A DNA stretch of 64,000 nucleotides from a virus, in IMG/VR virus record IMGVR_UViG_3300022220_000003, positions 1-64,000 of that record; one strand, 5' to 3'. The notes under the pieces were generated by a model. That model did no database searches, was not told the origin of the DNA, and saw nothing but the letters and a program-made list of their open reading frames with translations. Positions 1 through 64,000 of the stretch are shown piece after piece (positions within the stretch are counted from its first letter, which is position 1; each line of letters opens with the position of its first letter). The translations under genes were made by a program, and so were the position numbers.

Positions 1-48
1 TGATGACGGTGGACTACTCCAATCGGACTTGACGGCGGGATTTGGTAC

Positions 49-3000
49 TTGCAAGAAAACCTTGCAGCGGGTGGCGATTTTTCGTCGACCAAAACGTGGA
101 TGAATATCGACACATCAACCGAATTGATCTCCCTCGGCCGGCATGTGCTACCAACAGGGGATGCTGCTTACAACCTTGGTAGTAGTACAAATCGATGGGC
201 CGATGTTTATGCTCTAAGACATTACGTTTGGAGCACGGCCCCCGATGTCTGGTTTCGTGAGTCTGATGTGGCCGTTGACGCGGGTGGTTTGTGGCGCCTA
301 CTTGGATCGAGTGGTGATATTCGTCTGCAAGAGAACACGGCAGCCGGGGGGGACTTTAGCACACAGGATACTTGGTGGAGGGCTAATCGGACGTTGAACG
401 CTTTGATGATTGGGCACCATACCTACCCAATTACTGACGACGCCTACGACCTCGGGTCTAGCAGCAAAGAATGGCGCAACCTGCACATCGATGGTTTTGC
501 TACCATCGACACGATCTATTTATCTAATGCTGCGGGAGAAGGATGCGCCACGGCTATTGTACCTATTGCCACCAACACCTATGACCTTGGCAGTGGCAGC
601 TATGTTTGGCGAACAGTGTATACCCAAAGCCTCAGTGTGGCATCCACGGCTGGGCACGGTGTCAGCAACCATCTGGTGCCATATCTTGATGACACCAGAG
701 ATCTAGGCAATGCTACCTACCAATGGAAAGACCTGTACATTGATGGTGTGGCGTACATTGACACCCTATCTCTGGACGCATCCGACGATCGAGGGATCGA
801 TTCAACGGTCAAACCAACCACGGATGATCTATACAACCTTGGCAGCTCAACGCGTCAATGGCGTAACCTGTACCTCGATGGTACCGCGTTCGTTGACGTC
901 CTATCGGTATCCACCACGGGAGGCGAGGGGGTTGGGACGAGTCTGATTCCGACAACAGGTATTACCTACAACCTAGGTAGCGGTCCCTATCGTTGGAATG
1001 ATATATATTGCGAATATGTAGACTCGTATACGTACACCGACACCACAACGGCGCAGGTCTTTTGGTGGTCGCACTACGCACCCACGGTTACAAACCAGCT
1101 CCTGAAGCTCGGCACGTATGAGGCTGCTACAGACGGCACGCCAGCGGACGGGCTCGGTTGGTATGTTGATTTTAACGTGCAGTACAACACAGTAGCAAAG
1201 ATGGTTGTGGAGCGATCTGACGCCGACACCACCGCGCACATGTACTGGCGGTTGTGGAGTGGTAGCGCGTTCGTTGACCAACTTGCGCTCTGGTACAACG
1301 GAGGTATTTCGACTCGCACGGTCTACCCTTGGGCCACCGCCACTTATGACCTCGGCAGCGCCAGCTATTGGTGGCAGGACGCCTACCTAGCGGATGGTGG
1401 CGCGCTCTACATAGGTGACACCGATTTTAGGGTTGGTAATGCAAGCAACCCCCGAATCGATTTCGATGCGGGCGATAATGATGCAATGTGGTATGATCGG
1501 ACGCTTGACGCGTACGTCTTTAGAGTTGCCAACACAACACGATTCTGGTTCGATGCGAACACAACTAAATTCCAAAATGATGTCGAGCCGTGGGCAGATA
1601 TCACCTACGCCCTAGGCACCCCGAGCTACCGGTGGGGTAGCGTGGCAACGCAGTACTTCAATGGCTACCGGTACATCGATACCGTTGACGCGGCGGTATT
1701 CACATTCCAGCACTACGCCCCCACCGTGACCGCAAGTGGCCTCCTAGTTGGCTCGTTCTTGGCCAACACCGACGGCACGCCAGCGGACGGGTTTGGTGGG
1801 ATCCTCCGATTTTACAACTCGGGCAACCATGTTGCGTTTTTCAAGTGGTCCAGGCAAGACGCCGACGATACGGCCAACCTGATTTGGTACATCGACAACG
1901 GCAGCGGATTTATCACGAGTACGGTCCAATACTACAGCGGCGATTTTGGGACTCGAAACCACATACCGTTGAGTGACGACGCCTACGATCTTGGCAGCTC
2001 TGGTTCGCAGTGGCGCAATCTCTACATCGATGGCACGGCTGATTTTGATACGATTAGGGTATCAAATATAGCTGGCGAGGGAGTTGACAACCACTTATCG
2101 CCAGCATCCAATGCGACCTATACCCTAGGCAACAGTAGTTATTATTGGAGCATTCTGTACGCAAATCGAATCTTTTCGACTTACACCAATAACGACACAG
2201 AAGACGCTTGGGCGGTGGTTGACCGGTGGACCACGACGGGGACCAACACGCGGTTTTTGGTGGCGGAGTATGACGTTCGGTCAACTCAAACCCTCGCCGA
2301 CGGGTTTGGAGGTAAAATATATTACAACATCAATAACGTGATAGTGGCCGATTTGGTGTGGGGTAGGCGAGACGCCAATGATCAGTGCGATCTTTGGTGG
2401 GCCTTGCGGGATACCGGCGACGTCTACACCACCCAGCTTAGAGTCAAGTATGACGGTGGGATCGATACTCGCACCATTTTGCCTATGGTCACCAACTCAT
2501 ACGACCTCGGCAGCTCAAGTTACTGGTGGCAAAATGCGTACATAGATGGCACCGCCTACATCGGTGATAGTGCGTTGTATCTCCAGATCAACGGAGGCAA
2601 CCCATTTTTGGCCCTAGACGCGAACGACGCATTTTGGTACAGCCGTAGCGGTAACAGGTTCTACTGGCGTATCGATAGTGATGACACGATCTTTAGCCTA
2701 GATGCCACCAACGCCGAGTTTGCCGTCAATGTGATTGATGATACCGGCAGCACCCACGACCTAGGCAACGGTACCACGGGACGCTGGCGGTACATTTACG
2801 GCACGTTGGTTAACACTCTCATGACATCCACGGCCGCTTCGTCATTGGCGTTCAAGTTTTCACACGACGGCGATACCACCGACGATGCTTTGCTCAAGGT
2901 CGGTGACTTCCGAATTGATTGCAGCGGCGGGACTCAGGCCGCCGGTTTCGGCGGTTATCTCAGCTATTATGCGGCTGCGACCCAGGTAGGGCAGTGGGTT

Positions 3001-4224
3001 TGGTCTAGGGACGGCGCCGACGATCAGTACGACTTCACCTTGTGGAGCCATGATGGTACATCCCTCACAGCGCGTATGAAGTTTTACTGGGATGATTGGA
3101 TCGGTCTTTATGACCATACCCAGTTTTTTGACACGGTGTATGTGTTCAAAGATACGATCAGCACAGGCGAGTTGGTGAAATTCCAAGTACCGTATTCTCC
3201 TGCCGCGGTTGATGGTGCACTAGAGGTATTATACGTTACCGGTGGCACGTCCTCCTTTCCGCAAAAAACGAGATATCTAACCGGCATTGAATCCGTGCTT
3301 TACGGCTGCGGACATACGTCACTGAGTTCTATTGTTTACGGTGTCAGATCGAGCGTTTTTCGGGATCTCGACGAAAATGACGATAATCTGTATGCAGGCT
3401 ATTTTTACGCTAAAAACCTAGGTACTGGTGGGACAGGCGTTGACATCTATGGCATACGGTCGGAAGCGGATGGCACTGACGCTGCTGAAGCGTACGGCAT
3501 ATACGCGTATGCTCATGAGGCGACGGTCAATTATGGTGTCTATGGCATCGCTCAAAACGGCGGAAGCACGTATGGGCTATTCGGCTCAGGCAGCGGCGGG
3601 TCAGGGAGTAACTACGGGCTATATGTGCCCACTGGCACCAAAACATGGGTCAACCCACACCCGACGGACCCCACTAAGGCGATCGTCTATTCCACGGTTG
3701 AGGCCGATCGAGACACCGCGTTACTTCGCGGCCGAGCACAGCTAGTCAACGGCCGGGTGACCGTGGTTTTCCCAGAACATTACGCAATGACCCTATCGGA
3801 CTTGCCCGAGGAGCCGGTCCACGTCATAGTGACACCCCGATCAGCAGATTCAAAGGGGCTTGCGGTGGTCAGCAGCAACAACGCCGAGTTTGAGGTGGTG
3901 GAGCTAGCTGACGGTATAGGTAACTACGAGTTTGACTACGTGGTGACGGGTGCTCGGCGAGGTTATGAGGAAAAAGAGATCATTATTGACAACGTTGACT
4001 ACATACCAGGCGAGGGCAACCTTGCCAGCTTTGAAGGGGAGGTGCAGGAGTATTATGACCGGATGTCTCCAGGTATCCGGCGGATCTTCAAATCGTCCGG
4101 TATCCTAAACGCCCAAGGTAAGATCAACGCGCCGTTGTTCGCCCGAAAAAACTGGCGTACAGGCAAGATCAAGAAACCAGGCAAACAACCTCAGGAGGAA
4201 CCAAATGGCGAAAGCTCTGGCTAA
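49..4224 (+). CDS. Phage tail fibre with about twelve YDLGSS repeats, 5' end unresolved
   Basis: A 1391-residue beta-rich structural protein. About twelve imperfect repeats with core Y[DN]LGSxxxxW..[LA]Y run from about residue 40 to 910, several followed by the linker Y[IL]DGTA. This is typical of elongated tail-fibre or tail-tip shafts. A distinct C-terminal module begins near residue 1227 (GRAQLVNGRV) and ends in a basic tail, perhaps for trimerisation or attachment. The TTG at 49 is only a formal start. The frame is open back to position 7 and there encodes IWYLQEN, matching the later repeat IRLQEN, but two TGA codons at 1-6 block it, so a frameshift, recombination edge or error near the left end is likely. 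Base use differs from the rest of the window (no GAGCTC or CTCGAG seen), suggesting transfer. Confidence 0.8.
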   Translation: MQENLAAGGDFSSTKTWMNIDTSTELISLGRHVLPTGDAAYNLGSSTNRWADVYALRHYVWSTAPDVWFRESDVAVDAGGLWRLLGSSGDIRLQENTAAGGDFSTQDTWWRANRTLNALMIGHHTYPITDDAYDLGSSSKEWRNLHIDGFATIDTIYLSNAAGEGCATAIVPIATNTYDLGSGSYVWRTVYTQSLSVASTAGHGVSNHLVPYLDDTRDLGNATYQWKDLYIDGVAYIDTLSLDASDDRGIDSTVKPTTDDLYNLGSSTRQWRNLYLDGTAFVDVLSVSTTGGEGVGTSLIPTTGITYNLGSGPYRWNDIYCEYVDSYTYTDTTTAQVFWWSHYAPTVTNQLLKLGTYEAATDGTPADGLGWYVDFNVQYNTVAKMVVERSDADTTAHMYWRLWSGSAFVDQLALWYNGGISTRTVYPWATATYDLGSASYWWQDAYLADGGALYIGDTDFRVGNASNPRIDFDAGDNDAMWYDRTLDAYVFRVANTTRFWFDANTTKFQNDVEPWADITYALGTPSYRWGSVATQYFNGYRYIDTVDAAVFTFQHYAPTVTASGLLVGSFLANTDGTPADGFGGILRFYNSGNHVAFFKWSRQDADDTANLIWYIDNGSGFITSTVQYYSGDFGTRNHIPLSDDAYDLGSSGSQWRNLYIDGTADFDTIRVSNIAGEGVDNHLSPASNATYTLGNSSYYWSILYANRIFSTYTNNDTEDAWAVVDRWTTTGTNTRFLVAEYDVRSTQTLADGFGGKIYYNINNVIVADLVWGRRDANDQCDLWWALRDTGDVYTTQLRVKYDGGIDTRTILPMVTNSYDLGSSSYWWQNAYIDGTAYIGDSALYLQINGGNPFLALDANDAFWYSRSGNRFYWRIDSDDTIFSLDATNAEFAVNVIDDTGSTHDLGNGTTGRWRYIYGTLVNTLMTSTAASSLAFKFSHDGDTTDDALLKVGDFRIDCSGGTQAAGFGGYLSYYAAATQVGQWVWSRDGADDQYDFTLWSHDGTSLTARMKFYWDDWIGLYDHTQFFDTVYVFKDTISTGELVKFQVPYSPAAVDGALEVLYVTGGTSSFPQKTRYLTGIESVLYGCGHTSLSSIVYGVRSSVFRDLDENDDNLYAGYFYAKNLGTGGTGVDIYGIRSEADGTDAAEAYGIYAYAHEATVNYGVYGIAQNGGSTYGLFGSGSGGSGSNYGLYVPTGTKTWVNPHPTDPTKAIVYSTVEADRDTALLRGRAQLVNGRVTVVFPEHYAMTLSDLPEEPVHVIVTPRSADSKGLAVVSSNNAEFEVVELADGIGNYEFDYVVTGARRGYEEKEIIIDNVDYIPGEGNLASFEGEVQEYYDRMSPGIRRIFKSSGILNAQGKINAPLFARKNWRTGKIKKPGKQPQEEPNGESSG

Positions 4225-4420
4225 TTTGGCAATGTTCTACAACGGCGACCCAAGCGAGGGGAGTCCCACAAACGCGTTTATGTCGTACGCCGTGGTGGAT
4301 GGCACGATGCGCAAGGATCATCAAACCTATCTCATCGATGGGCCCTCGTGGACGGATTCACCCAACACGATCTGGGATGCGGCGGTAACCCAGATCAAAA
4401 CCAATGAAGGGATCAGCTAG
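4205..4420 (+). CDS. Small phage protein, first of a tandem pair
   Basis: 71 residues, unknown function. AGGAGG lies just upstream of the ATG, and the gene overlaps the end of the tail-fibre gene by 20 bases in another frame, so it belongs to the same transcript. It shares MAKAL, VVDGxM, IWDxAV and the end ExIS with the next gene, so the two are tandem duplicates. The position between fibre and lysis genes suggests a small structural or assembly role, which is inference only. Confidence 0.75.
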   Translation: MAKALANLAMFYNGDPSEGSPTNAFMSYAVVDGTMRKDHQTYLIDGPSWTDSPNTIWDAAVTQIKTNEGIS

Positions 4421-4422
4421 AC

Positions 4423-4638
4423 ATGGCAAAGGCACTAGACACCAACCGCACCCGCTTGGTTTTCACCGGCCCCGATACCGGGCCCACCGCCTTGGCGGTG
4501 GAATATTCGGTCGTGGACGGGGACATGGAAGACAAGGGCAAGCGGGCCGAAATGGATTCGCCGAATTTTGATTCGACCAGCTCGGCGATCTGGGCCTCTG
4601 CTGTCGGCACGGTAGAAACGGCCGAGGAGATATCGTAA
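4423..4638 (+). CDS. Small phage protein, second of a tandem pair
   Basis: 71 residues, the same length as its upstream paralogue, with the shared pattern MAKAL...VVDGDM...IWASAV...EEIS. It starts two bases after the upstream stop, without a strong ribosome site, so translational coupling is likely. Function unknown. The equal lengths and conserved ends indicate a whole-gene duplication followed by divergence of the middle. Confidence 0.75.
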   Translation: MAKALDTNRTRLVFTGPDTGPTALAVEYSVVDGDMEDKGKRAEMDSPNFDSTSSAIWASAVGTVETAEEIS

Positions 4639-4691
4639 ACCAACCCAAACCAAACCGATTGGCCGACAACGATCGGCTCAAGGAGACAGTT

Positions 4692-5093
4692 ATGGCAACC
4701 AAGAAGCCCGCGGCGGGCACGATCAAAGAAATTAAAGAACCTGAGGGCCCCGAGGGCCAAGCAATGGTTCCCGGCGGCGGAGGCAATGGCCAACAACAGC
4801 GGCCCAATGGCCTCCAAGTCATGTCCGAGAAAGATGTCAACGCCTACATGGAGACCTTGCTCGAGGTGCAACAACCGCCGGCCGATATGCCCCCGATCGA
4901 GCTCGGGGCGTTGGCTCAATTTCGAGGGATCAGCCAAGACCAAGGCAACATCGAAAGACAATTGACCCGAGCACAAAGCCAGGTGGAGGCTCTCAAAACG
5001 CAGATGGCGAGGCTCCAAGGGCAAAGCGAGGCCTATGTCAATCTGCTTGTTTTGGCCGAGGACTCGCGGAGGGTTGAGGCCGCCCGATCATGA
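4692..5093 (+). CDS. Hypothetical coiled-coil protein upstream of the endolysin
   Basis: 133 residues from the ATG at 4692, chosen over an upstream ATG (4659) because AAGGAG lies just before it. The N-terminal third is rich in Gly, Pro and Gln. Residues about 80-125 (IERQLTRAQSQVEALKTQ) form a probable coiled coil. No family recognised. It overlaps the endolysin gene by four bases (ATGA), so it is part of the lysis operon. Confidence 0.7.
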   Translation: MATKKPAAGTIKEIKEPEGPEGQAMVPGGGGNGQQQRPNGLQVMSEKDVNAYMETLLEVQQPPADMPPIELGALAQFRGISQDQGNIERQLTRAQSQVEALKTQMARLQGQSEAYVNLLVLAEDSRRVEAARS

Positions 5094-5779
5094 CCTCAGG
5101 GTTTGGCGTGGGTGATCGGGGGGAACCGGTCACCGAGATCCAACAAAACCTCGAGGTGCTCGGACTAGACCCCGGCCCGATCGATGGTTTGTTCGGTTTC
5201 AAAACCCGGCAGGCGGTGGTCTCGTTCCAAGAACACCACCTCGTGACGGGGACCGTGGACGCCCACACCCGCGCCAAACTCATTCAAGCGGCCATCGCAG
5301 AAAGGGTGCGGCAAAAAATGGTGGTGGTTGTGCCAAGCGGCCTACACGAGATCGAAACAACCTTTGGCCAAATCGAATACGAGGAGGCCGAGGGTGGGTT
5401 TGTGGTGGTAACCAACGATTGGGCCAAGGAGCACATAATCACCACCCGTTTGCCAATCGTAGGCAAGGTGCAGGTCCATAAGCTCTTGGCGGGGGTGTTT
5501 CGTGACGTCTTGGGCGACCTAGATACCCAACGTGTAGGGGATCAAATCCGGCAATTTGGGGTGTGGTCGACACGCCACAAAATGCACAATCCCAACCGGG
5601 GACTCTCGAGCCACTCGTGGGCAATCGCATGTGATATCAATTGGGCCGAGAACCCTGTGGGCCGGGCGGGCGCAATGGACCCGCGGATCGTTGCAGAGTT
5701 TGAGGCTCGGGGGTTTCGCTGGGGAGGGAGGTGGAAAACTAGGGATGATATGCATTTTCAGTATTGCAGAAACTACTAG
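5090..5779 (+). CDS. Endolysin: peptidoglycan-binding domain plus M15 D-Ala carboxypeptidase-like domain
   Basis: 229 residues. Residues about 1-65 form a peptidoglycan-binding domain of the PF01471 type (VTEIQQNLEVLGLDPGPIDGLFG..TRQAV..FQ). The C-terminal half has the Zn-peptidase signature of family M15 (VanY and T5-endolysin type): SSHSWAIACDIN, where the His and Asp bind zinc, and DDMHFQ near the end, which supplies the last zinc His. It would cut peptide cross-links in host peptidoglycan at lysis. No signal peptide is visible, so release through a holin is expected, and the next gene is the obvious candidate. The start overlaps the previous stop (ATGA). Confidence 0.9.
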   Translation: MTSGFGVGDRGEPVTEIQQNLEVLGLDPGPIDGLFGFKTRQAVVSFQEHHLVTGTVDAHTRAKLIQAAIAERVRQKMVVVVPSGLHEIETTFGQIEYEEAEGGFVVVTNDWAKEHIITTRLPIVGKVQVHKLLAGVFRDVLGDLDTQRVGDQIRQFGVWSTRHKMHNPNRGLSSHSWAIACDINWAENPVGRAGAMDPRIVAEFEARGFRWGGRWKTRDDMHFQYCRNY

Positions 5780-5793
5780 CCAAGGGGCAGACC

Positions 5794-6291
5794 ATGAGAC
5801 CTCTAGTATTATCGATTTGCTTATTGCTTCCTACCACTGTCGAGGGACAGCCAACGCCGACACCAACCCCAACCACCGAGGGGGCCCCCGCACTACTTGC
5901 GGCGGAGCCGGCGGCCGAGACCGAGGCCAAGGCCGAGACGGAACCCGTTGACGCGGTGGAGCTCGTGACCTCGGTAGGCAAGGTGATCGACGATTGGAAA
6001 AACGTGGGGTGGCTCGCGGGGGTGATCGCGTTGATCAACCTGTTGCTCAACCTGTTGCGATTCAAACCGATCGATATGGCGCTCGAGAGGCTTGATTGGA
6101 AGTGGCTTAAACCACTGATCGCCACCGTGCTCGGGGCAACGCTCGGTGGGGTTTCAGTATTTTCTACCGGGGCGGGGATACTCAACTCGGTGGTGGCGGG
6201 GATGCTCGCGGGCCTTGGTTCGGTTGGGTTTCACGAGCTCGTGGATAACTTGCGCAAGCAAACTCGCAAACCCACCACACCCCTCGCCTAG
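5794..6291 (+). CDS. Putative holin-type membrane protein with signal peptide
   Basis: 165 residues from the ATG at 5794, with AAGGGG seven bases upstream; an upstream in-frame ATG inside the endolysin gene was rejected. It has a short N-terminal hydrophobic segment (LVLSICLLL), a Thr/Pro/Ala/Glu-rich extracytoplasmic linker, then hydrophobic segments near residues 65-85 (WLAGVIALINLLLNLL) and 105-150. The basic C-terminus would be cytoplasmic. Position directly after the endolysin supports a holin or lysis-regulator role; there is no family-specific motif. Confidence 0.6.
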   Translation: MRPLVLSICLLLPTTVEGQPTPTPTPTTEGAPALLAAEPAAETEAKAETEPVDAVELVTSVGKVIDDWKNVGWLAGVIALINLLLNLLRFKPIDMALERLDWKWLKPLIATVLGATLGGVSVFSTGAGILNSVVAGMLAGLGSVGFHELVDNLRKQTRKPTTPLA

Positions 6292-6293
6292 CC

Positions 6294-6569
6294 ATGGATA
6301 TCGTTTGGATTCCTGTGGCGATCGTGATCTTGGCGCTTGGTGCCTATGCGGCCATGCATTTGTTTGGCGGCGGCAAACGGCAAAACCTCGCCAAAGATGC
6401 GGAGGCTCGAGCTCGTGACGTGCGGACGGCGGCCGAGGCGGCTCTCGCGGTGGAGCTCGAGAGCCTCGAGGTTGAGCGCCAAGACCTCGAGGGTATCAAA
6501 GGCATCAAAAACGACGCCGAGCGGCTCCGAGCTCTCGCCGATTTTGCTAATCGGAGGCGTAAGCGATGA
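6294..6569 (+). CDS. Spanin-like (Rz-type) membrane-anchored coiled-coil protein
   Basis: 91 residues: an N-terminal transmembrane segment (VWIPVAIVILALGAYAAM) followed by a highly charged coiled coil rich in Glu, Arg and Ala to the C-terminus. This is the topology of an inner-membrane spanin subunit, which joins inner and outer membranes in lysis of Gram-negative hosts. It starts three bases after the holin-like gene and overlaps the next gene by four bases. No outer-membrane lipoprotein partner with a lipobox Cys is visible nearby, so the call is tentative. Confidence 0.55.
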   Translation: MDIVWIPVAIVILALGAYAAMHLFGGGKRQNLAKDAEARARDVRTAAEAALAVELESLEVERQDLEGIKGIKNDAERLRALADFANRRRKR

Positions 6570-6910
6570 TTTGGTATGTCATGGTGTTGGCCCTCGTGAC
6601 GGCTGACCCACCGGATCCGATGGTGGTACCTGTGGAGCAACACGAGCCGGCCCCGTTTGCGGGGCTCTTGGTGCCCGAGGCGCGGTTTGTGCAGCTCTTG
6701 GAGGCCGAGCAGCGGGCCGAGGAGCTCTTGGTGCGGCTGCGGGTGGCTGAGCATACCAGCTCGGCGATCGAGCAAGTCTATCAAGACGCGGTCACCGTAC
6801 CGTGGTACGACTCGCCGTCCTTCAACCGGTGGCTCGGGATCGTGGTCGGAGGTGCGATCGCAGGTGTGTCGGTGTGGGCCGTGGTGGAGCTCCAAGCGGC
6901 TCACCCTTGA
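6566..6910 (+). CDS. Membrane protein of the lysis cluster
   Basis: 114 residues. A hydrophobic N-terminus (MIWYVMVLALVTA) resembles a signal peptide. A helical region follows (LLEAEQRAEELLVRLRV), then a C-terminal membrane segment (WLGIVVGGAIAGVSVWAVV). It lacks a lipobox Cys, so it is not an obvious o-spanin. Overlap with both neighbours' reading order places it in the lysis transcript. Confidence 0.6.
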   Translation: MIWYVMVLALVTADPPDPMVVPVEQHEPAPFAGLLVPEARFVQLLEAEQRAEELLVRLRVAEHTSSAIEQVYQDAVTVPWYDSPSFNRWLGIVVGGAIAGVSVWAVVELQAAHP

Positions 6911-6917
6911 TCTGTGC

Positions 6918-6923
6918 TACACT
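6918..6923 (+). promoter_or_regulatory. -10 box TACACT six bases before the 6930 start
   Basis: TACACT is followed by exactly six bases and then the ATG of the next gene, the same geometry as the stronger leaderless promoters elsewhere in the window. No good -35 box is seen 16-18 bases upstream, so it is weak evidence for an internal promoter. Confidence 0.35.
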
Positions 6924-6929
6924 AGGCGC

Positions 6930-7214
6930 ATGGATTCGTTGATTGAGCTAGCAGCGGAGATCGCCAAGACCAGCTCAACCCCGGGGCTCGTTTTGGTGCT
7001 GACGATCTTGCTAGGCCTAGCTTTGTGGGCATATTGGCAAGAAAGGCGGACAAACACCCAGGTGGCCGAGCAACGGCTCACCGAGGCGAGGGCAGATACT
7101 GAGGCCATGACCAGCGCTCTACATGAGGCAACCCACGCGGTGGAGGCTTTTCGCGCCTCCAACGAGGCCCTAAAGCACGCGATCGAGCTCATGCTCCAGA
7201 CACGGGGTATCTGA
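6930..7214 (+). CDS. Membrane-anchored coiled-coil protein, lysis cluster
   Basis: 94 residues. One membrane helix (LVLVLTILLGLALWAYW) lies near residues 19-36, with a long coiled coil to the end (AEQRLTEARADTEAM). The topology resembles inner-membrane spanins or small holin accessory proteins. The ATG at 6930 is preceded by a -10-like box rather than a ribosome site, and the stop overlaps the next start (TGATG). Confidence 0.6.
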   Translation: MDSLIELAAEIAKTSSTPGLVLVLTILLGLALWAYWQERRTNTQVAEQRLTEARADTEAMTSALHEATHAVEAFRASNEALKHAIELMLQTRGI

Positions 7215-7615
7215 TGCGGCAACTCAAATTTAGGAACACTCCCACCGATCCATTTTCGAAGGCCTCGGCGGACCCGAGCTCGTTTGGCAACTTGGCGATC
7301 TCGCGGGGGTGGGTGACCCAAAAGGACCTCGAGCAAGCTCTCGAGGTACAGCGCGCAAAGATACCTAAGCTAGGTCAGATCATGATCGAGATCGGATTGC
7401 TATCTGAAGAACAACGGGACGAAATACTGATCGAACAACGCCAAGCTCGAGGTCAAAAAATCCCCACCGAGGAGCTCTTGGTGTTTGAGCGGCGCAAGAT
7501 GAGGCGACGGCTCGAGGGGCTCAAAAATGGGTTTCGGGAGGCCACGAAGCACGCCAAGACCTTCGCCGAGGAGGTGACGGGTTTAACAGGGGAGCCCCTC
7601 GACTCGGCGGACTAG
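7214..7615 (+). CDS. Protein with GspE/MshEN N-terminal-like segment
   Basis: 133 residues. Residues about 23-75 (FGNLAISRGWVTQKDLEQAL.. LGQIMIEIGLLSEEQ) resemble the paired short-helix repeats of the GspE/PilB N-terminal (MshEN-like) domain: hydrophobic residue, then G, then two helices with an LxxxQ pattern. Some such domains bind cyclic di-GMP, but the specific binding residues cannot be verified here. The C-terminus is basic and helical. The last 33 bases overlap the convergent integrase gene. Confidence 0.55.
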   Translation: MRQLKFRNTPTDPFSKASADPSSFGNLAISRGWVTQKDLEQALEVQRAKIPKLGQIMIEIGLLSEEQRDEILIEQRQARGQKIPTEELLVFERRKMRRRLEGLKNGFREATKHAKTFAEEVTGLTGEPLDSAD

Positions 7616-8197
7616 ATCTTCGTCCGATAGCTCGGTGTAGATCGACGTCGTAACCACGTTGTTGTGACGTGCAAACCGCTGTACGGCCTTGATACATCGA
7701 TCCTTACGGTACAGGTTGGTGCAAGCGGTGTGCCGCAACGCGTGGAAATTATACAGCCGTTCGAAGCCCGCCTTGGCTTGCCAATCCCGAAACATGGCCC
7801 GCATGCGGCGGGTGGATAACCGGCGGTGGTTGCGGCTGACAAACAAGGGAGCCGAGCTCTCGAGGCTCTCGCCGCGATCTTTTTTCCAAACCAGATACCG
7901 GTTGATCTTATGACGCAGTGTGCTATTTAAAACAACCTCTTGGCGGGCGGGGTTGTCGGTGCACGTTTTGAACACGCGGAGCTCTACCCGGCGGCGGGCG
8001 TTGCCGTTGCCGTTGGTGACGTCTCCCACGTCGAGGGCGGCGATCTCGGACTCACGCAAGCCCGTACCGAGGGCCAAGCTAAAAACCATGTGATCCCGGT
8101 AGCCTTTGGCGTGTTGACCGGTGACGTCGAGCAGGGCCACCTGCTCGGCCTCGGATAGCGTTTTCGGCGGGAGACCTCGGCGGGCGTAATGGGTCAT
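7583..8197 (-). CDS. int: Short tyrosine recombinase (integrase)
   Basis: 204 residues, essentially the catalytic domain alone. Motifs in order: TGLRESEIAAL (first Arg), HALRHTACTNL (HxxR), RFARHNN (second His box) and TSIYTEL (nucleophile Tyr about residue 189). It would catalyse site-specific integration or excision. It lacks the N-terminal SAM-like core-binding domain of typical phage integrases of 300-400 residues, so it may be a minimal recombinase for resolution or inversion. AAAGGAG precedes the ATG, and a near-consensus promoter lies upstream. No attP with clear arm sites was found beside it. Confidence 0.85.
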   Translation of the reverse strand: MTHYARRGLPPKTLSEAEQVALLDVTGQHAKGYRDHMVFSLALGTGLRESEIAALDVGDVTNGNGNARRRVELRVFKTCTDNPARQEVVLNSTLRHKINRYLVWKKDRGESLESSAPLFVSRNHRRLSTRRMRAMFRDWQAKAGFERLYNFHALRHTACTNLYRKDRCIKAVQRFARHNNVVTTSIYTELSDEDLVRRVEGLPC

Positions 8198-8226
8198 GAC
8201 GTTGACTCCTTTGGCGACATGATTAC

Positions 8227-8255
8227 ATAGTAGACATTGATCACCGGCCCGTCAA
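8227..8255 (-). promoter_or_regulatory. Sigma-70 type promoter of the integrase gene
   Basis: Read on the minus strand: TTGACG (8255-8250), a 17-base spacer, then TACTAT (8232-8227). About 30 bases of leader with AAAGGAG precede the integrase ATG, so this is a conventional leadered promoter. It diverges from the 8312-8340 promoter. Confidence 0.7.
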
Positions 8256-8311
8256 CGAGAAAAAAACGACATACAGCCCCCTACTAGGGTGATTTTTTGT
8301 AGGTTTTACCA

Positions 8312-8340
8312 TTGACCCCCGATCCGGTCTAAACTACAAA
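8312..8340 (+). promoter_or_regulatory. Leaderless promoter of the early operon
   Basis: TTGACC (8312-8317), a 17-base spacer, TACAAA (8335-8340), six bases, then ATG at 8347. The expected transcription start coincides with the start codon, and no ribosome site is present. It likely drives the long early operon. Confidence 0.7.
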
Positions 8341-8346
8341 ATTGCC

Positions 8347-8574
8347 ATGACCTCGGGGGCGATGGTCCATATCCTGTACCAGGGATCTACGGCGTGCGGC
8401 TTGTGGTGGTCCAATACCCCCAAGGCTGATAAATGGCTGGCGCCGTGGGAGTGGCCCGATCTAGACAAGCTAATCAAAGACAAGAACGTGACCCCTTGCC
8501 CCCAATGCGCGGAGGCCTACCAAAACAAAACAAGCGAGTGGTGCAAAAATTGGGGGGATATCCTTGGCAATTGA
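8347..8574 (+). CDS. Small Cys-pair protein, first gene of the early operon
   Basis: 75 residues, unknown. A CPQCAEAY motif near residue 57 plus other Cys/Trp residues suggest a small metal-binding protein. It starts directly at a leaderless promoter. It overlaps the next gene by 11 bases, and its 3' end supplies that gene's ribosome site. Confidence 0.65.
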   Translation: MTSGAMVHILYQGSTACGLWWSNTPKADKWLAPWEWPDLDKLIKDKNVTPCPQCAEAYQNKTSEWCKNWGDILGN

Positions 8575-9235
8575 CCCCCCACCGTGCCTAGGCCTTTTCG
8601 AGCCGACAGACGGCGAGTGTAGCGGCTCCGAGGCCGATCCCTTGCCTTGCACGTGGCGAGATCGCTGTGGGGCCTTTAAAACGTATTTACGGCGCTCTAA
8701 ACAAAGGGCAGCTCGGTGGCTCGAGCTCGAGGGGTGGGAGATCCGGCGGTGGTGCGACCAATGGATCGAGGCCTACGAGATCGAAAACGGGTTACCCAAA
8801 AACGAGACGCCTCCCACATTGGCTGGGGACCTGCGCCAGGCCTTCGAGCAGGTGGTGGACTACCTTTCGAGCAACACCCACCAAATCGGCCGACAGTTTG
8901 CCAGAGACCGCCTAGCGCTCCCCGGGGAGCTCTACCTCGTGGATCGAATGGCGCAAGCCCGATACGTGGCAATTTATGCCCGGGCGCACCAAGGACACGA
9001 TCGGCCGGTGGTGCGGCTGAGGTACAAGCCACGGGCGGGAGTGGTCGAGCTCCGATTGCCTGTTGAGGCCACCGAGGCGGCCCGAGCTCTCGGGGTGGAC
9101 GCGGTGGCGATCAAATCGGGCCAGTTTCGGGCCCGGGCGGATCTCGGTCTCGAGACCCTCGAGGGGGTAGGCGCTCGGATCTTAGCGTTGGCTAAAACGG
9201 GGGCGATCAAATTGCCACCGGCGGGGGTTAAATGA
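8564..9235 (+). CDS. Hypothetical early protein with N-terminal Cys cluster
   Basis: 223 residues from TTG at 8564, with GGGGGGAT just upstream and no later good start before the conserved Cys cluster. The N-terminus has four Cys (CLGLF, ECSG, LPCTW, RCGAF) in a pattern common to small Zn-binding phage proteins. Residues 35-110 are helical and basic. The C-terminal third is beta/alpha (VVRLRYKPRAGVVELRLP). No family recognised. It overlaps the next gene by four bases. Confidence 0.65.
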   Translation: MAIDPPPCLGLFEPTDGECSGSEADPLPCTWRDRCGAFKTYLRRSKQRAARWLELEGWEIRRWCDQWIEAYEIENGLPKNETPPTLAGDLRQAFEQVVDYLSSNTHQIGRQFARDRLALPGELYLVDRMAQARYVAIYARAHQGHDRPVVRLRYKPRAGVVELRLPVEATEAARALGVDAVAIKSGQFRARADLGLETLEGVGARILALAKTGAIKLPPAGVK

Positions 9236-9474
9236 CACCAAAAGTCGCGTTGCACCGCGGGCCTGAGGCCCTGAATCGAGCTGACCTCGACGTGCTCGGC
9301 GATGGCGTGGACGTGATTTCGATCGCTCCTGTGTGTCATACAGGGGCGCCGGTGTTTGTTGGCTATTCGGCCCATGAGGGGGCCTTGGCTCTCGTGTGTG
9401 CGGTATGCCGCAAGCTCGTCACCAAGGTGCAAGTGGCAGACACCGGCCCCCAATCAAGCGAGGAGATCCACTAG
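9232..9474 (+). CDS. Small protein with CAVC zinc-knuckle half
   Basis: 80 residues, unknown. VCHTG and CAVCRKL may bind a metal ion. The start overlaps the previous stop (ATGA), and the stop shares its last base with the next GTG start. Confidence 0.6.
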   Translation: MTPKVALHRGPEALNRADLDVLGDGVDVISIAPVCHTGAPVFVGYSAHEGALALVCAVCRKLVTKVQVADTGPQSSEEIH

Positions 9475-9746
9475 TGGCCGCGCTCCCCGAGCTTGCCCGG
9501 GCGGTGGGGCTCGACCCCGTGCTTTGCCCACATTGTGGCCGGCGGGTGCACACTCTCGACGCGATCGATCTGTTGTTTCGTACTATCCTCGAGCGGGTTC
9601 GCAAGGGTGAGGCCGTGACAATTCGACGGTTTGGGACTTTTAGGGCAGCTCGGCGGGTGGGGCGAGGGATCGGTAAAGACGTTGGTGATTATGTGGTGAT
9701 CCGGTTTCGCGCCTCTCCCCGAGCCAAGGAGGTGATCCGTGGTTGA
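9474..9746 (+). CDS. HU/IHF-like DNA-binding protein with a zinc-ribbon insertion
   Basis: 90 residues from GTG at 9474. The C-terminal two thirds match the HU/IHF fold: a dimerisation helix (LDAIDLLFRTILERVRKGEAV), the signature RRFGTFRAARR in place of the usual GFGTFxxRxR, a basic arm, then YVVIRFRASPRAKEVI. The DNA-bending proline of the HU arm is not obvious. Inserted near the N-terminus is a Zn-ribbon half CPHCGRRVH (residues 18-26), not a normal part of HU. Likely role: nucleoid or replication/packaging architecture. Confidence 0.75.
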   Translation: MAALPELARAVGLDPVLCPHCGRRVHTLDAIDLLFRTILERVRKGEAVTIRRFGTFRAARRVGRGIGKDVGDYVVIRFRASPRAKEVIRG

Positions 9747-10263
9747 CTCCAAGGGGATCGGGATCTTGGGCTCACGTCGACCTAAAAAAGACCGGCCGGT
9801 GGCCAAGCCACGGCCCGAGGCCACGGTGGAGGCAGCCAAAAAGGCAGACCTCGGGCGGCCCCCAACCGAGCTCGAGTTTGCGTTACAGGCGGGTGAGATC
9901 TCCGAGCGGCTCAAAGCATTTGAGGAGGGTGAGGCCGAGCTCGAGCGTAGCTTGGCCGCGGCCGAGGTGCAGGTCAACGGGCGGCGGGTGGTACTGAGCC
10001 GGATCCGGACCCAAGAGCACGTGGGCTTACTGCTCGCCGAGGCCACCCGCGAACAAATGGACGCCGAGGCCCACTATCGAGCCTGGCGAGCTCGCCTTGG
10101 TCTCGAGATCGTGACTAGGGCGAAAAAGGAGGTGCCCGAGTGGCGCGTTAGGCAACTAATAGAGTCCGAGCCCAACTACCTCACCTACCAGCAAGGCCTG
10201 GCACGGGCGGCGGCGAACGTCCTGATCTTAAAGGCTGTGTGGGAGACGTGGGGCGATGAGTGA
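9739..10263 (+). CDS. Coiled-coil early protein, possibly recombination-related
   Basis: 174 residues from GTG. A basic, low-complexity N-terminus is followed by long helices (SERLKAFEEGEAELERSLAAAE) and a C-terminal region (WRVRQLIESEPNYLTYQQGLARAAANV) like that of small phage recombination/ssDNA accessory proteins. That resemblance is weak. It overlaps both neighbours. Confidence 0.55.
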   Translation: MVDSKGIGILGSRRPKKDRPVAKPRPEATVEAAKKADLGRPPTELEFALQAGEISERLKAFEEGEAELERSLAAAEVQVNGRRVVLSRIRTQEHVGLLLAEATREQMDAEAHYRAWRARLGLEIVTRAKKEVPEWRVRQLIESEPNYLTYQQGLARAAANVLILKAVWETWGDE

Positions 10264-10480
10264 TTATACCAAGTGGCGCAACCGGCGAGGAGTGGTCCAT
10301 TACACCCGCGAGCGGTGGCCCGAGGGTCCAACAAATGCGCTTTGTGGTGTCGAGATAGATCCGCAATTCGATAGGCGCACAAATATCAATCTGAGGAGGT
10401 GCAAGCGATGTTTGGCTACTGTGGAGGAGACCACCAATTATGCAATACGTGGCTATCGATACCGAGACCACCGGACTTGA
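10256..10480 (+). CDS. Small zinc-finger phage protein
   Basis: 74 residues. The pattern GVVHYTR...ALCGVE...NLRRCKRCL (His, Cys, then CxxC) is a widespread small zinc-binding family of phage early regions, of unknown function. It overlaps the previous gene by 8 bases and the next by 41. Confidence 0.65.
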   Translation: MSDYTKWRNRRGVVHYTRERWPEGPTNALCGVEIDPQFDRRTNINLRRCKRCLATVEETTNYAIRGYRYRDHRT

Positions 10481-11027
10481 GCCAGGGTGGGATCAAGTTT
10501 TACACATCGCCCTAGTCCACGAGGATACGGCGCGGGCGGAGGCGTGGGAGGTCAACGAGCTCCCCTATTTCGAGGCGTTGATCTATCACGAGCGGATCGA
10601 GGGCGCTGCCTTTGCGCTCAACATGAACCACGAGATCCTCGAGGCGTTCGCCGATTTTAAACCCACCGAGGCCACCGCGGAGCTGCGGGGGCGGGTGGTG
10701 CCTGTTTTCGGGGACCTCGAGAGCGTCTTGGATGAGGCCAAGATCTGGCTTGCCAATTGCCACGACCATGCGGGGCCTTATGTGGCGGCAGGCAAAAATG
10801 TAGCGGGGTTTGATCTCCAATTCTTGGGCCGAGACTGGCGGCGAGAGTTTCACCACCGGGCGATTGAGGCCGGATCGGTGGCGCTCGGTGGTCAACCATT
10901 CCGGTGGCAACATGACAAGGTGTCGGGGCTCGCCGAGCTCAACGAGGGCAATCCGTGCCCGCATGATGCCCTTTGGGATGCCCGCGGCGTGGTGGAGGTC
11001 TTGCGCAAGGTGGGGGGCTACCTATGA
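10440..11027 (+). CDS. DEDDh 3'-5' exonuclease (DnaQ-like)
   Basis: 195 residues. Exo I: AIDTETTGL (Asp and Glu ligands, residues 5-13). Exo II: NVAGFDLQF (Asp). Exo III: PHDALWDA (His and the last Asp five residues later, the DEDDh form). It would degrade single-stranded DNA or RNA 3'-5' using two metal ions; a role in nucleotide recycling or proofreading in trans is inferred. It is larger than oligoribonuclease because of an insertion around residues 40-90. The stop overlaps the next ATG. Confidence 0.85.
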   Translation: MQYVAIDTETTGLEPGWDQVLHIALVHEDTARAEAWEVNELPYFEALIYHERIEGAAFALNMNHEILEAFADFKPTEATAELRGRVVPVFGDLESVLDEAKIWLANCHDHAGPYVAAGKNVAGFDLQFLGRDWRREFHHRAIEAGSVALGGQPFRWQHDKVSGLAELNEGNPCPHDALWDARGVVEVLRKVGGYL

Positions 11028-11662
11028 CCGCCAAAGGTAGGGGCAAGCGGTCCAAGATCCCAGGGGATCGATATTACACTCCCGAGTGGGTTGTTGACGT
11101 ATGCCTTGAGATGGTGTTGCCCGTGATTTGCTTGCGGGCCCCCAAGTTGATCCTCGAACCCTCGGCGGGGACCGGGCGGTTTTTGGGGCCACTTCGCAAG
11201 CGATACCCCGAGGCGCATATCGTGGCCATTGACAACGATCCCGAGGTGGGGCCGTGGCCTGAGGCCGATGAGAGCTTGACCGAGGACTACCTCGACTTTC
11301 GTCCGGATCCGCGGGTCAAGTTTGACCTGACGATTGGTAACCCCCCGTTCAGTTTCACCAAGGACTTTTGCGAGCACGCCTTGACCATGTCCAAGGCGGT
11401 GGTTTTCCTCGCACGCTACGGGATCCTCAGTGCAGCCAGGCGGGCCAAGTTTTGGCGAGATCATAGGCCTTCCCACATTTTCAACTTGGCCAACCGGCCT
11501 AACTTCGATGTGCCGCCCGAGTTCCAAGAGGAATACGAGGACGCGGGCGGGGATTTTTGCGAGTATTGCTTTATATGCTGGGCTAAGCCCAAAAACGAGG
11601 CCACCCTCTTTGAGTGGTTGCCATCGGTACCCAAAGAGGTGCGACAGGGGGCAAGCGGGTGA
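11024..11662 (+). CDS. Adenine-specific DNA methyltransferase
   Basis: 212 residues from the ATG at 11024 (ATGA overlap). Motif I, EPSAGTGRFL, binds S-adenosylmethionine, and motif IV, NPPFSF, marks an N6-adenine class enzyme. A Cys-rich stretch (FCEYCFICW) follows near the C-terminus. There is no restriction partner nearby, so it is an orphan methyltransferase, probably protecting phage DNA from host restriction. It is short and lacks an evident separate target-recognition domain. Confidence 0.85.
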   Translation: MTAKGRGKRSKIPGDRYYTPEWVVDVCLEMVLPVICLRAPKLILEPSAGTGRFLGPLRKRYPEAHIVAIDNDPEVGPWPEADESLTEDYLDFRPDPRVKFDLTIGNPPFSFTKDFCEHALTMSKAVVFLARYGILSAARRAKFWRDHRPSHIFNLANRPNFDVPPEFQEEYEDAGGDFCEYCFICWAKPKNEATLFEWLPSVPKEVRQGASG

Positions 11663-11841
11663 AGCGGTGCCCACAATGCCTCGAGCCAATGCAGCTCGTG
11701 GGAGCGGTGCAGCTCGAGGGGGACTTGGTGGATGTGCACAACGATAAGGGCGAGCTTGTGGGCGAGGAGGTCAAGCTCAAGGCCAGCGGGTATCGCGAGT
11801 TTTGGCAGTGCTCGGGGTGTGGTGCAAAATGGCCAAAGTAA
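11659..11841 (+). CDS. Small zinc-ribbon protein
   Basis: 60 residues from GTG at 11659, overlapping the upstream stop (GTGA). Two CxxC pairs, CPQCLE near the N-terminus and CSGCGAKW at the C-terminus, form a complete zinc ribbon. Function unknown. Confidence 0.7.
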   Translation: MKRCPQCLEPMQLVGAVQLEGDLVDVHNDKGELVGEEVKLKASGYREFWQCSGCGAKWPK

Positions 11842-12218
11842 AACGTAAGCCCAAGCCCAAACGGGCGGCCAAGACCGATACGGCGTGCCAATGCCACCCG
11901 ATCAAAAAGCCTACGATCCCGATCATGTCCCATACGGTCAATTGCCCGGTGCGGCGGCGTTACACCGACAACGGGCGCATGATCGCCGAGCTCATGCACG
12001 CCAAGGGTGTCAAGGGGAGTCCAAAAGATTTTGTGATCGTGGTGGGCCGGCGGTTGATTGACTATCGCGGGACCTACGATATTAGAGGCCTCGAGGCTCC
12101 TCTCGGATTCGCAGGTGTCACCTTAGTGCACAAGCGGGAGCTCGAGCGGGTGGTGGGCGAAAAAGAGAGCCGGCGGTTTTGGCGTCGGGGATTGGGGCGG
12201 GTACATGCCAACAGCTAG
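11829..12218 (+). CDS. Hypothetical basic protein with Cys/His cluster
   Basis: 129 residues from the ATG at 11829, which lies inside the end of the upstream gene. The N-terminus is very Lys/Arg/Pro-rich; a CQCHP...HTVNCPV segment could bind metal. No family recognised. It overlaps the next gene by 14 bases. Confidence 0.6.
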   Translation: MAKVKRKPKPKRAAKTDTACQCHPIKKPTIPIMSHTVNCPVRRRYTDNGRMIAELMHAKGVKGSPKDFVIVVGRRLIDYRGTYDIRGLEAPLGFAGVTLVHKRELERVVGEKESRRFWRRGLGRVHANS

Positions 12219-12612
12219 TGATCCATGGAAATGGGATCTGAAATACATGACCAAGCCCGAGGCCGAGTTTTTTAGGTTGCGGCGAGAGTCGGGGGCGATC
12301 TCGTTTTTTCGCACCGGGGTTTGCCTCCGATGCGGCGGCGAGGTGATCAAGGGCAAACTTTACTGCTCAAAGGGGTGTTACATGGAAACGTGGGAGGCGA
12401 GAGCGATCGCCGAAAAAATCGTAGGGTCCGAGGCACAGCTCGAAACCAAGGCGGGGTCTATCCGTCAAGGGCGTGTCACTCAAGTGACGTGGCACACTGC
12501 CAAGATCTCAGGCCACGAGGTCAAATGGCCCAAGGGGTTGATCCTAGACGGGGACAAATCAGATGAGATCGAGTGGGTGCAGCTCGTTTGGCTCAATTCA
12601 AATGCTGTCTAG
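12205..12612 (+). CDS. Small zinc-finger protein
   Basis: 135 residues. CLRCGGEVIKGKLYCSKGC is a compact four-Cys zinc finger near residue 40, preceded by a helix and followed by a beta-rich segment. Function unknown; it is one of many Zn-binding proteins in this operon. Confidence 0.65.
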   Translation: MPTASDPWKWDLKYMTKPEAEFFRLRRESGAISFFRTGVCLRCGGEVIKGKLYCSKGCYMETWEARAIAEKIVGSEAQLETKAGSIRQGRVTQVTWHTAKISGHEVKWPKGLILDGDKSDEIEWVQLVWLNSNAV

Positions 12613-12621
12613 GAGGTGACC

Positions 12622-12855
12622 GTGGGGGCAACGCTTGTTTGGCAAACCGTTGAAACGGTCAAGGTCAACTCGGTCCTTGTCGAGGTCAACAAGGCTATGG
12701 GCCGGCGGGGCCCCCTGTATTCGTTTCGATTATACAGACAGGACAGAGGAAAAAATTCTAACTACTGTCGAGCCCCGTACGACGCACCGGACGCGGTCTC
12801 CGCGATCTTGCGAGCCAATGAATGGGCCGACAACGATAAAAGGGCAACAACATGA
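12622..12855 (+). CDS. Hypothetical small early protein
   Basis: 77 residues. GTG at 12622 is preferred over GTG at 12616 because AGGAGG occupies 12611-12616. No motif recognised. ATGA overlap with the next gene. Confidence 0.6.
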   Translation: MGATLVWQTVETVKVNSVLVEVNKAMGRRGPLYSFRLYRQDRGKNSNYCRAPYDAPDAVSAILRANEWADNDKRATT

Positions 12856-13073
12856 GCGTGATTGTTTTGGGGCCAACGGGTGAATTCCCCAATGGCAAAC
12901 TAAGGTCAACTGATGAGGGCGAGCTACAACTTGCCATCGGGACGGTGGAGGGGTTGGTTAGGGTGGAGTTTGGCACCCCTGTGGCTTGGCTCGCCATGAG
13001 TCCAAACGATGCTCGAAATCTGGCGAGGTCTTTGATTCAGATGGCCGAGCGAGCGGAGGGCGAGCAATCATGA
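12852..13073 (+). CDS. Small conserved-type phage protein
   Basis: 73 residues. The C-terminal pattern VEFGTPVAWLAMSPNDARNLARSLIQ is of a kind common in small phage proteins of unknown function. ATGA overlaps on both sides show strict translational coupling. Confidence 0.65.
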   Translation: MSVIVLGPTGEFPNGKLRSTDEGELQLAIGTVEGLVRVEFGTPVAWLAMSPNDARNLARSLIQMAERAEGEQS

Positions 13074-13312
13074 GTGATCGCAAACACCAACTTGCAATAG
13101 AGGCGGCGCAACTGGCCAAGGTGATCGAGCTATTCGAGGGGCAGATGGCCGATTTTAAACAGAAGTATTGGGCCAAGGTGTGCGAGATCCACAGCCTCGA
13201 GAAGGACCTCGGGCGTTGTCCTACCATGACCGAGTTTGCCGTGAGAGCACCAAATCCTGAGGACATTTTGTCGGATAGCCAAGGAAGGGCGGTGACCAAT
13301 GATGGCACGTGA
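13070..13312 (+). CDS. Hypothetical helical protein
   Basis: 80 residues from the ATG at 13070 (ATGA overlap); a longer in-frame extension into the upstream gene was rejected. Helical, charged, no family recognised. Confidence 0.6.
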   Translation: MSDRKHQLAIEAAQLAKVIELFEGQMADFKQKYWAKVCEIHSLEKDLGRCPTMTEFAVRAPNPEDILSDSQGRAVTNDGT

Positions 13313-13751
13313 CGCGTTTGACGATTTGCGACGGTTGAGCCGGGCGGTTGAACGAGGCGACGATCAGACGGTTGACGATCTTACCGATACCTTGCCCGAT
13401 CTCGTGGCCGCGCTCGAGCGGGTCTTTGGCCCCGAGGGCCCGCCGGTGGTGGCGATTGAAAGCCCCTACGCCGGGGACGTCGAGGCCAACACCCGGTTTG
13501 CTCGGGAATGCCTGCTCGACTCGTTAACCCGCGGGGAGGCCCCGTTTGCTGGTCACCTGCTTTATACTCAAGTCTTGGCCGATCTGAAACCAACCGAGCG
13601 GGAGCTCGGGATCCTGTCCCATTTGGCCTACGTGCGGAGGTCCGAGCGGGTGGTGGTGTATGAGGATCTCGGGATATCGAGCGGGATGCAACGGGCGATC
13701 GACTTCGTCACCAAGCTCGGTATCCCTATCGAAAGGCGGTGGTTGTATTGA
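13299..13751 (+). CDS. DUF4406/DUF7768-like protein, nucleoside deoxyribosyltransferase fold
   Basis: 150 residues. From residue about 50 the sequence matches a common phage family: VAIESPYAGDVEANTRFAREC, DSLTRGEAPFAGHLLYTQ, VVVYEDLGISSGM and GIPIERRWL. These proteins are related in fold to nucleoside 2-deoxyribosyltransferases and may act in nucleotide metabolism or salvage; the reaction is unproven. Residues 1-45 form an extra helical N-terminus. ATG ATG at 13299/13302 are alternative starts. Confidence 0.75.
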   Translation: MMARDAFDDLRRLSRAVERGDDQTVDDLTDTLPDLVAALERVFGPEGPPVVAIESPYAGDVEANTRFARECLLDSLTRGEAPFAGHLLYTQVLADLKPTERELGILSHLAYVRRSERVVVYEDLGISSGMQRAIDFVTKLGIPIERRWLY

Positions 13752-14098
13752 TCACGTTACCCCTACTGCGGGCCAACACGGTGGACGCTAACGGCCACAT
13801 GTTCACCGTTGAGGCGTGCCAAAAAATGGTAGACCATTGGCACGCAAAGCGAGCGATCACCACCGTGGCGCGGGACTTCTCACCAACCCCCAAGGCGGTG
13901 GGGCGGGTGGTTGGCATGCATTTTGACGGGGTAACGGTTTGGGTCGAGCTTGATAATGATGCCAAAGCCCTTGTGGAGGCGGAGGGGTTGGAGGCGGTGG
14001 CGGGGGGCTATTTTCCAACAACGGATCCGGTTGACGGTGTGCAGGTGATCGACCAATTCGCCTTGACCCGGATCGCGTTAGTCAAGAACAAGGTTTAA
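13739..14098 (+). CDS. Hypothetical early protein
   Basis: 119 residues from GTG at 13739; TTG at 13748, which overlaps the upstream TGA, is equally possible. Beta-rich with motifs RVVGMHFDGVTVWVEL and GGYFPTTDPV. No family recognised. Confidence 0.6.
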   Translation: MVVLITLPLLRANTVDANGHMFTVEACQKMVDHWHAKRAITTVARDFSPTPKAVGRVVGMHFDGVTVWVELDNDAKALVEAEGLEAVAGGYFPTTDPVDGVQVIDQFALTRIALVKNKV

Positions 14099-14101
14099 AC
14101 A

Positions 14102-14344
14102 ATGTGCCAAAACGAGACACGAGACATTAGGGCGTTGCTAACCGAGGTAACCGAGGCCCTCGAGGATATGGTCTGGCAACACTGCCAAACCGAGGACGGC
14201 GAGATCGATTCCATGGCGTTATCGGCCAACGTGGATGCTATCGAGCTCTTGATCCGGTTGGGGCGGCTCGAGCGCAAAGAGGATTCGCACGGGCGGCAAG
14301 TTTTTGCCACCGCTCGACCCCCGGACAAAAAGGGGGTGATTTGA
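14102..14344 (+). CDS. Hypothetical helical protein
   Basis: 80 residues, rich in Glu and Leu. The central pattern LSANVDAIELLIRLGRLE resembles small phage proteins of unknown role. The stop overlaps the next start (TGATG). Confidence 0.6.
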   Translation: MCQNETRDIRALLTEVTEALEDMVWQHCQTEDGEIDSMALSANVDAIELLIRLGRLERKEDSHGRQVFATARPPDKKGVI

Positions 14345-14667
14345 TGGATCCTCAAAAGTTGCGGGAGTTTTTGCTCGACATGGCGAAACAAATCGAGCAG
14401 ATCGCGGTTGATTTGCAGGCGGCCCTAAGCAACGCCGAGCGATGCGGGTGTACCACTTTGGCCATATCGCGGGACGGAATCTCGGGCGAGGCGATTTTTC
14501 GTTGCAACAAGGGACGCGAAACCAAGGTCAACGTCACCGAGCTATCAATGGCCATACCTAACCGCGAGCTAGTGCTCCGTGAAATAGTCGATCGTGTTGT
14601 GGCCGATCACCAGATTGACCGGACCGAGGCCGAGATCTCGGTTCGGTCATTGATGGGAGGTATGTAA
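14344..14667 (+). CDS. Hypothetical helical protein
   Basis: 107 residues from the ATG at 14344, with a G-rich ribosome site upstream; TTG at 14341 was rejected. An N-terminal helix (LREFLLDMAKQIEQI) is followed by a beta strand region with two Cys (CGCTTLAIS). Unknown. Confidence 0.6.
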   Translation: MDPQKLREFLLDMAKQIEQIAVDLQAALSNAERCGCTTLAISRDGISGEAIFRCNKGRETKVNVTELSMAIPNRELVLREIVDRVVADHQIDRTEAEISVRSLMGGM

Positions 14668-14668
14668 C

Positions 14669-14911
14669 ATGGGCAAACCGTTACCAGAGCACAAGCGCCA
14701 TTTCTATCAAGCCACCCTAGTCAACCCCACCACCCAAAAGGCTTATACCGGGGTAGGGCCATCGGTCGGGGCAGCACGGGCGCAAGCTCAAGTGCTAGCA
14801 GTTCAAGAGGGCGGCGAGCACCCCCCGGACCTCGAGGAGCTCGAGGTCAAATCGTTGGTGGGAGCTCCGCCGCAAACGTTCAAAGGCAACCCCAATCTGC
14901 CCGATGATTAG
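14669..14911 (+). CDS. Hypothetical small protein
   Basis: 80 residues. The N-terminal half (HFYQATLVNPTTQKAYTGVG) looks like a small beta hairpin domain; the C-terminus is acidic. Unknown. It overlaps the next gene by 8 bases. Confidence 0.6.
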   Translation: MGKPLPEHKRHFYQATLVNPTTQKAYTGVGPSVGAARAQAQVLAVQEGGEHPPDLEELEVKSLVGAPPQTFKGNPNLPDD

Positions 14912-15263
14912 CGAGGACGGCGGTACCCAATCCACAAAGGTGGTGTATCGTCAAGTATACAGGATCGGATCCGATAGGTTGGTGATCACATACGCCCCTA
15001 TTGATGCCACGATCTCGGCCACGTGTCCGGCGGGGTGGATCGAGCCTATCCTCGTGATCGATTCGGTGACCTTTACGAGCTCAAACGAGGTCGTGCTTTC
15101 GGATCCCGAGCCTGAGGACCCGGTGGTGATCCCACCGTGGCCGTGGCCGCCTTGGCCGGCGGGCCCGGCCCGGTGCGAGGGGCCTCGGCGGTGTTACCAC
15201 CGGCGGACCCCAACCCGGCGGCGGAGCTCCACCGGGGTGCGCAATTGGAGGCCGAGGTGGTGA
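14904..15263 (+). CDS. Hypothetical protein with Pro/Trp-rich tail
   Basis: 119 residues. Beta-rich N-terminus (RIGSDRLVITYAPIDATIS), then a Pro/Trp repeat (PPWPWPPWP) and a basic tail. The tail may be low-constraint sequence. GTGA overlap with the next gene. Confidence 0.55.
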   Translation: MISEDGGTQSTKVVYRQVYRIGSDRLVITYAPIDATISATCPAGWIEPILVIDSVTFTSSNEVVLSDPEPEDPVVIPPWPWPPWPAGPARCEGPRRCYHRRTPTRRRSSTGVRNWRPRW

Positions 15264-15604
15264 GCTCGTGTTGCAGCCGATCCATGTGGGCCGTGCGGGC
15301 GGTCAAGGCGAGCCGGCGGGATATCAAGCGGGCTCGCAAGGCTCATGAGTGTTGCGAATGCCGGCGGGTGATCCCTCGGGGTGCGCCGTATCGCTACGAG
15401 ACCGCGCTAATCTCAGGCAGCTGGTATCAATATCATACCTGTATGATATGCGCATCAATCCGGGATGACTGTTTCGCTTGCGGCTGGACGTGGGGGGAGC
15501 TTTGGGAAGACCTGCAGGTTTGCTTCGAGGTAAGCCCCGAGGACGGTTGGAGCGATTCGGGGTGGCTCGACCCACCGACGCACCCGATTGAGATCAAGAC
15601 ATGA
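15260..15604 (+). CDS. Phage zinc-finger protein, H-x-C/C-x2-C type
   Basis: 114 residues from GTG at 15260 (GTGA overlap). KAHECCECRRVIPRGAPYRYE...WYQYHTCMICASI...CFACGW gives at least three CxxC pairs in a recognisable phage/bacterial small zinc-binding family. Function unknown. It overlaps the next gene by four bases. Confidence 0.7.
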   Translation: MSSCCSRSMWAVRAVKASRRDIKRARKAHECCECRRVIPRGAPYRYETALISGSWYQYHTCMICASIRDDCFACGWTWGELWEDLQVCFEVSPEDGWSDSGWLDPPTHPIEIKT

Positions 15605-15840
15605 GACGTGACCGAGTCAACGTGCGACGGCTCTCGTTTGGGGAGGTGCTCGGAATTTTTCTGGTCAAACGACAGCTCACACCGTGGGAGCTCGCCGAGC
15701 TCGTGGGGTGGCCTGTAACTAGGATTTACGCTCTCGAGCGCAACGAGGAAACTGCACCCCCAACCAAGGCCGAGGCCGAGGAGCTCGCCGAGGCCCTCGA
15801 CATAAACCCAAAACTTTTGACTGTAGCGGTGCCGAAATGA
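15601..15840 (+). CDS. XRE-family helix-turn-helix regulator
   Basis: 79 residues. LSFGEVLGIFLVKRQLTPWELAELVGWPVTRIYALERN is a Cro/CI-type HTH, followed by the usual LAEALDINPKLL helix. It is a single-domain DNA-binding protein that could act as Cro-like repressor for a nearby operator. ATGA overlap with the downstream gene. Confidence 0.8.
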   Translation: MRRDRVNVRRLSFGEVLGIFLVKRQLTPWELAELVGWPVTRIYALERNEETAPPTKAEAEELAEALDINPKLLTVAVPK

Positions 15841-16196
15841 CCTTGTCAGACGATGATATCTTACAATACTTTGCAAACGACCACTTGCCTAAGGACCTCA
15901 AGAGGATATTGGAGTCAATCCGAGGGGTGGCGCTCTATATGGCGGGCATGTTGCCAGCCAACCCCGAGCGGCGCGAGGGGTTGCGGCGGCTGCTCGAGGC
16001 CAAAGATTGCTTTGTCCGTGCGCAGCTCACCGGGGCGGCGGCCCACGTCCTGATCTCCAAAGACACGTTTGACCGGTTGGAGGCGGCGGCCAATTGGCTG
16101 CAATGTCTCGAGGCGGCGGGGGTGGACAATTGGGACGGGTGCGCCCAAGCGGCCGAGATACGTCAAGAGCTCGAGGAGGCCAAACAACGTGAATAG
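15837..16196 (+). CDS. Acb2/Tad1-hairpin-like protein, candidate anti-CBASS sponge
   Basis: 119 residues. FANDHLPKDL, then VALYMAGMLPANPERREGLRRLLEAKDCFVRA match the phage helical-hairpin family that includes Acb2, which sequesters cyclic di- and trinucleotides to block CBASS immunity. The LLEAKD-xx-VRA helix is the most diagnostic part. An additional C-terminal region (residues about 70-119, FDRLEAAANWLQCLE) is longer than in the minimal family. It lies between an XRE regulator and thymidylate kinase in the early operon, a plausible place for an early counter-defence protein. Confidence 0.6.
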   Translation: MTLSDDDILQYFANDHLPKDLKRILESIRGVALYMAGMLPANPERREGLRRLLEAKDCFVRAQLTGAAAHVLISKDTFDRLEAAANWLQCLEAAGVDNWDGCAQAAEIRQELEEAKQRE

Positions 16197-16893
16197 GTGG
16201 ACGTGTACACACTGCCAGCACCGGTGGGCGAGTGATTCCCCGGCGGCGTATTGGTGCCCGAGTTGCGGGGCTCCAAAGGTCTACCCTCAACCCCCGTTTA
16301 TCGCGCTCGAGGGGATTGACGGGTGTGGCAAGGGCGTGCAGTCGAGGAGGCTCGCCGAGGACCTCCGCGGGGTGCGGTTTTCGTTTCCTGATTACAACAC
16401 CCCGATCGGGGGCCTAGTCGGTGCCCACTTGCGGCGGGAGTGGGCGGCCCATAGGTTGGATTGCGGCGACGATTCCAACGTTAAATACCACGATGAGGCC
16501 TTGATTTTCCAAGCCCTGCAATCGGCCAACCGGTTGGAGTGGGCCCACAAGATCGCCACCCACTTGGCCGAGGGATGCCCGGTGGTGGCGGATCGATACT
16601 ACGCCAGCGGCCTCGTTTACGGGTCGGCGGACGGGATCGCCTTCGAATACCTCGAGCGGCTCCACCGGTATCTACCGCAACCAACCCACTGGATCTTGAT
16701 CGATATCGACGTCGAGACCTCAATGGAGCGGCGGCCCGAGGGTCGAGACCGCTACGAGGCCGACGCCGAGTTTATGCGGGAGGTGTGCCTACGGTATCGG
16801 CAGCTCTGGATCCGCAACAAATGGCCGATCGTTGACGGCCGGGGCTCGGTGGATGACGTGGCGAGCCAGATCCATGAGGTGGTGATGGCATGA
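16189..16893 (+). CDS. tmk: Thymidylate kinase with N-terminal zinc ribbon
   Basis: 234 residues from GTG at 16189. Residues 6-26 form a zinc ribbon (CTHC...WCPSC). The rest is a thymidylate kinase, ATP + dTMP to ADP + dTDP: P-loop ALEGIDGCGKGVQS, the dTMP-binding ADRYYASGLVYG (the DR[YF] motif), DIDVETSMERR, and the LID-like RRPEGRDRYEADA. The P-loop lacks the usual Ser/Thr after GK (GKG), which may weaken ATP binding or mark a variant. It complements ThyX at 41571 for dTTP supply. The zinc-ribbon fusion is unusual. Confidence 0.85.
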   Translation: MNRWTCTHCQHRWASDSPAAYWCPSCGAPKVYPQPPFIALEGIDGCGKGVQSRRLAEDLRGVRFSFPDYNTPIGGLVGAHLRREWAAHRLDCGDDSNVKYHDEALIFQALQSANRLEWAHKIATHLAEGCPVVADRYYASGLVYGSADGIAFEYLERLHRYLPQPTHWILIDIDVETSMERRPEGRDRYEADAEFMREVCLRYRQLWIRNKWPIVDGRGSVDDVASQIHEVVMA

Positions 16894-17111
16894 CCGTTAA
16901 GCAGATCGTGGCTAACTATCTTGATCATTGGGGATTTGACGGCCTATGTTGCCCCGAGGGGGAGTGCTCTTGCGTCGCGGGCGACCTCATGCCGTGTGAA
17001 CCTAACGAATACCTGGGGGGGTGCCAGCCCGGTTACAAGGTGCCCTGTGACCCTGAGACTTGCGAGTTTGGTGGTGAGTGTGGGTGGCATGTTACCATGT
17101 CCAAATCATGA
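16890..17111 (+). CDS. Small Cys-rich protein
   Basis: 73 residues with ten or more Cys (GLCCPEGECSCVAGDLMPC, CQPGYKVPC, CEFGGEC). The DGLCxP.ECxC..DLMPC pattern is a familiar small phage/bacterial family, presumably metal binding. ATGA overlaps on both sides. Confidence 0.65.
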   Translation: MTVKQIVANYLDHWGFDGLCCPEGECSCVAGDLMPCEPNEYLGGCQPGYKVPCDPETCEFGGECGWHVTMSKS

Positions 17112-17695
17112 CTTCAAAGCAACGGTGGTATCGGTTTTGGCTGCGGGTGACGTATTGGCTACACCTACGCGGCCCTGCAACAATGTTGCAGCGGTGGATC
17201 AAGGGCGAAACCAAAGCACCGCGGCGGGAGGTGATGACCTTCGAGACGCCGCAACACCTCGTTGACTACGCCAAGGCGAGGTTTGTCTACCGCAAAGATG
17301 AGGGCCGGATCGGCGGGTGGGTGTTCCCGCTCGATTGGGTCACCGAGCCCGAGGTGTTCCAAGCGAGGCTCGAGCTATCGAGCGTGCAGCGGCACGGGGA
17401 TTGCGACGATTACCATTATTGGGCGGCCGAGGCCTTGGCCAAGATCCAGGGGGTCAGCCATATCCACCTGTTGCTCACCGGGTACAAGGGCGGTGGCCAT
17501 GCCACCGTGGTCTATTGCCACTTTGGGGCGTGGTACCACCTCGACTATCGGATCTATTCAATCTCGGATCCCAACAAGGCCCCCGAGCAGGTGGCCGACC
17601 GATACGGCGACGGTGAGATCCTGTTTTGGGTGTTTGAGAGTTTTCGTTGGCCTTGGCGGGCGGTGGCCATCTATCCCGATAGGCTCAAGGCCTAG
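17108..17695 (+). CDS. Transglutaminase-like cysteine peptidase-fold protein
   Basis: 195 residues from the ATG at 17108 (ATGA overlap). GDCDDYHYWAAEAL (Cys nucleophile near residue 99), GGHATVVYC (His) and WYHLDYR (Asp) reproduce the Cys-His-Asp triad order of transglutaminase-like proteins. Basic N-terminus, no signal peptide. A protease or protein cross-linking role is possible; the substrate is unknown. Last gene of the early operon, followed by a terminator. Confidence 0.7.
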   Translation: MTSKQRWYRFWLRVTYWLHLRGPATMLQRWIKGETKAPRREVMTFETPQHLVDYAKARFVYRKDEGRIGGWVFPLDWVTEPEVFQARLELSSVQRHGDCDDYHYWAAEALAKIQGVSHIHLLLTGYKGGGHATVVYCHFGAWYHLDYRIYSISDPNKAPEQVADRYGDGEILFWVFESFRWPWRAVAIYPDRLKA

Positions 17696-17780
17696 GGTGA
17701 TTTGATGCCGGCCCCACGGATCGGGTAAGCTCGGCACGTGGTCAATTTTTGGTATCCCTCCCCCCCATTCACCATGACCA

Positions 17781-17802
17781 CCGGCCCCCGCAAGGGGGCC
17801 GA
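17781..17802. terminator. Bidirectional hairpin terminator
   Basis: GGCCCCC (17783-17789), a four-base loop, GGGGGCC (17794-17800). It lies between two convergent genes and could end transcription from both strands. The T-run is weak. Confidence 0.5.
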
Positions 17803-17808
17803 ATCAAT

Positions 17809-18066
17809 TCAGGCCGCCCGATAATCGTCGTATTCGATCCCTAGGCGCAACATTCGTTTGTACAACCCCCCGCGGTTGCAGCCGAGCTCGAAGGCGGCGG
17901 CCCGGATCGATCCGTCGTGACGTTTGAGCGAGGCCGTGATCAGCTTGGCCTCGAGATCCTCGAGCTTTTGGTCCAGGACACCCTTTTCGGCGGGCCGGGT
18001 GCCTTGGTGGTTGGGCGAGACCCCCTTTTTGCGCCTGGCCTTTGCTTTCTTGCGCTTGATTGCCAT
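17809..18066 (-). CDS. Orphan Fis-type DNA-binding protein
   Basis: 85 residues from the ATG at 18066, with AGAGGAGG just upstream; an in-frame ATG at 18117 has no ribosome site. The N-terminus is a Lys/Arg-rich tail. Residues about 35-80 (LEAKLITASLKRHDGSIRAAAFELGCNRGGLYKRMLRLGI) match the HTH_8/Fis domain that forms the C-terminus of NtrC-type sigma-54 activators. No AAA+ domain is present. It could bind one of the palindrome families at 24-37 kb. Promoter at 18101-18128. Confidence 0.8.
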   Translation of the reverse strand: MAIKRKKAKARRKKGVSPNHQGTRPAEKGVLDQKLEDLEAKLITASLKRHDGSIRAAAFELGCNRGGLYKRMLRLGIEYDDYRAA

Positions 18067-18100
18067 GTTGGCCTCCTCTTGCGTCGCTGCTGATGTCTCT

Positions 18101-18128
18101 AATATAGCCATGTCCACACCTCGATCAA
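18101..18128 (-). promoter_or_regulatory. Promoter of the Fis-type gene
   Basis: Minus strand: TTGATC (18128-18123), a 16-base spacer, TATATT (18106-18101), then about 35 bases of leader with AGGAGG. It diverges from the 18133-18161 promoter, only four bases away, so the two compete or are co-regulated. Confidence 0.6.
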
Positions 18129-18132
18129 CGGT

Positions 18133-18161
18133 TTTGGAGTCAGAGTTCCTTGCGCTATACT
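18133..18161 (+). promoter_or_regulatory. Leaderless promoter before 18168
   Basis: TTTGGA (18133-18138), a 17-base spacer, TATACT (18156-18161), six bases, ATG at 18168. No ribosome site. Confidence 0.6.
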
Positions 18162-18167
18162 AAGCCC

Positions 18168-18356
18168 ATGTGTAGTTGTATCGACATTGACGGGGACCGT
18201 GCGGCGGCCCTGGTCCTGTGGGATTTTGACCGGTACTTGGCCGAGCAGCTCGACGCGGGCGAGCTCACCGAGGCCGAGCTCCGGACCCTCGAGAGGATTC
18301 GCGAGCAGCTCCACCGGTTGGTGACGGATGCCAACGGGGCGGAGCTTGCGGCGTGA
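18168..18356 (+). CDS. Small acidic helical protein
   Basis: 62 residues from the ATG at 18168, placed by the leaderless promoter. An N-terminal CSC is followed by a Glu/Leu-rich helix (LAEQLDAGELTEAELRTLERI). Unknown; possibly regulatory given its place between a Fis-type regulator and a methyltransferase. Confidence 0.6.
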   Translation: MCSCIDIDGDRAAALVLWDFDRYLAEQLDAGELTEAELRTLERIREQLHRLVTDANGAELAA

Positions 18357-18359
18357 CCT

Positions 18360-18399
18360 TTGGTGGTGCGTTTGGCACATGGTTATATTGTAACCATGT
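18360..18399 (+). promoter_or_regulatory. Promoter-operator with perfect 9-bp inverted repeat
   Basis: ACATGGTTA (18377-18385), a five-base loop, TAACCATGT (18391-18399). The repeat overlaps a candidate -10 box TATATT (18384-18389) that lies 18 bases after TTGGTG (18360-18365). A regulator bound here would block the methyltransferase promoter. A related half-site CATGGTTATA recurs at 24115. Confidence 0.5.
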
Positions 18400-18468
18400 A
18401 CACTCAGTGCGCAACCCCTAAAAGGATCTTTTTTGCGGCGGTTTCCGGGGTCTGCTAGGTTGCGGGCC

Positions 18469-19314
18469 GTGTCGGACCGGGTGGGCGATTGCTTACTTTA
18501 CCACGCCAATTGCTTTGACGTGTTGCCACAGATCCCGGCCGAATCCGTGGATCTGGTGCTCGCCGATCCCCCCTACGGGATCACACAATGCCGGTGGGAT
18601 TCGGTTCTCGACCTCGAGCGGCTTTGGCCAGAGCTCTGGCGGGTGACCAAACCACGGGCGGCGGTGGTGATGACCGCGGCGCAGCCGTTTAGCTCGGTCC
18701 TCGTTCAATCGCAGATCAAGCGGTATCGCCACGAGTGGATTTGGAGCAAAAATCGCGGTTCGAATATCGGCGGGGTGCGCTATGGGCCGATGAGGGAACA
18801 CGAGGAGGTGATCGTGTTTGGCCGCAAGGCGGTGACCTACAAGCCGATCAAGGAGGCCCGTCGAGGGGACGGGCCTACCTGTATCGGCCGAGCTCAAAAC
18901 CGGCGGCGGGTGACCTCCGAGGTAATGAAGTTGCGACGCAAGGACAAGGACCCCCCGCTCGAGCGGCTCCGCCACCCCTCCACCGTGCAACGGTTCGTTT
19001 GTCAGGTTGGCCACCACCCCACCCAAAAGCCCGTGGCCCTAATGCAATACATGATCCGGACCTACACCGAGGGACCGGGGGCCGTGGTGCTCGATTTCTG
19101 CATGGGGAGCGGCACCACCGGGATTGCTGCAATCAACACCGGCCGTACCTTTATCGGGATCGAGCTTGACGCCGAGCACTATGCCACGGCCCACCGGCGG
19201 ATCGCCGAGCATTGGGCCAAGCCACCGAGTCAACGAATCAAACCACCACCCAAGCGACGGCGGAGGCGCAAGGGCCCACCGACGCACCAACTTGGGCTAT
19301 TTAGCAGCGGATGA
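18469..19314 (+). CDS. DNA methyltransferase (DPPY class, N4-cytosine/N6-adenine)
   Basis: 281 residues from GTG at 18469; TTG at 18433 is an alternative. DPPYGITQCRWD is catalytic motif IV; HHPTQKPVALMQYMI and LDFCMGSGTTGIAAI (motif I) follow in the beta-class order. The target-recognition region lies between (residues about 90-175) and is very basic. An orphan enzyme with no endonuclease nearby. It likely modifies phage DNA against restriction or controls promoters. Its end overlaps the convergent gene by 14 bases. Confidence 0.88.
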   Translation: MSDRVGDCLLYHANCFDVLPQIPAESVDLVLADPPYGITQCRWDSVLDLERLWPELWRVTKPRAAVVMTAAQPFSSVLVQSQIKRYRHEWIWSKNRGSNIGGVRYGPMREHEEVIVFGRKAVTYKPIKEARRGDGPTCIGRAQNRRRVTSEVMKLRRKDKDPPLERLRHPSTVQRFVCQVGHHPTQKPVALMQYMIRTYTEGPGAVVLDFCMGSGTTGIAAINTGRTFIGIELDAEHYATAHRRIAEHWAKPPSQRIKPPPKRRRRRKGPPTHQLGLFSSG

Positions 19315-19642
19315 CCTCGGTCCTCTCGAGGCGGACCTCACGGGACTCAAGGTCGAGGCGGATCCGGTTGATCCCCTCCTCACCCATCCAACCAAAAATC
19401 GAGTCAAGGCGGGTCTCGAGCTCGCCTTGGGGCTCGGCCACCGGGTGCATCATTACCACCTCGGAGCTGCTCTGCTCGGTGAGCTCTTGGCGGAGCTGCA
19501 CCATAACGTTGTGCCCTATCCCACTTTTAAATTTTTTCGTGACCGCGTTGGTGATCTCGGTGCCCGTTTTGCCCTCGCGGAGCATCTCGCGGGCCAGATT
19601 CTTTTTTTGTTCTGCTACTTTGAGGATCTTGTCTCGTGTCAT
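19301..19642 (-). CDS. Hypothetical protein with HTH-like segment
   Basis: 113 residues from the ATG at 19642. EMLREGKTGTEITNAVTKKFKSGIGHN could be a helix-turn-helix; the C-terminus is helical and charged. The upstream sequence ATACGTAGTAGGCATGAC is a diverged form of the ATACTAAGTATGCATGAC start region found at 24-36 kb. Its first 19 bp of leader plus 5' coding sequence (56 bp in all, 19605-19660) recur exactly, inverted, at 24756-24811. Confidence 0.6.
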   Translation of the reverse strand: MTRDKILKVAEQKKNLAREMLREGKTGTEITNAVTKKFKSGIGHNVMVQLRQELTEQSSSEVVMMHPVAEPQGELETRLDSIFGWMGEEGINRIRLDLESREVRLERTEVIRC

Positions 19643-19660
19643 GCCTACTACGTATTCAAT
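19605..19660 (-). repeat. 56-bp repeat, copy 1 (inverted match at 24756-24811)
   Basis: The start region of the 19642 gene. Identical over 56 bp to the plus strand at 24756-24811, 5 kb away, so the copies are in opposite orientation. Confidence 0.85.
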
Positions 19661-19784
19661 GATCCCACCGTATGCAATCAATAGTTGTCACGATCTGACA
19701 CCGCTGCTATAGGCTGGGTATGGCTTAGGCTACCGCGGCGGACCGGGCGTGTAATGGCGTGCGTCTCCGGACCAAAGTGGTGGT

Positions 19785-19900
19785 TGTGTGATCCGTTGGC
19801 CTTCGGGGGCGAAACGTTACCCCGAGGAGCCCTCGGGGGCCAACGGGGTTCGATATAGTAGCAGGAGGATTATTGGACGAATACGCACACTGATATACAC
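19785..19900 (+). ncRNA. Candidate structured RNA or attenuator upstream of a terminator
   Basis: No plausible gene lies between 19643 and 20381. GTTGGCC near 19796 can pair with GGCCAAC near 19848, enclosing GGGG/CCCC. TATAGT and AGGAGG follow (about 19854-19868), leading only to a six-codon ORF from TTG, then a strong terminator. This could be a small RNA or an attenuated leader. No family recognised. Confidence 0.35.
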
Positions 19901-19909
19901 CCCCGAGGT

Positions 19910-19953
19910 GCCCGGTCCAAAAATTTTGTTTTTGGCCGGGCCCTTTTTTTTTT
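19910..19953 (+). terminator. Strong Rho-independent terminator
   Basis: Thirteen-bp stem (GCCCGG, one bulged T, CCAAAAA paired with TTTTTGG CCGGGC), loop 19924-19928, followed by a run of ten T. It would end plus-strand transcription entering the partition region. Confidence 0.8.
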
Positions 19954-20035
19954 ATGGCCCTTGCCTACCTACCCGCACACCTCTGATCATACTACCCCAC
20001 CACCCTACCGATATTGTGTTACTATCATAGTGGTA

Positions 20036-20331
20036 TGATACCGGTATGGCTGTGGGGCGATGCAGGTGTGGAGGTGCCACCGGTATCATACCATTACCAT
20101 ACCGGTATGGCGGCGAGGTGGCCGCGGTATCATGCCGGGGTAGTGTTGGGGTGGTGTTGACGCCCCACCGGTATGGCGGCGAGGTGGCCGCGGTATCATG
20201 CCGGGGTGGTGTTGACGCCCCACCGGTATGGTGGCGGTATCATGCCGGGGTGGTGTTGACGCCCCACCGGTATGGCGGCGATATCATGCCGGGGTGGTGT
20301 TGGGGTGGTGTTGGAGCTCCACCGGTATGGT
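20036..20331. repeat. Helically phased repeat array before parA (centromere candidate)
   Basis: ACCGGTAT[GG/CA] starts at 20040, 20079, 20101, 20167, 20222, 20266 and 20321. From 20079 on the intervals are 22, 66, 55, 44 and 55, all multiples of 11. A second motif, GGTATCATGCC, starts at 20126, 20192 and 20236, with a one-base variant at 20280 (intervals 66, 44, 44). The array ends 13 bases before the parA -35 box. Sites on one face of the helix next to parA and a small RHH-like gene are the expected architecture of a type Ib-like partition centromere and autoregulatory operator. Related motifs recur singly near 29276 and 31290. Confidence 0.8.
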
Positions 20332-20343
20332 GGAGATACGGTG

Positions 20344-20372
20344 TTGACTTTATAGCCATGTCGCACTAATAC
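20344..20372 (+). promoter_or_regulatory. parA promoter, near consensus
   Basis: TTGACT (20344-20349), a 17-base spacer, TAATAC (20367-20372), nine bases, ATG at 20382. The leader is at most two or three bases. The adjacent array suggests autorepression by the partition proteins. Confidence 0.8.
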
Positions 20373-20381
20373 ACAGCCACT

Positions 20382-21026
20382 ATGGCTACAATACTATTCG
20401 GCGGATACAAGGGTGGGACGGGCAAATCGACCCTCGCCACCAACTACGCGGTTTATTTGGCCCGGGCGGGGCGGGACGTCCTACTCGTGGACACAGACAA
20501 ACAAGGCTCGGCTGACGGGTGGGCGGCGATGCGGGGGGCCGAGGCCGAGCTACCCCGGGTCCACTGTGTACAAAAATTTGCGGACGTGGCCGGGGCGGTG
20601 CGAGACCTCGTTGGCCGCTACGATGAGATCGTGATCGATGCGGGTGGGCGTGACTCCCGCGAGCTCCGATCGGCAATGCTCGTGGCCAACGCTCTATACG
20701 TGCCCCTCAAGGCCTCGCAATTCGACCTGTGGACAATGGACCAGGTTGATCAAATGGTGAACGATGCCCGCGGATTCAACCCCGAGCTCGAGGCGTGGGC
20801 GGTGGTATCGATGGCGCCAACCAACCCGCAGATCCGAGAGACCGCGGAGGCCCGCGAGCTCTTGGCCGAGTTTGGCAACGTGCGGCTGATGTCTGCCACG
20901 ATCTGTGAGCGCAAGGCCTACCGGGAGGCCACCGCCACCGGCCGGGGGGTGCTCGAGCTCAATAACACCAAGGCCGCGGCCGAGCTCGAGGCGTTTGGCG
21001 AGGAGGTGGCCCGTGGCTTACAGTAG
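20382..21026 (+). CDS. parA: ParA-type partition ATPase
   Basis: 214 residues. Deviant Walker A KGGTGKST (residues 10-17) with the signature Lys, VDTDKQGSAD (switch I) and EIVIDAGGRD (Walker B region). Its size, with no N-terminal HTH, fits type Ib plasmid ParA or phage ParA. It would position DNA through ATP-dependent nucleoid binding, with the downstream small protein as adaptor. Presence of a partition locus suggests the prophage can persist as a plasmid. Confidence 0.92.
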   Translation: MATILFGGYKGGTGKSTLATNYAVYLARAGRDVLLVDTDKQGSADGWAAMRGAEAELPRVHCVQKFADVAGAVRDLVGRYDEIVIDAGGRDSRELRSAMLVANALYVPLKASQFDLWTMDQVDQMVNDARGFNPELEAWAVVSMAPTNPQIRETAEARELLAEFGNVRLMSATICERKAYREATATGRGVLELNNTKAAAELEAFGEEVARGLQ

Positions 21027-21273
21027 AAGGCCAACATCGGCCGAGGATTTTTTGGCGGAGGCCGAGGCCCCGGTGGTGGAGCTCTCGGCGGTGCGCATGC
21101 CGTGGGCCGAGCTCGACCCAAACGAGCGAGGCCACAATGTGTTTAACCTCAGGCTAAACGACCATGACCTCGCGATACTCCGCCACCTCGCCAGCGAAAA
21201 CGAGGACCTCAGTATGCAAAAGGTCGCCAAACGGATCCTTGTGCCAGAGCTGCGGCGGCGGGTAGGGTTATAG
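21013..21273 (+). CDS. Small ParB-like centromere-binding candidate
   Basis: 86 residues from GTG at 21013, with GAGGAGG upstream, overlapping parA by 14 bases. Acidic N-terminus, then HNVFNLRLNDHDLAILRHLASENEDLSMQKVAKRILVPELRR, which fits a ribbon-helix-helix (strand, helix, helix) like small ParB/ParG/Omega proteins. By context it should bind the phased array at 20036-20331. A parAB terminator follows. Confidence 0.7.
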   Translation: MAYSRRPTSAEDFLAEAEAPVVELSAVRMPWAELDPNERGHNVFNLRLNDHDLAILRHLASENEDLSMQKVAKRILVPELRRRVGL

Positions 21274-21275
21274 AC

Positions 21276-21350
21276 GGGCACCCCCGCGGATCTCCGAAGG
21301 ATACGCATGGGACCGGACATGGCCGGTCCGCGGTGGGTGCCTTTTGTTTT
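21276..21350 (+). terminator. Rho-independent terminator after the partition operon
   Basis: GGGCACCC (21277-21284) with CCGCGGA pairs with TCCGCGG and GGGTGCC (to 21341), with an inner ACCGG/CCGGT stem, then TTTTGTTTTG. Confidence 0.75.
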
Positions 21351-21427
21351 GTTGTTGGGGCGGTGCGTGGGGGAAGGGAGGCCCCACGCACCTTACTACG
21401 AACGCAGAACTTGGACAGGTCAATTGT

Positions 21428-21775
21428 ATGCCAAAGGTCACGAGCGAGCAATGGGAGGCCATGGGCCGGGAGCTCTACGGCGAGGACAAACAAAACTGGC
21501 AGTTTCAATGCCCGATGTGTGGCAACGTGCAGTCAATTGCGATCGCTAAGAAAAGATGGCCCGAGCTCGAGGGGGTGGGGTGGCAGCCGTGGGGCGAATG
21601 TGTGGGTCGATACCTTGAGGAGCCGGGGTGCGATTGGGCGGCGTATGGGCTTTTTCGCGGCCCGGTCATAATTGAGCGGGGCGAGGACTCCAAGCCGATC
21701 GCGGCGTTTGATTTTGATCGGCAGACCTACGAGGCCAAGGAGATCGAGCCGCTCCACAAGGGGGCGGGGTTGTGA
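21428..21775 (+). CDS. VVA0879-like small zinc protein
   Basis: 115 residues from the ATG at 21428. WQFQCPMCGNVQSIAIAKK, then ECVGRYLEE and FRGPVIIERGE resemble the VVA0879 family of phage and plasmid proteins. Function unknown; Cys residues probably bind zinc. GTGA overlap with the next gene. Confidence 0.65.
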   Translation: MPKVTSEQWEAMGRELYGEDKQNWQFQCPMCGNVQSIAIAKKRWPELEGVGWQPWGECVGRYLEEPGCDWAAYGLFRGPVIIERGEDSKPIAAFDFDRQTYEAKEIEPLHKGAGL

Positions 21776-22041
21776 GCGGCTCGCGGTGGTGCGTGCGGCT
21801 CGTGGTTGATGGGGTGGCGGCCCGTACGCCGGGTTTCACCCACCGGCGGGTCACCGGGGTTTGGGAGCCGGTGGCCCTCGAGGACATCAAAAAGGGGGAT
21901 ATCTTTCGAGTATATGAGCACGATGGCAGCCCCGATTGTGTGATTGACGGGGTGCACCATACCGCGGTGGCCCTCACCGATGCGGAGTCCTCCGAACCTG
22001 GGGGGTTGCGAGCCATGCCCGTGCGGGGGTTTTCGGCGTGA
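21772..22041 (+). CDS. Hypothetical protein, paralogue of 22300
   Basis: 89 residues from GTG. RVTGVWEPV...DIKKGDIFRVYEHDG...PVRGF shares its architecture with the gene at 22300 (RVTGYW, HGDIFRLWD, VRGI), so the two are paralogues flanking 22038. The KGDIFR motif is also seen in small phage proteins that may form beta barrels. Function unknown. Confidence 0.6.
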   Translation: MSGSRWCVRLVVDGVAARTPGFTHRRVTGVWEPVALEDIKKGDIFRVYEHDGSPDCVIDGVHHTAVALTDAESSEPGGLRAMPVRGFSA

Positions 22042-22316
22042 AAAAATGGATCTTGGCCCTGCTCGAGGGCGTGCGGTTCTATTGCTGCATTGTGCGGCGG
22101 GGGTGGTGGCGGCGGTGGCCGTTCCTCCCCTTGACCACGCGGCGGTTTATCCGGTTTCGACTTGATACGGCCTATGGCATGACCGAGCACGGTTGGCCGC
22201 GGCCCCATTGGACCGAGATCGCGCTAGACGTCAAGCGGTTCCTATTGTGGCGCCGAGCGTTGCGGCTCGAGATCAAACGACGCAAACGAAGGGGGACTTA
22301 TGTCTCGGATCTGTGA
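22038..22316 (+). CDS. Basic Trp/Arg-rich protein
   Basis: 92 residues from GTG. Very basic with many Trp (RRGWWRRWPFLP) and a Lys/Arg-rich C-terminus (LEIKRRKRRG). Possibly membrane- or nucleic acid-associated. Unknown. It overlaps both neighbours. Confidence 0.55.
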   Translation: MKKWILALLEGVRFYCCIVRRGWWRRWPFLPLTTRRFIRFRLDTAYGMTEHGWPRPHWTEIALDVKRFLLWRRALRLEIKRRKRRGTYVSDL

Positions 22317-22590
22317 GCGGCTGATTATCGATGGCGAGGCGCAAGATCCACCACCGAATCACACCCGGGTGACCGGATATTGGGTCAAACACCTTTTTTG
22401 TGAGCTTCAACACGGGGACATATTTAGGTTGTGGGATGCGCCAGGTACCCCTGAGGCAATTACGCCTGTAGGGCAACACACGGTATACATAGCCCTTTGT
22501 GACGCTCACACCGAAGGTAATGATTGGGGCGTGGAAATGACACAAGTGCGGGGTATTGTGCCTAGACGGCGACTAGCCTCGAGCCTCTAA
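22300..22590 (+). CDS. Hypothetical protein, paralogue of 21772
   Basis: 96 residues. Shares RVTGxW, GDIFR and a VRGI/VRGF ending with the gene at 21772. Its last four bases overlap the convergent radical SAM gene. Confidence 0.6.
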   Translation: MSRICERLIIDGEAQDPPPNHTRVTGYWVKHLFCELQHGDIFRLWDAPGTPEAITPVGQHTVYIALCDAHTEGNDWGVEMTQVRGIVPRRRLASSL

Positions 22591-23312
22591 AAAGCCCTCC
22601 GCGAGGCTAAAGCCCACCTCGTTTTTAAAAGTTGGGGGGGTAACCGGTCGTGCAGCCCGCACCGGTCGCAATCATGTGATAGGGTGGCCTCGGTGAGCTC
22701 GCGATCGGTGCTCCACATGGTACCAAGGGCAAAACAATCGGGGGATTCACCCGCTCGGATCGTCCCGTCAATGTCAATCGAGGGGGTGCAGAGCTTGCGC
22801 AACGATCGCAAAAACTCGACCCCAAGCACAAACGAGCCATACCAGTGGACGGCCGAGCGGAGGTTGTAGCACGCGGGGCCTATGCGGTTGCTCTCACCTT
22901 GCCACCGGCCGAGGCGGACCAGGGTAGGGATCTTGTAAACGTAGGCGACCTTGAGATCTTCGAGCTCCACCTCGGGGATCCGGCGGGGATAAAACCGGGG
23001 GTCATTGGTGATCTGCCACATGGCGGGAGCGGTGAGGAGCTCGGCGGTGCGGGCGGGGTCATGCAAAAACATTCCGTTAGACAACACCAACACCAACGGG
23101 GACCGATCGCAGGCCTCGGCGATTAGCTCGAGGATCAACGGGTGCTCGGTGGGTTCGCCACCGGAGATCATGACCACCGAATCACCAAGCTCGGTTGAGA
23201 CGTCAAGAGCTCGGCGGTAGGTCTCAAGGGTGATATGGGCGCCTTGGGGGGAGCTGCGGGCCAGGCAATGGCTGCAACTCATGGCGCATTGGGTGGTTAC
23301 CCTAACCAACAT
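22587..23312 (-). CDS. Radical SAM enzyme
   Basis: 241 residues from the ATG at 23312, set by a -10 box (TATAGG) six bases upstream; the longer ORF adds 28 residues with no coding character. CAMSCSHCLARS gives the CxxxCxxC [4Fe-4S] site and ISGGEPTEHP the SAM-binding GGEP motif. CDRCGLHD near the C-terminus and other Cys (GPACYNL, KLCTPS) could bind an auxiliary cluster. The reaction is unknown; no precursor peptide or partner enzyme is nearby. Confidence 0.85.
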   Translation of the reverse strand: MLVRVTTQCAMSCSHCLARSSPQGAHITLETYRRALDVSTELGDSVVMISGGEPTEHPLILELIAEACDRSPLVLVLSNGMFLHDPARTAELLTAPAMWQITNDPRFYPRRIPEVELEDLKVAYVYKIPTLVRLGRWQGESNRIGPACYNLRSAVHWYGSFVLGVEFLRSLRKLCTPSIDIDGTIRAGESPDCFALGTMWSTDRELTEATLSHDCDRCGLHDRLPPQLLKTRWALASRRAF

Positions 23313-23318
23313 GTACAC

Positions 23319-23348
23319 CCTATAGACATGCCACCACGGTGTACGCAA
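23319..23348 (-). promoter_or_regulatory. Leaderless promoter of the radical SAM gene
   Basis: Minus strand: TTGCGT (23348-23343), an 18-base spacer, TATAGG (23324-23319), six bases, ATG at 23312. It is divergent from the next promoter, only three bases away. Confidence 0.5.
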
Positions 23349-23351
23349 GGG

Positions 23352-23380
23352 TTGACGGGATCTAGTTGTTGCGGTAGGGG
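23352..23380 (+). promoter_or_regulatory. TTGACG-17-TAGGGG promoter
   Basis: TTGACG (23352-23357), 17 bases, TAGGGG (23375-23380). It belongs to a class with a G-rich -10 box also found at 26443 and 30183. Confidence 0.5.
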
Positions 23381-23851
23381 GTGCGTGAAACTTCACCGAA
23401 TGGGGTTTTGGTGGCCTCGGCGGAGCACCGACGGCAACGCCGGGGCCACTTCCACAACAAAACTTGCTCGCGTTTCGAGAGCTCCCTCGAGGGATGCGGC
23501 CCGGCGGTTGCGGTTGGCTCGGCGGAGGGTACGCAATTGTTTAGGACTGAGGATCTCCTAGCCCTGGCGCTCGAAGCGGCGATCCCGCTACACGTGGCCG
23601 AGCTCGAGCGGCTCCCCGAGGATACCCGGATCCGGATCGCAAGGCTCGCGGGCGAGGTGTTGGCGTGCCACGGGGATGTTTTGCAGTTTCGCAGCCCCGC
23701 CAAACGCAAGCGCAAACCGGGGAGCGAGAGCAAATCAACGGCCGAGGTGTTCAACACCGTGGCCCGAGGTCTCGCCGCGGCTCAGACCCTTGGCCACGAT
23801 ATCGAGCACGTGTTGCGGGAGTTGCGCAAAGGCGCGCGAGCGCCTATATAA
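23381..23851 (+). CDS. Hypothetical protein
   Basis: 156 residues if GTG at 23381 is used, but that codon touches the -10 box, so the real start may be TTG 23408 or GTG 23411. The middle is helical (FRTEDLLALALEAAIPLHVAELERL); the C-terminal helix is charged. No family recognised. Confidence 0.55.
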   Translation: MRETSPNGVLVASAEHRRQRRGHFHNKTCSRFESSLEGCGPAVAVGSAEGTQLFRTEDLLALALEAAIPLHVAELERLPEDTRIRIARLAGEVLACHGDVLQFRSPAKRKRKPGSESKSTAEVFNTVARGLAAAQTLGHDIEHVLRELRKGARAPI

Positions 23852-23856
23852 TAAGG

Positions 23857-23885
23857 TTGCAAGTTACGTGCCTACTGAGTAGACA
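23857..23885 (+). promoter_or_regulatory. Promoter within a repeated element (second copy near 26408)
   Basis: TTGCAA (23857-23862), 17 bases, TAGACA (23880-23885), then a leader with AAGAGG before the ATG at 23902. The stretch TATAATAAGGTTGCAAGTT through CCTACT recurs at 26397-26427 with few changes, so this promoter module was copied. Confidence 0.55.
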
Positions 23886-23901
23886 ACACTAAGAGGTTAG
23901 A

Positions 23902-24102
23902 ATGCGTGATCAATTCCCAACAGTCAAAGACGTGGCGAAAGCCGACCACGTTACCCTTGCGCGGTGGTCTCGGTTCCTACCGAGCCCGCGAGACTCCGAG
24001 GAGGTGGCGGCGATCAACCTCATGGCGGAGCGATTCGCCGAGCTTGGAGGGATGACCTCCGAGGTCTCAAAAAAGATCGGGTGGAGCGAAAAAGGGGGTT
24101 GA
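23902..24102 (+). CDS. Small conserved phage protein
   Basis: 66 residues. FPTVKDVAKADHVTLARWSRFLPSP...INLMAERFAELGGMTSEVSKKIGW is a widespread small phage/prophage family of unknown function. AAGAGG precedes the ATG. Confidence 0.7.
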   Translation: MRDQFPTVKDVAKADHVTLARWSRFLPSPRDSEEVAAINLMAERFAELGGMTSEVSKKIGWSEKGG

Positions 24103-24126
24103 CTACTAAGTGGGCATGGTTATAAT
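24099..24126 (+). promoter_or_regulatory. Consensus promoter without a following gene
   Basis: TTGACT (24099-24104), 16 bases, TATAAT (24121-24126). CATGGTTATA at the -10 box resembles the 18377 operator half-site. AGAGGAGGCCAAC follows, the same leader as before the Fis-type gene start at 18066, but here no start codon follows. Confidence 0.65.
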
Positions 24127-24388
24127 ATAATCAAGAGGAGGCCAACACACAAACAAAGCACGGCAGCTAGGGGGGCGCCCCCGAGGAGAAGGGGGGGATC
24201 TGCGCCTAAAATTGGTCTAACCAATACAAGGGGGCAGCCTTCGGCGGGGTGGGCCGGGGGCGGGAGCTCGCCGCGGGCAAGGTAAAAAGCGGCTCGCCGC
24301 ACCGGTGCCCTAGGCGCTCGAAGGTGCCACCAATAGCGGCGGAGCCACGCGACCATTCTATTGAGCCTCATGGCGGGGCTCTAACCTA
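24127..24388 (+). ncRNA. Candidate noncoding transcript
   Basis: 262 bases after a consensus promoter with no open frame of useful length. G- and C-rich complementary runs (about 24171-24200, GGGGGGCGCCCCCG) suggest structure. It may be a small RNA, or the leader of a gene lost by deletion, since a fossil ribosome site remains. No known RNA family recognised. Confidence 0.35.
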
Positions 24389-24982
24389 TCACATGGACGT
24401 ATACAAGCCCGTGGCCTCCTCGATCAGTGGGCGGAGCTGATCCCAATAGATCCCCTTGTGATCGGCGACCTCGGTGATCCGGTAGCCCGGGGCTCGGCCG
24501 ATTTTGAGGATCCGCAGATTGTACAGGTCCGCGCCTTGATCGAGCTCGATCATGATGGTGTTGGCTTTGGCCGAGCCTCGGATCCGAAACTGCAAGCCGT
24601 TGCCGAGGTCCAAGAGGTCCTTGGCCCCGAGCATAAACAAGGCGCCCTTGCCGAGCTGCGCAATGATGGTTTGGGCGATCTGAGGGTCGTTGGTCTTGGT
24701 GGTGATCATGGCGTTGTCCTTACCCGAGCGGGGGCAATTCGAGCTCGGCCTCGAGATTGAATACGTAGTAGGCATGACACGAGACAAGATCCTCAAAGTA
24801 GCAGAACAAAACTTGTGTAGTTTTCGGTTGAGCTCGTTGATCTCGGCCCAAATCTCGGACTTGCGGGGGTTACCAGGGCCACACAAGGGCGTACGGGGTA
24901 GGCGGTCCCACTCTTCAAAAAGCTCCTCGAGCCGGGCGTTGATTTCGTCGCGTGTCATGTCTTTGTCCTTGTTCGTGGTCAT
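24389..24982 (-). CDS. Fused ORF: small DEINARL-type protein plus conserved phage protein
   Basis: 197-codon open frame. Residues 1-57 (MTRDEINARLEELFEEWDRLPRTP.. ELNRKLHK) look like one small phage protein. Residues 58-91 are an antisense reading of the 56-bp repeat and junk. From Met92 (24709, AAGGA upstream) there is a complete 106-residue protein of a common phage/plasmid family (TIIAQLGKGALFMLGAKDLLDLGNGLQFRI... DQLRPLIEEATGLYTS). So a recombination event probably joined two genes, and translation may start at both 24982 and 24709. The 24982 start sits directly beside a palindromic promoter. Confidence 0.7.
   Translation of the reverse strand: MTTNKDKDMTRDEINARLEELFEEWDRLPRTPLCGPGNPRKSEIWAEINELNRKLHKFCSATLRILSRVMPTTYSISRPSSNCPRSGKDNAMITTKTNDPQIAQTIIAQLGKGALFMLGAKDLLDLGNGLQFRIRGSAKANTIMIELDQGADLYNLRILKIGRAPGYRITEVADHKGIYWDQLRPLIEEATGLYTSM
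24756..24811 (+). repeat. 56-bp repeat, copy 2 (inverted match at 19605-19660)
   Basis: An exact copy of the leader and first codons of the 19642 gene inserted, antisense, within the fused ORF at 24389-24982. It carries an ATG (MTRDKILKVAEQ) that runs on only briefly in a foreign frame. Confidence 0.85.
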
Positions 24983-25011
24983 GCATACTTAGTATGCAAC
25001 ACCGATGCCAG
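24983..25011 (-). promoter_or_regulatory. Composite promoter: -24/-12-like element plus 15-bp palindrome
   Basis: Palindrome 24983-24997 (GCATACTTAGTATGC read on plus). On the minus strand CTGGCAT, five bases, TTGCA (25011-24995) has GG and GC separated by ten bases as in sigma-54 promoters. The ATG of the minus gene (24982) touches the palindrome. Confidence 0.6.
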
Positions 25012-25071
25012 CTTGCCCCCACCGCAAAACCGCGTTAGACTAGGGATCCGAGCGATGGCTCGGGTTTAAAT

Positions 25072-25223
25072 TATGACATCAATGTCATAGCAAACTGGTA
25101 AAAAGCACTTGAACCTAAGCAAACCAAGCACTTACGCTATGACATTGATGTCATATTAAATACATCAAATCACAGGTTTTGCTAACGATTGCAGACGCTT
25201 AGAACTATGACACAAATGTCATA
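25072..25223. promoter_or_regulatory. Operator triplet A (TATGAC-N6-GTCATA x3), inverted orientation
   Basis: Palindromes at 25072-25089, 25138-25155 and 25206-25223; pitches 66 and 68 bases. The order 66 then 68, and the sequences between the sites read on the minus strand, show the cassette is inverted relative to B, C and D. It lies between two outward-facing composite promoters. Confidence 0.8.
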
Positions 25224-25302
25224 GGTAATCGGTGTTTTTCGGGTTTGACCCCTACAGTTGAGAGCTAACCCCTTGATCTTTGGTTGCGGCGGGGTCTAAA
25301 AA

Positions 25303-25331
25303 CCTGGCATTGGTGTTGCATACTAAGTATG
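25303..25331 (+). promoter_or_regulatory. Composite promoter before 25360
   Basis: CTGGCAT, five bases, TTGCA (25303-25319), GG to GC spacing ten; palindrome GCATACTAAGTATGC at 25317-25331. The gene follows after a 28-base leader containing GAGAGG. Confidence 0.6.
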
Positions 25332-25359
25332 CATAACCCAAACACGAGAGGCTGAGGCC

Positions 25360-25614
25360 ATGTCACAACAACGTTTCAATCCCTTGCACTTCGGATTCAA
25401 TTGGACCTCGGACGGTTGGTATGATTTTGATCATACCTCGGCCCACAAGGCAGCTCGGGCAGCTCGTGACACCGAGGCCCGCCGCTTGCGCAAGGCTGGC
25501 CACAAGGTTCGTTGTTGGACCACCAGCGGCCAGTTGGTGAGCCAGGGCGGGATCGGCTCAGGCAAGCCCCACATTGAGTTGATCGTTAGCGTTTACGGGT
25601 TGACCGTGAGCTAA
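25360..25614 (+). CDS. Small basic phage/plasmid protein
   Basis: 84 residues. HKAARAARDTEARRLRKAGHKVRCWTTSGQLVSQGGIGSGKPHIEL is a familiar pattern of small phage and plasmid proteins of unknown function, with an N-terminal helix and a beta hairpin. It is driven by a composite promoter and followed by a double hairpin. Confidence 0.7.
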   Translation: MSQQRFNPLHFGFNWTSDGWYDFDHTSAHKAARAARDTEARRLRKAGHKVRCWTTSGQLVSQGGIGSGKPHIELIVSVYGLTVS

Positions 25615-25635
25615 GCCACGAGCTCGCCAAGCTCG

Positions 25636-25677
25636 GCCCCCGAGAGGGGGCCAGGGGCCCGCCTAGTGCGGGCCTTT
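25636..25677 (+). terminator. Double hairpin terminator
   Basis: GGCCCCC/GGGGGCC followed by GGCCCGC/GCGGGCC and TTT. It ends the 25360 transcript or attenuates into 25697, whose ribosome site AGGAGG follows. Confidence 0.55.
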
Positions 25678-25696
25678 GGCGTTAGGAGGCCCGATC

Positions 25697-26287
25697 ATGG
25701 CAACAGTTACAATCAACACCGAGGGCGTTCTGATCACCGTATCGAGCCCGTATCACCCAGACTTTCCGGCCCGAGCTCGCAAGCTCGGCGGGAGTTGGGA
25801 CGATGCCCGCAAGCTCTGGTCTTTTGACCCTCGAGACCTCGAGCGGGTGCGGGAGCTCTGCCGGGATATTTTTGGCACCGATGGCACCGAGGGCGAGGGC
25901 GAGCTCGTGACGCTGCGGGTGGTGTTCGCCGAGACTGCGGACACCTACGATCGGACCTGCTACGTGGCCGGGCGCCAAGTGGCCCGATCCTGGGGTCGGG
26001 ATGGCGGGGCGGTGCTTGGCGAGGGCGTGGTGGTGCTCGAGGGTGGGTTTGGGTCCGGTGGCAGCCGCAAGAACCCAACCTTGACCGTGCGAGCCGGTAC
26101 CGTGATCGAGGTGCGAGACGTGCCCGCGGGCGCCAAACGCGAGGCCGATCTCGGTGGCGAGGTGGAGCTCCTCGGCGATGCCACGGCGTCAACCGATTTT
26201 CGGTTGCTCACGGCCGAGCGGGCCCGGTTGCTCGAGAGGCTCGCCGAGGTCGAGGAGGCCCTTGCCCAATGGGCGGGCACCGAGTAG
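25697..26287 (+). CDS. Hypothetical protein with HARP-like N-terminus
   Basis: 196 residues from the ATG at 25697 (AGGAGG upstream). Residues 15-60 (SSPYHPDFPARARKLGGSWDDARKLWSFDPRDLERV) resemble the HARP-type module, also seen alone in phage and plasmid proteins. A Gly-rich beta middle and a C-terminal coiled coil (ERARLLERLAEVEEALAQ) follow. Function unknown. Confidence 0.65.
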   Translation: MATVTINTEGVLITVSSPYHPDFPARARKLGGSWDDARKLWSFDPRDLERVRELCRDIFGTDGTEGEGELVTLRVVFAETADTYDRTCYVAGRQVARSWGRDGGAVLGEGVVVLEGGFGSGGSRKNPTLTVRAGTVIEVRDVPAGAKREADLGGEVELLGDATASTDFRLLTAERARLLERLAEVEEALAQWAGTE

Positions 26288-26298
26288 GGTGACCCCAT

Positions 26299-26367
26299 GA
26301 GGCGGGGGCCCGTGGGGGCCGGCGGTTTCGCAACCGCGCCGAGCGGGTTCGAATCCCGCCTGCCTCT
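26299..26367 (+). tRNA. tRNA-like sequence, probably degenerate
   Basis: Acceptor GAGGCGG (26299-26305) pairs with CTGCCTC (26360-26366) through seven pairs including one G-T. A perfect T arm, GCGGG TTCGAAT CCCGC, lies at 26343-26359. The middle can form GCGGT/ACCGC (26322-26337), but the loop has only six bases (TTCGCA) and the D arm is short. The total of about 69 bases is below normal, so a functional anticodon is doubtful. It may be a tRNA fossil or an attachment-site remnant carrying a tRNA 3' half. Confidence 0.5.
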
Positions 26368-26442
26368 CAACGCGTCGCATTATCCACACAAGACACATAT
26401 AATAAGGTTGCAAGTTGCGTGCCTACTAAGTGAACATGTCTA

Positions 26443-26471
26443 TTGACAGTGGACCGGCGGCGGGGTAGGGC
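26443..26471 (+). promoter_or_regulatory. Leaderless promoter TTGACA-17-TAGGGC
   Basis: TTGACA (26443-26448), 17 bases, TAGGGC (26466-26471), six bases, ATG at 26478. Just upstream is the second copy of the 23843-type promoter module (26397-26436), which lacks its own gene. Confidence 0.6.
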
Positions 26472-26477
26472 GGTGGG

Positions 26478-26657
26478 ATGTCAACCGAGGCCGAGCTCCT
26501 ACAGACGTACAAAAACCTAATCACCGAGATCGCCGAGCTCCAACAGGCGTACCAGATCCTAGGAGTACAGATCGCCGAGGTCACCGATCGGTTTCACGAG
26601 GCCTTGGCCCTCCAACGGGTGGTGCTTGAAAAGAAGGCGGGTGACGACCATGAGTGA
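26478..26657 (+). CDS. Short coiled-coil protein
   Basis: 59 residues, placed by the leaderless promoter. Almost entirely helical (AELLQTYKNLITEIAELQQAYQ). It overlaps the next gene by 8 bases (ATGAGTGA). Function unknown. Confidence 0.6.
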   Translation: MSTEAELLQTYKNLITEIAELQQAYQILGVQIAEVTDRFHEALALQRVVLEKKAGDDHE

Positions 26658-26925
26658 CCACGCGAGCCAACGGATCGCCGAGCTCCGAGACAAGCTAGAC
26701 AAGATCGAGGTGGGCCTCGCGGGGATCCGGGGAGACGTGGCTAGGCTCGAGCGGTCCAAGCGGACACCACCCCGGGCGGTGATGGATCGAATAGCGGATC
26801 TTTGCCTCAGGGTGACGGTGGGAGCTCTCGAGGTGCGCCGAGACGTGGTCAAATCCGATCGTTTCGAGGCCACCTCCAAGGAACAAAAAAAGCGGACCGA
26901 GCCCCACCGCGGCCGGGCCCCGTAG
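26650..26925 (+). CDS. Short coiled-coil protein
   Basis: 91 residues from the ATG at 26650. Helical, charged (RIAELRDKLDKIEVGLAGIRGDVARLE), basic C-terminus. It probably forms a pair with the upstream gene. Unknown. Confidence 0.6.
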   Translation: MSDHASQRIAELRDKLDKIEVGLAGIRGDVARLERSKRTPPRAVMDRIADLCLRVTVGALEVRRDVVKSDRFEATSKEQKKRTEPHRGRAP

Positions 26926-26948
26926 GGCCCGAGCCGCTCGGCGGTGGG

Positions 26949-27383
26949 TCACGCGGCCACCTTGCCAGCACAGACCGGCCCGAGCCCGGACTCGATTGAG
27001 TTGGGATCGGTGAGCTCGCGGCCACAGCGGCCACACTCGCCAGCATGCCAAAACTCGACGCGGTGGGCCTGCTCGGAGGCCTCGGCGAGCTTGGCCAGGT
27101 ACCACGCGAAGGCCTTGGCGCTCGGGGCCTCGGCGGTGACGCGGCTCTTGGCGGTGTGCCTGAGGGTGTGCGGCTTGTCCGGAAAGATGCAACCCATATA
27201 GCTATAGTCGTGTTCATTGTCGGAGCCCGTCAGCACCGAAACGAACCAAGGGGCCGTTGTTTTGTTCCCGCGTGCCTTGGTTACCTGGTAGGTGTACCGG
27301 GTGCCCGTGGCCGTGCTCACCAGGGTGAATTTTGCGCGGCCGGCAAACAAAAACGCTACGATGGCAGTGATAGCAGTGATCAT
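26949..27383 (-). CDS. DUF6011-like zinc-finger protein with N-terminal hydrophobic segment
   Basis: 144 residues. The C-terminal GECGRCGRELTDPNSIESGLGPVCAGK is the DUF6011 zinc-finger signature, found in phage and plasmid proteins of unknown function. The N-terminus (ITAITAIVAFLFAG) is hydrophobic. Start ATG at 27383 follows AGGACACCAAC and a ~100-base conserved leader from the composite promoter at 27486-27514. Confidence 0.75.
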   Translation of the reverse strand: MITAITAIVAFLFAGRAKFTLVSTATGTRYTYQVTKARGNKTTAPWFVSVLTGSDNEHDYSYMGCIFPDKPHTLRHTAKSRVTAEAPSAKAFAWYLAKLAEASEQAHRVEFWHAGECGRCGRELTDPNSIESGLGPVCAGKVAA

Positions 27384-27485
27384 GTTGGTGTCCTGTGGGT
27401 TGGGGTTTTTGTTCTCGATCCGGCCACCCTCTCGGCCCGTGTGGTTTGCCCTCGCCGCCCCGTGTGCTGCCTGGCTGCGTTGACT
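27384..27485 (-). promoter_or_regulatory. Conserved leader, copy 1
   Basis: Between the palindromic promoter and the 27383 start. It shares AGCACACG, ACACGGGCCGAGAG, GGCCGGAT-GAGA and a CCCA-AGGACACCAAC end with the leaders at 27858-27962 and 29606-29707. Such conservation over about 100 untranslated bases suggests a cis-acting RNA element. Confidence 0.55.
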
Positions 27486-27514
27486 GCATACTAAGTATGC
27501 ACGTTGGGTGCCAA
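27486..27514 (-). promoter_or_regulatory. Composite promoter for 27383
   Basis: Palindrome GCATACTAAGTATGC at 27486-27500; minus strand TTGGCAC, five bases, GTGCA (27514-27498), GG to GC spacing ten. Confidence 0.55.
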
Positions 27515-27614
27515 GTTTTTGGGGTCGTTTGGGGCGGGCGGGGAGCTCTCGCCACGAGAAAACAAGGGGTTAGACGCGGCCGGCGGCCTTGGTGGAGTGT
27601 GGGCCCAATACCTC

Positions 27615-27766
27615 TATGACTTAGCTGTCATAGTTGTACTTGGTTGATATTGCTAGAGAAACCGCTGATTTTGCGTATTTACTATGACAGATATGTCATA
27701 GGCTACTTGCTTGTTTTTGTTGAGCAAAGGCCGTTTTGAGTGGTTTGCTATGACTTAGATGTCATA
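27615..27766. promoter_or_regulatory. Operator triplet B
   Basis: TATGAC-N6-GTCATA at 27615-27632, 27683-27700 and 27749-27766; pitches 68 and 66. The sequences between the sites are conserved with triplets C and D (for example GTACTTG, GATATT, GATTTT-CGTATTTACTATGAC), making a cassette of about 260 bases from 27598 to 27857. Confidence 0.85.
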
Positions 27767-27828
27767 GGTACCGGTTGGGGGTTTGGGGCTCGGGCCCGTT
27801 CTATCGCGGGTTTGCGGGCGGTGCAAGG

Positions 27829-27857
27829 TTGGCACGGTGGGTGCATACTAAGTATAC
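27829..27857 (+). promoter_or_regulatory. Composite promoter for 27963
   Basis: TTGGCAC, five bases, GTGCA (27829-27845), GG to GC spacing ten; palindrome-like GCATACTAAGTATAC at 27843-27857. Confidence 0.55.
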
Positions 27858-27962
27858 AGTTGCGGCGGCCGGGGAGCACACGAGGACGCACCAACAACCG
27901 ACACGGGCCGAGAGCGGGGCCGGATCGAGACGCAAAACCAACCCCAACCCAAGGACACCAAC
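27858..27962 (+). promoter_or_regulatory. Conserved leader, copy 2
   Basis: Same elements as the minus-strand leader at 27384-27485 and the leader at 29606-29707, ending AAGGACACCAAC before the ATG. It contains the ribosome site AAGGA. Confidence 0.55.
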
Positions 27963-28250
27963 ATGACCAACAACAACACCAACACCGTAGCCCTTCACGT
28001 TGCCACCGAGGCCGAGCTCGATTCTCGGACGGTCGAGACGCGTTGGAGCGACCCAAGGACAGCCCGATGGCTAGGAGCTAGCCAAAAATGGCGGTTTGAG
28101 GGTGGTGACGCGATAGTGGTTTGCGGCCACTATCCCGAGGCGTGGGCCGTGGTTAGAGTCGAAGACCGGATCAAGGTCTGTGACATCAGCCGCGGCGGTG
28201 GTGTGGTCGGAGCGTTTGGTTATTTCGACCTCAGGGCCGAGGTAGCCTAG
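27963..28250 (+). CDS. Hypothetical accessory protein
   Basis: 95 residues. Asn/Thr-rich N-terminus, then a beta-rich domain (KWRFEGGDAIVVCGHYPEAWAVVRVED.. GAFGYFDLRAEVA). No family recognised. A single-gene transcription unit: composite promoter, conserved leader, terminator. Confidence 0.65.
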   Translation: MTNNNTNTVALHVATEAELDSRTVETRWSDPRTARWLGASQKWRFEGGDAIVVCGHYPEAWAVVRVEDRIKVCDISRGGGVVGAFGYFDLRAEVA

Positions 28251-28269
28251 CCTCAACCACCGCGGAGCT

Positions 28270-28317
28270 CGGCCCCACTTCGGGGCCGGGCGGCGGCGGG
28301 GCTCGGTCCGGTTTTTT
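28270..28317 (+). terminator. Rho-independent terminator
   Basis: CGGCCCC/GGGGCCG hairpin (28270-28288), then a GC-rich stretch and TTTTTT (28312-28317). Nearly the same terminator sequence follows the gene ending at 30058, so it travels with the cassette. Confidence 0.65.
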
Positions 28318-28376
28318 GTTGCCCGGTGGGTGTATGCGGGGGTAGGGGGAAGCATGCAATACAGTGATCAAGCAAT
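28315..28376 (+). repeat. 62-bp inverted repeat, left copy (partner 28706-28767)
   Basis: Contains a TTGCCC/TAGGGG promoter and the start of the 28354 gene. Identical to the reverse complement of 28706-28767 except for two bases. The arms enclose 329 bp. Confidence 0.85.
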
Positions 28377-28788
28377 CGAGCGGGCGGCCAAGGCTGCTCA
28401 CGAGATCCACACCATCTATTGCGCGGCCCTCGGCGATCATTCGCATCTACCTTGGGAGGGCACGCCCACCGAGATCCGTGATTCGGTAAAGGCGGGGGTG
28501 CGAGCAGCTCTCGAGGGATTATCCCCCGAGGTGCTACACCAGCGGTGGGTTGACTACAAATTTGCTCAAGGGTGGACGTGGGGCCCTCGCAAATCCCTCG
28601 AGGATAAGACACACCCCAACCTTGTGCCATGGTCACAGCTCCCGCAATGGGATCAGGCCAAGGACGTCATTTTTGACGCGGTGGTACGGGGTGTGTTTGA
28701 TCACCATTGCTTGATCACTGTATCGCATGCTTCCTCCTACCCCCGCATACACCCACCGGGCAACAAAGGAAATTGCGGTGGAGCCTGA
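28354..28788 (+). CDS. RyR-domain protein, C-terminus inside an inverted repeat
   Basis: 144 residues from the ATG at 28354, five bases after a TAGGGG -10 box. AAHEIHTIYCAALGDHSHLPWE, then HQRWVDYKFAQGWTWGPRKSLEDKTHPNLVPWSQLP and AKDVIFDAVVRGV match the RyR domain (pfam02026) found in phage proteins as well as ryanodine receptors. The last residues (ITVSHASSYPRIHPP) are encoded antisense by the right-hand repeat arm. Inversion of the 329-bp segment would give a different short product from the same start. Confidence 0.8.
   Translation: MQYSDQAIERAAKAAHEIHTIYCAALGDHSHLPWEGTPTEIRDSVKAGVRAALEGLSPEVLHQRWVDYKFAQGWTWGPRKSLEDKTHPNLVPWSQLPQWDQAKDVIFDAVVRGVFDHHCLITVSHASSYPRIHPPGNKGNCGGA
28706..28767 (-). 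repeat. 62-bp inverted repeat, right copy (partner 28315-28376)
   Basis: Carries, on the minus strand, the same promoter and start (ATG CGA TAC AGT) as the left arm, but its frame stays open for only a few dozen codons of antisense sequence. Confidence 0.85.
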
Positions 28789-29026
28789 CCTGCAAATGGG
28801 CCTAGCAATGCTGATCTCGCGGCTCGAGGCTATCCGCGAGGAGCTCGCGGCCCACACGATCGCCATGCTCACCCGCGACGCCGCACACGAGGGGGTGGTG
28901 GCTCAGGATCTACACAAACGAGTAGCCAACCGCTACCTCGATCACGTCAAACGTGCCACCGAGCTCCACAAGTCCAAACCCTCAACCAAGGCCATACCAC
29001 CGGTGATCCATCGTCGAAAGCCATAG
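28778..29026 (+). CDS. Small helical protein, paralogue of 30681
   Basis: 82 residues from GTG at 28778, with AAAGGA upstream, overlapping the RyR gene by 11 bases. ISRLEAIREELAAHTIAMLTRDA...LHKRVANRYLDHVKRATEL aligns with the gene at 30681 (LLGIREDLAVITMAILSERV...VRTAKLYSTYLHNVHTI). Unknown function. Confidence 0.65.
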   Translation: MEPDLQMGLAMLISRLEAIREELAAHTIAMLTRDAAHEGVVAQDLHKRVANRYLDHVKRATELHKSKPSTKAIPPVIHRRKP

Positions 29027-29096
29027 GGCCCGTTTATGGCGCTGCGGGGTTGGGGTTGGGGTGCATACTAGGGCGACAATCAACGAGGGGCGTTTT

Positions 29097-29114
29097 GGGG
29101 GCCCTATGGGCCCC
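29097..29114. terminator. GC-rich hairpin
   Basis: GGGGGCCC, TAT, GGGCCCC. Perfect short stem between opposing units; no T-run. Confidence 0.4.
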
Positions 29115-29151
29115 TAGGGGGCTCTTGAGCAGCTCACACCCAGAAACGAAC

Positions 29152-29211
29152 CTAACAAACCACCTCGTTTGTGGCTTCAAGGCGGTATGTCGGGGTGCTT
29201 ACTCGGCGCAT
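29152..29211 (-). CDS. Short ORF behind a degenerate composite promoter
   Basis: 19 codons starting at the ATG at 29211, with AAGGAGC upstream and a palindromic promoter at 29236-29264. This is the position a gene holds in the other cassettes, so it may be a decayed gene or a leader peptide. Weak evidence. Confidence 0.3.
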   Translation of the reverse strand: MRRVSTPTYRLEATNEVVC

Positions 29212-29235
29212 TGTTTGCTCCTTGTTGCGTGTTAT

Positions 29236-29264
29236 GCATACTTAGTATGCAACACCGATGCTTA
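29236..29264 (-). promoter_or_regulatory. Composite promoter, degenerate -24 box
   Basis: Perfect palindrome GCATACTTAGTATGC (29236-29250) and TTGCA, but the -24 GG is AG (TAAGCAT). Followed only by a 19-codon ORF. A GGTATCATACCGGTAT motif like that of the par array lies at 29280-29295. Confidence 0.45.
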
Positions 29265-29364
29265 GTTTTGAGGTCATGCCGGTATCATACCGGTATAGTA
29301 TCAACCTGATATCAATAGGTTAGAGCCCGGCGGCGAGCTCGGAGGCGTGTAGGCCCAATACCTC

Positions 29365-29516
29365 TATGACTTAGCTGTCATAGTTGTACTTGCCTGATAT
29401 TGCTTAGGAAACCGCTGATTTTACGTATTTACTATGACATGGCTGTCATAGCGTAAGGGTTTGTTTTTGTTTGTGAACGAGGATATTTGTCGATACGCTA
29501 TGACAACCGAGTCATA
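29365..29516. promoter_or_regulatory. Operator triplet C
   Basis: Sites at 29365-29382, 29433-29450 and 29499-29516; pitches 68 and 66. The cassette 29349-29605 aligns along its length with 27598-27857 and 31350-31612. Confidence 0.85.
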
Positions 29517-29576
29517 GTCCACGGACCACCCGCAGGCTATAACCTTATTTTATCGCGGGTTTGCGGCGGCGGCAAG

Positions 29577-29605
29577 TTGGCATTGGTGTTGCATACTAAG
29601 TATGC
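29577..29605 (+). promoter_or_regulatory. Composite promoter for 29708
   Basis: TTGGCAT, five bases, TTGCA (29577-29593); palindrome GCATACTAAGTATGC 29591-29605. Conserved leader copy 3 follows (29606-29707). Confidence 0.6.
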
Positions 29606-29707
29606 AGTTAACGCAGTCGAGCAGCACATGGGACGGCGTTGGCAACCGACACGGGCCGAGAGCGGGGCCGGACTGAGACAACCAACCCAAACCCAAAGGA
29701 CACCACC
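29606..29707 (+). promoter_or_regulatory. Conserved leader, copy 3
   Basis: About 100 bases sharing AGCACA-G, CCGACACGGGCCGAGAG, GGGGCCGGA and AAAGGACACCACC with the leaders at 27384-27485 and 27858-27962. The genes behind the three leaders are unrelated, so the leader is conserved independently of the coding sequence. Confidence 0.55.
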
Positions 29708-30058
29708 ATGTTGACTGCTACCATCACCCGAAAAGCCGAAGTCGCCTACTTGTTCACCCTGTTGGACGGCTGTCGAGCCTCGGATCCTGCGTTGTTTCGG
29801 CGTTTGCGGCGAGCCTATCGAGTACTCAAGGAGATCGACCTCGCTAACAACGCCGTGCTTTGCGAGGTGGAATATGAGAGCGAGGACGTGCCGCAAACCG
29901 TGATTCGGTTTCGGGGCACCTACTTTGCGGCCAACGGAGTCGGGAAGTTTTCAAAGCAGACCGTAATCCATGCGGGCGGCGACCACTTCGCGATCTACCT
30001 CTCGGACCGGCCGGGGCGTTACTGTGGCCTCGAAGGCTACACGCTACCCCTGTACTAG
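29708..30058 (+). CDS. Accessory protein, paralogue of 36763
   Basis: 116 residues from the ATG at 29708. LRRAYRVLKEIDLANNAVLCEVEYESEDVPQTVI aligns with the 36763 gene (LRRLVKLLKELDRLN.. VEYESEDVPSTCV). A helical N-terminus and beta C-terminus. Unknown function. Confidence 0.65.
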   Translation: MLTATITRKAEVAYLFTLLDGCRASDPALFRRLRRAYRVLKEIDLANNAVLCEVEYESEDVPQTVIRFRGTYFAANGVGKFSKQTVIHAGGDHFAIYLSDRPGRYCGLEGYTLPLY

Positions 30059-30073
30059 GCACCGCGGGTTGCT

Positions 30074-30143
30074 CGGCCCCACCTCGGGGCCGGGCGGCGG
30101 GGGTGCCACGAGGCGCAGCGGGGCTCGGTCCTGTTTTTTGTTC
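30074..30143 (+). terminator. Rho-independent terminator, cassette type
   Basis: CGGCCCC/GGGGCCG hairpin, GC-rich linker with a GGCTCGGTCC box, TTTTTT. Same design as 28270-28317, with a short GTGCCACGAGGCGCA insertion. Confidence 0.65.
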
Positions 30144-30182
30144 CTTGCGGGGCTTGCCTACCTTGGGATCATGTTTACCACG

Positions 30183-30211
30183 TTGACACCTTGAGGGCGC
30201 TAGGGTAGGGG
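30183..30211 (+). promoter_or_regulatory. Leaderless promoter TTGACA-17-TAGGGG
   Basis: TTGACA (30183-30188), 17 bases, TAGGGG (30206-30211), five bases, ATG at 30217. Confidence 0.6.
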
Positions 30212-30216
30212 GTGGT

Positions 30217-30480
30217 ATGAGCGACCTGGAAAAGTTGATAACCGCCAAGGAAACCTACGATTCGACACCTACAAATCTCGACCTCGAGGACGCGTTGGAA
30301 TCCGTACTAGGCACCCTCGAGCTGGTGGCCCGGGCTCAGGTCGCGGCGGCGTTGATCCAAGCCAACCCGAGTTTTGTCGAGGCTCCTAAACTGTTGGCCA
30401 ACACCGTCAACAAGATCACGCTAGCGCTGGCGTTCAACCAAGGGGAGCAAACGGAGCAAACGAACAATGTCGACCCTTGA
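30217..30480 (+). CDS. Hypothetical helical protein
   Basis: 87 residues placed by the leaderless promoter. Helical (LEDALESVLGTLELVARAQVAAAL). Unknown. It overlaps the next gene by 14 bases; first of a three-gene unit. Confidence 0.6.
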   Translation: MSDLEKLITAKETYDSTPTNLDLEDALESVLGTLELVARAQVAAALIQANPSFVEAPKLLANTVNKITLALAFNQGEQTEQTNNVDP

Positions 30481-30694
30481 TAGTTCGGTGTGGGCCGTGA
30501 GCCGGGCCCTCGAGAAGCGCAACGAAATCGAGCTGCGTCGGGTCAAGGCCCTCGAGTTTCGAAACCAGATCGAGATCTTGCGGGCGGTGGTGGAGTATTC
30601 CAACGGCGCGGGTGGCCTTGGGTCAAAAGACCTCGCCGATCGGGCGTTCGAGATCCACCAAATGCTCAAGGAGCGGCCCTATGCCAGATCCTAA
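30467..30694 (+). CDS. Hypothetical helical protein
   Basis: 75 residues. VSRALEKRNEIELRRVKALEFRNQIEI is strongly helical. Unknown. It overlaps both neighbours by 14 bases. Confidence 0.55.
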   Translation: MSTLDSSVWAVSRALEKRNEIELRRVKALEFRNQIEILRAVVEYSNGAGGLGSKDLADRAFEIHQMLKERPYARS

Positions 30695-30959
30695 AGCCCC
30701 CTCGGTGGCCCTGCTCGAGGAACAACGCCGCCTAAACCCCGATCTCGCGGCCATCTATCGCCACCTCCTTGGGATCCGTGAGGACCTCGCCGTGATCACC
30801 ATGGCGATTCTATCCGAGCGGGTGATCGCCGCCGGCGTACCCCTCGAGGACGTGCCCGTGAGGACCGCTAAGCTCTATTCGACCTACCTCCACAATGTGC
30901 ACACCATCCGAGAGCGCCCCGAGCCCCCCACCGGGGGCCGGGGGCCCGCCGGGCCCTAG
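30681..30959 (+). CDS. Small helical protein, paralogue of 28778
   Basis: 92 residues from the ATG at 30681. Aligns with 28778 over IREDLAVITMAIL...YLHNVHTI. Pro/Gly-rich C-terminus encoded by a GC-rich hairpin that probably also serves as terminator. It overlaps the convergent gene by four bases. Confidence 0.6.
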   Translation: MPDPKAPSVALLEEQRRLNPDLAAIYRHLLGIREDLAVITMAILSERVIAAGVPLEDVPVRTAKLYSTYLHNVHTIRERPEPPTGGRGPAGP

Positions 30960-31231
30960 CGGTAGGGTAGGCCGCGGGCCTTATTGATGGCCCGAGTTGC
31001 GAGCCTACGCAATTGGGATCCTAGGTGATAATAGTTGTTGACCGATCCGGCCTCGCGATACCGCTGGCCCCGATCGGAGATCCGCAACACGAGGGCGCCG
31101 GTGGTGTGCACATAAATGTGCCCGTCAAAGGCCTCAACAACGCGATATTCTTGGCCCCTCGCGTTGAACGTGGCCGAGGCGGTAAAGAGGGGAAGTTGAG
31201 CAAAGTTGGTGTCTGTGTTCGTTGTGGTCAT
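30956..31231 (-). CDS. Hypothetical accessory protein, start at a palindromic promoter
   Basis: 91 residues. The ATG at 31231 directly abuts the palindrome 31232-31246, so no ribosome site is possible. Domain: YRVVEAFDGHIYVHTTGALVLRISDRGQ..  beta-rich, then a basic helix (LRRLATRAINKARG). Unknown. Confidence 0.65.
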   Translation of the reverse strand: MTTTNTDTNFAQLPLFTASATFNARGQEYRVVEAFDGHIYVHTTGALVLRISDRGQRYREAGSVNNYYHLGSQLRRLATRAINKARGLPYR

Positions 31232-31260
31232 GCATACTTAGTATGCAACACCGGTGCCAG
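31232..31260 (-). promoter_or_regulatory. Composite promoter for 31231
   Basis: Palindrome 31232-31246; minus strand CTGGCAC, CGGTG, TTGCA (31260-31244), a full match to the sigma-54 consensus core. A TGATACCGGTATGATACC motif like the par array lies at 31289-31306. Confidence 0.65.
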
Positions 31261-31371
31261 GTTTTCTGAGGTATTGGGGCCGTATTGGGGTGATACCGGT
31301 ATGATACCACGCCTAAAATCAAGCACTTGCGGCCGGCGGGAGAGCTCGGAGGTGTGTGGGTGCAATACCTC

Positions 31372-31523
31372 TATGACTTAGGTGTCATAGTTGTACTTGG
31401 TTGATATTACTAGGGAAACCGGTGATTTTACGTATTTACTATGACATTAAAGTCATAGGCTACTTGGTTGTTTTTGTTGAGCAAAGGGCGTTTTCGGTGG
31501 TTTGCTATGACATAAATGTCAGG
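31372..31523. promoter_or_regulatory. Operator triplet D
   Basis: Sites at 31372-31389, 31440-31457 and 31506-31523 (the last ends GTCAGG instead of GTCATA); pitches 68 and 66. Confidence 0.85.
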
Positions 31524-31583
31524 GTTGGTTATTGGGCCGTTGGCTTCGAGCCTAGTTTATCGGGTGTTTGCGGGCCTGGCAAG

Positions 31584-31612
31584 TTGGCACCGGTGTTGCA
31601 TACTAAGTATGC
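31584..31612 (+). promoter_or_regulatory. Composite promoter for 31613
   Basis: TTGGCAC, CGGTG, TTGCA (31584-31600); palindrome GCATACTAAGTATGC (31598-31612), then ATG at once. Symmetric in design with 31232-31260, with triplet D between the two outward units. Confidence 0.65.
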
Positions 31613-32263
31613 ATGACCAACACGAACAAAACCACCGCCACCTACGAGAGCGCCCGGCAACTAGTCGCCACCCTCCGCGGGGAGCTCGAGCAGCTCACCT
31701 TGTTGCCCTCCGACACCCTCGAGATCTGCGATCAGTTGGTTGCTCGTGTCGAGCTCGCCAAGGCGCGGGCGGATAGCGCGCCTAGCGATATCGTGAAGTT
31801 TTCGCGGCCCGAGCCCGAGAGCGTGCTCGAGCGTGAAAAGGCGGCGGCCCGCCGGGCGGGTGCGGCGGCGGTGGTTGAGGACGCCAAGGCCAAGGCCGAG
31901 TTTCTGGCCAAGACTGCAGTCAAGGGCCCTCGCAACCCCGTGCACTTGGTTGAGGTCGAGGAGGGCCACCACGTTGACGTGATCCCCCGCAAGTCGATTC
32001 GTCTGCACGGCTTGGACCGCAACCGCCGCAACGGCCCGGTGGCCTACGATCGGACCTTCGAGATCGGCGACTCGGCCGAATACGACAGCTATAACACCTC
32101 ATTTATCGGCCGGATCGTGGCCATCGGCGCCAAGACCGTGACGATTGACACCAAGATGGGTGAGCGGCGGCGATTGAAGCTCGAGCAGTTCTCGTGGCGC
32201 AACCGCCACTTTGACCTTGAGACCGTGGCCCGCCGCAACGCCGAGGAAAGTTATTACATCTAA
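31613..32263 (+). CDS. Hypothetical protein of a phage/plasmid accessory family
   Basis: 216 residues, ATG abutting the palindromic promoter. N-terminal helix (LVATLRGELEQLTLLP); Ala/Lys-rich coiled coil in the middle; C-terminal beta domain (FEIGDSAEYDSYNTSFIGRIVAIGAKTVTI) with an FDLETVARRN tail. Such a C-terminal domain is common in phage and megaplasmid proteins of unknown function. First gene of a four- to five-gene unit. Confidence 0.7.
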   Translation: MTNTNKTTATYESARQLVATLRGELEQLTLLPSDTLEICDQLVARVELAKARADSAPSDIVKFSRPEPESVLEREKAAARRAGAAAVVEDAKAKAEFLAKTAVKGPRNPVHLVEVEEGHHVDVIPRKSIRLHGLDRNRRNGPVAYDRTFEIGDSAEYDSYNTSFIGRIVAIGAKTVTIDTKMGERRRLKLEQFSWRNRHFDLETVARRNAEESYYI

Positions 32264-32279
32264 CCAAGGAGCCAACACC

Positions 32280-32705
32280 ATGACCACCAACGTACGCACC
32301 GAGCGCAAGTTTGAGACCTACTCCCGCGGGGCCGAGCTCGTGAGAGCTATCAAGGCCATGTGGGAGTGCAACGAAGGTGACCGCGGGCGGCCCGATGGTA
32401 ACACTCGGATCAACACTCGTATTGAGGCCCTAGCGGCCGAATACGATTTGACCTCGGTTGAGTGGATCTATTGGGCCCGCATCGCCATGGGGTTAACGAA
32501 ACCCAATCAACTTTACCTTTGCCGCGGCCTCCCAACACACTGGGTTGCCACCGACGCCAACAATCAGCCTTGGCTGTTTCCGGCGGTGGCGGGTGGGTGG
32601 AAGCACCGAACGCGGTTCGTTAGCCACCTCGAGGCCTTGATCGAGACCGACAACCTTTACGCCACCGGTACGGGGTGGTGCAAGTCTGAGGAGGGTTCAC
32701 CATGA
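32280..32705 (+). CDS. Hypothetical accessory protein
   Basis: 141 residues from the ATG at 32280, preceded by AAGGAG. Mixed alpha/beta with many Trp; no family recognised. It overlaps the next gene by four bases. Confidence 0.6.
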   Translation: MTTNVRTERKFETYSRGAELVRAIKAMWECNEGDRGRPDGNTRINTRIEALAAEYDLTSVEWIYWARIAMGLTKPNQLYLCRGLPTHWVATDANNQPWLFPAVAGGWKHRTRFVSHLEALIETDNLYATGTGWCKSEEGSP

Positions 32706-33103
32706 CCACCAAAACCACAATGTGGGAAGTCTACAACCCGAGCTCGGGGCACAGTCTAGGCCATTACAAGGCCGAGAGCTCCGAGGAGGCGATCGAGGCG
32801 TGCTGCCGGGCGGCGGGGTACGGGTCGGAGGCGGAGGCCTCCGCGGCCACCGGCGGGCGGGGGGTGCTCCGAGCTCTCGAGGTTGAGGAGGTCGATCTCA
32901 ACACCGACAACGGATCCAAAACGCGGGCATACCTAGACGAATCAGGGTTTGCGACCTTCGAACATGCCAACGCCGCGGGCGATCGGATGATCGTCAAGGC
33001 CAAGGGCAACTGCCTCGAGATTGTGCCCGCGTCCGGTTGTTGTCTCAAATCCAATGTGGAGCACGCCGGCCGGGCCGTCTATATTTGGGTGCAACCATGT
33101 TGA
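32702..33103 (+). CDS. Hypothetical accessory protein
   Basis: 133 residues. WEVYNPSSGHSLGHYKAESSEEAIEACCRAAGY resembles small phage proteins in which a beta hairpin precedes an EEAI helix. The rest is beta-rich. Unknown. Confidence 0.6.
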   Translation: MTTKTTMWEVYNPSSGHSLGHYKAESSEEAIEACCRAAGYGSEAEASAATGGRGVLRALEVEEVDLNTDNGSKTRAYLDESGFATFEHANAAGDRMIVKAKGNCLEIVPASGCCLKSNVEHAGRAVYIWVQPC

Positions 33104-33498
33104 CCATGTTCGTTGTTGGGTGGCGCTGCGGGTGCGGTTGCGAGACCTTGCACCGCATGTATCTGAAAACCTCACAGGAGGCCTTGGCGCTAACGGTGCA
33201 GCTCCGCGATAGCACCGCCACCGAGACCTGGGTGTGGCGAATGCGACTCCCGCGGCGCAAGGAGGCGATCCTAGTGGCGCTCAACTACTGCTGTGGGGCT
33301 CGATATCGAGCTCGAGGGGGAGCTCGAGCAGCTCGCGCACCTAGTGCGATCCGATTGGGAGGCCGAGGCGGAGGCCGAGGAGCCGACGCACGGCGAGGGC
33401 CCGCCCGGTGGCCGAGGAGCCGACGCACGGCGAGGGCCCGCCCGGAGGCCGAGGAGCCGACGCACGGCGAGGGCCCGCCCGGTGGCGAGTTTCATTGA
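33097..33498 (+). CDS. Hypothetical protein, 3' part disrupted by a 37-bp repeat
   Basis: 133 codons. The first 65 (CGCGCETLHRMYLKTSQEALALTVQ...VWRMRLPRRKE) look genuine. After about 33290 the frame reads the complement of another ORF (33293, GTG, with GAG CTC-type codon use) and three copies of a 37-bp repeat, so the C-terminus is probably not native. Confidence 0.45.
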   Translation: MLTMFVVGWRCGCGCETLHRMYLKTSQEALALTVQLRDSTATETWVWRMRLPRRKEAILVALNYCCGARYRARGGARAARAPSAIRLGGRGGGRGADARRGPARWPRSRRTARARPEAEEPTHGEGPPGGEFH

Positions 33499-33595
33499 GT
33501 GGCCTTGGCCCGCGGATTGCAAGGAGATCGGATATGACGAAAAAGGTATCCAAAACCACCCGAAATGGCCATTTACTTGGACGGTTAGTCCGTGA
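33293..33595 (+). CDS. Short ORF reading into the 37-bp repeat (possible frameshifted gene)
   Basis: Starts GTG at 33293 with window-typical codon use (LDIELEGELEQLAHLV). With a single 37-bp unit it would end EPTHGEGPPGGEFH, stop. Two extra units shift it by two bases, so the present 100-codon frame runs on into unrelated sequence. Copy-number change would switch the ending. Confidence 0.35.
   Translation: MGLDIELEGELEQLAHLVRSDWEAEAEAEEPTHGEGPPGGRGADARRGPARRPRSRRTARARPVASFIEWPWPADCKEIGYDEKGIQNHPKWPFTWTVSP
33373..33483 (+). repeat. 37-bp minisatellite, three tandem copies
   Basis: Units 33373-33409, 33410-33446 and 33447-33483, differing at the last base (T, A, T). Since 37 is not a multiple of three, each copy is read in a different frame. 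Confidence 0.85.
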
Positions 33596-33776
33596 CGCGG
33601 AAAAGGCCATTATTATCCAATACATAGCCAAGCATCGCGGAAACAAGACCCACGCGGCCGAGGCCCTCGGGGTGACGCACCGGCATTTGCAGCGGCGGTG
33701 CGTGGCGCTCGGTATCGAGGGGGCGGACCTCGAGGGCGGCAACGTGGGTGTTGTAATCGTGGGCGGGCTTGTGTAG
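33534..33776 (+). CDS. Second orphan Fis-type DNA-binding protein
   Basis: 80 residues from the ATG at 33534 (AAGGAG upstream). DAEKAIIIQYIAKHRGNKTHAAEALGVTHRHLQRRCVALGI is an HTH_8/Fis domain like that of sigma-54 activators; no AAA+ domain. It shares the fold with 17809. Placement at the end of the accessory region makes it a candidate binder of the operator triplets or composite promoters. A terminator follows. Confidence 0.8.
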   Translation: MTKKVSKTTRNGHLLGRLVRDAEKAIIIQYIAKHRGNKTHAAEALGVTHRHLQRRCVALGIEGADLEGGNVGVVIVGGLV

Positions 33777-33811
33777 GCTCGGGCCTACTCCGGATTTTCG
33801 GTTTTCGCGCA

Positions 33812-33840
33812 AAGCCCCCGGCTCTAGCAGGCCGGGGGCG
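33812..33840 (+). terminator. Hairpin terminator after the Fis-type gene
   Basis: GCCCCCGGC (33814-33822), eight-base loop, GCCGGGGGC (33831-33839). Confidence 0.55.
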
Positions 33841-34007
33841 CCTATGCTAGGGTGGAGCCGGCCCCCGCGTCTCAATTCATGGTGATCAACCGCCCGCGGT
33901 AGCCTAAGCCATTGCCAACGAACGTTGATCGGGGTGTGGGGGCCACCAAATAGGTCAGGCATTTTCTCTTGTGAAAGTCCATTGATTTCGGTGTAGTGTG
34001 GCGCGCT

Positions 34008-34310
34008 ATGTCGATAGACGATCAGCAATTCATACGGATTCCTGAGCCCCATATCGGCTGGGATACGGGGCTACTGCTGCGGGTGGTGGCTGGGGAGCTC
34101 CGCGGGGCGGAGCTCCGCCGCGAGGTGGATTATATCCACGCGGTGGAGCGGGTCTCGGTGGACATTTCGCAGCAACTAGTGAGGACGGCGCAAGGGTCGG
34201 TGAGGTGGGCGTTGATCGATCTCGTGGTCTCGGGCCTACGACGGCGTTTGCTCGAGCTCTCGAGCCGGCCGGCGGGGCCGTTGCCTCCTCGGGGTTGGCC
34301 TTGCGCTTAA
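34008..34310 (+). CDS. Hypothetical helical protein
   Basis: 100 residues from the ATG at 34008; TAGTGT eight bases upstream is a possible -10 box. Central helices (RREVDYIHAVERVSVDISQQLVR). Unknown. Confidence 0.5.
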   Translation: MSIDDQQFIRIPEPHIGWDTGLLLRVVAGELRGAELRREVDYIHAVERVSVDISQQLVRTAQGSVRWALIDLVVSGLRRRLLELSSRPAGPLPPRGWPCA

Positions 34311-34411
34311 ATGAAAAAGTCCAATGATTCCAAGAGGTAACGCCATTTGGGGGTGCTGGTGGGGGTTTGGGCTTAAATAATGTGGGCGGTCTAGTTTGGC
34401 GCGGAGCCCGG

Positions 34412-34792
34412 TTAATCCTGTTGGTTGCGGTCGCGGTCTCGGTCTAGGTCGCGGTCGCGGTCGCGGTCGTTTGGTCTCGATTTGTTCCGTATCCGGGCCA
34501 GGAGTGGTCCGGTCTCGTTTTCGGGCGGGGTTTCGAGCGGTGGGAGGTGGTCTCGTATGCCCGGGCGCCTTGGGCCACTGTAGCGGCCGGTATTCATGCG
34601 TTCAAATGGCCAAATCGAGTAGGCCTGGCCCGTGTCGGACTCGGCGAGGTCTGGGGTTACTTTCTCGAGGGTGTGGGGCCTCGTTTTGCACTGGCATACC
34701 GGGCAACGGATCTTGGTGGTCACGAGGTGGCACCGGTGGCACGTAGGGGCCGTGAAATAGGATCCGATCGTGGTGTTGACGGGGCTCGGCAT
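34412..34792 (-). CDS. Zinc-finger protein with Asp-Arg repeat tail
   Basis: 126 residues. CHRCHLVTTKIRCPVC gives two CxxC pairs near residue 20. The C-terminus is a (DR)n repeat (DRDRDRDLDRDRDR) encoded by CGGTCG-type hexamer repeats at 34421-34470, prone to slippage. Function unknown. No strong ribosome site. Confidence 0.5.
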   Translation of the reverse strand: MPSPVNTTIGSYFTAPTCHRCHLVTTKIRCPVCQCKTRPHTLEKVTPDLAESDTGQAYSIWPFERMNTGRYSGPRRPGIRDHLPPLETPPENETGPLLARIRNKSRPNDRDRDRDLDRDRDRNQQD

Positions 34793-34879
34793 ACTGCACC
34801 TCGAGGGGTTGATTGGGGGCAGCTTATCACGGGCTCGGGTGGAGGTTTACTGGCATGGTGTGACGTCACGATGTGTCAG

Positions 34880-35660
34880 GTTGTTGTGTATGCATACACG
34901 ATGCCAAAAAATAATGTTCTGGGTTATTGGGGGGTTAGGTGGAGGGTATGGCGGGCTTTGTCAGGCTGTTTGGATGATGTGGTGCGTCATTGAGGTGGGG
35001 TTGGCGGTTTGGGGTTATTTAGGTGGGTTGTTGTCGATTTGGTTGATTGAAAAAGTGGTGTGTTTGTAGGGGTTTACAAGGGGGGCTTGACGTGACTTGT
35101 CAACGTTTTTCGAGGCGTAACGATTACAGGTAGTTAGCTACTTATGTAAGTGGTTATGGAAGTGGTGGGATGTGTCGAGTTGTGACAGGTGGCGGTGTAA
35201 GTCGGTGTAATCGTTGCGGTATTGGTATGGGAGGGCGTGGGGGGTGATTGGGTGTCTCGATTTGTGGACAGTGTTGCGGTTCCGAGTGTCTTGATTTGTG
35301 GACAGGGGTGGCGAAATTTCGCCAGGGGGGTTTTGGGGGTTTTGAGGGGGTGGGGTGAGGGATTGAGTTAGGGGGTGGGTTTGCGGCGGTTTTTGGGGCC
35401 TTAGGGGGCTTGTCACGTGGTGGTGTAGGGTGGTGGGGAGGTGTTTCGGTTGGTGGGCACGGCGGGAGATGTGCACCATTTTGGAGCAGTTGGTGAGGGG
35501 TGTGCACCATTTTGGAGCAGGTGGGGTGAAATGTGCACCATTTTGGAGCAGTTACAGGTTGGTGAGGTTGAGGGTATAAGGTTTTGTTATAGGTGGGTAG
35601 TGTTTTTGGGCGGTTTACTTATGGGTTTTGGGGGGTTGGGGGTTGTTTGTGGGCGGCCCG
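34880..35660. other. G/T-skewed, gene-poor region
   Basis: About 800 bases with extreme G and T excess on the plus strand (runs such as GGGGTGGGGTGAGGG) and no frame with the codon habits of the window. It contains two copies of TGATTTGTGGACAG-like sequence (near 35257 and 35289) and the iteron-like repeats below. It may hold an origin, a G-quadruplex-rich site or a packaging/recombination site. Confidence 0.5.
35471..35551 (+). repeat. Iteron-like direct repeats, three copies
   Basis: TGTGCACCATTTTGGAGCAG begins at 35471, 35502 and 35532: 20-bp direct repeats at 31- and 30-base pitch, about three helical turns. A typical arrangement for a replication-initiator or repressor array. Confidence 0.75.
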
Positions 35661-35843
35661 CGGCGGGGTGGACGCGACCGGCCTCGGGCCGGGCCTGGTG
35701 CTGCGGTGTAGGCCCCGCCCGCACCTCCGCACCGCTCCGCCCCTAAGCCCCGTCCTGTGCAGCTCTCGAAGAGCTCCCCGGCCTCGATCTCGGTTCCCAG
35801 TGGTTCGTCCCTATGGGAGCTCGAGCTCGGCGAGCCGTGCGAC

Positions 35844-36191
35844 CTAACGAGGGCCAACACCGTACACACGGCGGTCGAGGGCGATCCGCAGCTCGGCATG
35901 GACGCGTTTGGCAACCTCAAACTTGGTGGCCGCGTCGTTGAGCTCGGCGTTAGTCTCGCCGCCCATGAACATGGCCCACAAGCTACCAACGCCCCCGGTG
36001 GCGTCTGCGATAGCTCGCTTACGCTCGGCCGCCTCCTCAACCTCGGCCGCGGCCTCGGCGATGGCCTTGGCGAGCTCGGCACGATAGATAAGCTCGGCGC
36101 TACGGTCGGTGCCCGCGGCGGCCCGGTAGGCGGCCTGGGTGTTCTCGACGACGGTGGCGAGGGCGGCGGCGGTGGTAATAGTCTTGGTCAT
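35844..36191 (-). CDS. Helical accessory protein
   Basis: 115 residues from the ATG at 36191. Ala/Glu-rich helices (ELIYRAELAKAIAEAAAEVEEAAERKRAIADATGG), then GSLWAMFMGGETNAELNDAATKFE. Unknown. It follows the 36334 gene by 11 bases in the same unit. Confidence 0.6.
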   Translation of the reverse strand: MTKTITTAAALATVVENTQAAYRAAAGTDRSAELIYRAELAKAIAEAAAEVEEAAERKRAIADATGGVGSLWAMFMGGETNAELNDAATKFEVAKRVHAELRIALDRRVYGVGPR

Positions 36192-36202
36192 GGTCTCGAT
36201 CC

Positions 36203-36334
36203 TCAGAGCACCACCGCGGCGGCGGCCTCGTTGCGGGCGGCGAGCTTGGGGCGGCGGGTGCCCTCGCCACCGACAACCAAGACCACAATCGCGACCACCG
36301 CGATAACTGCCTTGATTGTCTTGTTGCGTGTCAT
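36203..36334 (-). CDS. 43-residue membrane peptide behind a palindromic promoter
   Basis: The ATG at 36334 abuts the palindrome 36335-36349. One membrane helix (IKAVIAVVAIVVLVVGG) and a basic tail. Leaderless first gene of the unit with 35844. Confidence 0.6.
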   Translation of the reverse strand: MTRNKTIKAVIAVVAIVVLVVGGEGTRRPKLAARNEAAAAVVL

Positions 36335-36363
36335 GCATACTTAGTATACAACAACCGTGCCAG
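36335..36363 (-). promoter_or_regulatory. Composite promoter for 36334
   Basis: Palindrome with one change (GCATACTTAGTATAC, 36335-36349); minus strand CTGGCAC, five bases, TTGTA (36363-36347), so the -12 GC is GT here. Confidence 0.5.
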
Positions 36364-36485
36364 AGCTCGGGGGTGGCACGGCGGGTGCAACTCGAGGAGG
36401 GCGACACAATATCAAGGGGTTACGGGCCGAGAGCTCCCCGCCGAGCTCCCCGAGGGCCGTGTTTAGCGTGTAGGGCCAATACCTC

Positions 36486-36659
36486 TATGACTTAGGTGTC
36501 ATAGTTGAGATTAGGGGCTAACTACTCGTAATGAGGGCGAAAATGCCAATTGGTACTAGACTACTATGGCAATCATGTCATAGTTGAGGATTGGGCTAAC
36601 TGCACGTAATAGCGAAAGAATCCTAGGTTAGACCGATTTACTATGGCATCTATGTCATA
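36486..36659. promoter_or_regulatory. Operator triplet E, stretched by one helical turn per step
   Basis: Sites at 36486-36503, 36565-36582 and 36642-36659; pitches 79 and 77, exactly 11 more than the 68 and 66 of B-D. Two sites begin TATGGC instead of TATGAC. Confidence 0.8.
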
Positions 36660-36733
36660 GCTATGATGCTCTGCGTTATCAAGGTGATTGGCCTAAGTGC
36701 TTGATATTGTGTTGAGAGCTCCTCGCCACGGTA

Positions 36734-36762
36734 TTGGCATCAGGGTTGCATACTAAGTATGC
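36734..36762 (+). promoter_or_regulatory. Composite promoter for 36763
   Basis: TTGGCAT, five bases, TTGCA (36734-36750); palindrome 36748-36762, then ATG at once. Confidence 0.6.
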
Positions 36763-37134
36763 ATGAGCACAACGAGAGGAAACGAGACAATGAACGCAAT
36801 CACCACCGAGATCAAGTTTGCCAAGGCTGAGATGGCCGCGATTAACTTCCAAGGTGCAGGCCCCGAGCTTGGACGACGTTTTTGTCACCTCCGCCGGTTG
36901 GTTAAGCTGCTCAAGGAGCTCGATCGGCTCAACGGGTTGGGACTCGCCGAGCTCGTCACGGTTGAATACGAGTCCGAGGACGTCCCTAGCACATGTGTTG
37001 TTTTTTGGGCGAACACTGATGCCACGGCCGATATCGTGGGCAAACGCTCGGGCCAAGAAGTTGCGCGGCTTTCATCGCGTGAATTCTTTATCGAGCTCTC
37101 GTTGGCCCCCGGGCGTATGCCTGGTTTCTTTTAG
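36763..37134 (+). CDS. Accessory protein, paralogue of 29708
   Basis: 123 residues if started at the abutting ATG; ATG 36790 with GAGAGG upstream is an alternative. Shares LRRxxxxLKELD and VEYESEDVPxT with 29708. Function unknown. Confidence 0.65.
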   Translation: MSTTRGNETMNAITTEIKFAKAEMAAINFQGAGPELGRRFCHLRRLVKLLKELDRLNGLGLAELVTVEYESEDVPSTCVVFWANTDATADIVGKRSGQEVARLSSREFFIELSLAPGRMPGFF

Positions 37135-37418
37135 GCCAGCCAAACCCCAACGGCCGAGACTGCACAAAAGTGGCCGTTGGCCTCGGAGGGGCTCGAGGGA
37201 TCTCCAGGGGTTGCGGCGAGAGCTGCGGGCCGATCACAGGACGTCAACAGCCACTTTCCTCGAGCTCTGGCGCGGGAGCTGAGCTCGGCGAGCTCTGGGG
37301 AGGTAAGCGCGGGGGATCTTTTGTCCCACACCCCCCACTGGCAAAAAAACTGCGAAAATAGTTTTTTCCGAGGTACTGGCTCCCCCACCCACAAAACGCG
37401 ACCAAAACCCACCCCCAC
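37131..37418 (-). CDS. Possible gene behind a degenerate palindrome
   Basis: 95 codons from GTG at 37418. A decayed copy of the palindrome (GTACACTAAGTATAC on minus) lies at about 37421-37436. In-frame GAG CTC GCC GAG CTC matches the window's codon habit, but the rest is low in motifs. Uncertain. Confidence 0.3.
   Translation of the reverse strand: MGVGFGRVLWVGEPVPRKKLFSQFFCQWGVWDKRSPALTSPELAELSSRARARGKWLLTSCDRPAALAATPGDPSSPSEANGHFCAVSAVGVWLA
37147..37180. terminator. Hairpin after 36763
   Basis: CCAACGGCC (37147-37155) and GGCCGTTGG (37172-37180), nine-bp perfect stem, no T-run. Confidence 0.45.
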
Positions 37419-37450
37419 TTATGTATACTTAGTGTACACACCATAGGGCC

Positions 37451-37590
37451 ACCACCTGGTCACCTGGCACACCACCTGGTCGCCTGGCACACCACCTGGT
37501 CACCTGGCACACCACCTGGTCGCCTGGCACACCACCTGGTCACCTGGCACACCACCTGGTCGCCTGGCACACCACCTGGTCGCCTGGCAC
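37451..37590. repeat. 20-bp minisatellite, seven copies in two alternating types
   Basis: Units ACCACCTGGTCRCCTGGCAC with R = A,G,A,G,A,G,G in order. The alternation suggests that the original duplicated block was 40 bp. No spacers, so not a CRISPR. It lies between a gene-poor stretch and 37713. Confidence 0.9.
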
Positions 37591-37712
37591 ACCACCGCCG
37601 CCACCGCCGCCTAGTCAACCTCACCGGACGATCGTGGGGCGGGCAAAAACAACAACTTTTGAAGGGAGGTCGCCAAGGGGGGCAAAAACAAGGTGCAGCG
37701 GTAAACCTAGTG

Positions 37713-38120
37713 TCAGGCGGCCGACTGCTCGAGGCCCACCGCGTCCACAAACGCGGCAAGGTTGGCCTCGGTGGTGTTGGACGGCTGCCAAGTATGCCCG
37801 AGCAGGTCCACCAAGGCTCGGAGGGATGCGGCGATGTTAGGTTCACCTCGCCGAGCTCCCCACAACCAAAGGGCCCGCGTCCGAGGTGAGGCCTTAAACG
37901 TTGGAATCCTTACATATTTTGAGTACACCCGAACGCCGTTCCAAGTCTTGGCCCGCGGGTCGGACGGTTTGGACACCGCATCGGCTGTTTTGGGGTCACC
38001 GCAACACTCTAAAATCATTGATAAAAGCAGGTGGCACGCGTCGTCACAGCTCTCGATACCGTGCGCGTGCCCCCATTGTGCCAAGGTTTTAAATTGCTGG
38101 TCTGTCAATCTCATAATCAT
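37713..38120 (-). CDS. Hypothetical protein
   Basis: 135 residues from the ATG at 38120, set by a leaderless promoter. Helical N-terminus with Cys (ESCDDACHLLLSMILECCGDP). Middle basic, C-terminus helical. No family recognised. Possibly a replication-control protein by its divergent position to the primase gene. Confidence 0.6.
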   Translation of the reverse strand: MIMRLTDQQFKTLAQWGHAHGIESCDDACHLLLSMILECCGDPKTADAVSKPSDPRAKTWNGVRVYSKYVRIPTFKASPRTRALWLWGARRGEPNIAASLRALVDLLGHTWQPSNTTEANLAAFVDAVGLEQSAA

Positions 38121-38126
38121 ATCAAG

Positions 38127-38156
38127 TAATTAGCTCATTTCTGGAGACCAAGTCAA
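38127..38156 (-). promoter_or_regulatory. Leaderless promoter of 37713-38120
   Basis: Minus strand: TTGACT (38156-38151), an 18-base spacer, TAATTA (38132-38127), six bases, ATG at 38120. Confidence 0.65.
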
Positions 38157-38159
38157 GGG

Positions 38160-38440
38160 TGGCACGCTGTCACACGATCTACTCCTTTATGGAACAACAT
38201 ATATATGCACCGGTGAACCTACAGTTGGTAAGTCAACCACATGAGCTTCACCGGTGCATATATCTGTTATAAGTAAAAGTATAGAACAATAGGCCACGCG
38301 TGCCAGGTGTGACACAACATTTATTCAAAACGTAAAATAAAACAGGCTGTCACGCGGTGTCACGCGTGTTTTGGTCCTGTGGATCCGTATTGCGTTATTC
38401 CCAACAGTTGGCCTAGTGTCCTTGCAGCTCAAAACCTCGG
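38160..38440. other. AT-richer noncoding region, replication origin candidate
   Basis: About 280 bases between divergent genes. It holds a 17-bp perfect inverted repeat, ATATATGCACCGGTGAA (38201-38217) and its complement (38247-38263), an AT-rich flank (38262-38345), and repeated TGTCACGC/GTGTGACA words near 38168, 38310 and 38350-38370. This, directly upstream of the primase-helicase gene, fits an origin. Confidence 0.5.
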
Positions 38441-38450
38441 GGGTGATTGA

Positions 38451-40931
38451 GTGCCAAGGGACCTAACCCTGCTCGTGTGGGGTGACATCAAATCGGGTGA
38501 TCCCAACCAAGGTAACCTGGTGACTGCACCTTGGGTTGACTGGGTTAGCGTGCTATCCACCCACGTACGCAGGTCAACCAAAGGGGGTCCGTGCGTTGTC
38601 TGCGGTCACATCCCCAAAGGTAAACCCCGTTTGCAAATCCACGTCGAGGCCACCGACACGGTGTGCCTTGATATCGATAAGGGTACCACCGAGGAGATCG
38701 GCGAGATCCTCGAGGCCTTTGCCCCGTATGAATACGTGGCCTATACGAGCTTTAGCCATGCTCGATATCAGCTCGGTACCAAGGACACCCCACCGGCCCC
38801 CGGTGAGCCGACACAAACCAAGCTGCGGGTGTTGCTACCCCTAGCCCGTCGAGTAAGTGCCAAAGAATATGAGGGGGTTTGGCCGGTGATCCAGCAGTTG
38901 GCCAAGCACCCAATCGACAAGGCAATCAAGGCTCTCAACCAAGGGTACTATTTACCGAGCGCCAGGGTCGGGGCCCCGACCCTGGCCCACCACAACAAAA
39001 CCGGCCGGTGGCTCGACCCTGACAACCTCTTGCAGCTCTCGGACACCCCCGCCGAGACCTCCACCGAGCTCCCCACCGTCGAGGTTTTGGGCCGGGTCGA
39101 GACAATTATCCGCAAGCTCGCCAAAATGATACGCTCGCACCCCCTCAAGGCGGCGGCCAATGCCTTGATCAACGGCGAGCCCCTGGACTTCGGTGATGGT
39201 CGCCACGATACGATTATCCGGTTGACGGGTTGGATCGCGTTCAAAACCGAGAACAAACCTCTGCACCCAAGCGTAATCGAGGCCTTGTTCCAACGGTCGA
39301 TTGACGCAATGCGTCTTGATCGACCTCATGACATGGCATCGGTGACCATCGACGCCGCCACCGCAGCCTACGAAACCGCAATCGCCAAGGCGATTGAGAT
39401 CAAGGAGGCCGAGCGTAAGGAGGCCCAAAGTCATTACGCCGGCCCGGAGTCACCCGAGTGGCCCAAAGAAACCCTCGAGCGGTGCGCCGAGGCTCAAGAA
39501 TCCACCGTCGAGCAACTCGCGTTTGTTGTGGTGCGAGACCGGGCGCACTACATCCTACAACCGGACACCTATTTTTGCGGTCCGTTCACTGAAAAGGACG
39601 CGTTTATTGAAATCATTCAAGCTTTGGGGCGATCCCCGGTGGAGCTTTACGAGGTCACCAACTCAGGCAACTATAAACCAAGGCCATTTTTTGAGCTGAT
39701 ACGCCGATATGGCAGGGTAGCTCAACAAGTGGTCGCAAACCTCGCAACCCAACGGACCTATTACGATCGCGAGCACCGCACGATCCATGAGGCCGTTTGC
39801 CCTCGCCGCACCTTCGAGCCGGTTCACAACCCAAAAATAGACCATTGGTTGCGCCTATTCGCGGGCACGCCTGCCAATTACGAGAAGCTCCTCGATTGGA
39901 TGGCCTGTTGCCCCGATCTTAACAAGTTACTTTGCGCCCTCACCTTGGCGGGAGCTCCTGGCACCGGTAAAACCTTGTTTGCCCAAGGCATGGCCAGCCT
40001 ATGGGCCGAGGGTGGAGCGGCGGCGAGCCCCGAGGTGATCCTCGGTAACTTTAACGAGGACCTAACCCGATGCCCCCTCGTATTCGCCGATGAGACCCTG
40101 CCGAAAACCTACCGGTGGGAGTCGGTGACAACCAAGCTACGGGCCGAGATTGCCTCCTTGGTGCGCACCCTCAACCGCAAGTATTACGCCCCCTTAACCC
40201 TACAAGGGAGCCTCCGTTTTATCCTGGCGACCAACAACCCGATGATTCTCGCCAGCAACATCAGCACCGCGGCGGATCTCAACGCGGTGGCGGTGCGATT
40301 TCTCTACCTCGAGACCGGGGCCGAGGCCGAACAGTACTTGCTCACCCTGGACCACGAGACAAAGGACGGCTGGCGTATACACCAAATCGCGGCTCACGCC
40401 CTTTGGCTCCAACAAAACCGAGCGGTGACCCCCGCGGGCCGTTTTTGGGTCACCGGCGATCTCGAAAAAATGCACCGCCTACTCGTGACCTCATCGGATT
40501 GGAATAGTTGGGTTTGCGAGTGGATCGTCAAGGGGCTGCTAGACGGCTATCGCAAGGCGGAGCAAAACCAAGACACGGTGGGCCGGGTGATAGTCCAGGA
40601 GGGCCACCTCTTTGTCAATATCAGTGCAGTCGCAGATGGTTGGCCCATATACACCAACTATCCCAATATCCCCCCCGACCCGCGCAAGATCGCCACGGCC
40701 CTCCGCTCGATCTCCCTGCAACCCAAGGCCGTCCAAGTTCGCACCCCCGGCGGGACGCGGCACCGCTACTTTGACATTGACCTAAACCACCTCGTGGCGT
40801 GGGCGGATGAGAAGGGGATCTGCGGAGCACCCGAGATCGAGCTCGCAATCCACCAAGGAATCACCGAGCGGCCCAAGATCGTCAATCTGAACGAGCACCG
40901 GAACAAAGGAAAGGATCAGCCACAGCAATGA
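38451..40931 (+). CDS. Primase-helicase, D5/DUF5906-like
   Basis: 826 residues from GTG. An N-terminal primase-type domain carries CLDIDKG (catalytic acidic pair, residues 74-76), TSFSHAR and KLRVLLPLAR. A linker follows, then an SF3/D5-like helicase domain with Walker A AGAPGTGKT near residue 505, LVFADETLP and FILATNNPM (sensor). It unwinds DNA and lays primers at the phage fork. The start follows GGGGGTGA. Downstream lies a shortened paralogue of its helicase part. Confidence 0.85.
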   Translation: MPRDLTLLVWGDIKSGDPNQGNLVTAPWVDWVSVLSTHVRRSTKGGPCVVCGHIPKGKPRLQIHVEATDTVCLDIDKGTTEEIGEILEAFAPYEYVAYTSFSHARYQLGTKDTPPAPGEPTQTKLRVLLPLARRVSAKEYEGVWPVIQQLAKHPIDKAIKALNQGYYLPSARVGAPTLAHHNKTGRWLDPDNLLQLSDTPAETSTELPTVEVLGRVETIIRKLAKMIRSHPLKAAANALINGEPLDFGDGRHDTIIRLTGWIAFKTENKPLHPSVIEALFQRSIDAMRLDRPHDMASVTIDAATAAYETAIAKAIEIKEAERKEAQSHYAGPESPEWPKETLERCAEAQESTVEQLAFVVVRDRAHYILQPDTYFCGPFTEKDAFIEIIQALGRSPVELYEVTNSGNYKPRPFFELIRRYGRVAQQVVANLATQRTYYDREHRTIHEAVCPRRTFEPVHNPKIDHWLRLFAGTPANYEKLLDWMACCPDLNKLLCALTLAGAPGTGKTLFAQGMASLWAEGGAAASPEVILGNFNEDLTRCPLVFADETLPKTYRWESVTTKLRAEIASLVRTLNRKYYAPLTLQGSLRFILATNNPMILASNISTAADLNAVAVRFLYLETGAEAEQYLLTLDHETKDGWRIHQIAAHALWLQQNRAVTPAGRFWVTGDLEKMHRLLVTSSDWNSWVCEWIVKGLLDGYRKAEQNQDTVGRVIVQEGHLFVNISAVADGWPIYTNYPNIPPDPRKIATALRSISLQPKAVQVRTPGGTRHRYFDIDLNHLVAWADEKGICGAPEIELAIHQGITERPKIVNLNEHRNKGKDQPQQ

Positions 40932-40971
40932 CAACGCAAACAACGGGGCCCGTCCCTACGGGGCGGATCGA

Positions 40972-41574
40972 ATGAATCAATCCATAAACCAATGGCTTCG
41001 CCTATTGGCGGGCAATGACGACAATCACCAAAAACTCCTCGATTGGTTGGCTTGTGCCCCCAATCTGGACACGCCTTTATGTGGCCTGATTTTTGCGGGC
41101 CCACCGAAAACGAGCAAGGGTCTGTTTTTGGCGTTTGTGGCGGGGTTGCGGGAAATTTGGAACGGCTGGCGCAGTATGCCCAATAATGACACCCCTATCC
41201 TGGTCTACCGAGACGATCCCAAGGCCCTGAGCACTATCGACCCCATAACCCTAGATGCCTACCCCCGGCGGCGTTTCGTGGTCGCCACCAACACCCCCGA
41301 GATCATGTTGGCCCATGTTCACGAGCGGACACCGTTAGAACAGCTCGAGCGGTGGTTTTTGTACATGGAACCCACCGAGGAGGCGGCCGAGCTCCTCGAG
41401 GGATTCGAAGATTATCACCCGGTGTGGGGTGTGCGCCATATCACGACAGCTATCGAGACCTTGCACCAGTATCACAAGGTGGAGCGGGCCGGGCATCTAT
41501 GGGTTGAGGGTACCCCGGGCGCCATGCGCCACCTCACAACCCAACCACCTAAAGCCGTAGGGGTGACCCCATGA
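40972..41574 (+). CDS. Stand-alone helicase-domain paralogue with broken Walker A
   Basis: 200 residues. QWLRLLAGNDDNHQKLLDWLACAPNLDTPLCGLIFAGPPKTSKG aligns with the preceding primase-helicase (HWLRLFAGTPANYEKLLDWMACCPDLNKLLCALTLAGAPGTGKT). The P-loop GAPGTGKT has become GPPKTSKG, losing the last Gly and the Thr that coordinates Mg. Walker B is also weak. The sensor-like VVATNTPEIML is kept. It likely cannot hydrolyse ATP and may regulate or poison the helicase ring. The stop overlaps thyX. Confidence 0.75.
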   Translation: MNQSINQWLRLLAGNDDNHQKLLDWLACAPNLDTPLCGLIFAGPPKTSKGLFLAFVAGLREIWNGWRSMPNNDTPILVYRDDPKALSTIDPITLDAYPRRRFVVATNTPEIMLAHVHERTPLEQLERWFLYMEPTEEAAELLEGFEDYHPVWGVRHITTAIETLHQYHKVERAGHLWVEGTPGAMRHLTTQPPKAVGVTP

Positions 41575-42194
41575 GAATCATCGGACCGACCTACACGATA
41601 TTGACCCCGATCAAAGGGGAACGGATCCTAGCGGCAATCGAGGCCGCGGGGCGTACGTGTTACAAATCGCAAGAAAAGATCACACCCACGTCCTCCCAGA
41701 GGTTTGTCCAAATGATCCTCGAGCGGGGCCACGAATCGGTGATCGAGCACGAATCCGTTTCGGTGCGGATCACTTGTGACCGAGGGGTGTCTCACGAGAT
41801 CGTACGCCATCGCCTAGCGTCTTACTCCCAAGAGTCGACTCGCTATTGCAACTACGCAAGCGCCAAATTTGGTCAGGAGATCTCGGTGATTGAGCCCCCT
41901 GGACTCGGGGAGCTAGCGCGGGCGCATTGGGTCCAGGCCGTCAAAATGTGCGAGGGGCAATATTTGGAGTTGTTGGCCCTCGGGACACCACCGGAGATCG
42001 CTCGGTCGGTGTTGCCTAACGCCCTTGCCACCGAGATTGTGATGACCGCAAACCTCCGCGAATGGCGCCACTTTTTCAGGCTGCGGACGGCCAAGGCCGC
42101 ACACCCTCAGATGAGGGAGATCGCGCGGCCGATGCTCGCCGAGTTTCGTCAGCGTATACCTGTGATTTTTGACACCGTGGGGGTGACCCAATGA
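41571..42194 (+). CDS. thyX: Flavin-dependent thymidylate synthase
   Basis: 207 residues. The ThyX motif RHRLASYSQESTRY (RHRxxSxxxxSxRY) binds dUMP and FAD. HESVIEHES and LREWRHFFRLRTAKAAHPQMREIA are also typical. Makes dTMP from dUMP with methylenetetrahydrofolate and NADPH, feeding the thymidylate kinase at 16189. Length is normal for the family. ATGA overlap with the previous gene. Confidence 0.95.
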   Translation: MRIIGPTYTILTPIKGERILAAIEAAGRTCYKSQEKITPTSSQRFVQMILERGHESVIEHESVSVRITCDRGVSHEIVRHRLASYSQESTRYCNYASAKFGQEISVIEPPGLGELARAHWVQAVKMCEGQYLELLALGTPPEIARSVLPNALATEIVMTANLREWRHFFRLRTAKAAHPQMREIARPMLAEFRQRIPVIFDTVGVTQ

Positions 42195-42250
42195 AAACCT
42201 CAATCCCAAATCCACCCCACGGAGCGGGCCCAAAGGATCCACCACAATGA
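42191..42250 (+). CDS. Very short coupled ORF
   Basis: 19 codons from the ATG overlapping the thyX stop, ending in an ATGA with the next gene. It may exist only to couple translation. Low support. Confidence 0.35.
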   Translation: MKTSIPNPPHGAGPKDPPQ

Positions 42251-42369
42251 AAGGTTTAGCCATGGGTTTGCTCACGGTCGTGGGCCTCGTGACCTCGTTT
42301 ATCAATCCGCCGGTGGGGCTCATGCTCTTGACGATCGCGGGTTGTTGGTTTTGGTGGGAGCACGGATAA
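42247..42369 (+). CDS. 40-residue membrane protein
   Basis: Two hydrophobic segments (AMGLLTVVGLVTSFI and VGLMLLTIAGCWFWW) separated by NPP. Coupled by ATGA upstream and TAATG downstream. Function unknown. Confidence 0.6.
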   Translation: MKGLAMGLLTVVGLVTSFINPPVGLMLLTIAGCWFWWEHG

Positions 42370-42581
42370 TGAAAGTGAAGATCGGAAACACGGTTTATGA
42401 CTCCAACGATCAGCCTATCTTGTTGGTCCTAGACAACCACGAAAAGAGCATGATCTCGAATATGCTCCCCCAGTGTTACAAATATTGTGCTTGTCCGCAC
42501 GGTACCCCGGTGGCCGAGATCGAGCGGTTTATGGGTATCGATCACCTGAGCAAGCCCACCCCTGCGGGGCGGGCGGGGTAA
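42369..42581 (+). CDS. Small phage protein
   Basis: 70 residues from the ATG at 42369 (TAATG). MKVKIGNTVYDSNDQPILLVLDNHEKSMISNM is a pattern seen in small phage proteins of unknown function. A later Cys cluster, CYKYCACP. Confidence 0.65.
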   Translation: MKVKIGNTVYDSNDQPILLVLDNHEKSMISNMLPQCYKYCACPHGTPVAEIERFMGIDHLSKPTPAGRAG

Positions 42582-42585
42582 ATAG

Positions 42586-43065
42586 ATGCCTAGAAAACAC
42601 GATCGCTGCACCGGACATTGCTGCGAAAAATTCACCCTCCGCCTATCCCCCGAGGAGCTCGCGGCGAGCTATCGGCATTGGCTCAATCGAGACGCCGAGC
42701 CGCTCGAAATGAACGGGACTAGGACTCCACCAATATACCGCGATATACATCTGATTGCGCCCATGGTGCGGTATCTCGGGTTCACCTACGATCACCCACC
42801 GCAGATCAATCCGTCCGATAACAGGCTACTAGGCAAGCCAAAAACCAAACAACATTACTACACGTGTAAGCACTTCAACCCCAAAACGCGGGATTGCACG
42901 ATTTACGAGATCCGGCCGGCGATGTGTCGGAGCTATCCGGACTCGGGGTTGTGCAACTACGCCAAGTGTACCTGGAAGGCCAAGCGGGCCAAAAAGCAGA
43001 CCGCGGCGGAGCTGCGCCGACGCAAAAAGGCAATCATGGCCAAGGTCAAGGAGCCCACCGAATGA
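42586..43065 (+). CDS. YkgJ-like Cys-cluster protein
   Basis: 159 residues. DRCTGHCCEKF at the N-terminus and YTCKHFNPKTRDCTIYEIRPAMCRSYPDSGLC match the YkgJ family, which coordinates zinc or iron-sulphur through eight Cys. Basic C-terminal tail. Function unknown. ATGA overlap with the next gene. Confidence 0.7.
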   Translation: MPRKHDRCTGHCCEKFTLRLSPEELAASYRHWLNRDAEPLEMNGTRTPPIYRDIHLIAPMVRYLGFTYDHPPQINPSDNRLLGKPKTKQHYYTCKHFNPKTRDCTIYEIRPAMCRSYPDSGLCNYAKCTWKAKRAKKQTAAELRRRKKAIMAKVKEPTE

Positions 43066-43469
43066 CCGCCAACAAGTGGGAGGCCAAGCGCAAGGCCCAG
43101 TTTCTAAACCGGTGTATCCATTATCCGAGGTCATGGGAGGATACCCATTGCGCGGTAGGTGTGGATCTTGACGCCATATGGGACAAATCCGAGCGGCCCT
43201 ACCGGCGGATCTGCTACTCCCCCAAGGCCGCGATTCCCTGTGATAAACGAGAGCTCCCCACCGAGGCCGATTATGAGGCCTACCGTCAAGAGCTAGAAAA
43301 CAGTCTCACCCGCATGGTCAAAATTGCCGAGGCTATTGGGGCCACCGGACAGAAGCAAGGCCGCATCGATTGCCCTTGTTGTAACGGCGTAGTTGGGTTT
43401 TCAATCGCTAGCAATGGCCACATGGCCGCGGCATGCTCAACGGATGGGTGTGCCAAGTGGAGTGAATAA
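43062..43469 (+). CDS. Zinc-finger phage protein
   Basis: 135 residues from the ATG at 43062. RCIHYPRSWEDTHCAVGV, then CPCCNGVVGFSIASNGHMAAAC with C-terminal CAKW, is a recurring phage family with a zinc ribbon at the end. Function unknown. Confidence 0.65.
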   Translation: MTANKWEAKRKAQFLNRCIHYPRSWEDTHCAVGVDLDAIWDKSERPYRRICYSPKAAIPCDKRELPTEADYEAYRQELENSLTRMVKIAEAIGATGQKQGRIDCPCCNGVVGFSIASNGHMAAACSTDGCAKWSE

Positions 43470-43472
43470 GCC

Positions 43473-44663
43473 ATGGCAACTGAACCTGAGATCATTGCAT
43501 CATTAACCGCGGGCATGTCTAGTGCCTACGGCGAGCCCGAGGCCACCTATGAGGAGTTTGCAGGCGCGATCGCCCCTGCCATTGTATTGGGTGGCAGTGG
43601 TGCCGCTGGCGGCGACGTAACCGGGCCCGCGAGCTCGACTACCAACGGGGTGGTGGTTTTTGATGGTACATCGGGCAAGGTGATCAAAGGAGCCACCGCG
43701 GCGGTGGATTTCGGTGGTCAGAATATCACCAACGTGGGATCGATCGCTGGTCTCGTTCCAACGAGCCGCCAAATCAACAACGGCACCGGTATCAGTGGAG
43801 GTGGAGATCTCACAGCCGATCGGACCCTATCTGTCAACCAAGGAGCCCTAGATCCTTCCAATATGGACAGCACGGGCGCCACCGATGGCCAATTGGCCAC
43901 GGCCGATGGCCTCGGTGGTATAGCCTGGGAGGACGCCGCCGCTGGCGGCGGCGGCGACGTGTCCGGGCCCGGGTCAAGTACTGACCATGGCTTGGCGCGC
44001 TATCACGGAGCGACCGGCAAAATTATACAGAATAGCGGTGTTACGCTTAGCGACGGCAACGCCATGGTGTTCCCGTCGTCAGGGTCCATTAGCTGCCGTG
44101 GGTCCGGCAGTTACTCGGAAAAATTCGGCGTTGGCGCAGTCGCGAATGGAACTTCAGCAACCGCAATCGGTAGGCTTGCCGAGGCGACGCATAATGATAC
44201 GACAGTGGTTGGCGCACAAGCTGACGGCAAGGCGGCAAAGGCCTGCGCGTTCGGCAAGGGTGCATTGGTCAATACCGGCGCAATCAATTCGATTGCCATT
44301 GGTTACGGCACAGAAGCGAAAGGAAGTGCAACCAACTGCGTTGCGGTTGGTTATTATGCCGAAGCGTCGACCAACGTCGATCACAGTGGTGCGCTTGGTA
44401 CCAATGCAAAAGCTGCCCATGACCAGTCTTGGGCCTTCGGTCGCGCGGCGATCACGACTGCAACAAATCGCGTCACGTTCGGGCAAATCGGTACCGGTTA
44501 CTTGCTCGAGCTGCAGTGCGGCGACGGCTTTGGCTGCTTCGGCGTAACACCCCCTGGATCACAGCCGGCCAAGATCAGCGACCCCACCGATTTGGCGTCA
44601 TGCGTCACAGCCATTACCGCGATAATTGACGTTTTGGAGGGTGCGGGGCTCTCAAGTACATAA
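43473..44663 (+). CDS. Tail fibre-like protein with YadA-head-type repeats
   Basis: 396 residues. N-terminal half: GDVTGPASSTTNGVVVFDGTSGKVIKG and a second GDVSGPGSSTDHGLARYHGATGKII, phage fibre repeats. Residues about 210-340 contain YadA/Hep_Hag-like turns (AIGRLAEAT, SIAIGYGTEAKG, AVGYYAEAS, SGALGTNAKA, SWAFGRAA), which form left-handed beta rolls in trimeric adhesins. Probably a second receptor-binding protein. The 44050-44530 part lacks the window's GAGCTC habit until the last codons, suggesting transfer. Confidence 0.75.
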   Translation: MATEPEIIASLTAGMSSAYGEPEATYEEFAGAIAPAIVLGGSGAAGGDVTGPASSTTNGVVVFDGTSGKVIKGATAAVDFGGQNITNVGSIAGLVPTSRQINNGTGISGGGDLTADRTLSVNQGALDPSNMDSTGATDGQLATADGLGGIAWEDAAAGGGGDVSGPGSSTDHGLARYHGATGKIIQNSGVTLSDGNAMVFPSSGSISCRGSGSYSEKFGVGAVANGTSATAIGRLAEATHNDTTVVGAQADGKAAKACAFGKGALVNTGAINSIAIGYGTEAKGSATNCVAVGYYAEASTNVDHSGALGTNAKAAHDQSWAFGRAAITTATNRVTFGQIGTGYLLELQCGDGFGCFGVTPPGSQPAKISDPTDLASCVTAITAIIDVLEGAGLSST

Positions 44664-44711
44664 AGGCGTAAAGGGTGCCAATTACATTCGAGTAATAATC
44701 GAGGAGATACC

Positions 44712-44939
44712 ATGATCAAGGCAATCGAAGATCCGTCGAGTTTGCGCAAGCTCTACAGTGACTTGCAGGTGACCGGGGCCGAGGCCGCTTTGGCCAAAGC
44801 GCAATTAGACCTATACATCACGCGAGTCTACAAGGAGCACGACATGAGCCCCGAGACCCACGCGGTATGCTTGTGGTGTGGCAAGTTTGTGCCCCGTGAG
44901 GCGGGTTGCGGTTGTCTCAAAAAGGATAAACCAAAGTGA
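44712..44939 (+). CDS. Small Cys-containing protein
   Basis: 75 residues, with GAGGAGA upstream. N-terminal helix (LRKLYSDLQVTGAEAALAKAQ), C-terminal CLWCGKF...GCGC. Unknown. Confidence 0.6.
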   Translation: MIKAIEDPSSLRKLYSDLQVTGAEAALAKAQLDLYITRVYKEHDMSPETHAVCLWCGKFVPREAGCGCLKKDKPK

Positions 44940-44940
44940 G

Positions 44941-45010
44941 TTGGCACGTGCATTGCAACCTTATAATAATCTCGCGCCGCGGTTTCCCCGCAACGCTCGA
45001 AACTGCGGGG
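44941..45010 (+). promoter_or_regulatory. Promoter plus hairpin that could mask a ribosome site
   Basis: TTGGCACG, four bases, TTGCA (44941-44957) again has the -24/-12 pattern (GG to GC ten bases); TTATAAT follows at 44961, so a sigma-70 reading is also possible. CCCCGCA (44986-44992) pairs with TGCGGGG (45004-45010), and the 3' arm overlaps the G-rich ribosome site of 45019. Confidence 0.5.
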
Positions 45011-45018
45011 GTGGGACC

Positions 45019-45213
45019 ATGACCTATAAACCAACCTTCCCCACCAACTCACACTGCGACCTGTGCGGCCACAAGGTGAGCTCCGAGGATCTCGCCGTAT
45101 GCGAGAGGTGCAACCGGTGGGTTTGTCGGTTGTGTTGGAGTTTCGCTCTTTGTGATGAATGCTCGGCCATGACCGCCACCGGCGACGGGCCGTTTGGAGA
45201 TTTAGATGATTAA
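45019..45213 (+). CDS. Small zinc-finger protein
   Basis: 64 residues from the ATG at 45019 after GGGGGTGGGA. Four CxxC pairs (CDLC, CERC, CRLC, CDEC): a RING/LIM-like double zinc finger. Unknown. It overlaps the next gene by eight bases. Confidence 0.7.
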   Translation: MTYKPTFPTNSHCDLCGHKVSSEDLAVCERCNRWVCRLCWSFALCDECSAMTATGDGPFGDLDD

Positions 45214-45445
45214 GAACGGTGCAACCATGGCCGAGCAAATGACCCAATGGCGCAAGGCCCACCCCGAGCACGATCCCCCACCACTCCCTCGAGGGCCATA
45301 CCAGCCCAAGACCAGCCCCAAGGATCGGGCGGAATTCCAACGGCTCGCAAACGTGACCCTACGCCAGGAATGGGCGGAGCTCGTGGTCGATATCCTGGCA
45401 GACCTAGACCGGGCCGAGGCGGCCCTCAAACGGGGCGGTCAATGA
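45206..45445 (+). CDS. Hypothetical helical protein
   Basis: 79 residues from the ATG at 45206, with GGAG six bases upstream; ATG 45227 is an alternative. C-terminal helix with ADLDRAEAALKRG, also found in the next gene (KDLDRAEASLG), so the two share an ending and may be related. Confidence 0.6.
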   Translation: MIKNGATMAEQMTQWRKAHPEHDPPPLPRGPYQPKTSPKDRAEFQRLANVTLRQEWAELVVDILADLDRAEAALKRGGQ

Positions 45446-45762
45446 ACACCAAAGATCGAGATCTGATTAGGCGATTACAAGCTTGGTTGGTAACCTCGCC
45501 ACCCGAGCGAGCATTGGCAATCCCATGGAAGGACGTGGCCCGTATTCTAGCTATGTTCATAACAGAGCCAAAAAGGCCAGTATACGAGCCCGAGACCACC
45601 TCCGAGCAGCGGGCGGCCATACGAGACGTCTTGGCAAACAACCCACTATTGGACCGCGGTATGGTTGCGGTCATCAAGGATCTTGACCGGGCCGAGGCAT
45701 CTCTCGGTATCGAAAATACCCCACCGTGGCAGAGTCTGGATCAGACCGAGGAAAAACCATGA
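45442..45762 (+). CDS. Hypothetical helical protein, shares C-terminal motif with 45206
   Basis: 106 residues from the ATG at 45442 (ATGA). Ends KDLDRAEASLG... like its neighbour. Unknown. Confidence 0.6.
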   Translation: MNTKDRDLIRRLQAWLVTSPPERALAIPWKDVARILAMFITEPKRPVYEPETTSEQRAAIRDVLANNPLLDRGMVAVIKDLDRAEASLGIENTPPWQSLDQTEEKP

Positions 45763-45824
45763 TCCCACACCCAAAAACCATCCTTCGAGCTGAGGTTTGT
45801 ATAGGGATAGGGCCAAGCCAGTGA
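45759..45824 (+). CDS. 21-codon coupled ORF
   Basis: Starts in an ATGA overlap and ends in a GTGA overlap, so ribosomes probably pass through it. Too short for a function call. Confidence 0.4.
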   Translation: MIPHPKTILRAEVCIGIGPSQ

Positions 45825-46054
45825 TCCAATACGTACTATACAAGAATCCCCTAGACTTCCCCGGCCGGTTTGTGGTGCGGCGGTGGCACATTGACGGGAC
45901 GGCGCCAGGGGGATTCAGACCGGATCAACATGTGATGGCCAACTGCAAAACCTTGGAGGGTGCTCGGATGGCGATCCGCAAAGCAAGTCTGAACGCGGTG
46001 TGCATACCCCGCCACCCCACCGACGATCCCACGATCCGAGAGGTGTGGATATAA
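45821..46054 (+). CDS. Hypothetical small protein
   Basis: 77 residues from GTG at 45821. Beta-rich (IQYVLYKNPLDFPGRFVVRRW) then a helix (LEGARMAIRKAS): a pattern of small phage proteins. Unknown. TAATG junction with the next gene. Confidence 0.6.
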   Translation: MIQYVLYKNPLDFPGRFVVRRWHIDGTAPGGFRPDQHVMANCKTLEGARMAIRKASLNAVCIPRHPTDDPTIREVWI

Positions 46055-46242
46055 TGTTAAGACGCCCACCCACCAACGTCGAGCGGCTCGAGAGCTGCAA
46101 GGCTCCCCATAATTTCCAGGCCTACACTGGCAACCCCTACCGGTGGCATTGCATCAAATGTGGCGGGAAGGTCTCGGAGGGCGAGGCGGTATGGTACGCC
46201 ATGGGAGTCAAGCACGGTCGCGGCGAGGTGCACAGCAAATGA
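46054..46242 (+). CDS. Small zinc protein
   Basis: 62 residues from the ATG at 46054 (TAATG). WHCIKCGGKVSEGEAVWYAMG with an upstream CKAPH could bind zinc. Unknown. Confidence 0.55.
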   Translation: MLRRPPTNVERLESCKAPHNFQAYTGNPYRWHCIKCGGKVSEGEAVWYAMGVKHGRGEVHSK

Positions 46243-46472
46243 ACCAGCCACAACGAGACCAGTGGGTCTATTTTGCGATCCTCGCGTTGTTAGCTGCAAT
46301 CACTATAATTATTCTAGTTTTGGTGTTGCATCAGGAAAAAAGCAAGGATCGAAACCTCGAGGGGTGTTTGGAGTGGTGCTTTGCCCATGGGGCCTACGAG
46401 ACCCCCGAGGAGCACCTCGATTGCACCGAGAGGTGCCAAACCAAACTGTTGGAGATCGCCCGTGATGAGTGA
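46239..46472 (+). CDS. Membrane protein with paired CxxxC, paralogue of 46545
   Basis: 77 residues from the ATG at 46239. One membrane helix (VYFAILALLAAITIIILVLVL) and an external EGCLEWCFAHGAYETPEEHLDCTERCQTK: two CxxxC motifs, probably disulphide-linked helices outside the cytoplasm. Unknown role. Confidence 0.65.
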   Translation: MNQPQRDQWVYFAILALLAAITIIILVLVLHQEKSKDRNLEGCLEWCFAHGAYETPEEHLDCTERCQTKLLEIARDE

Positions 46473-46551
46473 CCTCAAAACCTATTGGTGGCTGGCGCTG
46501 GCCGTGGCGACCGCGATCGCAATGCCGCTGATCTTGGTGCACCGATGTTAG
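46465..46551 (+). CDS. 28-residue membrane peptide
   Basis: ATG at 46465 overlaps the upstream stop; WWLALAVATAIAMPLILV is one membrane helix. It overlaps the next gene. Coupling on both sides supports expression. Confidence 0.5.
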   Translation: MSDLKTYWWLALAVATAIAMPLILVHRC

Positions 46552-46784
46552 CCAAGGTAAAAGAGTGGTGGCCGTGGGCGGTGATGACCGCGGCGGCGAT
46601 CGTCCTATCCCTGGCGTTTTGGTATTTCGACAGGATCTGGCTGGCCCACCAAGACGAGCTCGAGGGGTGTCGCCACTGGTGTCATTCCCACCGAGACTAC
46701 GACACCCCCGATAAATACGTGGGGTGTGTGCGAAAATGCAAGGAGGCTATCAATGGCTCACAAAGTACACCTCCACCACAATGA
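46545..46784 (+). CDS. Membrane protein with paired CxxxC, paralogue of 46239
   Basis: 79 residues. Membrane helix (WAVMTAAAIVLSLAFWYF) and EGCRHWCHSHRDYDTPDKYVGCVRKCKEA, the same layout as 46239. The pair flanks a 28-residue membrane peptide, so the three may form one envelope complex. Confidence 0.65.
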   Translation: MLAKVKEWWPWAVMTAAAIVLSLAFWYFDRIWLAHQDELEGCRHWCHSHRDYDTPDKYVGCVRKCKEAINGSQSTPPPQ

Positions 46785-46989
46785 CGGGGCAGCATGTGGG
46801 GCGATTTCGCTCAACACACATTGGCCCCGGACCGTGGGCCGGGTAGTATGGCCCGCGGTGGTCAAGGAATACAAGTGCAAAGCGTGCGATCGGTTGTATC
46901 GTCTGGACAAGTTGGGGACAACTCAGGCCGATAATAGACCAGACCCGCACCCACTAACGGTTTGCCTAGATCGCGAGTTATCCACATGA
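46753..46989 (+). CDS. Small zinc protein
   Basis: 78 residues. CKACDRLYRLDKL plus an N-terminal His/Cys stretch (HLHHNDGAACG). Unknown. It overlaps the nuclease gene by four bases. Confidence 0.55.
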   Translation: MAHKVHLHHNDGAACGAISLNTHWPRTVGRVVWPAVVKEYKCKACDRLYRLDKLGTTQADNRPDPHPLTVCLDRELST

Positions 46990-48776
46990 TCCACGTATCG
47001 CCGAGCCAACTGGCCACGTTTAGGGATTGCAAGCGCAAGTGGGCCTACGGGTACATTGACGGGATCAAGCTCCCGCCGAAAAAAGAGCAGGCCTTTGGCC
47101 TCGAAGGCCACAAACGCAACGAAATTTACCTCCGCCGAGCTAAGTTTGTGGGCGAGGACGATGTGGGCAAGGTATGCCAACAGGGAATCAAGCCCGGGTA
47201 TATGCCCACACCAGCCCCGGACCTTTTGATTGAGGCCAAGCTTAAAATCCCGATCCTCAATAACCAAGCCAACATGATCGGGTATATCGATTGCGTGTTG
47301 CCACCGAGACAAGCGGGCGCCACCTCCACCTTGGCCGTGGTACACGATTGGAAGTTTACCAAGGATCTTCGGTGGGCCATGACCCCCGCCGAGCTCTACA
47401 AGGACGATCAAGCGGCGGTCTATTCGTATTGGGCGCACAAAAAATACAATGCCCGCAAGGTGGTGGTGCGGTGGGTCTATTTTTGCGGCCGGATCAACGC
47501 CAAGTCTGAGGACGGCCGGCCCCGTACACCGCGGGGTGTCAAAAAGGTGGAGCTCACGTTTACCGCGGCCGAGATTGAGGCCAATTGGCAACGCGAGCTC
47601 GAGGTGGCCAAGCAAATCCTCGAGGTCAGAAACACCTACAAAAAGGCCGATGAGGTGCCCGGTAACGAGCTCGTCTGTGATAAATACGGCGGGTGCGGGC
47701 ACCGAGAGCGCTGCCCCCTAGGCAACGAGGTGAGCCTCGAAGGCCTGTTTAACCAGTGGGATCGAACCCACACCCCTGAAAATTCGGAGGTAGAAAAAAT
47801 GAGTCAAGAGGATGTGATGGCCAAGCTAAAGGCCCATACCGCAAGCCTACGCCAGCAACAACAGACCGCCACCGAGACCGCGGCGGCCGAGACCGCGGGG
47901 CCGGCCCCCGAGGTTGCCCCAGCGGCCGAGGAGGCCCCGCCGGTGGCAAGTGAAGAAGAAGAAGGCATCAAAAATTCGCCACCCCCGGCGGAGCCTCCCC
48001 CACAGAATACAGGGATCGAGCACGTGGCGCAGCTCCAAAAACAATCGGGTCAGGTCGACCCCGATCCCCCACCGGCGGAGCCGGCGGCCGAACAACAACC
48101 GGCCGAGGGCCCAAACCTATTGGCCTCCCTTCAAGCCCAAACCGGGGCCACCGGTATCAATCCTCCCGAGGCGGCCAAGGTGGTGGTGCCCAAGGCGGAG
48201 GTGGCCCTCGCCCCCACCGAGATCATCGAGCAACCCCCCGCCACCGAATTGGCCAAGATACCCCCCGCGGTCACCAAGGAAGACCTGGAAAAGCTCACCA
48301 ACGGGGCACCGGAGGAGGTGACACAACTATTGTGTGCGGGATCAAAACTTGAGGAGGTCACCAAGGCCCCACCTGCGGTGATGGGTGAGGAGGCCAAGCC
48401 CGCCAAGGATAAGAAGTCCAAGACCACCAAACCCAAGGCGGTCAAGGTGCCATTTGTGGTCTGTATCGATGCGGTGCCCTCCAAGCTCACCAACGGGGCC
48501 CTCGGGGAGGTGATCCACCTATCCGAGTTTGTGGAGCCGTTCACCAAGGCGATCGCGAAGGGCCACCGCTGTGATGAGCACCCGCAAGGGGTGGACCATT
48601 GGAACCTGATTGAATTCAACAAGGGGATCTCGATCCTTGCCCACCACGTTGGATCCCACCTCGACAACAAAGGGTTTTCGGGGGTGCTCGTGGTGGATTC
48701 CTACACCGCCGAGGGCCGGGCCCTCACCGATGTTCTGATCCGGCGGGCCGACGCCGTGTTTAGGGGGGTGCGATGA
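46986..48776 (+). CDS. PD-(D/E)XK nuclease (Cas4/RecB-like) with disordered linker
   Basis: 596 residues from the ATG at 46986. Residues 1-270 are a RecB/Cas4-type nuclease: SPSQLATFRDCKRKWAY (QLxxFxxCxxxW), LLIEAKLKI, VVHDWKFTKD (catalytic DxK) and a C-terminal CDKYGGCGHRERC that completes an Fe-S-type Cys cluster. A 200-residue Pro/Ala/Glu-rich linker follows, then a C-terminal domain (VVCIDAVPSKLT.. ILAHHVGSHL). It is probably a recombination or end-processing nuclease next to the helicase. Confidence 0.8.
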   Translation: MIHVSPSQLATFRDCKRKWAYGYIDGIKLPPKKEQAFGLEGHKRNEIYLRRAKFVGEDDVGKVCQQGIKPGYMPTPAPDLLIEAKLKIPILNNQANMIGYIDCVLPPRQAGATSTLAVVHDWKFTKDLRWAMTPAELYKDDQAAVYSYWAHKKYNARKVVVRWVYFCGRINAKSEDGRPRTPRGVKKVELTFTAAEIEANWQRELEVAKQILEVRNTYKKADEVPGNELVCDKYGGCGHRERCPLGNEVSLEGLFNQWDRTHTPENSEVEKMSQEDVMAKLKAHTASLRQQQQTATETAAAETAGPAPEVAPAAEEAPPVASEEEEGIKNSPPPAEPPPQNTGIEHVAQLQKQSGQVDPDPPPAEPAAEQQPAEGPNLLASLQAQTGATGINPPEAAKVVVPKAEVALAPTEIIEQPPATELAKIPPAVTKEDLEKLTNGAPEEVTQLLCAGSKLEEVTKAPPAVMGEEAKPAKDKKSKTTKPKAVKVPFVVCIDAVPSKLTNGALGEVIHLSEFVEPFTKAIAKGHRCDEHPQGVDHWNLIEFNKGISILAHHVGSHLDNKGFSGVLVVDSYTAEGRALTDVLIRRADAVFRGVR

Positions 48777-49114
48777 ATTGGGCGAATATGGGGCGAGAAT
48801 TGATCGCAAGCCTGCAATCAATTGAGCGGGCGATCCGCGAATTGACGGCCGAGGTGCGCAATGGGCGAGGCCTTCAACAAAGCATTGGGACTCCTTGGAG
48901 TGGACAGGGTGATCCCACAATCAACCCTCGGGCGCCTTTTGCGGGAGTCGGGACCGCAGAAAACAACCGAGTTCCGGCGGATCCACAACCTACCGCGGCG
49001 GGAGTGGGAGACCGATCCGACGGTCGCGGAGCTAACACGGTTGTTGACGATCCACCTAAGGACCGCCAATGGAAGCATGGAATTGTGGGCCATACAAGCG
49101 GCCGGTTTGCGTGA
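48773..49114 (+). CDS. Possible short coiled-coil gene overlapping the helicase
   Basis: ATG overlaps the nuclease stop (ATGA). The first 30 residues (LIASLQSIERAIRELTAEVR) look like a phage coiled-coil protein; the rest overlaps the helicase gene by about 250 bases in another frame and has poor coding character. Confidence 0.35.
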   Translation: MNWANMGRELIASLQSIERAIRELTAEVRNGRGLQQSIGTPWSGQGDPTINPRAPFAGVGTAENNRVPADPQPTAAGVGDRSDGRGANTVVDDPPKDRQWKHGIVGHTSGRFA

Positions 49115-50579
49115 GATCTACGAGGTGGGGGGCCTATTTGGCCCCATGGCTGTATCGGCCGGCAAAACCCTGATCACGCTATTAGCCCCGGTGTTGCTCG
49201 AGGCCGAGCGCCCCCTGCTCGTGGTGCCCGCGGCCTTGCGCGAACAGACGAACCGGTTTGTGATCCCCGCCATGGCCGAGCATTGGCGGTTGCACCCAAG
49301 CCTGACGATCGTTGGTTATACCGAGCTATCCTTGGAGAAAAACGCCATGTTTCTCGTGAAACACCGGCCGGATCTCATCATTGCTGACGAGTGCCACCGC
49401 CTCAAAAACAAGCAGGCGGGCCGTACCAAGCGGTTTATCCGGTACATGCGGGAATACCCCGAGACCCGGTTCGTTGCCCTCTCGGGTACGGTAACCAACC
49501 GATCGATCAAAGACTACGCCCACATATTGCGGTGGTGCCTCGGTGAGCGCACCCCCTTGCCCGAGTCATGGCGGGAGCTCTCACAATGGGCCGATGCCCT
49601 AGACGTGCTCAAACCCGGGGAGGAACCGAGCCCGGCGGGAGCTCTCGAGGCGTGGGCGGTGGAGGGCAACGTACGCCACGGTTATCGGGATCGGTTGGTC
49701 CAGACCCCCGGGGTGATCGCCACCAAGGAGGGCGAGCTCGGGGTTAGCCTGCAAATCCTCAACCGGCGGCCGGCGGTGCCCGATCACGTGGCCGGGTTAA
49801 TCAACACCATGCGCAACAAATGGGTGACGCCCTACGGGGAGGAGATCACCGAGGCGGTGGAGCTCTGGCGCCACGTGCGAGAGCTCGCGTGTGGATTCTA
49901 CTATAGGTGGGAGCCACCGCCCCCGATCGAGTGGCTCTTGGCCCGCAAGGGGTGGAAAACCTACGTTCGCAACACCCTCCTACACAACCGCCGAAACCTA
50001 GACACCGAATTGCAGGTTTGGAACGAGGCGGCCGGGGCCAAGCGTCCCCCCGAGGAGTGGGTTAAGTGGGAGGCTATCAAGCATACCTACGAGCCCAACA
50101 CCGTGGCCGAGTGGGTGAGCGATTACGCCATTGCAGACGCAACCGAGTGGTTCGAGGAGGTGGGCGGGATCGTTTGGACCGAGCACCGGGTTTTTGGGAC
50201 CGAGCTCGCCATGGTCTCGGGGTATCCCTACTTCGGAGCCGGCCCAAAGGCCAACGTGGGGATCCTCGAGCACAAGGGCCCGTGCATAGCCTCGATCCGG
50301 GCCCATTCCGAGGGAAAAAACTTGCAACACCACCACCATGCCAATTTAATAGTCGCACCACCGAGCTCTGGAAAGACGTGGGAACAGCTCCTCGGCCGTA
50401 CCCACCGCCATGGCCAACAGGCTGAGGAGGTGACCGCCGAGGTATATACCCAAGTGCCCGAGCTCGTGGCTAGTTTTCGCCAAGCCGTGCGGGATGCTCG
50501 GTATCTCGAGCACACCCTCGGCAGCCGACAAAAATTACTATACGCGGACATTGCGTTTGACTACTCGGGGGCCATATGA
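48861..50579 (+). CDS. SNF2-like DEAD/DEAH helicase
   Basis: 572 residues. Motif I: GPMAVSAGKT near residue 100, with Ser-Ala instead of the usual Gly-Thr before GKT; Ia: LLVVPAALREQ; II: IIADECHRLKN (DECH); III: ALSGTVTN; VI: QLLGRTHRHGQ. This is the phage SNF2-type arrangement; the protein probably remodels or unwinds DNA in recombination-dependent replication together with the upstream nuclease. ATGA overlap downstream. Confidence 0.85.
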   Translation: MGEAFNKALGLLGVDRVIPQSTLGRLLRESGPQKTTEFRRIHNLPRREWETDPTVAELTRLLTIHLRTANGSMELWAIQAAGLREIYEVGGLFGPMAVSAGKTLITLLAPVLLEAERPLLVVPAALREQTNRFVIPAMAEHWRLHPSLTIVGYTELSLEKNAMFLVKHRPDLIIADECHRLKNKQAGRTKRFIRYMREYPETRFVALSGTVTNRSIKDYAHILRWCLGERTPLPESWRELSQWADALDVLKPGEEPSPAGALEAWAVEGNVRHGYRDRLVQTPGVIATKEGELGVSLQILNRRPAVPDHVAGLINTMRNKWVTPYGEEITEAVELWRHVRELACGFYYRWEPPPPIEWLLARKGWKTYVRNTLLHNRRNLDTELQVWNEAAGAKRPPEEWVKWEAIKHTYEPNTVAEWVSDYAIADATEWFEEVGGIVWTEHRVFGTELAMVSGYPYFGAGPKANVGILEHKGPCIASIRAHSEGKNLQHHHHANLIVAPPSSGKTWEQLLGRTHRHGQQAEEVTAEVYTQVPELVASFRQAVRDARYLEHTLGSRQKLLYADIAFDYSGAI

Positions 50580-50845
50580 CGGGTTTTGACAGCCACTGTT
50601 TAGATTGTGATAAACGGATCAAAGATGATTACGAACGCTGTTTTGACTGTGCACAGGAGTACCGCAACGAGCCATTGAGAATAGAGGGCAAGCTATCCAC
50701 GGAAACGGCCAAGGGACTCGGAGGAATCCTCGAGGGGTACGAGGACCGGATCAATTGGTTTCCCAAATCGGTGGTGACTTACGAGGATGGGGCGTTTTGG
50801 GTTCCGAGGTGGCTCGCCGAGGAAAAAGGAATCGTCGCAATCTAG
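50576..50845 (+). CDS. Small zinc protein
   Basis: 89 residues. CLDCDKRI and CFDCAQEYRNEP form a zinc knuckle. Unknown. Confidence 0.65.
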   Translation: MTGFDSHCLDCDKRIKDDYERCFDCAQEYRNEPLRIEGKLSTETAKGLGGILEGYEDRINWFPKSVVTYEDGAFWVPRWLAEEKGIVAI

Positions 50846-50879
50846 CAACAGGCAACAGACAACAGACAACAGACAACAG
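50845..50879 (+). repeat. Heptanucleotide repeat (RCAACAG)5 before a ribosome site
   Basis: Two GCAACAG then three ACAACAG units, then GGAGCCTAGGCC and ATG at 50891. Copy-number slippage would move upstream elements but not the coding frame. Confidence 0.85.
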
Positions 50880-50890
50880 GAGCCTAGGCC

Positions 50891-51373
50891 ATGTCAGATT
50901 TCGATGGAATTGAGGACGCCGAATCAACCCGGCGATCTAACTACGTTTTACCGGGGCAATACCCGGTCCTATTTGTCAACGCCCTCAAAAAGATCCGCTC
51001 TCAAAAAACCGGGGATACCTTGTTTATCGCCGAGTTCGATATCCTCGAGAGCAAGGTGGATGAGCGCCCTCCGGGTATGGATATGTCATCAATATTCAAT
51101 ATATCCAAACACGGCAAAACCGCGCTCGGTAATATCAAGGGTTTGATCGCGGCGTGCCTCGATATTGAGGAGGCCAAGGTGGACTCGAAAACCGCGGATC
51201 TCGCGGTGAGCATTGAGAATCCGTTTCACGGTCGGTTGGTCCGATGTGAAGCGGTGGAGGTGACCACCACCGCGGGGGCCCCGTTTACCAAGCCGAATTT
51301 TTACCCATTGCCCGAGGGGCTCCAAAGCCAATCTCTCGAGCTGCACGAAAAAGCCGGATTTGCGCCCTTTTAA
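50891..51373 (+). CDS. Phage ssDNA-binding-type protein (DUF669-like)
   Basis: 160 residues. YVLPGQYPVLFVNALKKIRSQKTGDTLFIAEFDIL and GNIKGLIAACL resemble phage DUF669-type proteins that bind single-stranded DNA. The acidic N-terminus is unusual. It lies directly upstream of the polymerase, consistent with replication. Followed by a strong hairpin. Confidence 0.65.
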   Translation: MSDFDGIEDAESTRRSNYVLPGQYPVLFVNALKKIRSQKTGDTLFIAEFDILESKVDERPPGMDMSSIFNISKHGKTALGNIKGLIAACLDIEEAKVDSKTADLAVSIENPFHGRLVRCEAVEVTTTAGAPFTKPNFYPLPEGLQSQSLELHEKAGFAPF

Positions 51374-51385
51374 ATAAGGGTCCTG

Positions 51386-51435
51386 CACCGGCCCCCCAAT
51401 TCAACAGGGCAATGGTGTGCGGGGGGCCGGTGTTT
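51386..51435 (+). terminator. Twelve-bp hairpin between the ssDNA-binding and polymerase genes
   Basis: CACCGGCCCCCC (51386-51397) and GGGGGGCCGGTG (51421-51432), then TTT. It reduces transcription into the polymerase gene and argues against the ATG at 51412 as its start. Confidence 0.7.
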
Positions 51436-51453
51436 GGCTTGGAGGGCCCGCGA

Positions 51454-53349
51454 GTGGTTGGGATTGCTTTTGATCTCGAAACTGAGAAGTTTCGGCCGGG
51501 CCTAATGGCTCCGCCACCGGTGTGCCTATCGTACGCCCACGAGTCGACCAAAGGTCTCAAGGTGGGCGGCGATATCGCCACCTATGCGGCCTCGATTTTC
51601 CAATACGCTCTCGAAGGCCATGCTTACATTGTGGGCCACAGTGTTGCGTTTGATATGGCTGTTTTGCTGGCCCACCGGCCCGAGCTCGCCGATCTGATCT
51701 GGCTGCTCTATACAACCGGGCGGGTGCGGTGCACCCGGGTGCGGGAAAAGTTGCTCGATATTGCTGAGGGGACCCACGGCGGCGAGTGGGATGCCAAGGG
51801 CGAGAAAAAGATCAAGAAGACCTATGATCTCGCCGATATCGTGGCACGCAAGTTTGGCCGCAAGCGCGACAAGAAGACTTGGCGGACGGGTTACGCCGAG
51901 CTGCTCGAGACGCCTCTCGATCAATGGCCGCAAGGCGCCATCGATTACGCGGTGGACGACGCAACCGACACCCTCGAGCTCTATAACCACCAAGAGGATC
52001 GGGCGTACAACATGCGCTATCTGCTGCCTGATCAAGACAGCCAAACGCGGGCTGATCTCGGATTGCGCCTAATGTCGGTGTGGGGTGTGCGGACCGATGG
52101 CGCAAGCGTCGAGGCCCTCAAGGCGGCCACCGATAAACGATTCGAGGAGCTCAAGTTTGAGCTTCAAGCGGCGGGGTTGGTTCGCACTAAGCGGACCCCC
52201 AAGGGTAAAGAATCCAAAAATTTAGCCCAGACCCGGGAGCTTGTGGAGCGATCGTTTTCAGGGCCAACGGTGCCAAGGACCGATAAAGGGGCGATCAAAA
52301 CCGATGCGGACACCCTCGAGCTCTGTAATGATCCATTGGCCTCGGTGTTGCATGAATACGTGGGCCTCGAAAAATCGGCCGGGGCCTTTGTCAACAAGCT
52401 GCGGGAGGGGGCCGAGCTCCCGATCCATCCCTCGTTTAACGTGCTAGTCAACTCGGGGCGGACCTCGAGCTCTAGCCCCAACATTCAACAGCAACCACGG
52501 GTGCCCGGGGTGCGGGAGTGTTTCACACCGAGGCCCGGGTGGTTGTATCTCGCATGTGATTACGACAGCCAAGAGCTCCGAGCGTGGGCCCAAGTGTGCC
52601 TCGATCTCGTTGGTCAAAGCACCCTCGCCGAAAAATACCAGGCCGATCCGGACTTCGATCCACACCTCGATTTTGCCGCGAGCAAAATGTTGGGGATCTC
52701 ATACGAGGAGGCCCAAGTCCGCAAAAGGGCGGGCGATAAGGTCGTTAAAGAGTATAGACAACAGGCCAAACCCGCGAATTTTGGGTTTCCTGTCGGCATG
52801 AGTTACAAAACCTTTCGCACGTATGTGCGAGGTTACGGCCTCAAGATATCGGAGGATGAGGCCGAGGAGCGGCGTAGCCAATGGTACGCCCAATGGCCCG
52901 AGAGCCAAAAATACTTCGAGGAGATCAATCGCCAAGTGGGCCAGGCCGGGGAGGGTGATATTATCCAGCTCCGATCCGGCCGCAAGCGGGGCTTTTGCCG
53001 CTACACGGTGGCGGCCAATACCTATTTCCAAGGCCTCGCGGCTGACGCCTCCAAGCTCGCCCTGTGGTGGGTGACGCGGGCGTGTCACATCGATCAGAGC
53101 TCACCGTTGTACGGTTGCAGGCCGGTGATCTTTTTGCACGATGAGATCATAATGGAGGCCCCCGAGGCCTACGCCCACCTAGCAGCCCCCGAGCTCGAGC
53201 GGCTCATGGTCAAGGCCATGCAATTGTATGTGCCTGATGTGCCCTGCCGTGCCACCGCGGCATTGATGCGGCGGTGGGCCAAGGGGGCCGAGCCCGCCTA
53301 TATTGATGGCAAGTTGGTGCCGTTTGAGGACGTGAGGACCGCGGCATGA
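51454..53349 (+). CDS. Family A DNA polymerase with 3'-5' exonuclease
   Basis: 631 residues from GTG at 51454 (GGAGGG upstream); the open frame extends to ATG 51412 inside a hairpin. Exonuclease motifs: IAFDLETEKF, GHSVAFDMAV and DYAVDDATDT (DEDDy). Polymerase motifs: A, LACDYDSQELRAW; B, KPANFGFPVGMSYKT; C, FLHDEIIM. The 5'-3' exonuclease domain is absent, as usual for phage enzymes. Replicates phage DNA with the primase-helicase. It overlaps the resolvase gene. Confidence 0.92.
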   Translation: MVGIAFDLETEKFRPGLMAPPPVCLSYAHESTKGLKVGGDIATYAASIFQYALEGHAYIVGHSVAFDMAVLLAHRPELADLIWLLYTTGRVRCTRVREKLLDIAEGTHGGEWDAKGEKKIKKTYDLADIVARKFGRKRDKKTWRTGYAELLETPLDQWPQGAIDYAVDDATDTLELYNHQEDRAYNMRYLLPDQDSQTRADLGLRLMSVWGVRTDGASVEALKAATDKRFEELKFELQAAGLVRTKRTPKGKESKNLAQTRELVERSFSGPTVPRTDKGAIKTDADTLELCNDPLASVLHEYVGLEKSAGAFVNKLREGAELPIHPSFNVLVNSGRTSSSSPNIQQQPRVPGVRECFTPRPGWLYLACDYDSQELRAWAQVCLDLVGQSTLAEKYQADPDFDPHLDFAASKMLGISYEEAQVRKRAGDKVVKEYRQQAKPANFGFPVGMSYKTFRTYVRGYGLKISEDEAEERRSQWYAQWPESQKYFEEINRQVGQAGEGDIIQLRSGRKRGFCRYTVAANTYFQGLAADASKLALWWVTRACHIDQSSPLYGCRPVIFLHDEIIMEAPEAYAHLAAPELERLMVKAMQLYVPDVPCRATAALMRRWAKGAEPAYIDGKLVPFEDVRTAA

Positions 53350-53789
53350 TGGTGGCGATCGACCCCGGCAAACACGCCAGCGGGTGGGCGGTGTTTTCGC
53401 GGCGGCGGTTGTGGGCTTGTGGGTTTGGCAATGATCACCACGCGATCCTCGAGGCCGCGGTGGGCCGGGTGGATCTCGTGGTGCTCGAAGTGCCTAGGGT
53501 TTATGACCGGCGGCGGTGGAAAGGTGACCCCAACGATCTGATCGATATCTCGATCGCGGGTGGAATTTTGGCCGGGGCCTTGCGGGCCGAGCAGGTCAAG
53601 CCGATCCGGCCCCAAGACTGGAAAGGGCAGACCCCCAAGGCGGTGCAGACCGAGCGGACCGTTGCCAAGCTCACCAAGGCCGAGCTCGAAAAGCTCGAGG
53701 GGGTGACCACAAAAAGCAAGCTACACAACGTGATTGACGCGGTGGGGATCGGCTTGTGGGAGCTGAAACGATGCCAAAACGCGAGGTAA
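53346..53789 (+). CDS. RuvC-like Holliday-junction resolvase
   Basis: 147 residues. AIDPGKHASGWAVF (first Asp), LVVLEVPRVYD (Glu) and HNVIDAVGIGLWEL (C-terminal Asp) are the RuvC/RNase H-fold catalytic positions. It resolves branched DNA before packaging. Usual size. ATG ATG at 53346/53349. Confidence 0.8.
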   Translation: MMVAIDPGKHASGWAVFSRRRLWACGFGNDHHAILEAAVGRVDLVVLEVPRVYDRRRWKGDPNDLIDISIAGGILAGALRAEQVKPIRPQDWKGQTPKAVQTERTVAKLTKAELEKLEGVTTKSKLHNVIDAVGIGLWELKRCQNAR

Positions 53790-54001
53790 AAGCGTTCGAT
53801 CAGCAGAATTACGAGGACTTGATCGTCTTGCTCCAAGAGGTGCAGCTCTCGATTGATGCAATCGCGGATCGGTATGAGATATCCCAACGGACGGCGTATC
53901 GGTGGCTAAGATACGCGAAATCTGACGGGTGGGACGTGATTAAACGGGGTTGTAACCCAACCCGCTACCAATTGGCGGTGCCAACATGTCAAGCAGTCTA
54001 G
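53771..54001 (+). CDS. Helix-turn-helix protein
   Basis: 76 residues from the ATG at 53771. LQEVQLSIDAIADRYEISQRTAYRWLRYAKSDGWDV is a winged or DeoR-like HTH. It could be a regulator of late genes or a terminase-type DNA-binding helper; overlaps both neighbours. Confidence 0.7.
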   Translation: MPKREVKAFDQQNYEDLIVLLQEVQLSIDAIADRYEISQRTAYRWLRYAKSDGWDVIKRGCNPTRYQLAVPTCQAV

Positions 54002-54612
54002 CAGTGGCCGAGCAGGCCGAGGTGATTCAAGCGGCGGGGCCTCAGACCAAAGACGCGGAGGCGAGCCTCGATTTTATCAAGCGGCTCGAAATAACCACCG
54101 GGGCCGATTTCGCGGGCGCGGTGCGTATGGCGGCCCAAGTCAAAACCAAGTTTGGTGAGGTGGACGCGAAGCGCAAAGAGTACACCTCCAAGCTCGCCGA
54201 GATCGTGGACCAATTCAACGGCGAATTCAAACCGGGGCTCGAGGCCCTCAAGGAGGCCGAGAAAACCCTCAAGGATAAGCTTGCGGGGTTTGCCAAGGCC
54301 CAAGCCTATACGCGGGCCCAAATGCTTCGCAAGGCCTCGGAGGCGGCGGAGGCCGGGAAGCAAGCCAAAGCAGACGCCATGATCGCCGAGGCGGCCGGGT
54401 ACGGGGTGCCCGAGGTCAAAGGGTGCTCGATCCGGGACGTGTGGACCGGTGAGGTGGTGGACGCCGAGGCGATCCCCCGCGAGTATTTGATCGCCGATGA
54501 GAAGGCCCTCAAGGCGGTTACCAAGGCGAGAAAATGCGACCCACAGATCCCCGGGTGGCGGGCTTATCCTCAACCCTCGGTGACGATCACGGTGTCACGG
54601 GTGCGGGTATGA
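53986..54612 (+). CDS. Phage coiled-coil protein
   Basis: 208 residues. Long N-terminal helices (EYTSKLAEIVDQFNGEF.. LKEAEKTLKDKLAGF), then a conserved-looking C-terminus (SIRDVWTGEVVDAEAIPREYLIADEKALKAVTKARK, IPGWRAY) found in phage proteins next to recombination genes. Exact role unknown. Confidence 0.6.
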   Translation: MSSSLAVAEQAEVIQAAGPQTKDAEASLDFIKRLEITTGADFAGAVRMAAQVKTKFGEVDAKRKEYTSKLAEIVDQFNGEFKPGLEALKEAEKTLKDKLAGFAKAQAYTRAQMLRKASEAAEAGKQAKADAMIAEAAGYGVPEVKGCSIRDVWTGEVVDAEAIPREYLIADEKALKAVTKARKCDPQIPGWRAYPQPSVTITVSRVRV

Positions 54613-54806
54613 TCGTTGAGGTGGACGCGGATAGGTTAGAGGTTGCAGGAAAAGAGGCCCGCAAGGCCCTCGCGGCCCTACGGTCCCAAGGCCACCCCGA
54701 TGGGTGCTCGTGTAAACTTTGCACTGCGGGGCGTTATCTCGACTCGGCCTATAGGCGACTTGAGGTGAGCCTCAAGGATTCGAGCAACGGGCATGTCAGA
54801 GGATAG
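54609..54806 (+). CDS. Small protein with CSCKLC motif
   Basis: 65 residues from the ATG at 54609 (ATGA). Helical, with HPDGCSCKLCTAGRYLD in the middle. Unknown. Confidence 0.55.
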   Translation: MIVEVDADRLEVAGKEARKALAALRSQGHPDGCSCKLCTAGRYLDSAYRRLEVSLKDSSNGHVRG

Positions 54807-55590
54807 ACGACGCACAAGGCGAGAGCAGCTCGATCGTTACCTTGAGGGGGTGCAAAAAGGTGAGGCGGATCTGGCCCTCCAAGCCGATCTCGAGCTCACC
54901 AACGCGGCCTTTTCCCACCTCAAAGAAAACGCCCTCGCAAACGAGATCGAGCGGATAAAGAGCACTACCACCGAGCAGACTTATGTTGAATATTGCCTAG
55001 CGCAACGGGGTTGTATTGATGATTTAAACACCCTGCTCGACCAGTACCGCGAGGCCAAAAACGCCAGCGCCATCGTTGGGGCGGTCAAGGCGAGGTCGGA
55101 CATTATCGACAAAATGATCAAGCTCGGTCAAGATTTTGGGATCATTGAAAAGAAGCCCGAGGAAAAACGGATTGTGGCGGGGGTGGTGGTCACCCAGTTG
55201 AGCAACGAGGATCTAAAGGCGGCGATCGCCGAGCAGATCTCGAACCTAAACACGTTGGTGACGCAATACGGCAACAAAAAGTTGGTGGACGTCGAGCCGG
55301 GCGATCTCTACCGCGAATTGCCCGAGCCTAGCAATGTGATCGAGGCCAAGCTCGAGCCGGAACCGGAACCGGCCCCACCGGCGGAGCCGGAACCGGACCC
55401 TGCCCCTGAGCAACCACCACCGGAACCACTTTCCGAGACCATATCCCAACGAGCCAGGCGAATATTGACGACACCACCGCCACCACCCAAACAACGAGCT
55501 TCAAAACGGGCGGAGTCCGATAAACGAAATCGAGCCAAGGCCAATAAAGTGCACCGAGGGCGCCGAGTTGTGAAGCCCCCGGTGCGGTGA
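54793..55590 (+). CDS. Terminase small subunit candidate
   Basis: 265 residues. N-terminal DNA-binding-like helices (RREQLDRYLEGVQKG.. LTNAAFSHLKENAL), a helical core (YREAKNASAIVGAVKARSDIIDKMIKLGQDFG) typical of small terminase oligomerisation regions, then a Pro/Glu-rich linker and a very basic C-terminus. The location before terminase large subunit supports the call; there is no firm family motif. Confidence 0.6.
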   Translation: MSEDRRRTRREQLDRYLEGVQKGEADLALQADLELTNAAFSHLKENALANEIERIKSTTTEQTYVEYCLAQRGCIDDLNTLLDQYREAKNASAIVGAVKARSDIIDKMIKLGQDFGIIEKKPEEKRIVAGVVVTQLSNEDLKAAIAEQISNLNTLVTQYGNKKLVDVEPGDLYRELPEPSNVIEAKLEPEPEPAPPAEPEPDPAPEQPPPEPLSETISQRARRILTTPPPPPKQRASKRAESDKRNRAKANKVHRGRRVVKPPVR

Positions 55591-55653
55591 TATTTGGATT
55601 AAAACCGGCCCCAACGTTGCAGATCAGAAGGGGTCTATCACGAGGAGTGAGAC

Positions 55654-55953
55654 ATGGGCAGCAGCACAAGCAGAGTTATGCGGGGCGCGTTCGTTGGGAC
55701 GGGCGCTGATATCGACATTGAAACCGTAGGTTTTAGGCCGCGATCGGTTCACCTGATCAATCAAGACTCGGCCGACGAAATGTGGTGGCATAGCCACATG
55801 GCCGACGCCTCCGCGTTCAAACGGGTGACGGCGGGCACGGGATCAATTATCACGACGTTGGGGATCACGCCCTTGGCGGCCGGTTTCACATTGGGCGCCG
55901 ATACCGATCTGAATGTGGACGGTGAGACCGTGCTTTGGGAGGCCACCGAATAG
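55654..55953 (+). CDS. Phage structural-type protein
   Basis: 99 residues. IETVGFRPRSVHLINQDS.. FKRVTAGTGSIITTLGITPLAAGFTLGADTDLNVDGE is a small all-beta family found in phage structural modules. Probably a head decoration or fibre-associated protein. GAGGAGTGAGAC precedes the ATG. Confidence 0.65.
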   Translation: MGSSTSRVMRGAFVGTGADIDIETVGFRPRSVHLINQDSADEMWWHSHMADASAFKRVTAGTGSIITTLGITPLAAGFTLGADTDLNVDGETVLWEATE

Positions 55954-56020
55954 GGTGGTTTCTCGGCCGGGCGGGTCGGCTGATCCCCGCTCGGCCACTC
56001 ATATTTTGAGGAGGTGACCT

Positions 56021-56392
56021 ATGGCCGAGACCTCAGGCAACCCCTTTGGGGCCCCAAGGTACGCTCGCCACCGATCCGGGGCAACCGGGGTGGACGCGGC
56101 GACGATCACCGATCGCAAGGTCGGGATCAATATGACCGAGTACACCCACGCCCATATACAGGTGATCCCGTCCGGTGGTGCCAACCCCACGGTGGAGATC
56201 CTTTGGTGGAGTGAGGCGGCGGGCCGTTTTATTGAGGATCACACCCTAAACAGCAAAGGCGCCAAAGGCATCAACGTGCCGTTTGAGCTAACAGTGGATT
56301 GTCGTGGCCGTATCATGTTTGTGCGGTTTGACGCCTTGGCGGCGGGTAGTTGCGAGGTAATGGTTTCGGGATTCCACAGCAGCGCGATCTAG
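56021..56392 (+). CDS. Hypothetical structural-module protein
   Basis: 123 residues, with GAGGAGG upstream. All-beta (YTHAHIQVIPSGGANPTVEILWWSE). Position between the small-subunit candidate and terminase suggests a virion protein. Unknown. Confidence 0.6.
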   Translation: MAETSGNPFGAPRYARHRSGATGVDAATITDRKVGINMTEYTHAHIQVIPSGGANPTVEILWWSEAAGRFIEDHTLNSKGAKGINVPFELTVDCRGRIMFVRFDALAAGSCEVMVSGFHSSAI

Positions 56393-56395
56393 CCA

Positions 56396-57862
56396 ATGCC
56401 CGAGCCGATCCCAATGCTCCCCAGCGGTGACGCCTTGGCCGACGCCGGGCGGGATGCATTGATCGACTATTACGACCATTGCAAATCGATGGCCGGCGAG
56501 TGGGTCTATCGCCAGGTGGTGGATAACTGCCGGGCGGATATCTTGGCGGCGATCCTCGGGTATGAGGTGCAGCCGTTTCATTTGGCCCTGATGGTGTTTC
56601 AAATGCTGCACCCCGACAATTTGCAGCTCTGTTTTCGGGGTGCAGGCAAAACCACCGTTTGCACGGTGACCCGGGCGATCTTTATGCTGATCCGCAACCG
56701 GGACTTGCGGATCCTCATAGCCTCGAAAACCAAGGGCAACGCCGAGAGCATGCTCAAGGAGATCAAGGGACACCTCGAGGAAAACCAGCGACTGATCGAG
56801 GTCTTTGGGTTGTTTTACGATCCGGCGGTGGTGACCAAATGGGATAACACCGAGATCGAGATCCTCGGGCGCAGCCGCAAGACCAAAGAGAGCTCGATCA
56901 TAGCAATCGGTGTTTCGGGTGCCTTGGCCTCCAAACACGTTGACGTGATCTTGGCCGATGACTTGGTGGACGAAGAAAACGCCCGTACCAAGTATATGCG
57001 AGACCGCGTCAAGCAGTGGTATTATCAGATCTTGGATCCGGTCCTCGAGCCACCCGAGCCCGGGTTTTTGCACCGCGGTGAGTTTCACCGGTTGGGGACC
57101 AGATATCATTTTGATGACCTATACGGGCATCTGATGTCGAATGAGCTCAAGGAGCACCACCAAGTGATCCCCGCGCTCGACTCAAACGAGCGCAGCCCGT
57201 GGCCCGAAAAATTTCCGCCCGATTGGTTCAAAGCCAAAAAGGAAAAATCAGGTACGATTATATTCAACGCTCAATACCAGTGCGATACCGAGGCAATGAA
57301 GGGCGAGATCTTCCAATATGACGATTGCCAACAGGTTTCGGCTGACGACGTGCCCGCGGGTCTCAAGGTCTACATGGGTGTTGACTTGGCGATCACCGAG
57401 CAGGAACAAAACGACATGTTTTGCATAGTGGTGGGAGGTCTAGACCAGGCCGAAAACTGGTATGTGATTGACTATTTCGAGGGCCACCTCCGATTTGCAG
57501 CCCAAACCGCGGCGATCAAGCGCTACTACAAAAAACACGATCCTATCCGGGCGGCCATTGAGACCAATAGCTACCAGGCGGCCCAATACCAGACCCTCAA
57601 AGATGAGGATCAGAGCTTGCGGCTTATGCCGGTGCACACCGAGAAAGACAAGATCACCAGAGCTTGGAAGGTCTCACCGAGGTTTGAAAATAAGCAGATG
57701 TTTTTCGTCAAGGGGGGCAATATCCACAAGCTGATCGAGGCGATCGTTTTATTCCCCTCGCATCGATACAAGGACCCGTTTGACGCCTTGGACATGATGC
57801 TCAGGGCCAGCAAAGTGCGTCGACGCCGCAAGCGGCGACAACGTGAACCGGGGATCATCTGA
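56396..57862 (+). CDS. terL: Terminase large subunit
   Basis: 488 residues. ATPase: Walker A LCFRGAGKTT near residue 83, Walker B DVILADDLVD near residue 185, coupling region. RNase H-fold nuclease: VDLAITEQEQND (about residue 327), later Asp/Glu in the C-terminal half (IEAIVLFPSHRYKDPFDALDM). It cuts concatemers and pumps DNA into proheads through the portal encoded next. The stop overlaps the portal ATG. Confidence 0.92.
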   Translation: MPEPIPMLPSGDALADAGRDALIDYYDHCKSMAGEWVYRQVVDNCRADILAAILGYEVQPFHLALMVFQMLHPDNLQLCFRGAGKTTVCTVTRAIFMLIRNRDLRILIASKTKGNAESMLKEIKGHLEENQRLIEVFGLFYDPAVVTKWDNTEIEILGRSRKTKESSIIAIGVSGALASKHVDVILADDLVDEENARTKYMRDRVKQWYYQILDPVLEPPEPGFLHRGEFHRLGTRYHFDDLYGHLMSNELKEHHQVIPALDSNERSPWPEKFPPDWFKAKKEKSGTIIFNAQYQCDTEAMKGEIFQYDDCQQVSADDVPAGLKVYMGVDLAITEQEQNDMFCIVVGGLDQAENWYVIDYFEGHLRFAAQTAAIKRYYKKHDPIRAAIETNSYQAAQYQTLKDEDQSLRLMPVHTEKDKITRAWKVSPRFENKQMFFVKGGNIHKLIEAIVLFPSHRYKDPFDALDMMLRASKVRRRRKRRQREPGII

Positions 57863-59652
57863 TGACAGACAGCACCACCACCGCCACCCGAGTGAGCAAC
57901 GCCACCAACAAGCGGGCCCTGCGGGCCGTTGTGATCGGCATGCGCAAGCGTGCGGCCGAGGTGCCGCACCCTAAAAACCTCGAGGAGGGGCGGCCCGAGC
58001 CGGGGCAATCCAAGGCCCTCACCGAGGACCCGTTCGAGGCTTTGACGGCCGAGGGTCGGTTGATTGAACCACCGTTTGACCTGCTCACCTTGGCCATGTT
58101 GCCCGAGCATTCGAGCGAGCTCGGCCAATGCGTCGAGGCCTACGAGGTTAATATCGAGGGGTTTGGGTTTCGGTTTGTGCCGCGGATCCGATCCAATGTA
58201 GATATGGCCAAGCTCGATCCGGTGTTGCGTGACGCAGTGCAGCTCGAAAAAACCGAGCTCGAAAATTTTTTTGCCTACTGCTCTGGAAGGCTCTCGTGGG
58301 TTGAGACGCGGCGGCGGGTGCGAAAGGACCTCGAAACTACAGGCAACGGGTATCTAGAGGTGGTCCGCAACGCGGCGGGCAAGATCCAAGGGCTCAACCA
58401 CCTACCAAGTTATCAAATGCGCCTTGGTGGCCTCGATCAAGAGGCGGTCAAGGTGGCATTGCCGATTCACGAGCTCCAAACCGATGGGTCTATCAGGATT
58501 GTGCGGGTGCCCTCGTGGGAGCGGTTTCGGCGGTTTGCGCAATCACGATCTTTGTTGCTACGCCATGCCACCCATGTGGGCCGATACGCGATCCGGTGGT
58601 TCAAGGAATTTGGGGATCCACGGGTGTATGACTACGAATCGGGCGAGGAGGCCAAGGGCGAGGATATCGCCAAGCTCCCACCCGAGCGGCGGGCCAACGA
58701 GTTGATCCATTTCAAGCTTTACAGCCCCCGCAGCCCGTACGGCCTACCTCGGACGATTGGCAATCTATTGAGTATCTTTGGCGCGAGAGCGGCCGAGGAG
58801 ATCAACTACACCACGTTTCGCAACAACAACATACCATCAATGTTGCTCTTGGTATCCAATGGCCAGCTCACCGAGGGATCAATTGATCGGATCGAGAGCT
58901 TTGTCGAATCCCAGATCCAGGGGTCGGACAACTACAGCAAATTTTTACTCGTTGAGGCCGAGGGGCTCGGCGAGGAGGGCGAGGACACGGGCCACGTCAA
59001 GGTCGAGGTTGAGCGGCTTGTTGAGCAACAACACAAAGACGCCCTGTTCCAAAACTACTCGGGCAACGCAGACAGCCGGATCCGGCGGGCCTTCCGATTG
59101 CCACCGATCCTTGTGGGCCGGGCCGATGATTACACCCGGGCCACGGCGGACACCTCGAGGCGATTGGCAGACGAGCAGATCTTTGCTCCCGAGCGCAATA
59201 TCCACGACGATACGGTCAACCGGTTGTTATTTCCCGACATGGGGATCGTGTACCACAAGTACAAGAGCAACACCCCCAACACCACTGACAACGCCGAGCT
59301 AGTCAAGATCCTCGGCGGGGCTGAGAAAACCGGTGGCATGACCCCAAGGATCGCCCGGTTGTTGCTCGAGGATATTCTTGGCCAAGACTTGCCAGGGTTC
59401 CCGGCCGAGTTTGCAGACAAGGCCGATATGCCGTTTAGCCTGCTCATGGCCGAGGCGGTGCAAAACAAGGCAGACCCGGCGGAGCCGGGGCAACAGGTAA
59501 CGGCGATCAAGGCCTTGGACTTTATCGAAAAACTGACCGGTGGGGAGCTCGGCGAAATCGAGGAGGCCGAGCTCGCCAAAACCGCGGTGCAAATCAATCG
59601 GCACTTCGAGAAACGATGGCGCCGAGAGGTCAAGGCTAGTCTAGCGGGATAA
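57862..59652 (+). CDS. Portal protein
   Basis: 596 residues. PFDLLTLAMLPEHSSELGQCVEAYEVNIEGFGF, ETTGNGYLEVVRNAAG, LIHFKLYSPRSPYGLPR, FRNNNIPSMLLLVSNG and RIRRAFRLPPILVGRADDYT follow the PBSX-type portal order. Forms the dodecameric DNA channel at one head vertex. Size is slightly above average; the C-terminus is helical. Confidence 0.9.
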   Translation: MTDSTTTATRVSNATNKRALRAVVIGMRKRAAEVPHPKNLEEGRPEPGQSKALTEDPFEALTAEGRLIEPPFDLLTLAMLPEHSSELGQCVEAYEVNIEGFGFRFVPRIRSNVDMAKLDPVLRDAVQLEKTELENFFAYCSGRLSWVETRRRVRKDLETTGNGYLEVVRNAAGKIQGLNHLPSYQMRLGGLDQEAVKVALPIHELQTDGSIRIVRVPSWERFRRFAQSRSLLLRHATHVGRYAIRWFKEFGDPRVYDYESGEEAKGEDIAKLPPERRANELIHFKLYSPRSPYGLPRTIGNLLSIFGARAAEEINYTTFRNNNIPSMLLLVSNGQLTEGSIDRIESFVESQIQGSDNYSKFLLVEAEGLGEEGEDTGHVKVEVERLVEQQHKDALFQNYSGNADSRIRRAFRLPPILVGRADDYTRATADTSRRLADEQIFAPERNIHDDTVNRLLFPDMGIVYHKYKSNTPNTTDNAELVKILGGAEKTGGMTPRIARLLLEDILGQDLPGFPAEFADKADMPFSLLMAEAVQNKADPAEPGQQVTAIKALDFIEKLTGGELGEIEEAELAKTAVQINRHFEKRWRREVKASLAG

Positions 59653-60648
59653 ATGAACATCGGGGCCCTGTTTGATCAGGTCCGAGCCACCGATCAAGCC
59701 GTGGCCAAGGCTCTCGGGATCTCGGAGGTGGCGCAAATTGCCCGGACCGAGACGCGCCTCCGTGAATACCTCTTGGCCGAGTGGCAGACCCGAGCCAACA
59801 AGGCGGCGGCCCAAGCCGCAACATTGACCCGCAAGGGGGCTACAGCTCGCCAAGTCAACGCAGCGGTGGCCATGGGTCTCAAACCGTGGGCCGAGGTGGT
59901 GGCCCCCCGTATGGATCGGGAGCTCGCCAAGGTCTACCGGTTGGCCAAGATCGCGGGATGGCGCAAAGCAACAGGCCAAACCAAGGCCCCGTTGACCTAC
60001 GATACCCCGAATTTTGAGCAGATGGCCAAGGCCGCACCCCGTGAGGGATTTGCGGTTTTGCCTACGTTTGACAAGCTTGACATTGACACGGTTGACGCCC
60101 TCACCGAGCAACAGATGTTTTGGCTCGGGGCTCACTACGAGGAAAACGTGGGGGCCACGATAGCTAGCACCGTGTCGGAGGTGATGGCCCAAGAGGGGCG
60201 AAATCGCCAAGTGGCCGCGGTTACGATGCGAGAGCGGCTCGCCGAGACCTTGGGCCAGGTGGTGACCCCGGCCGGGTGGCATGGGTCGGTGCGTCAATAC
60301 ATGGAAGGGGTGGCAGCCAATGCCGCCACCGTGGGCCGGGCCTATGGGCAAGTGGCCGCGTTCAACGAGGCCGGTGTAACACGCTACGAGATCGCAAATC
60401 CCACCGATGAGAGGACTTGTCCGGTTTGCTCGCATATGGACGGTAAAAACTTCACCGTCGAGCAGGCCAACCAACAGATCGCGGCGGAGCTCAAGGCCGA
60501 GAGCAGAGACGATATCAAGTCAACACACCCATGGTACAACTATAAAGAGCTAACGAGTATCAGCCTCAAGGCCGGCAATGTGAGCCCGCAAGACTCCGCG
60601 GCCCTCGCCAAGGCCGGTTTTCCCTTGCCGCCATTCCATTTCAGATGA
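59653..60648 (+). CDS. MuF-like minor head protein
   Basis: 331 residues, starting at the base after the portal stop. The C-terminal ERTCPVCSHMDGKNFTVEQA and PPFHFR match the Mu gpF/SPP1 gp7 head morphogenesis family, which binds portal and may enter the host with DNA. The N-terminus is helical. Confidence 0.85.
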   Translation: MNIGALFDQVRATDQAVAKALGISEVAQIARTETRLREYLLAEWQTRANKAAAQAATLTRKGATARQVNAAVAMGLKPWAEVVAPRMDRELAKVYRLAKIAGWRKATGQTKAPLTYDTPNFEQMAKAAPREGFAVLPTFDKLDIDTVDALTEQQMFWLGAHYEENVGATIASTVSEVMAQEGRNRQVAAVTMRERLAETLGQVVTPAGWHGSVRQYMEGVAANAATVGRAYGQVAAFNEAGVTRYEIANPTDERTCPVCSHMDGKNFTVEQANQQIAAELKAESRDDIKSTHPWYNYKELTSISLKAGNVSPQDSAALAKAGFPLPPFHFR

Positions 60649-60687
60649 CGTTGCGCCGTTGACGTCAGTTGACGTCTAGGAGGCCCC

Positions 60688-63243
60688 ATGCAATTGAGCA
60701 CGACCCCAACCCGCAGGCGAGCTCGCCGAGCTCGTGTTGTCAAAACCGTGACCTCGCAAGACCTCGCCACAAGCGGCAAGCTCAAGGATGCGGGTTTGCC
60801 CGGTGGGAGTGGGATCACCGAGTTGTGGGGTCTAGCGGTGAGCAAAACGGCGGCGGCCGAGCTCTTGGTGGGCAAGATCAACACTGTCGCCAAAACGACC
60901 GATTTGGACCTATCAAAACGCACGATGGTGGTGCTCGCCGAGGGCCGGGCCCTCGGGGAGGTGCAGCTCGGCAAAAAGGTTGAGGCGAGGACGTGGGCAA
61001 TCAAATCGGCCAAGGTTTTTGACCGGCCCAAGCCCACCAACATACCGGCGGTGGCCAATGGTGTGGTTAAAGGGGTGCGCCTGCTCGAGCGGCTCAAGGC
61101 TACAGCAATAGAGGAACCGGTAACCAAGAGCCAGGCCAAAACCTACAATCCGCGGCCAGTGGTCGATTCGGTGCTCTTGGCGGACGTGCGGGCCTTAAAA
61201 GAGTGGGGCGAGGAGGTGGCTTTCAAAAAGGCGCTCACCGAGGTGGAGCGGCGGGGCTTGCAGCTCCCCCAGCTCGAGCTTGCCCCCGATACCGATCCCG
61301 AGATCTTGACGTCCACCGAGCTCTTGGAGGCCCACCGAGCGCTACATGTGGCCAAGGGGTGGAGCTCCGAGGACGCGATCAACGTGCATGCCCAGATAGT
61401 GGCCGAGCTCGCCGATCGCGGCATGCCTCACCCCGAGCCACCTCCGGGCCTTGATCAACGCTCCGAGCCGTTGGAGCCGGGCGAGGTCCAGATCACAAAA
61501 GCAGCGGCCGAGGTGGCCTTGGCCGAGCTCGTGGCCTCGGTCGAGCAATATCCGGTTTTGGTCCATAAACGTGTTGAGGGCCGGGCGGTGGTGGTGGCCA
61601 AGACCGGGGATCAAGTCAAAGTGGTCGGTGAGGATGGGACCGATCATACCGCGGAGGTGCCCGAGGTGGCCCGAGCGGTGGCAGCTCTCAAGGCCGAGGC
61701 GGTGGAGCTCGAGGGGGTGCTCGAGCCGTGGCACGGTGGCGAGGTGTTGCAGGTCCAAGATCTCGTTTATGCCGGCCGGGATCTTCGAGATTGGCCGGTA
61801 TCCAAGCGGCTCGAGCGATTGGCCGAGCTCGGTATCGAGCAGGCCACCGCGTCAACGCCGAGCCGGCGGATACCTGTTAACGAGCTCCCCACAATCGAGG
61901 CCACAGACGGCGAGGCTCTCGAGCGGGCGATCCGTGTCGTCAAATCCTTACCCGGGGCGGCGGGCGTGGTGGTGAAGCCCGCAACTTCTATTGACCCGGG
62001 CGAGTGGCTCGAGCTCGAGGCCGAGCCGGTGGCCAAGGTTGCGCTCTCGGGGCCGGTGCCTTTTGTGTGGCGTGGGTCCGAGATCTTGATCGGTACCCCC
62101 GGCGGGCGGAGGGTCGAGCGGTGGCAGCTCGAAGGGGAAGCGGCCGAGGCACAGATCGCCAAACGCCGGGCGCCAATGTCGTGGGGTGCACTGCGGGCCG
62201 AGTCCACCGAGCGAGGGGAGGCGGAGCTCGGGGCGGTCAAGCCGTGGTGCCGCGAGTATTTTTTGCGAGGTGAGCAGGCGGCCCACCGGTTGGTGGTCCG
62301 CAAAATGCAGATCGGCGAGCTACAAAAGGCGGTCCATTCGTACACCCAATGCATGGTTTGCCGAGCGGCCCCTGTAATTGACGTGTTGTGGGCCGATGGC
62401 CGCGGCCGAGCTTGGTTTTGCAAGGGGTGTTATCCCAAATGGATCCACAAGGGCGGAGGCGCCAAGACTCTCGAAGTGATTGGCACCAAGGCAATTATCG
62501 GTGGCCGAGCTCCCGCCAAGTATTCAGACCGCCACAACCGTGTCACAACCACCAAGGCCGCGAGCCCCCACGAGCTCGGCGAGTGGATTGTAATCCGTTC
62601 AAACGACCCCACGCCCATGGTGTTGCAGGCCGAATCAGTAACCAAGCGATGGATCCCACCGCTTGGTGTGTCAGCCTTGCCGCGATCTGTGGCCGAGCAA
62701 GTACCGCTTGATCTCGCCTATTGGCAAGCAGGTACTTTGGTGGAGGCCCGCGAGCTCCGTGATCAACTTGTGTCAAAGATTGACAAGGGGGAGGTTGAGA
62801 TCGATTACTCCGCGGCGTACACACCCAAGCCCGCGTCAGAACCTGTCACACAACCAACTACCGAGCCGGCGGAATTGTTTGTTTCCATTGCCAAAATTGA
62901 CACCGACCGGCAAATCGTGACAGGTATAGTCTTAGAACCGGGCGAGGTCGATGCTCAAAACGATACTATCACTGCCGAGGTTATCGAAAAAGCATCGATC
63001 AATTTTCTGTCCCGGTATAATTCCGAGACTCAACTAGGGTTTATGCACAAAATTTTTGGCGAGATCGGATTGCAGCTCGCCGCCAGTTGGGTAGCACTGA
63101 GTAACCAGACGCTTGGCGGCAAAAAGGTCAAGCGAGGCTCGTGGCTTATGAGCGTCAAGGTTGTGGACCCCAAGTTGTGGGCTCGCGTCAAAAAGGGCGA
63201 GTTTGCGGGGTTCTCGATCGGCGGTGTTGCAAAGGTGCGATAA
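60688..63243 (+). CDS. XkdF-type prohead protease carrying a DNA ligase-like nucleotidyltransferase domain and a zinc ribbon
   Basis: 851 residues, AGGAGG upstream. C-terminal about 120 residues: XkdF-like serine protease (VTGIVLEPGEVDAQNDTITAEVI, LGFMHKIF, KKVKRGSWLMSVKVVD, FAGFSIGGVAKV), which matures proheads. Residues about 285-435 resemble the adenylation domain of ATP-dependent DNA ligases: LVHKRVEGRAVVV (motif I-like), VELEGVLEPW (III), VQDLVYAGRDLRDWPVSKRLERL (IIIa) and AAGVVVKPA (IV). The motif-I lysine is shifted or replaced (KRVEGR versus KxDGxR), so activity is doubtful. Residues 555-585 hold CMVC...CKGC, a zinc ribbon. Most XkdF proteins are far shorter. Confidence 0.75.
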   Translation: MQLSTTPTRRRARRARVVKTVTSQDLATSGKLKDAGLPGGSGITELWGLAVSKTAAAELLVGKINTVAKTTDLDLSKRTMVVLAEGRALGEVQLGKKVEARTWAIKSAKVFDRPKPTNIPAVANGVVKGVRLLERLKATAIEEPVTKSQAKTYNPRPVVDSVLLADVRALKEWGEEVAFKKALTEVERRGLQLPQLELAPDTDPEILTSTELLEAHRALHVAKGWSSEDAINVHAQIVAELADRGMPHPEPPPGLDQRSEPLEPGEVQITKAAAEVALAELVASVEQYPVLVHKRVEGRAVVVAKTGDQVKVVGEDGTDHTAEVPEVARAVAALKAEAVELEGVLEPWHGGEVLQVQDLVYAGRDLRDWPVSKRLERLAELGIEQATASTPSRRIPVNELPTIEATDGEALERAIRVVKSLPGAAGVVVKPATSIDPGEWLELEAEPVAKVALSGPVPFVWRGSEILIGTPGGRRVERWQLEGEAAEAQIAKRRAPMSWGALRAESTERGEAELGAVKPWCREYFLRGEQAAHRLVVRKMQIGELQKAVHSYTQCMVCRAAPVIDVLWADGRGRAWFCKGCYPKWIHKGGGAKTLEVIGTKAIIGGRAPAKYSDRHNRVTTTKAASPHELGEWIVIRSNDPTPMVLQAESVTKRWIPPLGVSALPRSVAEQVPLDLAYWQAGTLVEARELRDQLVSKIDKGEVEIDYSAAYTPKPASEPVTQPTTEPAELFVSIAKIDTDRQIVTGIVLEPGEVDAQNDTITAEVIEKASINFLSRYNSETQLGFMHKIFGEIGLQLAASWVALSNQTLGGKKVKRGSWLMSVKVVDPKLWARVKKGEFAGFSIGGVAKVR

Positions 63244-64000
63244 ATGGCAACCAAAGAGCAACTGAAGAACGCGCGAGAGTTACTTGATCTAGATGTCAAG
63301 GAAGTCTCGTTGGTGGATAAGCCCGCAAACCTGCGGGAATTTTTGATCGTGAAACGTCGAGCCGAGAGCAATCTCGGTGAGTTTGAGGTTGAGCCCTCGG
63401 TGGTCGAGTGGCTCGACAAAATGGCGGGCACCCCCGGGGCCCCCACTGAGTCAATCCAAGCCCTTGCGGCGGCATTAACAGGAGGCACCCCGATGGAAAC
63501 TGTGGAAATGATCAAGGCTCGCCACGTTTACGAGGTTGAGGTCCAAAAGGCCGGGCAGACCGAGGAGACCCCAGAGCAGCTCGAGCAACGGCACGCGGCG
63601 GAGCTCGAGCAGGTCCAAAAGGCCGACGCCGACAACCCGGCCGAGCCCGAGGCCAAACCGGCGGAGCCGGCGGCCGAGCCAGAGACCAAACCGGCGGAGC
63701 CCGAGGCCAAACCCGAAACCGAGCCCGTGACCAAAAGCGAGCCGGCGGCCGAGCCCGATCTGGATGAGGAGCCGGCGGTCGTGATCAAACGGGATGGTTC
63801 GATCCACGTGGCGGGCCAGACCGTGCAAAAAGCCAAGACGTTTGGCAAAGCCAAAACCGCCACCCTGCAAAACGCGGTGCAGGCCTTGGCCAAGCTTTTG
63901 GGCGATGTGTCCGAGGACGCGCTCAAGTCCGCCATGGCTCCCTACATGGACCCATCCAAAAAGGTGGAGACCACCAAGGCGGCCGATACCGAGCCGGCGG
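63244..64000 (+). CDS. Scaffold-like head protein, cut by the window end
   Basis: Starts with the ATG directly after the protease stop and stays open to the window end (at least 252 residues). EVSLVDKPANLREFLIVKR near the N-terminus is characteristic of proteins beside XkdF-type proteases; the rest is Ala/Pro/Glu/Lys-rich (KPAEPAAEP repeats) and helical, as in capsid scaffolds. Capsid should follow beyond the window. Confidence 0.75.
   Translation, partial: MATKEQLKNARELLDLDVKEVSLVDKPANLREFLIVKRRAESNLGEFEVEPSVVEWLDKMAGTPGAPTESIQALAAALTGGTPMETVEMIKARHVYEVEVQKAGQTEETPEQLEQRHAAELEQVQKADADNPAEPEAKPAEPAAEPETKPAEPEAKPETEPVTKSEPAAEPDLDEEPAVVIKRDGSIHVAGQTVQKAKTFGKAKTATLQNAVQALAKLLGDVSEDALKSAMAPYMDPSKKVETTKAADTEPA

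Follow-up and report, generated by a model that had tools for sequence, protein, structure and literature searches.

A probable type Ib partition locus with a long 11-bp-phased array in an uncultivated bacterial virus

Results

The parA locus and its genes

The window analysed here covers positions 1 to 64,000 of a 93,466-bp record of an uncultivated bacterial virus. It carries a compact locus with the order terminator, array, promoter, parA, partner, terminator (Table 1). Both genes that the original prediction placed downstream of the array, parA and a small gene, are present.

Table 1. Features of the parA locus and related elements in the window (positions are those of the window)
Feature	Position	Strand	Description
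Tyrosine recombinase	7583-8197	-	204 aa, catalytic domain only, XerA/XerD-like
Rho-independent terminator	19905..19955	+	fold of -26.1 kcal/mol followed by ten T; upstream of the array, predicted to insulate it from the methyltransferase side
Isolated dyad GGTATGATACCGGTATG	20032..20048	.	a pair of GGTAT half-sites spaced 11 bp, not in phase with the array; contains the 16-mer GGTATSATACCGGTAT
Phased array	20079..20353	.	25 consecutive 11-bp units, consensus RCCGGTATGGT; proposed centromere and operator
Candidate promoter TTGACT-17-TAATAC	20344..20372	+	TTGACT at 20344-20349, TAATAC at 20367-20372; weak match
parA	20382..21026	+	214 aa, ParF-like Walker ATPase without N-terminal HTH
Partner (parB-like)	21013..21273	+	86 aa, flexible N-terminus and predicted ribbon-helix-helix-type C-terminus; 14-bp overlap with parA
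Operon-closing terminator	21276..21345	+	fold of -40.0 kcal/mol followed by TTTTGTTTTG
Secondary site GGTATCATACCGGTAT with weaker phased units	29276..29318	.	exact 16-mer; inside repeated segment C
Secondary site GTGATACCGGTATGATACC	31287..31308	.	exact 16-mer on the - strand; inside repeated segment D
Regulatory segments A-E	24975-25345, 27480-27970, 29215-29640, 31215-31625, 36315-36800		five diverged copies, about 69-81% similar over the parts that align

ParA has a deviant Walker A motif, KGGTGKST, at residues 10-17, and matches CbiA (1.9e-13), the PHROG ParA-like family (3e-41) and the ParF structure 4dzz in the PDB (1.8e-14). ParF of TP228 is the nearest solved structure, and the match spans the full length of the protein. 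Plasmid-borne relatives are 45-53% identical and come from Allochromatium pALVIN01 (53%), Methylococcales, Nitrosococcus, Burkholderiaceae and Acinetobacter; the closest named phage ParA is that of the P1-like phage-plasmid D6 (42%). A search of viral contigs for close relatives of ParA found none. Against the NCBIfam equivalog model NF041546 (ParA family partition ATPase) the protein scores 150.8 bits over nearly the whole model, below the curated cut-off of 180, and we regard it as a relative, not a filed member, of that family.

The partner is 41.8% identical (E 5e-6) to the protein encoded immediately behind parA on plasmid pALVIN01. When four plasmid partners and that of the window are combined into a profile, it matches the small gene that follows parA in many viral relatives. 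In most relatives, phage-plasmid D6 included, parA has behind it a small gene that overlaps or adjoins it. The partner sequence alone gives no significant ribbon-helix-helix (RHH) match, and ParG (Pfam PF09274) is not among its Pfam matches up to E = 1. A profile of 22 partners encoded beside related viral parA genes does lead to the RHH proteins CopG, Mnt, MazE-type and Arc in the PDB, and some members of the family match RHH_1 or RHH_3 in Pfam. Since the fold predicted from the single sequence was poor (pLDDT 52.6), it was replaced by a model made from the 22-partner alignment (pLDDT 81), in which two helices (pLDDT above 90) follow an extended segment. The best matches to the C-terminus of this model are the RHH domains of NikR, ParD and SvtR, with Z about 5 (5.2) and Foldseek E above 1. 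The partner thus appears to have an RHH fold, recognised through its relatives together with a modest structural match.

The type Ib class is defined by a ParA of 192-308 aa that lacks the HTH, a ParB of 46-131 aa with an RHH fold, and a centromere upstream of the operon, which the partner represses (PMC3235114, PMC5016525). The window has the corresponding elements: a 214-aa ParA without N-terminal HTH, an 86-aa partner right after parA, and repeats upstream at the promoter.

An array of 11-bp units

The original prediction described two sets of motifs. The positions and spacings given for the first, ACCGGTAT at 20079, 20101, 20167, 20222, 20266 and 20321 (22, 66, 55, 44 and 55 bp apart), are all correct. 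The positions and spacings of the second, GGTATCATGCC at 20126, 20192, 20236 and 20280 (66, 44 and 44 bp), also hold, except that the copy at 20280 reads GATATCATGCC, with one mismatch. A description as some 25 consecutive 11-bp units suits the region better: when it is written in rows of 11, the fourth position is G in 24 of the 25. Every forward half-site GGTAT falls in phase 3 and every reverse half-site ATRCC in phase 9; the two thus make up dyads of the form GGTATSATRCC on one face of the helix.

Base identity summed over lags 11-66 between 20079 and 20342 amounts to 678, as compared with a mean of 387.7 (sd 15.8, maximum 459) in 5000 shuffles, and the autocorrelation at lags 11, 22, 33, 44, 55 and 66 reaches z of 5.9-9.3. 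Across the 93,466-bp record, where the median of the lag-identity statistic is 352, the top windows all overlap the array. The array is real, and all sequence criteria show it to be under selection. One more ACCGGTAT, the seventh, lies at 20040, 39 bp ahead of the first array copy and not in phase with it; it is part of a perfect dyad of its own, GGTATGATACCGGTAT, located at 20032. An open reading frame (20046-20369) runs through the array; a protein-coding reading was dropped, since 11 is not divisible by 3 and DNA sites account for the array.

At its downstream end the array runs into the candidate promoter, whose -35 box sits within the last unit, in register, and whose -10 box is followed by the parA ATG after 9 bp. 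This promoter had been called near-perfect; it has 8 of the 12 consensus bases (5/6 and 3/6), falls below the threshold of the scanner, and is of a quality encountered once per 253 bp on the + strand. Should it be real, a protein bound to the array would shut it off, and the transcript would have little or no leader.

Helical spacing upstream of parA in relatives

Periodicity was scored over the 350 bp preceding parA in a non-redundant set of 76 loci, of which the window is one, with 448 windows from these loci as controls; a period was counted when its score was 4 or more. Period 11 was found in 10 of the 76 upstream regions and in 1 of the 448 controls; the corresponding figures are 6/76 and 0/448 for period 8, and 6/76 and 2/448 for period 10. 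The window's array has the highest score of all (17.8, the next being 8.7). The units differ in sequence among relatives: GGTGYNWWWT in D6, TTTTGATTGCA in loci L046 and L051, and CTACCAAA in L067, whose partner is homologous to that of the window. Unit positions stay in phase as the sequence diverges. Because period 11 recurs upstream of parA with unrelated unit sequences, we argue for selection on spacing: a common spacing without a common sequence is as expected if what counts is which face of the helix the RHH dimers occupy. What recurs upstream of this ParA group is the helical spacing (11, 10 or 8 bp) and not the unit sequence, and this could aid the finding of centromeres from raw sequence.

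Sites away from the array

The window contains three exact copies of the 16-mer GGTATSATACCGGTAT (20032, 29281 and 31293), where 0.37 matches are expected even with three mismatches allowed. At both distant sites the half-sites are 11 bp apart. When the whole record is scanned with a phased six-unit profile, the array scores 59.2, followed by 29256, at the first of these two sites, with 17.8 and then by 3.9.

Both sites lie in a family of five repeated segments of 280-400 bp between 24975 and 36800, which are of a divergent-promoter type. The segments contain CTATGAC-N6-GTCATAG dyads, two or three of them, at intervals of about 66-68 bp, and have GCATACTWAGTATGC palindromes at their ends, several directly upstream of start codons (e.g. 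genes 24982-, 31231- and 31613+). Together they look like a phage regulon with its own regulator. Since copies of the 16-mer sit in these segments, the partition protein may also regulate phage genes. Dispersed partition-protein sites are found in pSM19035, whose omega regulates other promoters as well, and in pMF1 (PMC5016525, PMC3235114). We put forward only tentatively that the RHH protein doubles as a phage-wide regulator, with predicted binding both to the 25-unit centromere and to two-unit operators 9-11 kb away (29281 and 31293); another protein could own the latter two sites. If the idea is right, formation of the partition complex, and hence copy number, would be coupled to the expression of phage accessory genes.

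The phage and its relatives

A rough gene call gives 129 genes. Virion and replication-type matches include a terminase, a DNA polymerase, a primase/helicase, an exonuclease and a tail-fibre-like gene, so that virion genes and a plasmid-type parAB locus occur together. The primase/helicase-like gene (38475-40931) is repeated in part by the downstream gene 40972-41574 (31% over 223 aa), a partial duplication. ThyX is also encoded, along with radical-SAM-like (22587-23318, - strand), thymidylate-kinase-like (16372-16893) and nucleoside deoxyribosyltransferase-like (13299-13751) genes; the four possibly serve modified-nucleotide metabolism. A 56-bp stretch recurs inverted with 100% identity at 19605-19660 and 24756-24811, near the start of one minus-strand gene and inside another. 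A search of Rfam gave no match, and end repeats, looked for in the record, were not found.

One relative, G001 (78,781 bp; terminase 82% identical), is collinear with the phage over most of its genome and circularly permuted. Its contig starts at the equivalent of window position ~37.5 kb and ends ~70 bp before the expected start of the array, just after a terminator-like stem that it shares with the window. The contig start (L023:1-190) consists of six copies of a 30-bp tandem repeat, GGTCGACCCACGTCGAGGCCAACCGTCGGA, which may well explain why the assembly broke there. In eight other terminase-related phage records, which have mainly the virion block in common with the window phage, both parA and the partner are missing, and the partition locus therefore looks like an accessory in this phage group. 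No terminase relative turned up in the genome collection, and no host prophage or episome was found there.

The maintenance locus had been proposed to stand alongside an integrase. The recombinase in question is 74% identical to its counterpart in G001 and has no clear counterpart in eight other well-covered relatives. Short XerD-like recombinases of a similar kind are found in the Thermus phages P23-45 and P74-26, which are lytic. Given these relatives and the presence of the catalytic domain only, the gene is no evidence of integration; it could equally serve dimer resolution. A Cro/CI-like HTH_3 gene at 15622-15840, conserved in G001, is a candidate lysogeny regulator.

Discussion

A proposed partition mechanism

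We consider it highly likely that the locus is a type Ib partition system of a large tailed phage, with the array as its centromere and operator. The 86-aa partner would act as an RHH dimer that binds GGTAT-type half-sites. The 11-bp repeat would place these sites on nearly one face of the DNA, and dimers could then sit next to one another over some 25 units, forming one continuous protein-DNA filament, the partition complex. Such a filament would show the flexible N-terminal tails of the partner to ParA-ATP on the host nucleoid, which in turn would move sister genomes apart. With the -35 box of the parA promoter held in the last units, a filled array would repress parA-parB.

The pairing of a centromere with autoregulation had been part of the original prediction. 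It fits the type Ib operon, the RHH-type partner, the array ending inside the promoter and the 11-bp phasing upstream of parA in relatives; binding of the array by the partner, repression of the promoter and extrachromosomal persistence we infer from sequence. Plasmid-like maintenance is the likeliest purpose of the locus, and an episomal lifestyle is probable, judging from the partition locus itself and its relatives on plasmids and phage-plasmids. Against this reading counts that a search for plasmid replication initiators of the Rep_3 and TrfA families gave no match, which leaves room for another initiator or an RNA-based origin. This would suggest at least one plasmid-like member within an uncultivated group of roughly 95-kb environmental phages.

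Alternative readings

The array might instead be mainly a transcriptional operator, through which the RHH protein regulates parA-parB and other promoters, while ParA positions, for example, the genome or the capsid in a phage that has no plasmid-like inheritance. In its favour, the 16-mer has two more exact copies at a distance from parA, within the repeated divergent-promoter segments; parA is absent from structural relatives of the phage; and the replication and virion genes of the phage resemble those of a self-sufficient one. However, about 25 units far exceed what repression needs, and the closest relatives of ParA sit on low-copy plasmids and phage-plasmids; we judge this account unlikely. 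Phased repeats near a small regulatory gene also make up iteron replication origins, which the array could be, with the partner or some other protein as initiator. Here, though, the array is 64% GC, above the genome, with an AT-rich stretch beside it only on the promoter side, its neighbours encode ParA and an RHH-type protein, and a search for plasmid replication initiators covering two families, Rep_3 and TrfA, found none, all of which makes an origin very improbable.

It is harder still to credit that the phasing is a functionless by-product of recent tandem duplication by slippage of 44-66-bp blocks. Blocks of 44, 55 and 66 bp within the array are clearly duplicated, yet their lengths vary while all remaining multiples of 11, the half-sites stay in phase throughout, and the parA genes of relatives are preceded by unrelated arrays that share the 11-bp period.

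Comparison with known partition systems

The type Ib systems ParFGH of TP228, delta-omega of pSM19035, pTAR and pMF1 share with the phage locus a small ParA without HTH, a small RHH partner (in the phage, a probable one) and promoter-overlapping repeats upstream of parA. They differ in that the phage partner falls outside Pfam's ParG family. The sites of omega are heptads, from which the array departs in both unit sequence and its 11-bp spacing. The 8-bp repeats reported for pP62BP1 (PMC3346939) likewise differ from its 11-bp units.

The plasmid pALVIN01 and those of Methylococcales and Nitrosococcus encode ParA proteins 50-53% identical to that of the phage and a homologous partner, but have an upstream period of 5/10 bp, where any is seen, in place of 11. 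Escherichia phage D6 resembles the window in its ParA (42% identical), in the small gene that follows and in an 11-bp-phased upstream region; its units read GGTGYNWWWT and are fewer (periodicity score 6.6 versus 17.8). Mycobacteriophage RedRock parABS has directly repeated parS units, 8-bp repeats at two sites, stabilises plasmids and is found in a phage without integrase (PMC7157519). RedRock and, in all likelihood, the window carry phage partition cassettes with direct repeats, of 8 bp at two sites in the former.

In ParMRC of plasmid R1, a type II system, 11-bp repeats around the promoter are bound by the RHH protein ParR (PMC9426499, and Dam and Gerdes as cited there). The motor of R1 is the actin-like ParM, whereas that of the phage is a Walker ParA, which places the phage locus outside type II. 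Repeats upstream of type Ib operons are already known as well (PMC5016525). With both the 11-bp RHH repeats of R1 and the upstream repeats of type Ib on record, the array is best seen as a very regular new case of a known type, and as an unusually regular and long centromere candidate it would lend itself to testing how RHH partition complexes assemble.

Follow-up and report, generated by a model that had tools for sequence, protein, structure and literature searches.

Candidate sigma-54-type, nearly leaderless promoter cassettes around repeated operator dyads in a phage island, and their recurrence in other phages

The window analyzed here is the first 64 kb of a 93,466-bp phage record from IMG/VR (G000). 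Within it, an island at ~19.4–37.7 kb holds small ORFs without known function and a ParA gene, and a related phage, IMGVR_UViG_3300009509_000010, which is collinear and circularly permuted at ~70–75% DNA identity, has contig ends near the borders of this island. The island carries ten composite elements (low coordinates of the 17-mer 24995−, 25304+, 27498−, 27829+, 29248−, 29577+, 31244−, 31584+, 36347− and 36734+), which form five divergent pairs. The features are as follows.

24983..25011, minus strand: candidate composite promoter 1 (CTGGCATCGGTGTTGCA plus palindrome); ATG 24982 directly after the palindrome
25071..25224, no strand: operator triplet TATGAC-N6-GTCATA (25071, 25137, 25205)
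25304..25332, plus strand: candidate composite promoter 2; 27-nt leader with Shine-Dalgarno sequence, then ATG 25360
27486..27514, minus strand: candidate composite promoter 3; 102-nt leader, then ATG 27383
27383..27485, minus strand: leader of ~100 nt, homologous between promoters 3, 4 and 6
27614..27767, no strand: operator triplet (27614, 27682, 27748)
27829..27857, plus strand: candidate composite promoter 4; 105-nt leader, then ATG 27963
29236..29264, minus strand: composite 5, decayed, GG replaced (TAAGCAT); only a 19-codon frame downstream
29364..29517, no strand: operator triplet (29364, 29432, 29498)
29577..29605, plus strand: candidate composite promoter 6; 102-nt leader, then ATG 29708
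31232..31260, minus strand: candidate composite promoter 7; ATG 31231 directly after the palindrome
31371..31524, no strand: operator triplet (31371, 31439, and a degenerate copy at 31505)
31584..31612, plus strand: candidate composite promoter 8; ATG 31613 directly after the palindrome
33505..33534, plus strand: extra sigma-54-like match without palindrome (TTGGCCCGCGGATTGCA), the eleventh match; ATG 12 bases on
36335..36363, minus strand: candidate composite promoter 9, GT for GC as in E. coli pspA; ATG 36334
36485..36660, no strand: operator triplet (36485, 36564, 36641)
36734..36762, plus strand: candidate composite promoter 10; ATG 36763 directly after the palindrome, in-frame second ATG with Shine-Dalgarno sequence at 36790

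The initial annotation had described ten shared composite sites, and these are far beyond chance: the window contains 23 matches to GCATACTAAGTATGC at ≤3 mismatches, with 0.4 expected. The conserved core is YTGGCAY-N5-KTGCA. GG is kept in nine of the ten sites and GC likewise in nine, and in all eight sites that retain both dinucleotides they are 10 bases apart, which is the sigma-54 spacing; the earlier statement on this point was correct for the distance and too high, at nine, for the number of sites. Composite 29248− has lost GG (TAAGCAT), and composite 36347− reads TTGTA, with GC changed to GT as in E. coli pspA. Information per position across the ten sites is high at TTGGCA (−29 to −24), low in the spacer and near maximal from −16 to +1. 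The ten sites are not independent because 75–87% identity over 188 bp links the cassettes at 27.5, 29.3 and 31.3 kb; despite these three recent copies, conservation is concentrated in the composite and the palindrome, and a homologous leader of ~100 nt is common to three cassette arms. Diverged copies without an exact palindrome lie at 23846 and 26397. A perfect composite at 44941 falls within a short conserved reading frame (SWHVHC) and, as probable coding sequence, was not counted.

Each of the five pairs encloses three TATGAC-N6-GTCATA operators, 15 in total, as had been proposed, and no near-perfect copy was found outside the five cassettes in the 93-kb record. The accompanying proposal that every site drives an outward-facing unit holds at nine sites, each of which faces an ORF, and fails at the GG-less site 29236−, which faces only a 19-codon frame.

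The 93-kb phage was scanned blind with a position weight matrix derived from the 42 motifs that Table 1 of PMC4591121 lists for intergenic E. coli sigma-54 ChIP-seq sites, whose 17-base register is the one used here. Of ~187,000 positions, the top 17 include nine of the ten sites. Their scores, 12.9–16.4 bits, are in the range of genuine E. coli sites, for which the leave-one-out median is 14.9. Three real E. coli sigma-54 promoters also fit the composite: rtcBA, norV (one difference) and pspA (one difference). Upstream of norV, a GTCA..GAC-type site occurs in three copies. The proximal dyad lies 59–121 bp from the motif in this phage and 40–62 bp from it in most other phages described below; the three dyads of each cassette are thus at enhancer-like distances. 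NorR sites were considered as the source of the dyad and rejected, their sequences being different, and the RtcR and PspF promoter regions contained no TATGAC-N6-GTCATA-type dyad.

The position of the start codons is far from random. In five of the ten sites the ATG is immediately 3′ of the palindrome (24982−, 31231−, 31613+, 36334− and 36763+), exactly as the initial annotation had it. Matrix matches of ≥11 bits numbered 120 in ten viral records, and an ATG stands exactly 12 bases past the 17-mer in 30 of them, with ~2 expected and with counts of 0–9 at other offsets; the ten records were partly picked for carrying the module, which means that 30 of 120 is not a pure sample, although the ATG position was used in no selection. 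Controls gave 0 of 22 in six control sequences and 0–2 with column-shuffled matrices. Counting 19 bases from the centre of the motif, as the published rule for start sites prescribes, places the predicted transcription start two bases before this ATG. Four of the +12 ATGs, in three phages, have a second ATG in the same frame 24–33 bases further on, together with a Shine-Dalgarno-like sequence. This far-above-chance geometry argues strongly for the earlier suggestion that the predicted transcripts are leaderless.

Virus Rctr197k, which came from a Methylomirabilis enrichment (PMC7412058) and was picked up only via an island protein, contributes 14 of the 30 matches with an ATG at +12. It has 16 GG-N10-GCTAT..ATG sites, while other spacings and other dinucleotides each occur 0–1 times, and all four sites that were checked one by one are directly before annotated genes. 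No common dyads were found upstream of the Rctr197k sites, and several matrix matches with an ATG at +12, all those of Rctr197k included, have no operator.

The network is not confined to a single phage. An operator followed by YTGGCAY-N5-KTGCA at 36–66 bp occurs in 7 of 2.9 million viral contigs, compared with none when the composite is reversed. Two more contigs have the combination at 67–97 bp, among them L060 (45% GC), where the order composite-operator-operator-operator-composite repeats the layout of the window; operator pairs alone occur in three viral contigs. The module-bearing phages span 37–66% GC. They keep YTGGCAY-N5-KTGCA and, in many cases, the distance to the ATG, and they have no palindrome. 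Since the exact composite with its palindrome had no match in the viral contigs, the palindrome is not general: it had been proposed as part of the promoter, and is specific to this phage. L061 has at least six composites on both strands in ~450 bp of non-coding DNA, which is odd for promoters, and dense dyad arrays occur in G006, G008 and L061.

When all ORFs of the module-bearing phages were compared by blastp, only scattered replication, methylase and structural genes were shared, and no regulatory protein was common to the set. No match to PF04552 or PF04542 was found in 11 records, nor to PF00158 in G000 or in those other module-bearing records that were searched for it. Thus, no recognisable sigma factor or sigma-54 activator gene is encoded in these records, and hosts probably supply whatever factors recognise the module.

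The phage encodes an integrase as well as ParA. ParA is 53% identical to a gammaproteobacterial plasmid protein, and one island protein is 46–55% identical to Brevundimonas/Caulobacter phage proteins and 47% to an Rctr197k protein; these two proteins point to a host among the proteobacteria. In contrast, the closest relatives of the major capsid protein are Streptomyces phage proteins (29%), the tRNAs of this phage, G008 and Rctr197k lack an encoded CCA, and sigma-70-type leaderless promoters (TTGAC-N17-TANNNN-N6-ATG) near 8.2–8.3 kb are conserved in the relative. This second set of features is compatible with an Actinobacteria host and counts against the sigma-54 reading, in that the host may belong to a phylum without sigma-54. 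Scans of GTDB contigs for the DNA polymerase and terminase revealed no phage relatives in bacterial genomes, viral contigs contained no relatives of the cassette gene 31613–32263 or of ParA, BLAST of one cassette against phages and plasmids gave no match, and neither did Rfam in the window or PADLOC on ten island proteins.

On the sequence evidence, we favor, with some reserve, a sigma-54-type, enhancer-dependent and essentially leaderless promoter module as the best explanation. The sigma-54-like reading of the initial annotation gains from the matrix match, the strict N10 spacing, the dyads at enhancer-like distances and the recurrence of the module with unrelated flanks. In the model that we infer for sigma-54 use, activator, direction of regulation, palindrome role and transcription start, each ~350-bp cassette would be a divergent pair of −24/−12 promoters with three enhancer-like dyads between them. 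The sigma-54 form of the host RNA polymerase would sit at YTGGCAY-N5-KTGC, waiting until a host enhancer-binding ATPase on TATGAC-N6-GTCATA, ~60–250 bp upstream, opened both promoters upon a host signal. Transcription would start 11 bases past the motif, some two bases short of the ATG, leaving five of the ten mRNAs essentially leaderless and the others with a 24–105-nt leader. The perfect palindrome (TGCATACTWAGTATGCA), which covers −16 to +1, probably brings in a further level of control peculiar to this phage, for instance as a repressor site. The promoters are most likely carried as a mobile cassette.

The main rival, which is possible but clearly less probable, is that the composite is the site of another host factor. 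This factor, an activator or an atypical member of the sigma-70 family, would by chance have the sigma-54 consensus in common and would act together with a weak −10 element (TACTAA, TATAAA) to yield leaderless transcripts. TACTAA-N6-ATG in this phage resembles the −10 region of its own sigma-70 leaderless promoters and has the same geometry, the Rctr197k sites run on into TATAAA or TATCAA, and the clustering of composites on both strands in L061 and G008 would also suit such a factor, as would the divergent sigma-70 encoded by the Rctr197k-related phage PaBG (PMC7412058). However, no common −10 hexamer follows the composite in the other phages, no −35 hexamer stands at the right distance, and no sigma-70 region 2 match was found in the records. 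Coincidence would also have to account for the GG-N10-GC pattern and for the good scores with the E. coli matrix.

We consider it unlikely that the dyad triplets and the palindrome are lysogeny-repressor operators that silence accessory genes behind promoters of any type. In its favor, the phage encodes an integrase and ParA, an 18-bp dyad with a 6-bp spacer looks like a repressor site, as does a palindrome overlapping the region of the start, and the placing of triplets between divergent promoters is reminiscent of lambda-type operators. Yet the operators are far upstream of the start, mostly 40–120 bp before the −24 element, and the identical operator sequence occurs in phages that have no regulatory gene in common. 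A third alternative, that the cassettes serve partition, replication or recombination and have spread by duplication, with a secondary likeness to promoters, is very improbable: ParA with upstream repeats in the same island and the dense dyad arrays elsewhere would suit it, but the composites point outward and keep a constant spacing to start codons, and the Rctr197k sites have no dyads.

If the sigma-54-type module is what the cassettes contain, its presence with the same upstream control sites in unrelated phages suggests that phages may plug accessory genes into a host control circuit. A wider proposal, for which there is nearly as much to be said as against, is that unrelated phages share a transferable sigma-54 regulon in which leaderless accessory genes depend on host sigma-54 and on a single conserved enhancer-binding protein of the host, with TATGAC-N6-GTCATA as its site, so that a stress or infection signal in the host would turn these phage genes on. 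Phages are thought to use sigma-70-type, phage-encoded or phage-modified transcription, and we found no paper on a module of this kind in phages in the open-access literature. If phages shared a sigma-54-type module, they would be drawing on a strictly controlled host circuit dependent on ATP-driven activation, with accessory genes silent until signalled, and the near-absent leader would be a new arrangement among sigma-54 promoters. The dyad, the −24/−12 element and the ATG at +12 together give a sequence handle for finding further members, the host activator and the signal.

Several known systems resemble the cassettes in part. T4-type phages have mobile promoter cassettes (PeSL) made of an early sigma-70 promoter and a stem-loop; these are likewise repeated regulatory cassettes between the accessory genes of a variable island, whereas the module described here is a sigma-54-like divergent pair with a dyad triplet. 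T4 middle promoters combine a MotA box with a −10 element and also have an upstream element in place of the −35, but MotA is phage-encoded and no shared phage protein accompanies the present module. The Deinococcus RDRM/DdrO sites (PMC8533742) share a palindrome with TATG..CATA; their consensus TATGYYHTTARCRKA has another half-site and spacing and is located on the core promoter (PMC8533742), and we rejected RDRM as the identity of the dyad on these differences. The closest likeness is to sigma-54 (RpoN) promoters such as E. coli norVW, with its three NorR sites: both share the YTGGCAY-N5-KTGCA core, GG-N10-GC, several repeated activator sites upstream and an AT-rich stretch after GC. In contrast to norVW-type promoters, the module is phage-borne, comes in divergent pairs and has its own dyad, TATGAC-N6-GTCATA, and its ATG stands two bases past the predicted start, whereas at E. 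coli sigma-54 promoters this distance is tens of bases, mostly 20–90 (PMC4591121).

We found that the relative, the collinear and circularly permuted phage IMGVR_UViG_3300009509_000010 (G001), keeps both members of a divergent pair of sigma-70-type leaderless promoters at the integrase gene (window 8190-8370):

sigma-70-type leaderless promoter, one of the divergent pair, TTGACC-N17-TACAAA-N6-ATG
sigma-70-type leaderless promoter, the other of the divergent pair, TTGACG-N17-TACTAT-N6-ATG

Conservation with this relative is 93% across 44920-44988, a 69-bp stretch that encodes SWHVHCNLI and contains a perfect match to the composite, the sigma-54-like core. The reverse strand of the element ATATAATAAGGTTGCAAGTTRCGTGCCTACTRAGT scores as a sigma-54 site; the element is present twice (23846-23885 and 26397-26436), and its second copy is directly preceded by a tRNA-like gene (26299-26368) whose anticodon is probably CGC.

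A perfect 56-bp inverted repeat (19605-19660 versus 24756-24811) carries the start region of ORF 19301-19642 and may be the trace of an inversion or of promoter copying. The arms of a 62-nt inverted repeat (28315-28376 and 28706-28767) are 97% complementary and separated by 329 nt. Tandem 20-bp repeats occupy the island border at 37430-37616, and the matching contig end of the relative (L017 1-210) holds a 30-bp tandem repeat.

Among other viral sequences, non-coding arrays of dyads and sigma-54-like sites on both strands were observed in L061 (6850-7300) and L028 (6760-6960), mostly with no start codon behind the sites. G006 carries TATGACACAAATGTCA in a tandem array with a 16-bp period (L030 8800-9010), and Virus Rctr197k (L071) has a family of 16 sigma-54-like leaderless promoters alongside annotated CRISPR arrays (10803-12317 and 19281-19535).

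Within the island, window 20000-21273 encodes a small ParA (214 aa) followed by an 86-aa ORF. Repeats of the CCGGTATGATACC type lie upstream (20020-20350), and their unit is also present in the promoter cassettes at 29265 and 31282. Together, ParA, the 86-aa ORF and the upstream repeats resemble a type Ib partition locus.

Follow-up and report, generated by a model that had tools for sequence, protein, structure and literature searches.

Few parts of viral genomes are as conservative as phage head genes, and only a small number of cases are known in which the capsid carries enzymes or other proteins, among them P1 Dar and the T4 internal proteins. P1 DarB, encoded by a gene listed beside those of the portal and the prohead protease, is a 250 kDa antirestriction protein that is packaged in the capsid and is believed to enter the cell (PMC9024508). 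DarB is a functional analogue of the role that we propose below, likened to it by role and layout only; it is a separate protein with its own packaging signal and is not fused to the protease.

Prohead proteases of the XkdF / Peptidase_S78_2 type (PF14550; phrog_3017) are compact in the cultured phages that we examined, where the genes have about 140–310 codons and no N-terminal extension, or where XkdF starts a longer protein. A DNA-modifying enzyme in front of XkdF has already been clustered, as a combination of a D12 methyltransferase with XkdF of unknown function (phrog_13242), and the profile match contained neither a ligase nor the SALP module described here. In many phages of Pseudomonas, Lactococcus and Escherichia, the XkdF protease carries the name 'DNA methyltransferase' (for example HE983845 and NC_041869; phrog_1530). 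This label is plausibly an annotation error transferred from methyltransferase–XkdF fusions such as phrog_13242, a likely misnaming that the fusion family described here also exposes.

ANMV-1, a virus of uncultured methane-seep archaea, encodes an 'ATP-dependent DNA ligase' (KP703175, 3200–5800) directly after its portal gene, and the 2015 paper on that virus makes no mention of this ligase. The protein contains a ligase domain (PF01068, E 5.9e-17) followed by a SALP module, in the same order as in the protein that we analyse. The two proteins differ in that the ANMV-1 ligase motifs are intact (KKFDG, SEG), in that a pol-beta-like module stands in front, and in that ANMV-1 has neither a fused XkdF nor a zinc-ribbon insert.

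The locus and its modules

We analysed a 64,000-nucleotide stretch of viral DNA (hereafter the window), where a forward-strand ORF with an ATG start (60688–63243) encodes the 851-residue protein P0001, as the preliminary description had given. Judged from full-length relatives and dN/dS, the ORF encodes a prohead protease whose large N-terminal extension goes back to a DNA-repair polyprotein. Full-length relatives occur in two other viral contigs, L001 (78% identity) and L002 (70% identity), and the whole-protein dN/dS within this clade is about 0.2. Upstream on the same strand lie genes for the terminase large subunit (56396–57862; phrog_38, 1.9e-75), the portal protein (57862–59652; phrog_12, 1.6e-37) and a minor head protein (59653–60648; phrog_115, 7.9e-6). 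A scaffold-like ORF stands directly 3′ on the forward strand (63244–63999) and is cut by the window's end; the major capsid gene comes after it in L001 and L002, and lies beyond the window's end in P0001's virus. The scaffold-like ORF begins with DLDVKEVSLVDKPAN, a match to the N-terminal end of the phrog_3017 protease family (E 8e-4) that would fit a splitting or rearrangement of the usual protease–scaffold protein. In L001 (positions 51–809), the start of the portal ORF resembles an intein C-terminus (...VTRRNGRVLVSGN/S) just ahead of DYNRATADTSRR, and the window's portal is uninterrupted at that site.

The C-terminus of P0001 is predicted, convincingly and unambiguously, to be an XkdF prohead protease. 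The domain spans residues 731–851 (62878–63240, forward strand), and its PF14550 match covers residues 734–849 (E 4.5e-26; 91.8 bits against a cut-off of 24). P0001 shares its catalytic-domain sequence with other XkdF proteases, including His787 and Ser843, which are invariant in all 29 family members that have XkdF. It also shares their position between the portal and major capsid genes, the latter as seen in L001 and L002.

The N-terminal extension is modular, and all of its segments are read from the forward strand. Residues 197–264 (61276–61479) form a module common to the giant relatives L045, L022 and L037, and an HMM built from these three matches P0001 at 6e-18. There follow a pseudo-ligase nucleotidyltransferase domain (residues 264–442; 61477–62013), identified by profile, hhalign, structure model and alignment, and a family-conserved segment with the HEYF motif (residues 510–542; 62215–62313) that contains LGAVKPWCREYFLRG. 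A Cys4 zinc-ribbon-like segment comes next (C555-x2-C558 ... C578-x2-C581; 62350–62430); both Cys pairs are invariant in the two closest relatives, L001 and L002, and L045 holds a related Cys segment. The preliminary description had recognized this order of a zinc ribbon and then XkdF downstream of a ligase-like domain. Between the zinc-ribbon-like segment and XkdF lies the SALP module (residues 627–724; 62566–62859), KRWIPPLGVSALP, a family hallmark common to the ANMV-1 protein. We define the SALP family by this module (WIPPxGxSALP) with a ligase and/or methyltransferase upstream, and P0001 belongs to it, matching the module HMMs for SALP (6e-34), ligase (1e-14) and XkdF (2e-64).

The parent family of head-operon fusions

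By scanning IMG/VR with degenerate DNA patterns for the SALP segment, we retrieved 28 and then 78 stretches, and discarded about ten short matches as chance. Module HMMs found SALP in 83 contigs and the ligase domain in 50 (the window and ANMV-1 are part of both counts). Between the portal/minor-head and scaffold/capsid genes, about 80 contigs have a gene for a giant protein of up to ~1800 aa, composed of a pol-beta-like nucleotidyltransferase, a D12 or C5 methyltransferase, a usually intact ligase and LigD-phosphoesterase-like domains. L045 (1584 aa) carries, in order, the N-terminal module, the pol-beta-like domain, a D12 adenine methyltransferase, the ATP ligase, a phosphoesterase-like domain, HEYF, SALP, a second phosphoesterase-like domain and XkdF. 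Elsewhere a C5 cytosine methyltransferase takes the place of D12 (L072), a pyrimidine-dimer glycosylase match lies barely over the Pfam cut-off (L021; weaker in L023 and L026), a metallo-beta-lactamase domain occurs with LAGLIDADG repeats (L020), or the protein looks intein-bearing (L048).

Where a contig shows it, the fusion gene usually follows the portal and minor head genes and precedes the scaffold and capsid genes, giving the order TerL–portal–minor head–fusion–scaffold–MCP. Protease fusion is not universal in the family: XkdF is fused in 29 contigs, and many relatives with a ligase lack it in fused form. In L099 and L090, XkdF is missing from the fusion, and a stand-alone prohead protease gene comes directly after it (PF04586, E 2e-9 and 6e-10); therefore, the linkage to the protease slot is kept there even without fusion. 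Among 50,697 phage records, the ligase–SALP part is found only in ANMV-1, in line with the preliminary description's view that this is not a standard phage arrangement. That description missed P0001's membership in a parent family, because comparison was needed to see it.

Some domain names rest on remote matches. The pol-beta-like label derives from a GG...GDIDI signature and a weak Pfam match in L021, and the domain has no PDB match. For the phosphoesterase-like domains, PE2 has weak PDB matches to 3p43 (E 1.7e-4) and to 3p4h (E 1.7e-3), a chain that bears the name ATP-dependent DNA ligase N-terminal domain protein, and PE1 has a weak PDB match (E 0.19) and retains an invariant H-x6-H-x-D-x-R pattern. 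At E 0.01, P0001, L001 and L002 gave no match to PE1 or PE2. In P0001, 73 residues separate the ligase from HEYF, versus 276 in L045, L022 and L060, and none separate SALP from XkdF, versus 124 in intact relatives; therefore, both phosphoesterase-like domains are gone. PE1 and PE2 are common but not universal in the SALP family, and we read their absence from P0001 as a probable secondary loss within it. From its sequence, P0001 is thus best described as a cut-down protein with a dead ligase, belonging to a family whose giant members join DNA-repair and DNA-modification enzymes at the position of the prohead protease.

Several neighbouring genes are also unusual. The minor head protein beside the giant fusion of L045 (2151–4868) contains Hint/intein splicing domains, and its counterpart in L037 is enlarged as well (1289 aa). 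The gene upstream of the L072 fusion (8693–11038; 782 aa) combines a 2′-5′ RNA ligase-like domain with a D12 methyltransferase, two domains that in L030 lie inside the XkdF fusion. An AAA+ ATPase gene stands immediately downstream of an XkdF-less ligase–SALP fusion in L078 (5153–6670).

The ligase-like domain and its catalytic residues

Searches with the single P0001 sequence gave no ligase match in Pfam, PHROGs or the PDB, and tblastn of its ligase domain alone against phage records gave chance matches only. PF01068 matched the relative L001 at E 0.24, which is sub-threshold but colinear. The C-terminal 232 residues of P0001 led by tblastn to the ANMV-1 gene (39% identity over KRWIPPLGVSALP...YW...RD), and pairwise BLASTP aligned the ligase regions of the two proteins in the same order. 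We then used a held-out HMM built from 10 ligase domains of other contigs, none from the P0001 clade, which scored P0001 at 94 bits (E 4.4e-23 at Z=1e8); none of the controls, 1000 shuffles and 604 other reading frames of the window, exceeded 5.3 bits. By hhalign, the P0001 clade matched 28 intact family ligases at 99.7% (E 3.8e-27), and among PDB entries the intact-family profile in turn matched DNA ligases from archaea and human (E ~1e-20 to 1e-18).

An AF2 model of residues 255–465, made with 39 sequences, reached a pLDDT of 81.9 (about 95 in the core), as compared with 40 when the alignment held three sequences. For this model, Foldseek and VIA-align ranked DNA ligases at the top, P. furiosus 2cfm and Thermococcus 4eq5 both having a Z of 17.9. 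The model supports the sequence result and is not independent of it, because its alignment includes intact ligases. Together, profiles and model assign residues ~264–442 to a genuine ATP-dependent DNA ligase nucleotidyltransferase fold, extending the region of about 285–435 where the preliminary description had placed such a domain; both the profile comparison and the structure comparison with ligase adenylation domains, which it had proposed as checks, agree with it.

Motifs were located at residues 294–299 (I, KRVEGR), 341–348 (III, LEGVLEPW), 354–378 (IIIa), 423–430 (IV, GAAGVVVK) and 440–444 (V, WLELE). P0001 thus has the fold and motif order of archaeal and eukaryotic ATP-dependent ligases (P. 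furiosus 2cfm, Thermococcus 4eq5/3rr5, human LIG1 1x9n), but it differs from them in lacking the adenylated Lys and other catalytic residues, in a deletion between motifs III and IIIa, and in the shortness of the sequence that follows motif V, at the expected place of the OB domain. The position of the motif-I Lys is R295 (R295-V-E-G rather than KxDG) and the Asp that follows is E297; this Lys is retained in 41 of the 47 family contigs with a readable motif I. The Glu of motif III has become V344, the Glu of motif IV A425 and the Lys of motif V E442; the two Glu and the Lys that P0001 has replaced are invariant in all 35 aligned relatives. The deletion removes a stretch of ~22 residues with an invariant His and Arg. 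Across the same 35 relatives, 26 columns are at least 90% conserved, and P0001 retains 10 of them, including Gly, Pro, Trp and a few charged positions. L001 and L002 have the same catalytic losses. Where the preliminary description noted that the motif-I Lys context is altered, it was correct but understated the change, as all four key catalytic residues are gone.

The ligase domain of P0001 has lost the residues that lysine adenylation and nick sealing require and is almost certainly dead, judging from these residues, although losing consensus residues does not prove that all nucleotide or DNA binding has been lost. Within the P0001 clade, simple NG86 estimates give a dN/dS of 0.19–0.21 for the ligase domain versus 0.07–0.10 for XkdF, and the most constrained parts of P0001 are the protease, zinc-ribbon and SALP segments. 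The substitution pattern indicates that the ligase domain is constrained and not decaying freely, and we call it a maintained pseudo-ligase because purifying selection persists (dN/dS ~0.2). We considered whether a second ligase in the same record substitutes for it, and rejected this, as neither PF01068 nor PF01653 had a match in the 93 kb of this record (possibly incomplete or a fragment). PF02086 likewise found no methyltransferase in these 93 kb, which may be an incomplete record.

Proposed role and its alternatives

We think it probable that P0001 is the virus's prohead (capsid maturation) protease and that its long N-terminal extension is the remnant of a larger fusion of DNA-repair and DNA-modification enzymes. 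P0001 lacks the phosphoesterase-like, pol-beta-like and methyltransferase domains of its relatives, and what remains is under purifying selection. Prohead proteases are enclosed in the procapsid, and we infer from this that an N-terminal part fused to one enters the head with it and, in full-size relatives, that it is delivered as a kit of enzymes. There, a capsid-loaded kit would repair, seal, clean or methylate viral DNA in the particle or on entry; among the head genes, relatives with intact ligases occupy the same place as P0001. Self-removal by prohead proteases, together with removal of proteins close by, is frequent, and the extension might instead be degraded in this way. In P0001's virus, the ligase domain would be unable to ligate or AMPylate. 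The residues close the enzymatic options for P0001; therefore, a DNA-binding, packaging or assembly role remains, and the domain would persist as such a module of the protease. Two options raised in the preliminary description, binding of nucleic acid ends and a dead structural module, survive the residue analysis, and its option of AMPylation does not.

A broader reading, which we offer tentatively and hold to be possible but short of probable, is that a tailed-virus family nearly absent from isolates uses fusion or adjacency to the prohead protease to load a multi-enzyme DNA kit into the procapsid, that this kit travels with the genome and serves to repair and mark the viral DNA, and that in P0001 it has degenerated into a pseudo-ligase, which has taken on a new, non-catalytic role. 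The kit would comprise a pol-beta-like nucleotidyltransferase, DNA methyltransferases, an ATP ligase, a LigD-like 3′-phosphoesterase and sometimes pyrimidine-dimer glycosylase or metallo-beta-lactamase domains. Each domain is already known, as is the methyltransferase–XkdF combination. A ligase–phosphoesterase–XkdF fusion or a prohead-protease pseudo-ligase was not described in the open literature searched, which included few subscription papers and covered preprints poorly. The fusion of repair and methylation enzymes into the prohead protease gene in many uncultured viruses, with an unfused counterpart in an archaeal virus, suggests that enzyme carriage in capsids may occur on a larger scale.

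The extension may instead be a plain scaffold or assembly domain, a dead fold co-opted for contacts with the portal, the scaffold or packaged DNA as the head is assembled, with no repair role in this virus and none inside the capsid in its ancestors. The loss of all catalytic residues while the fold and a dN/dS of ~0.2 are kept fits this well, as do the adjacency of the protease to scaffold and capsid genes and the strong constraint on protease, zinc ribbon and SALP. It is hard, however, to see why most relatives would have intact catalytic residues and extra DNA enzymes if only structure mattered, and we regard this explanation as unlikely, at roughly one chance in a few. Less plausible still, and in our view improbable, is that the giant relatives are cytoplasmic repair/modification enzymes for which XkdF fusion is a mere convenience of linkage, autocleavage freeing them before assembly so that nothing is packaged. 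The separate protease genes of L099 and L090 and the many relatives without a fused XkdF would be expected in that case, but the place in the head operon is constant across very divergent contigs, and P1 has a related layout with a packaged DarB.

There is very little room for P0001 being an active, unusual nucleotidyltransferase that uses K294 or another lysine to AMPylate capsid components, AMPylation being one of the options in the preliminary description. K294, beside the lost lysine, is conserved in the P0001 clade and the fold is retained, but the change of Lys to Arg in motif I, the replacements in motif III (Glu to Val), motif IV (Glu to Ala) and motif V (Lys to Glu) and the deletion of the stretch with the invariant His and Arg effectively exclude it, and a similar multi-motif loss is found in two other contigs, L066 and L108. 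A chance resemblance to ligase motifs with no ligase fold would agree with the empty single-sequence Pfam and PDB searches, but is ruled out by the held-out profile with its clean controls (E 4e-23), the hhalign match (99.7%) and the structure match (Z 17.9).

The proteins of L066 (4933–6972) and L108 (827–4690) are further family members fused to XkdF, whose degraded ligase motifs read KRHDG/GSRG and KRFNV/TSKG, respectively; their losses are possibly independent, as far as the motifs indicate. A tree of the SALP and XkdF region resolved too poorly to tell a single origin of the dead lineages from repeated ones. The dead ligases of the P0001 clade, L066 and L108 provide a natural comparison of what a ligase fold does without catalysis.
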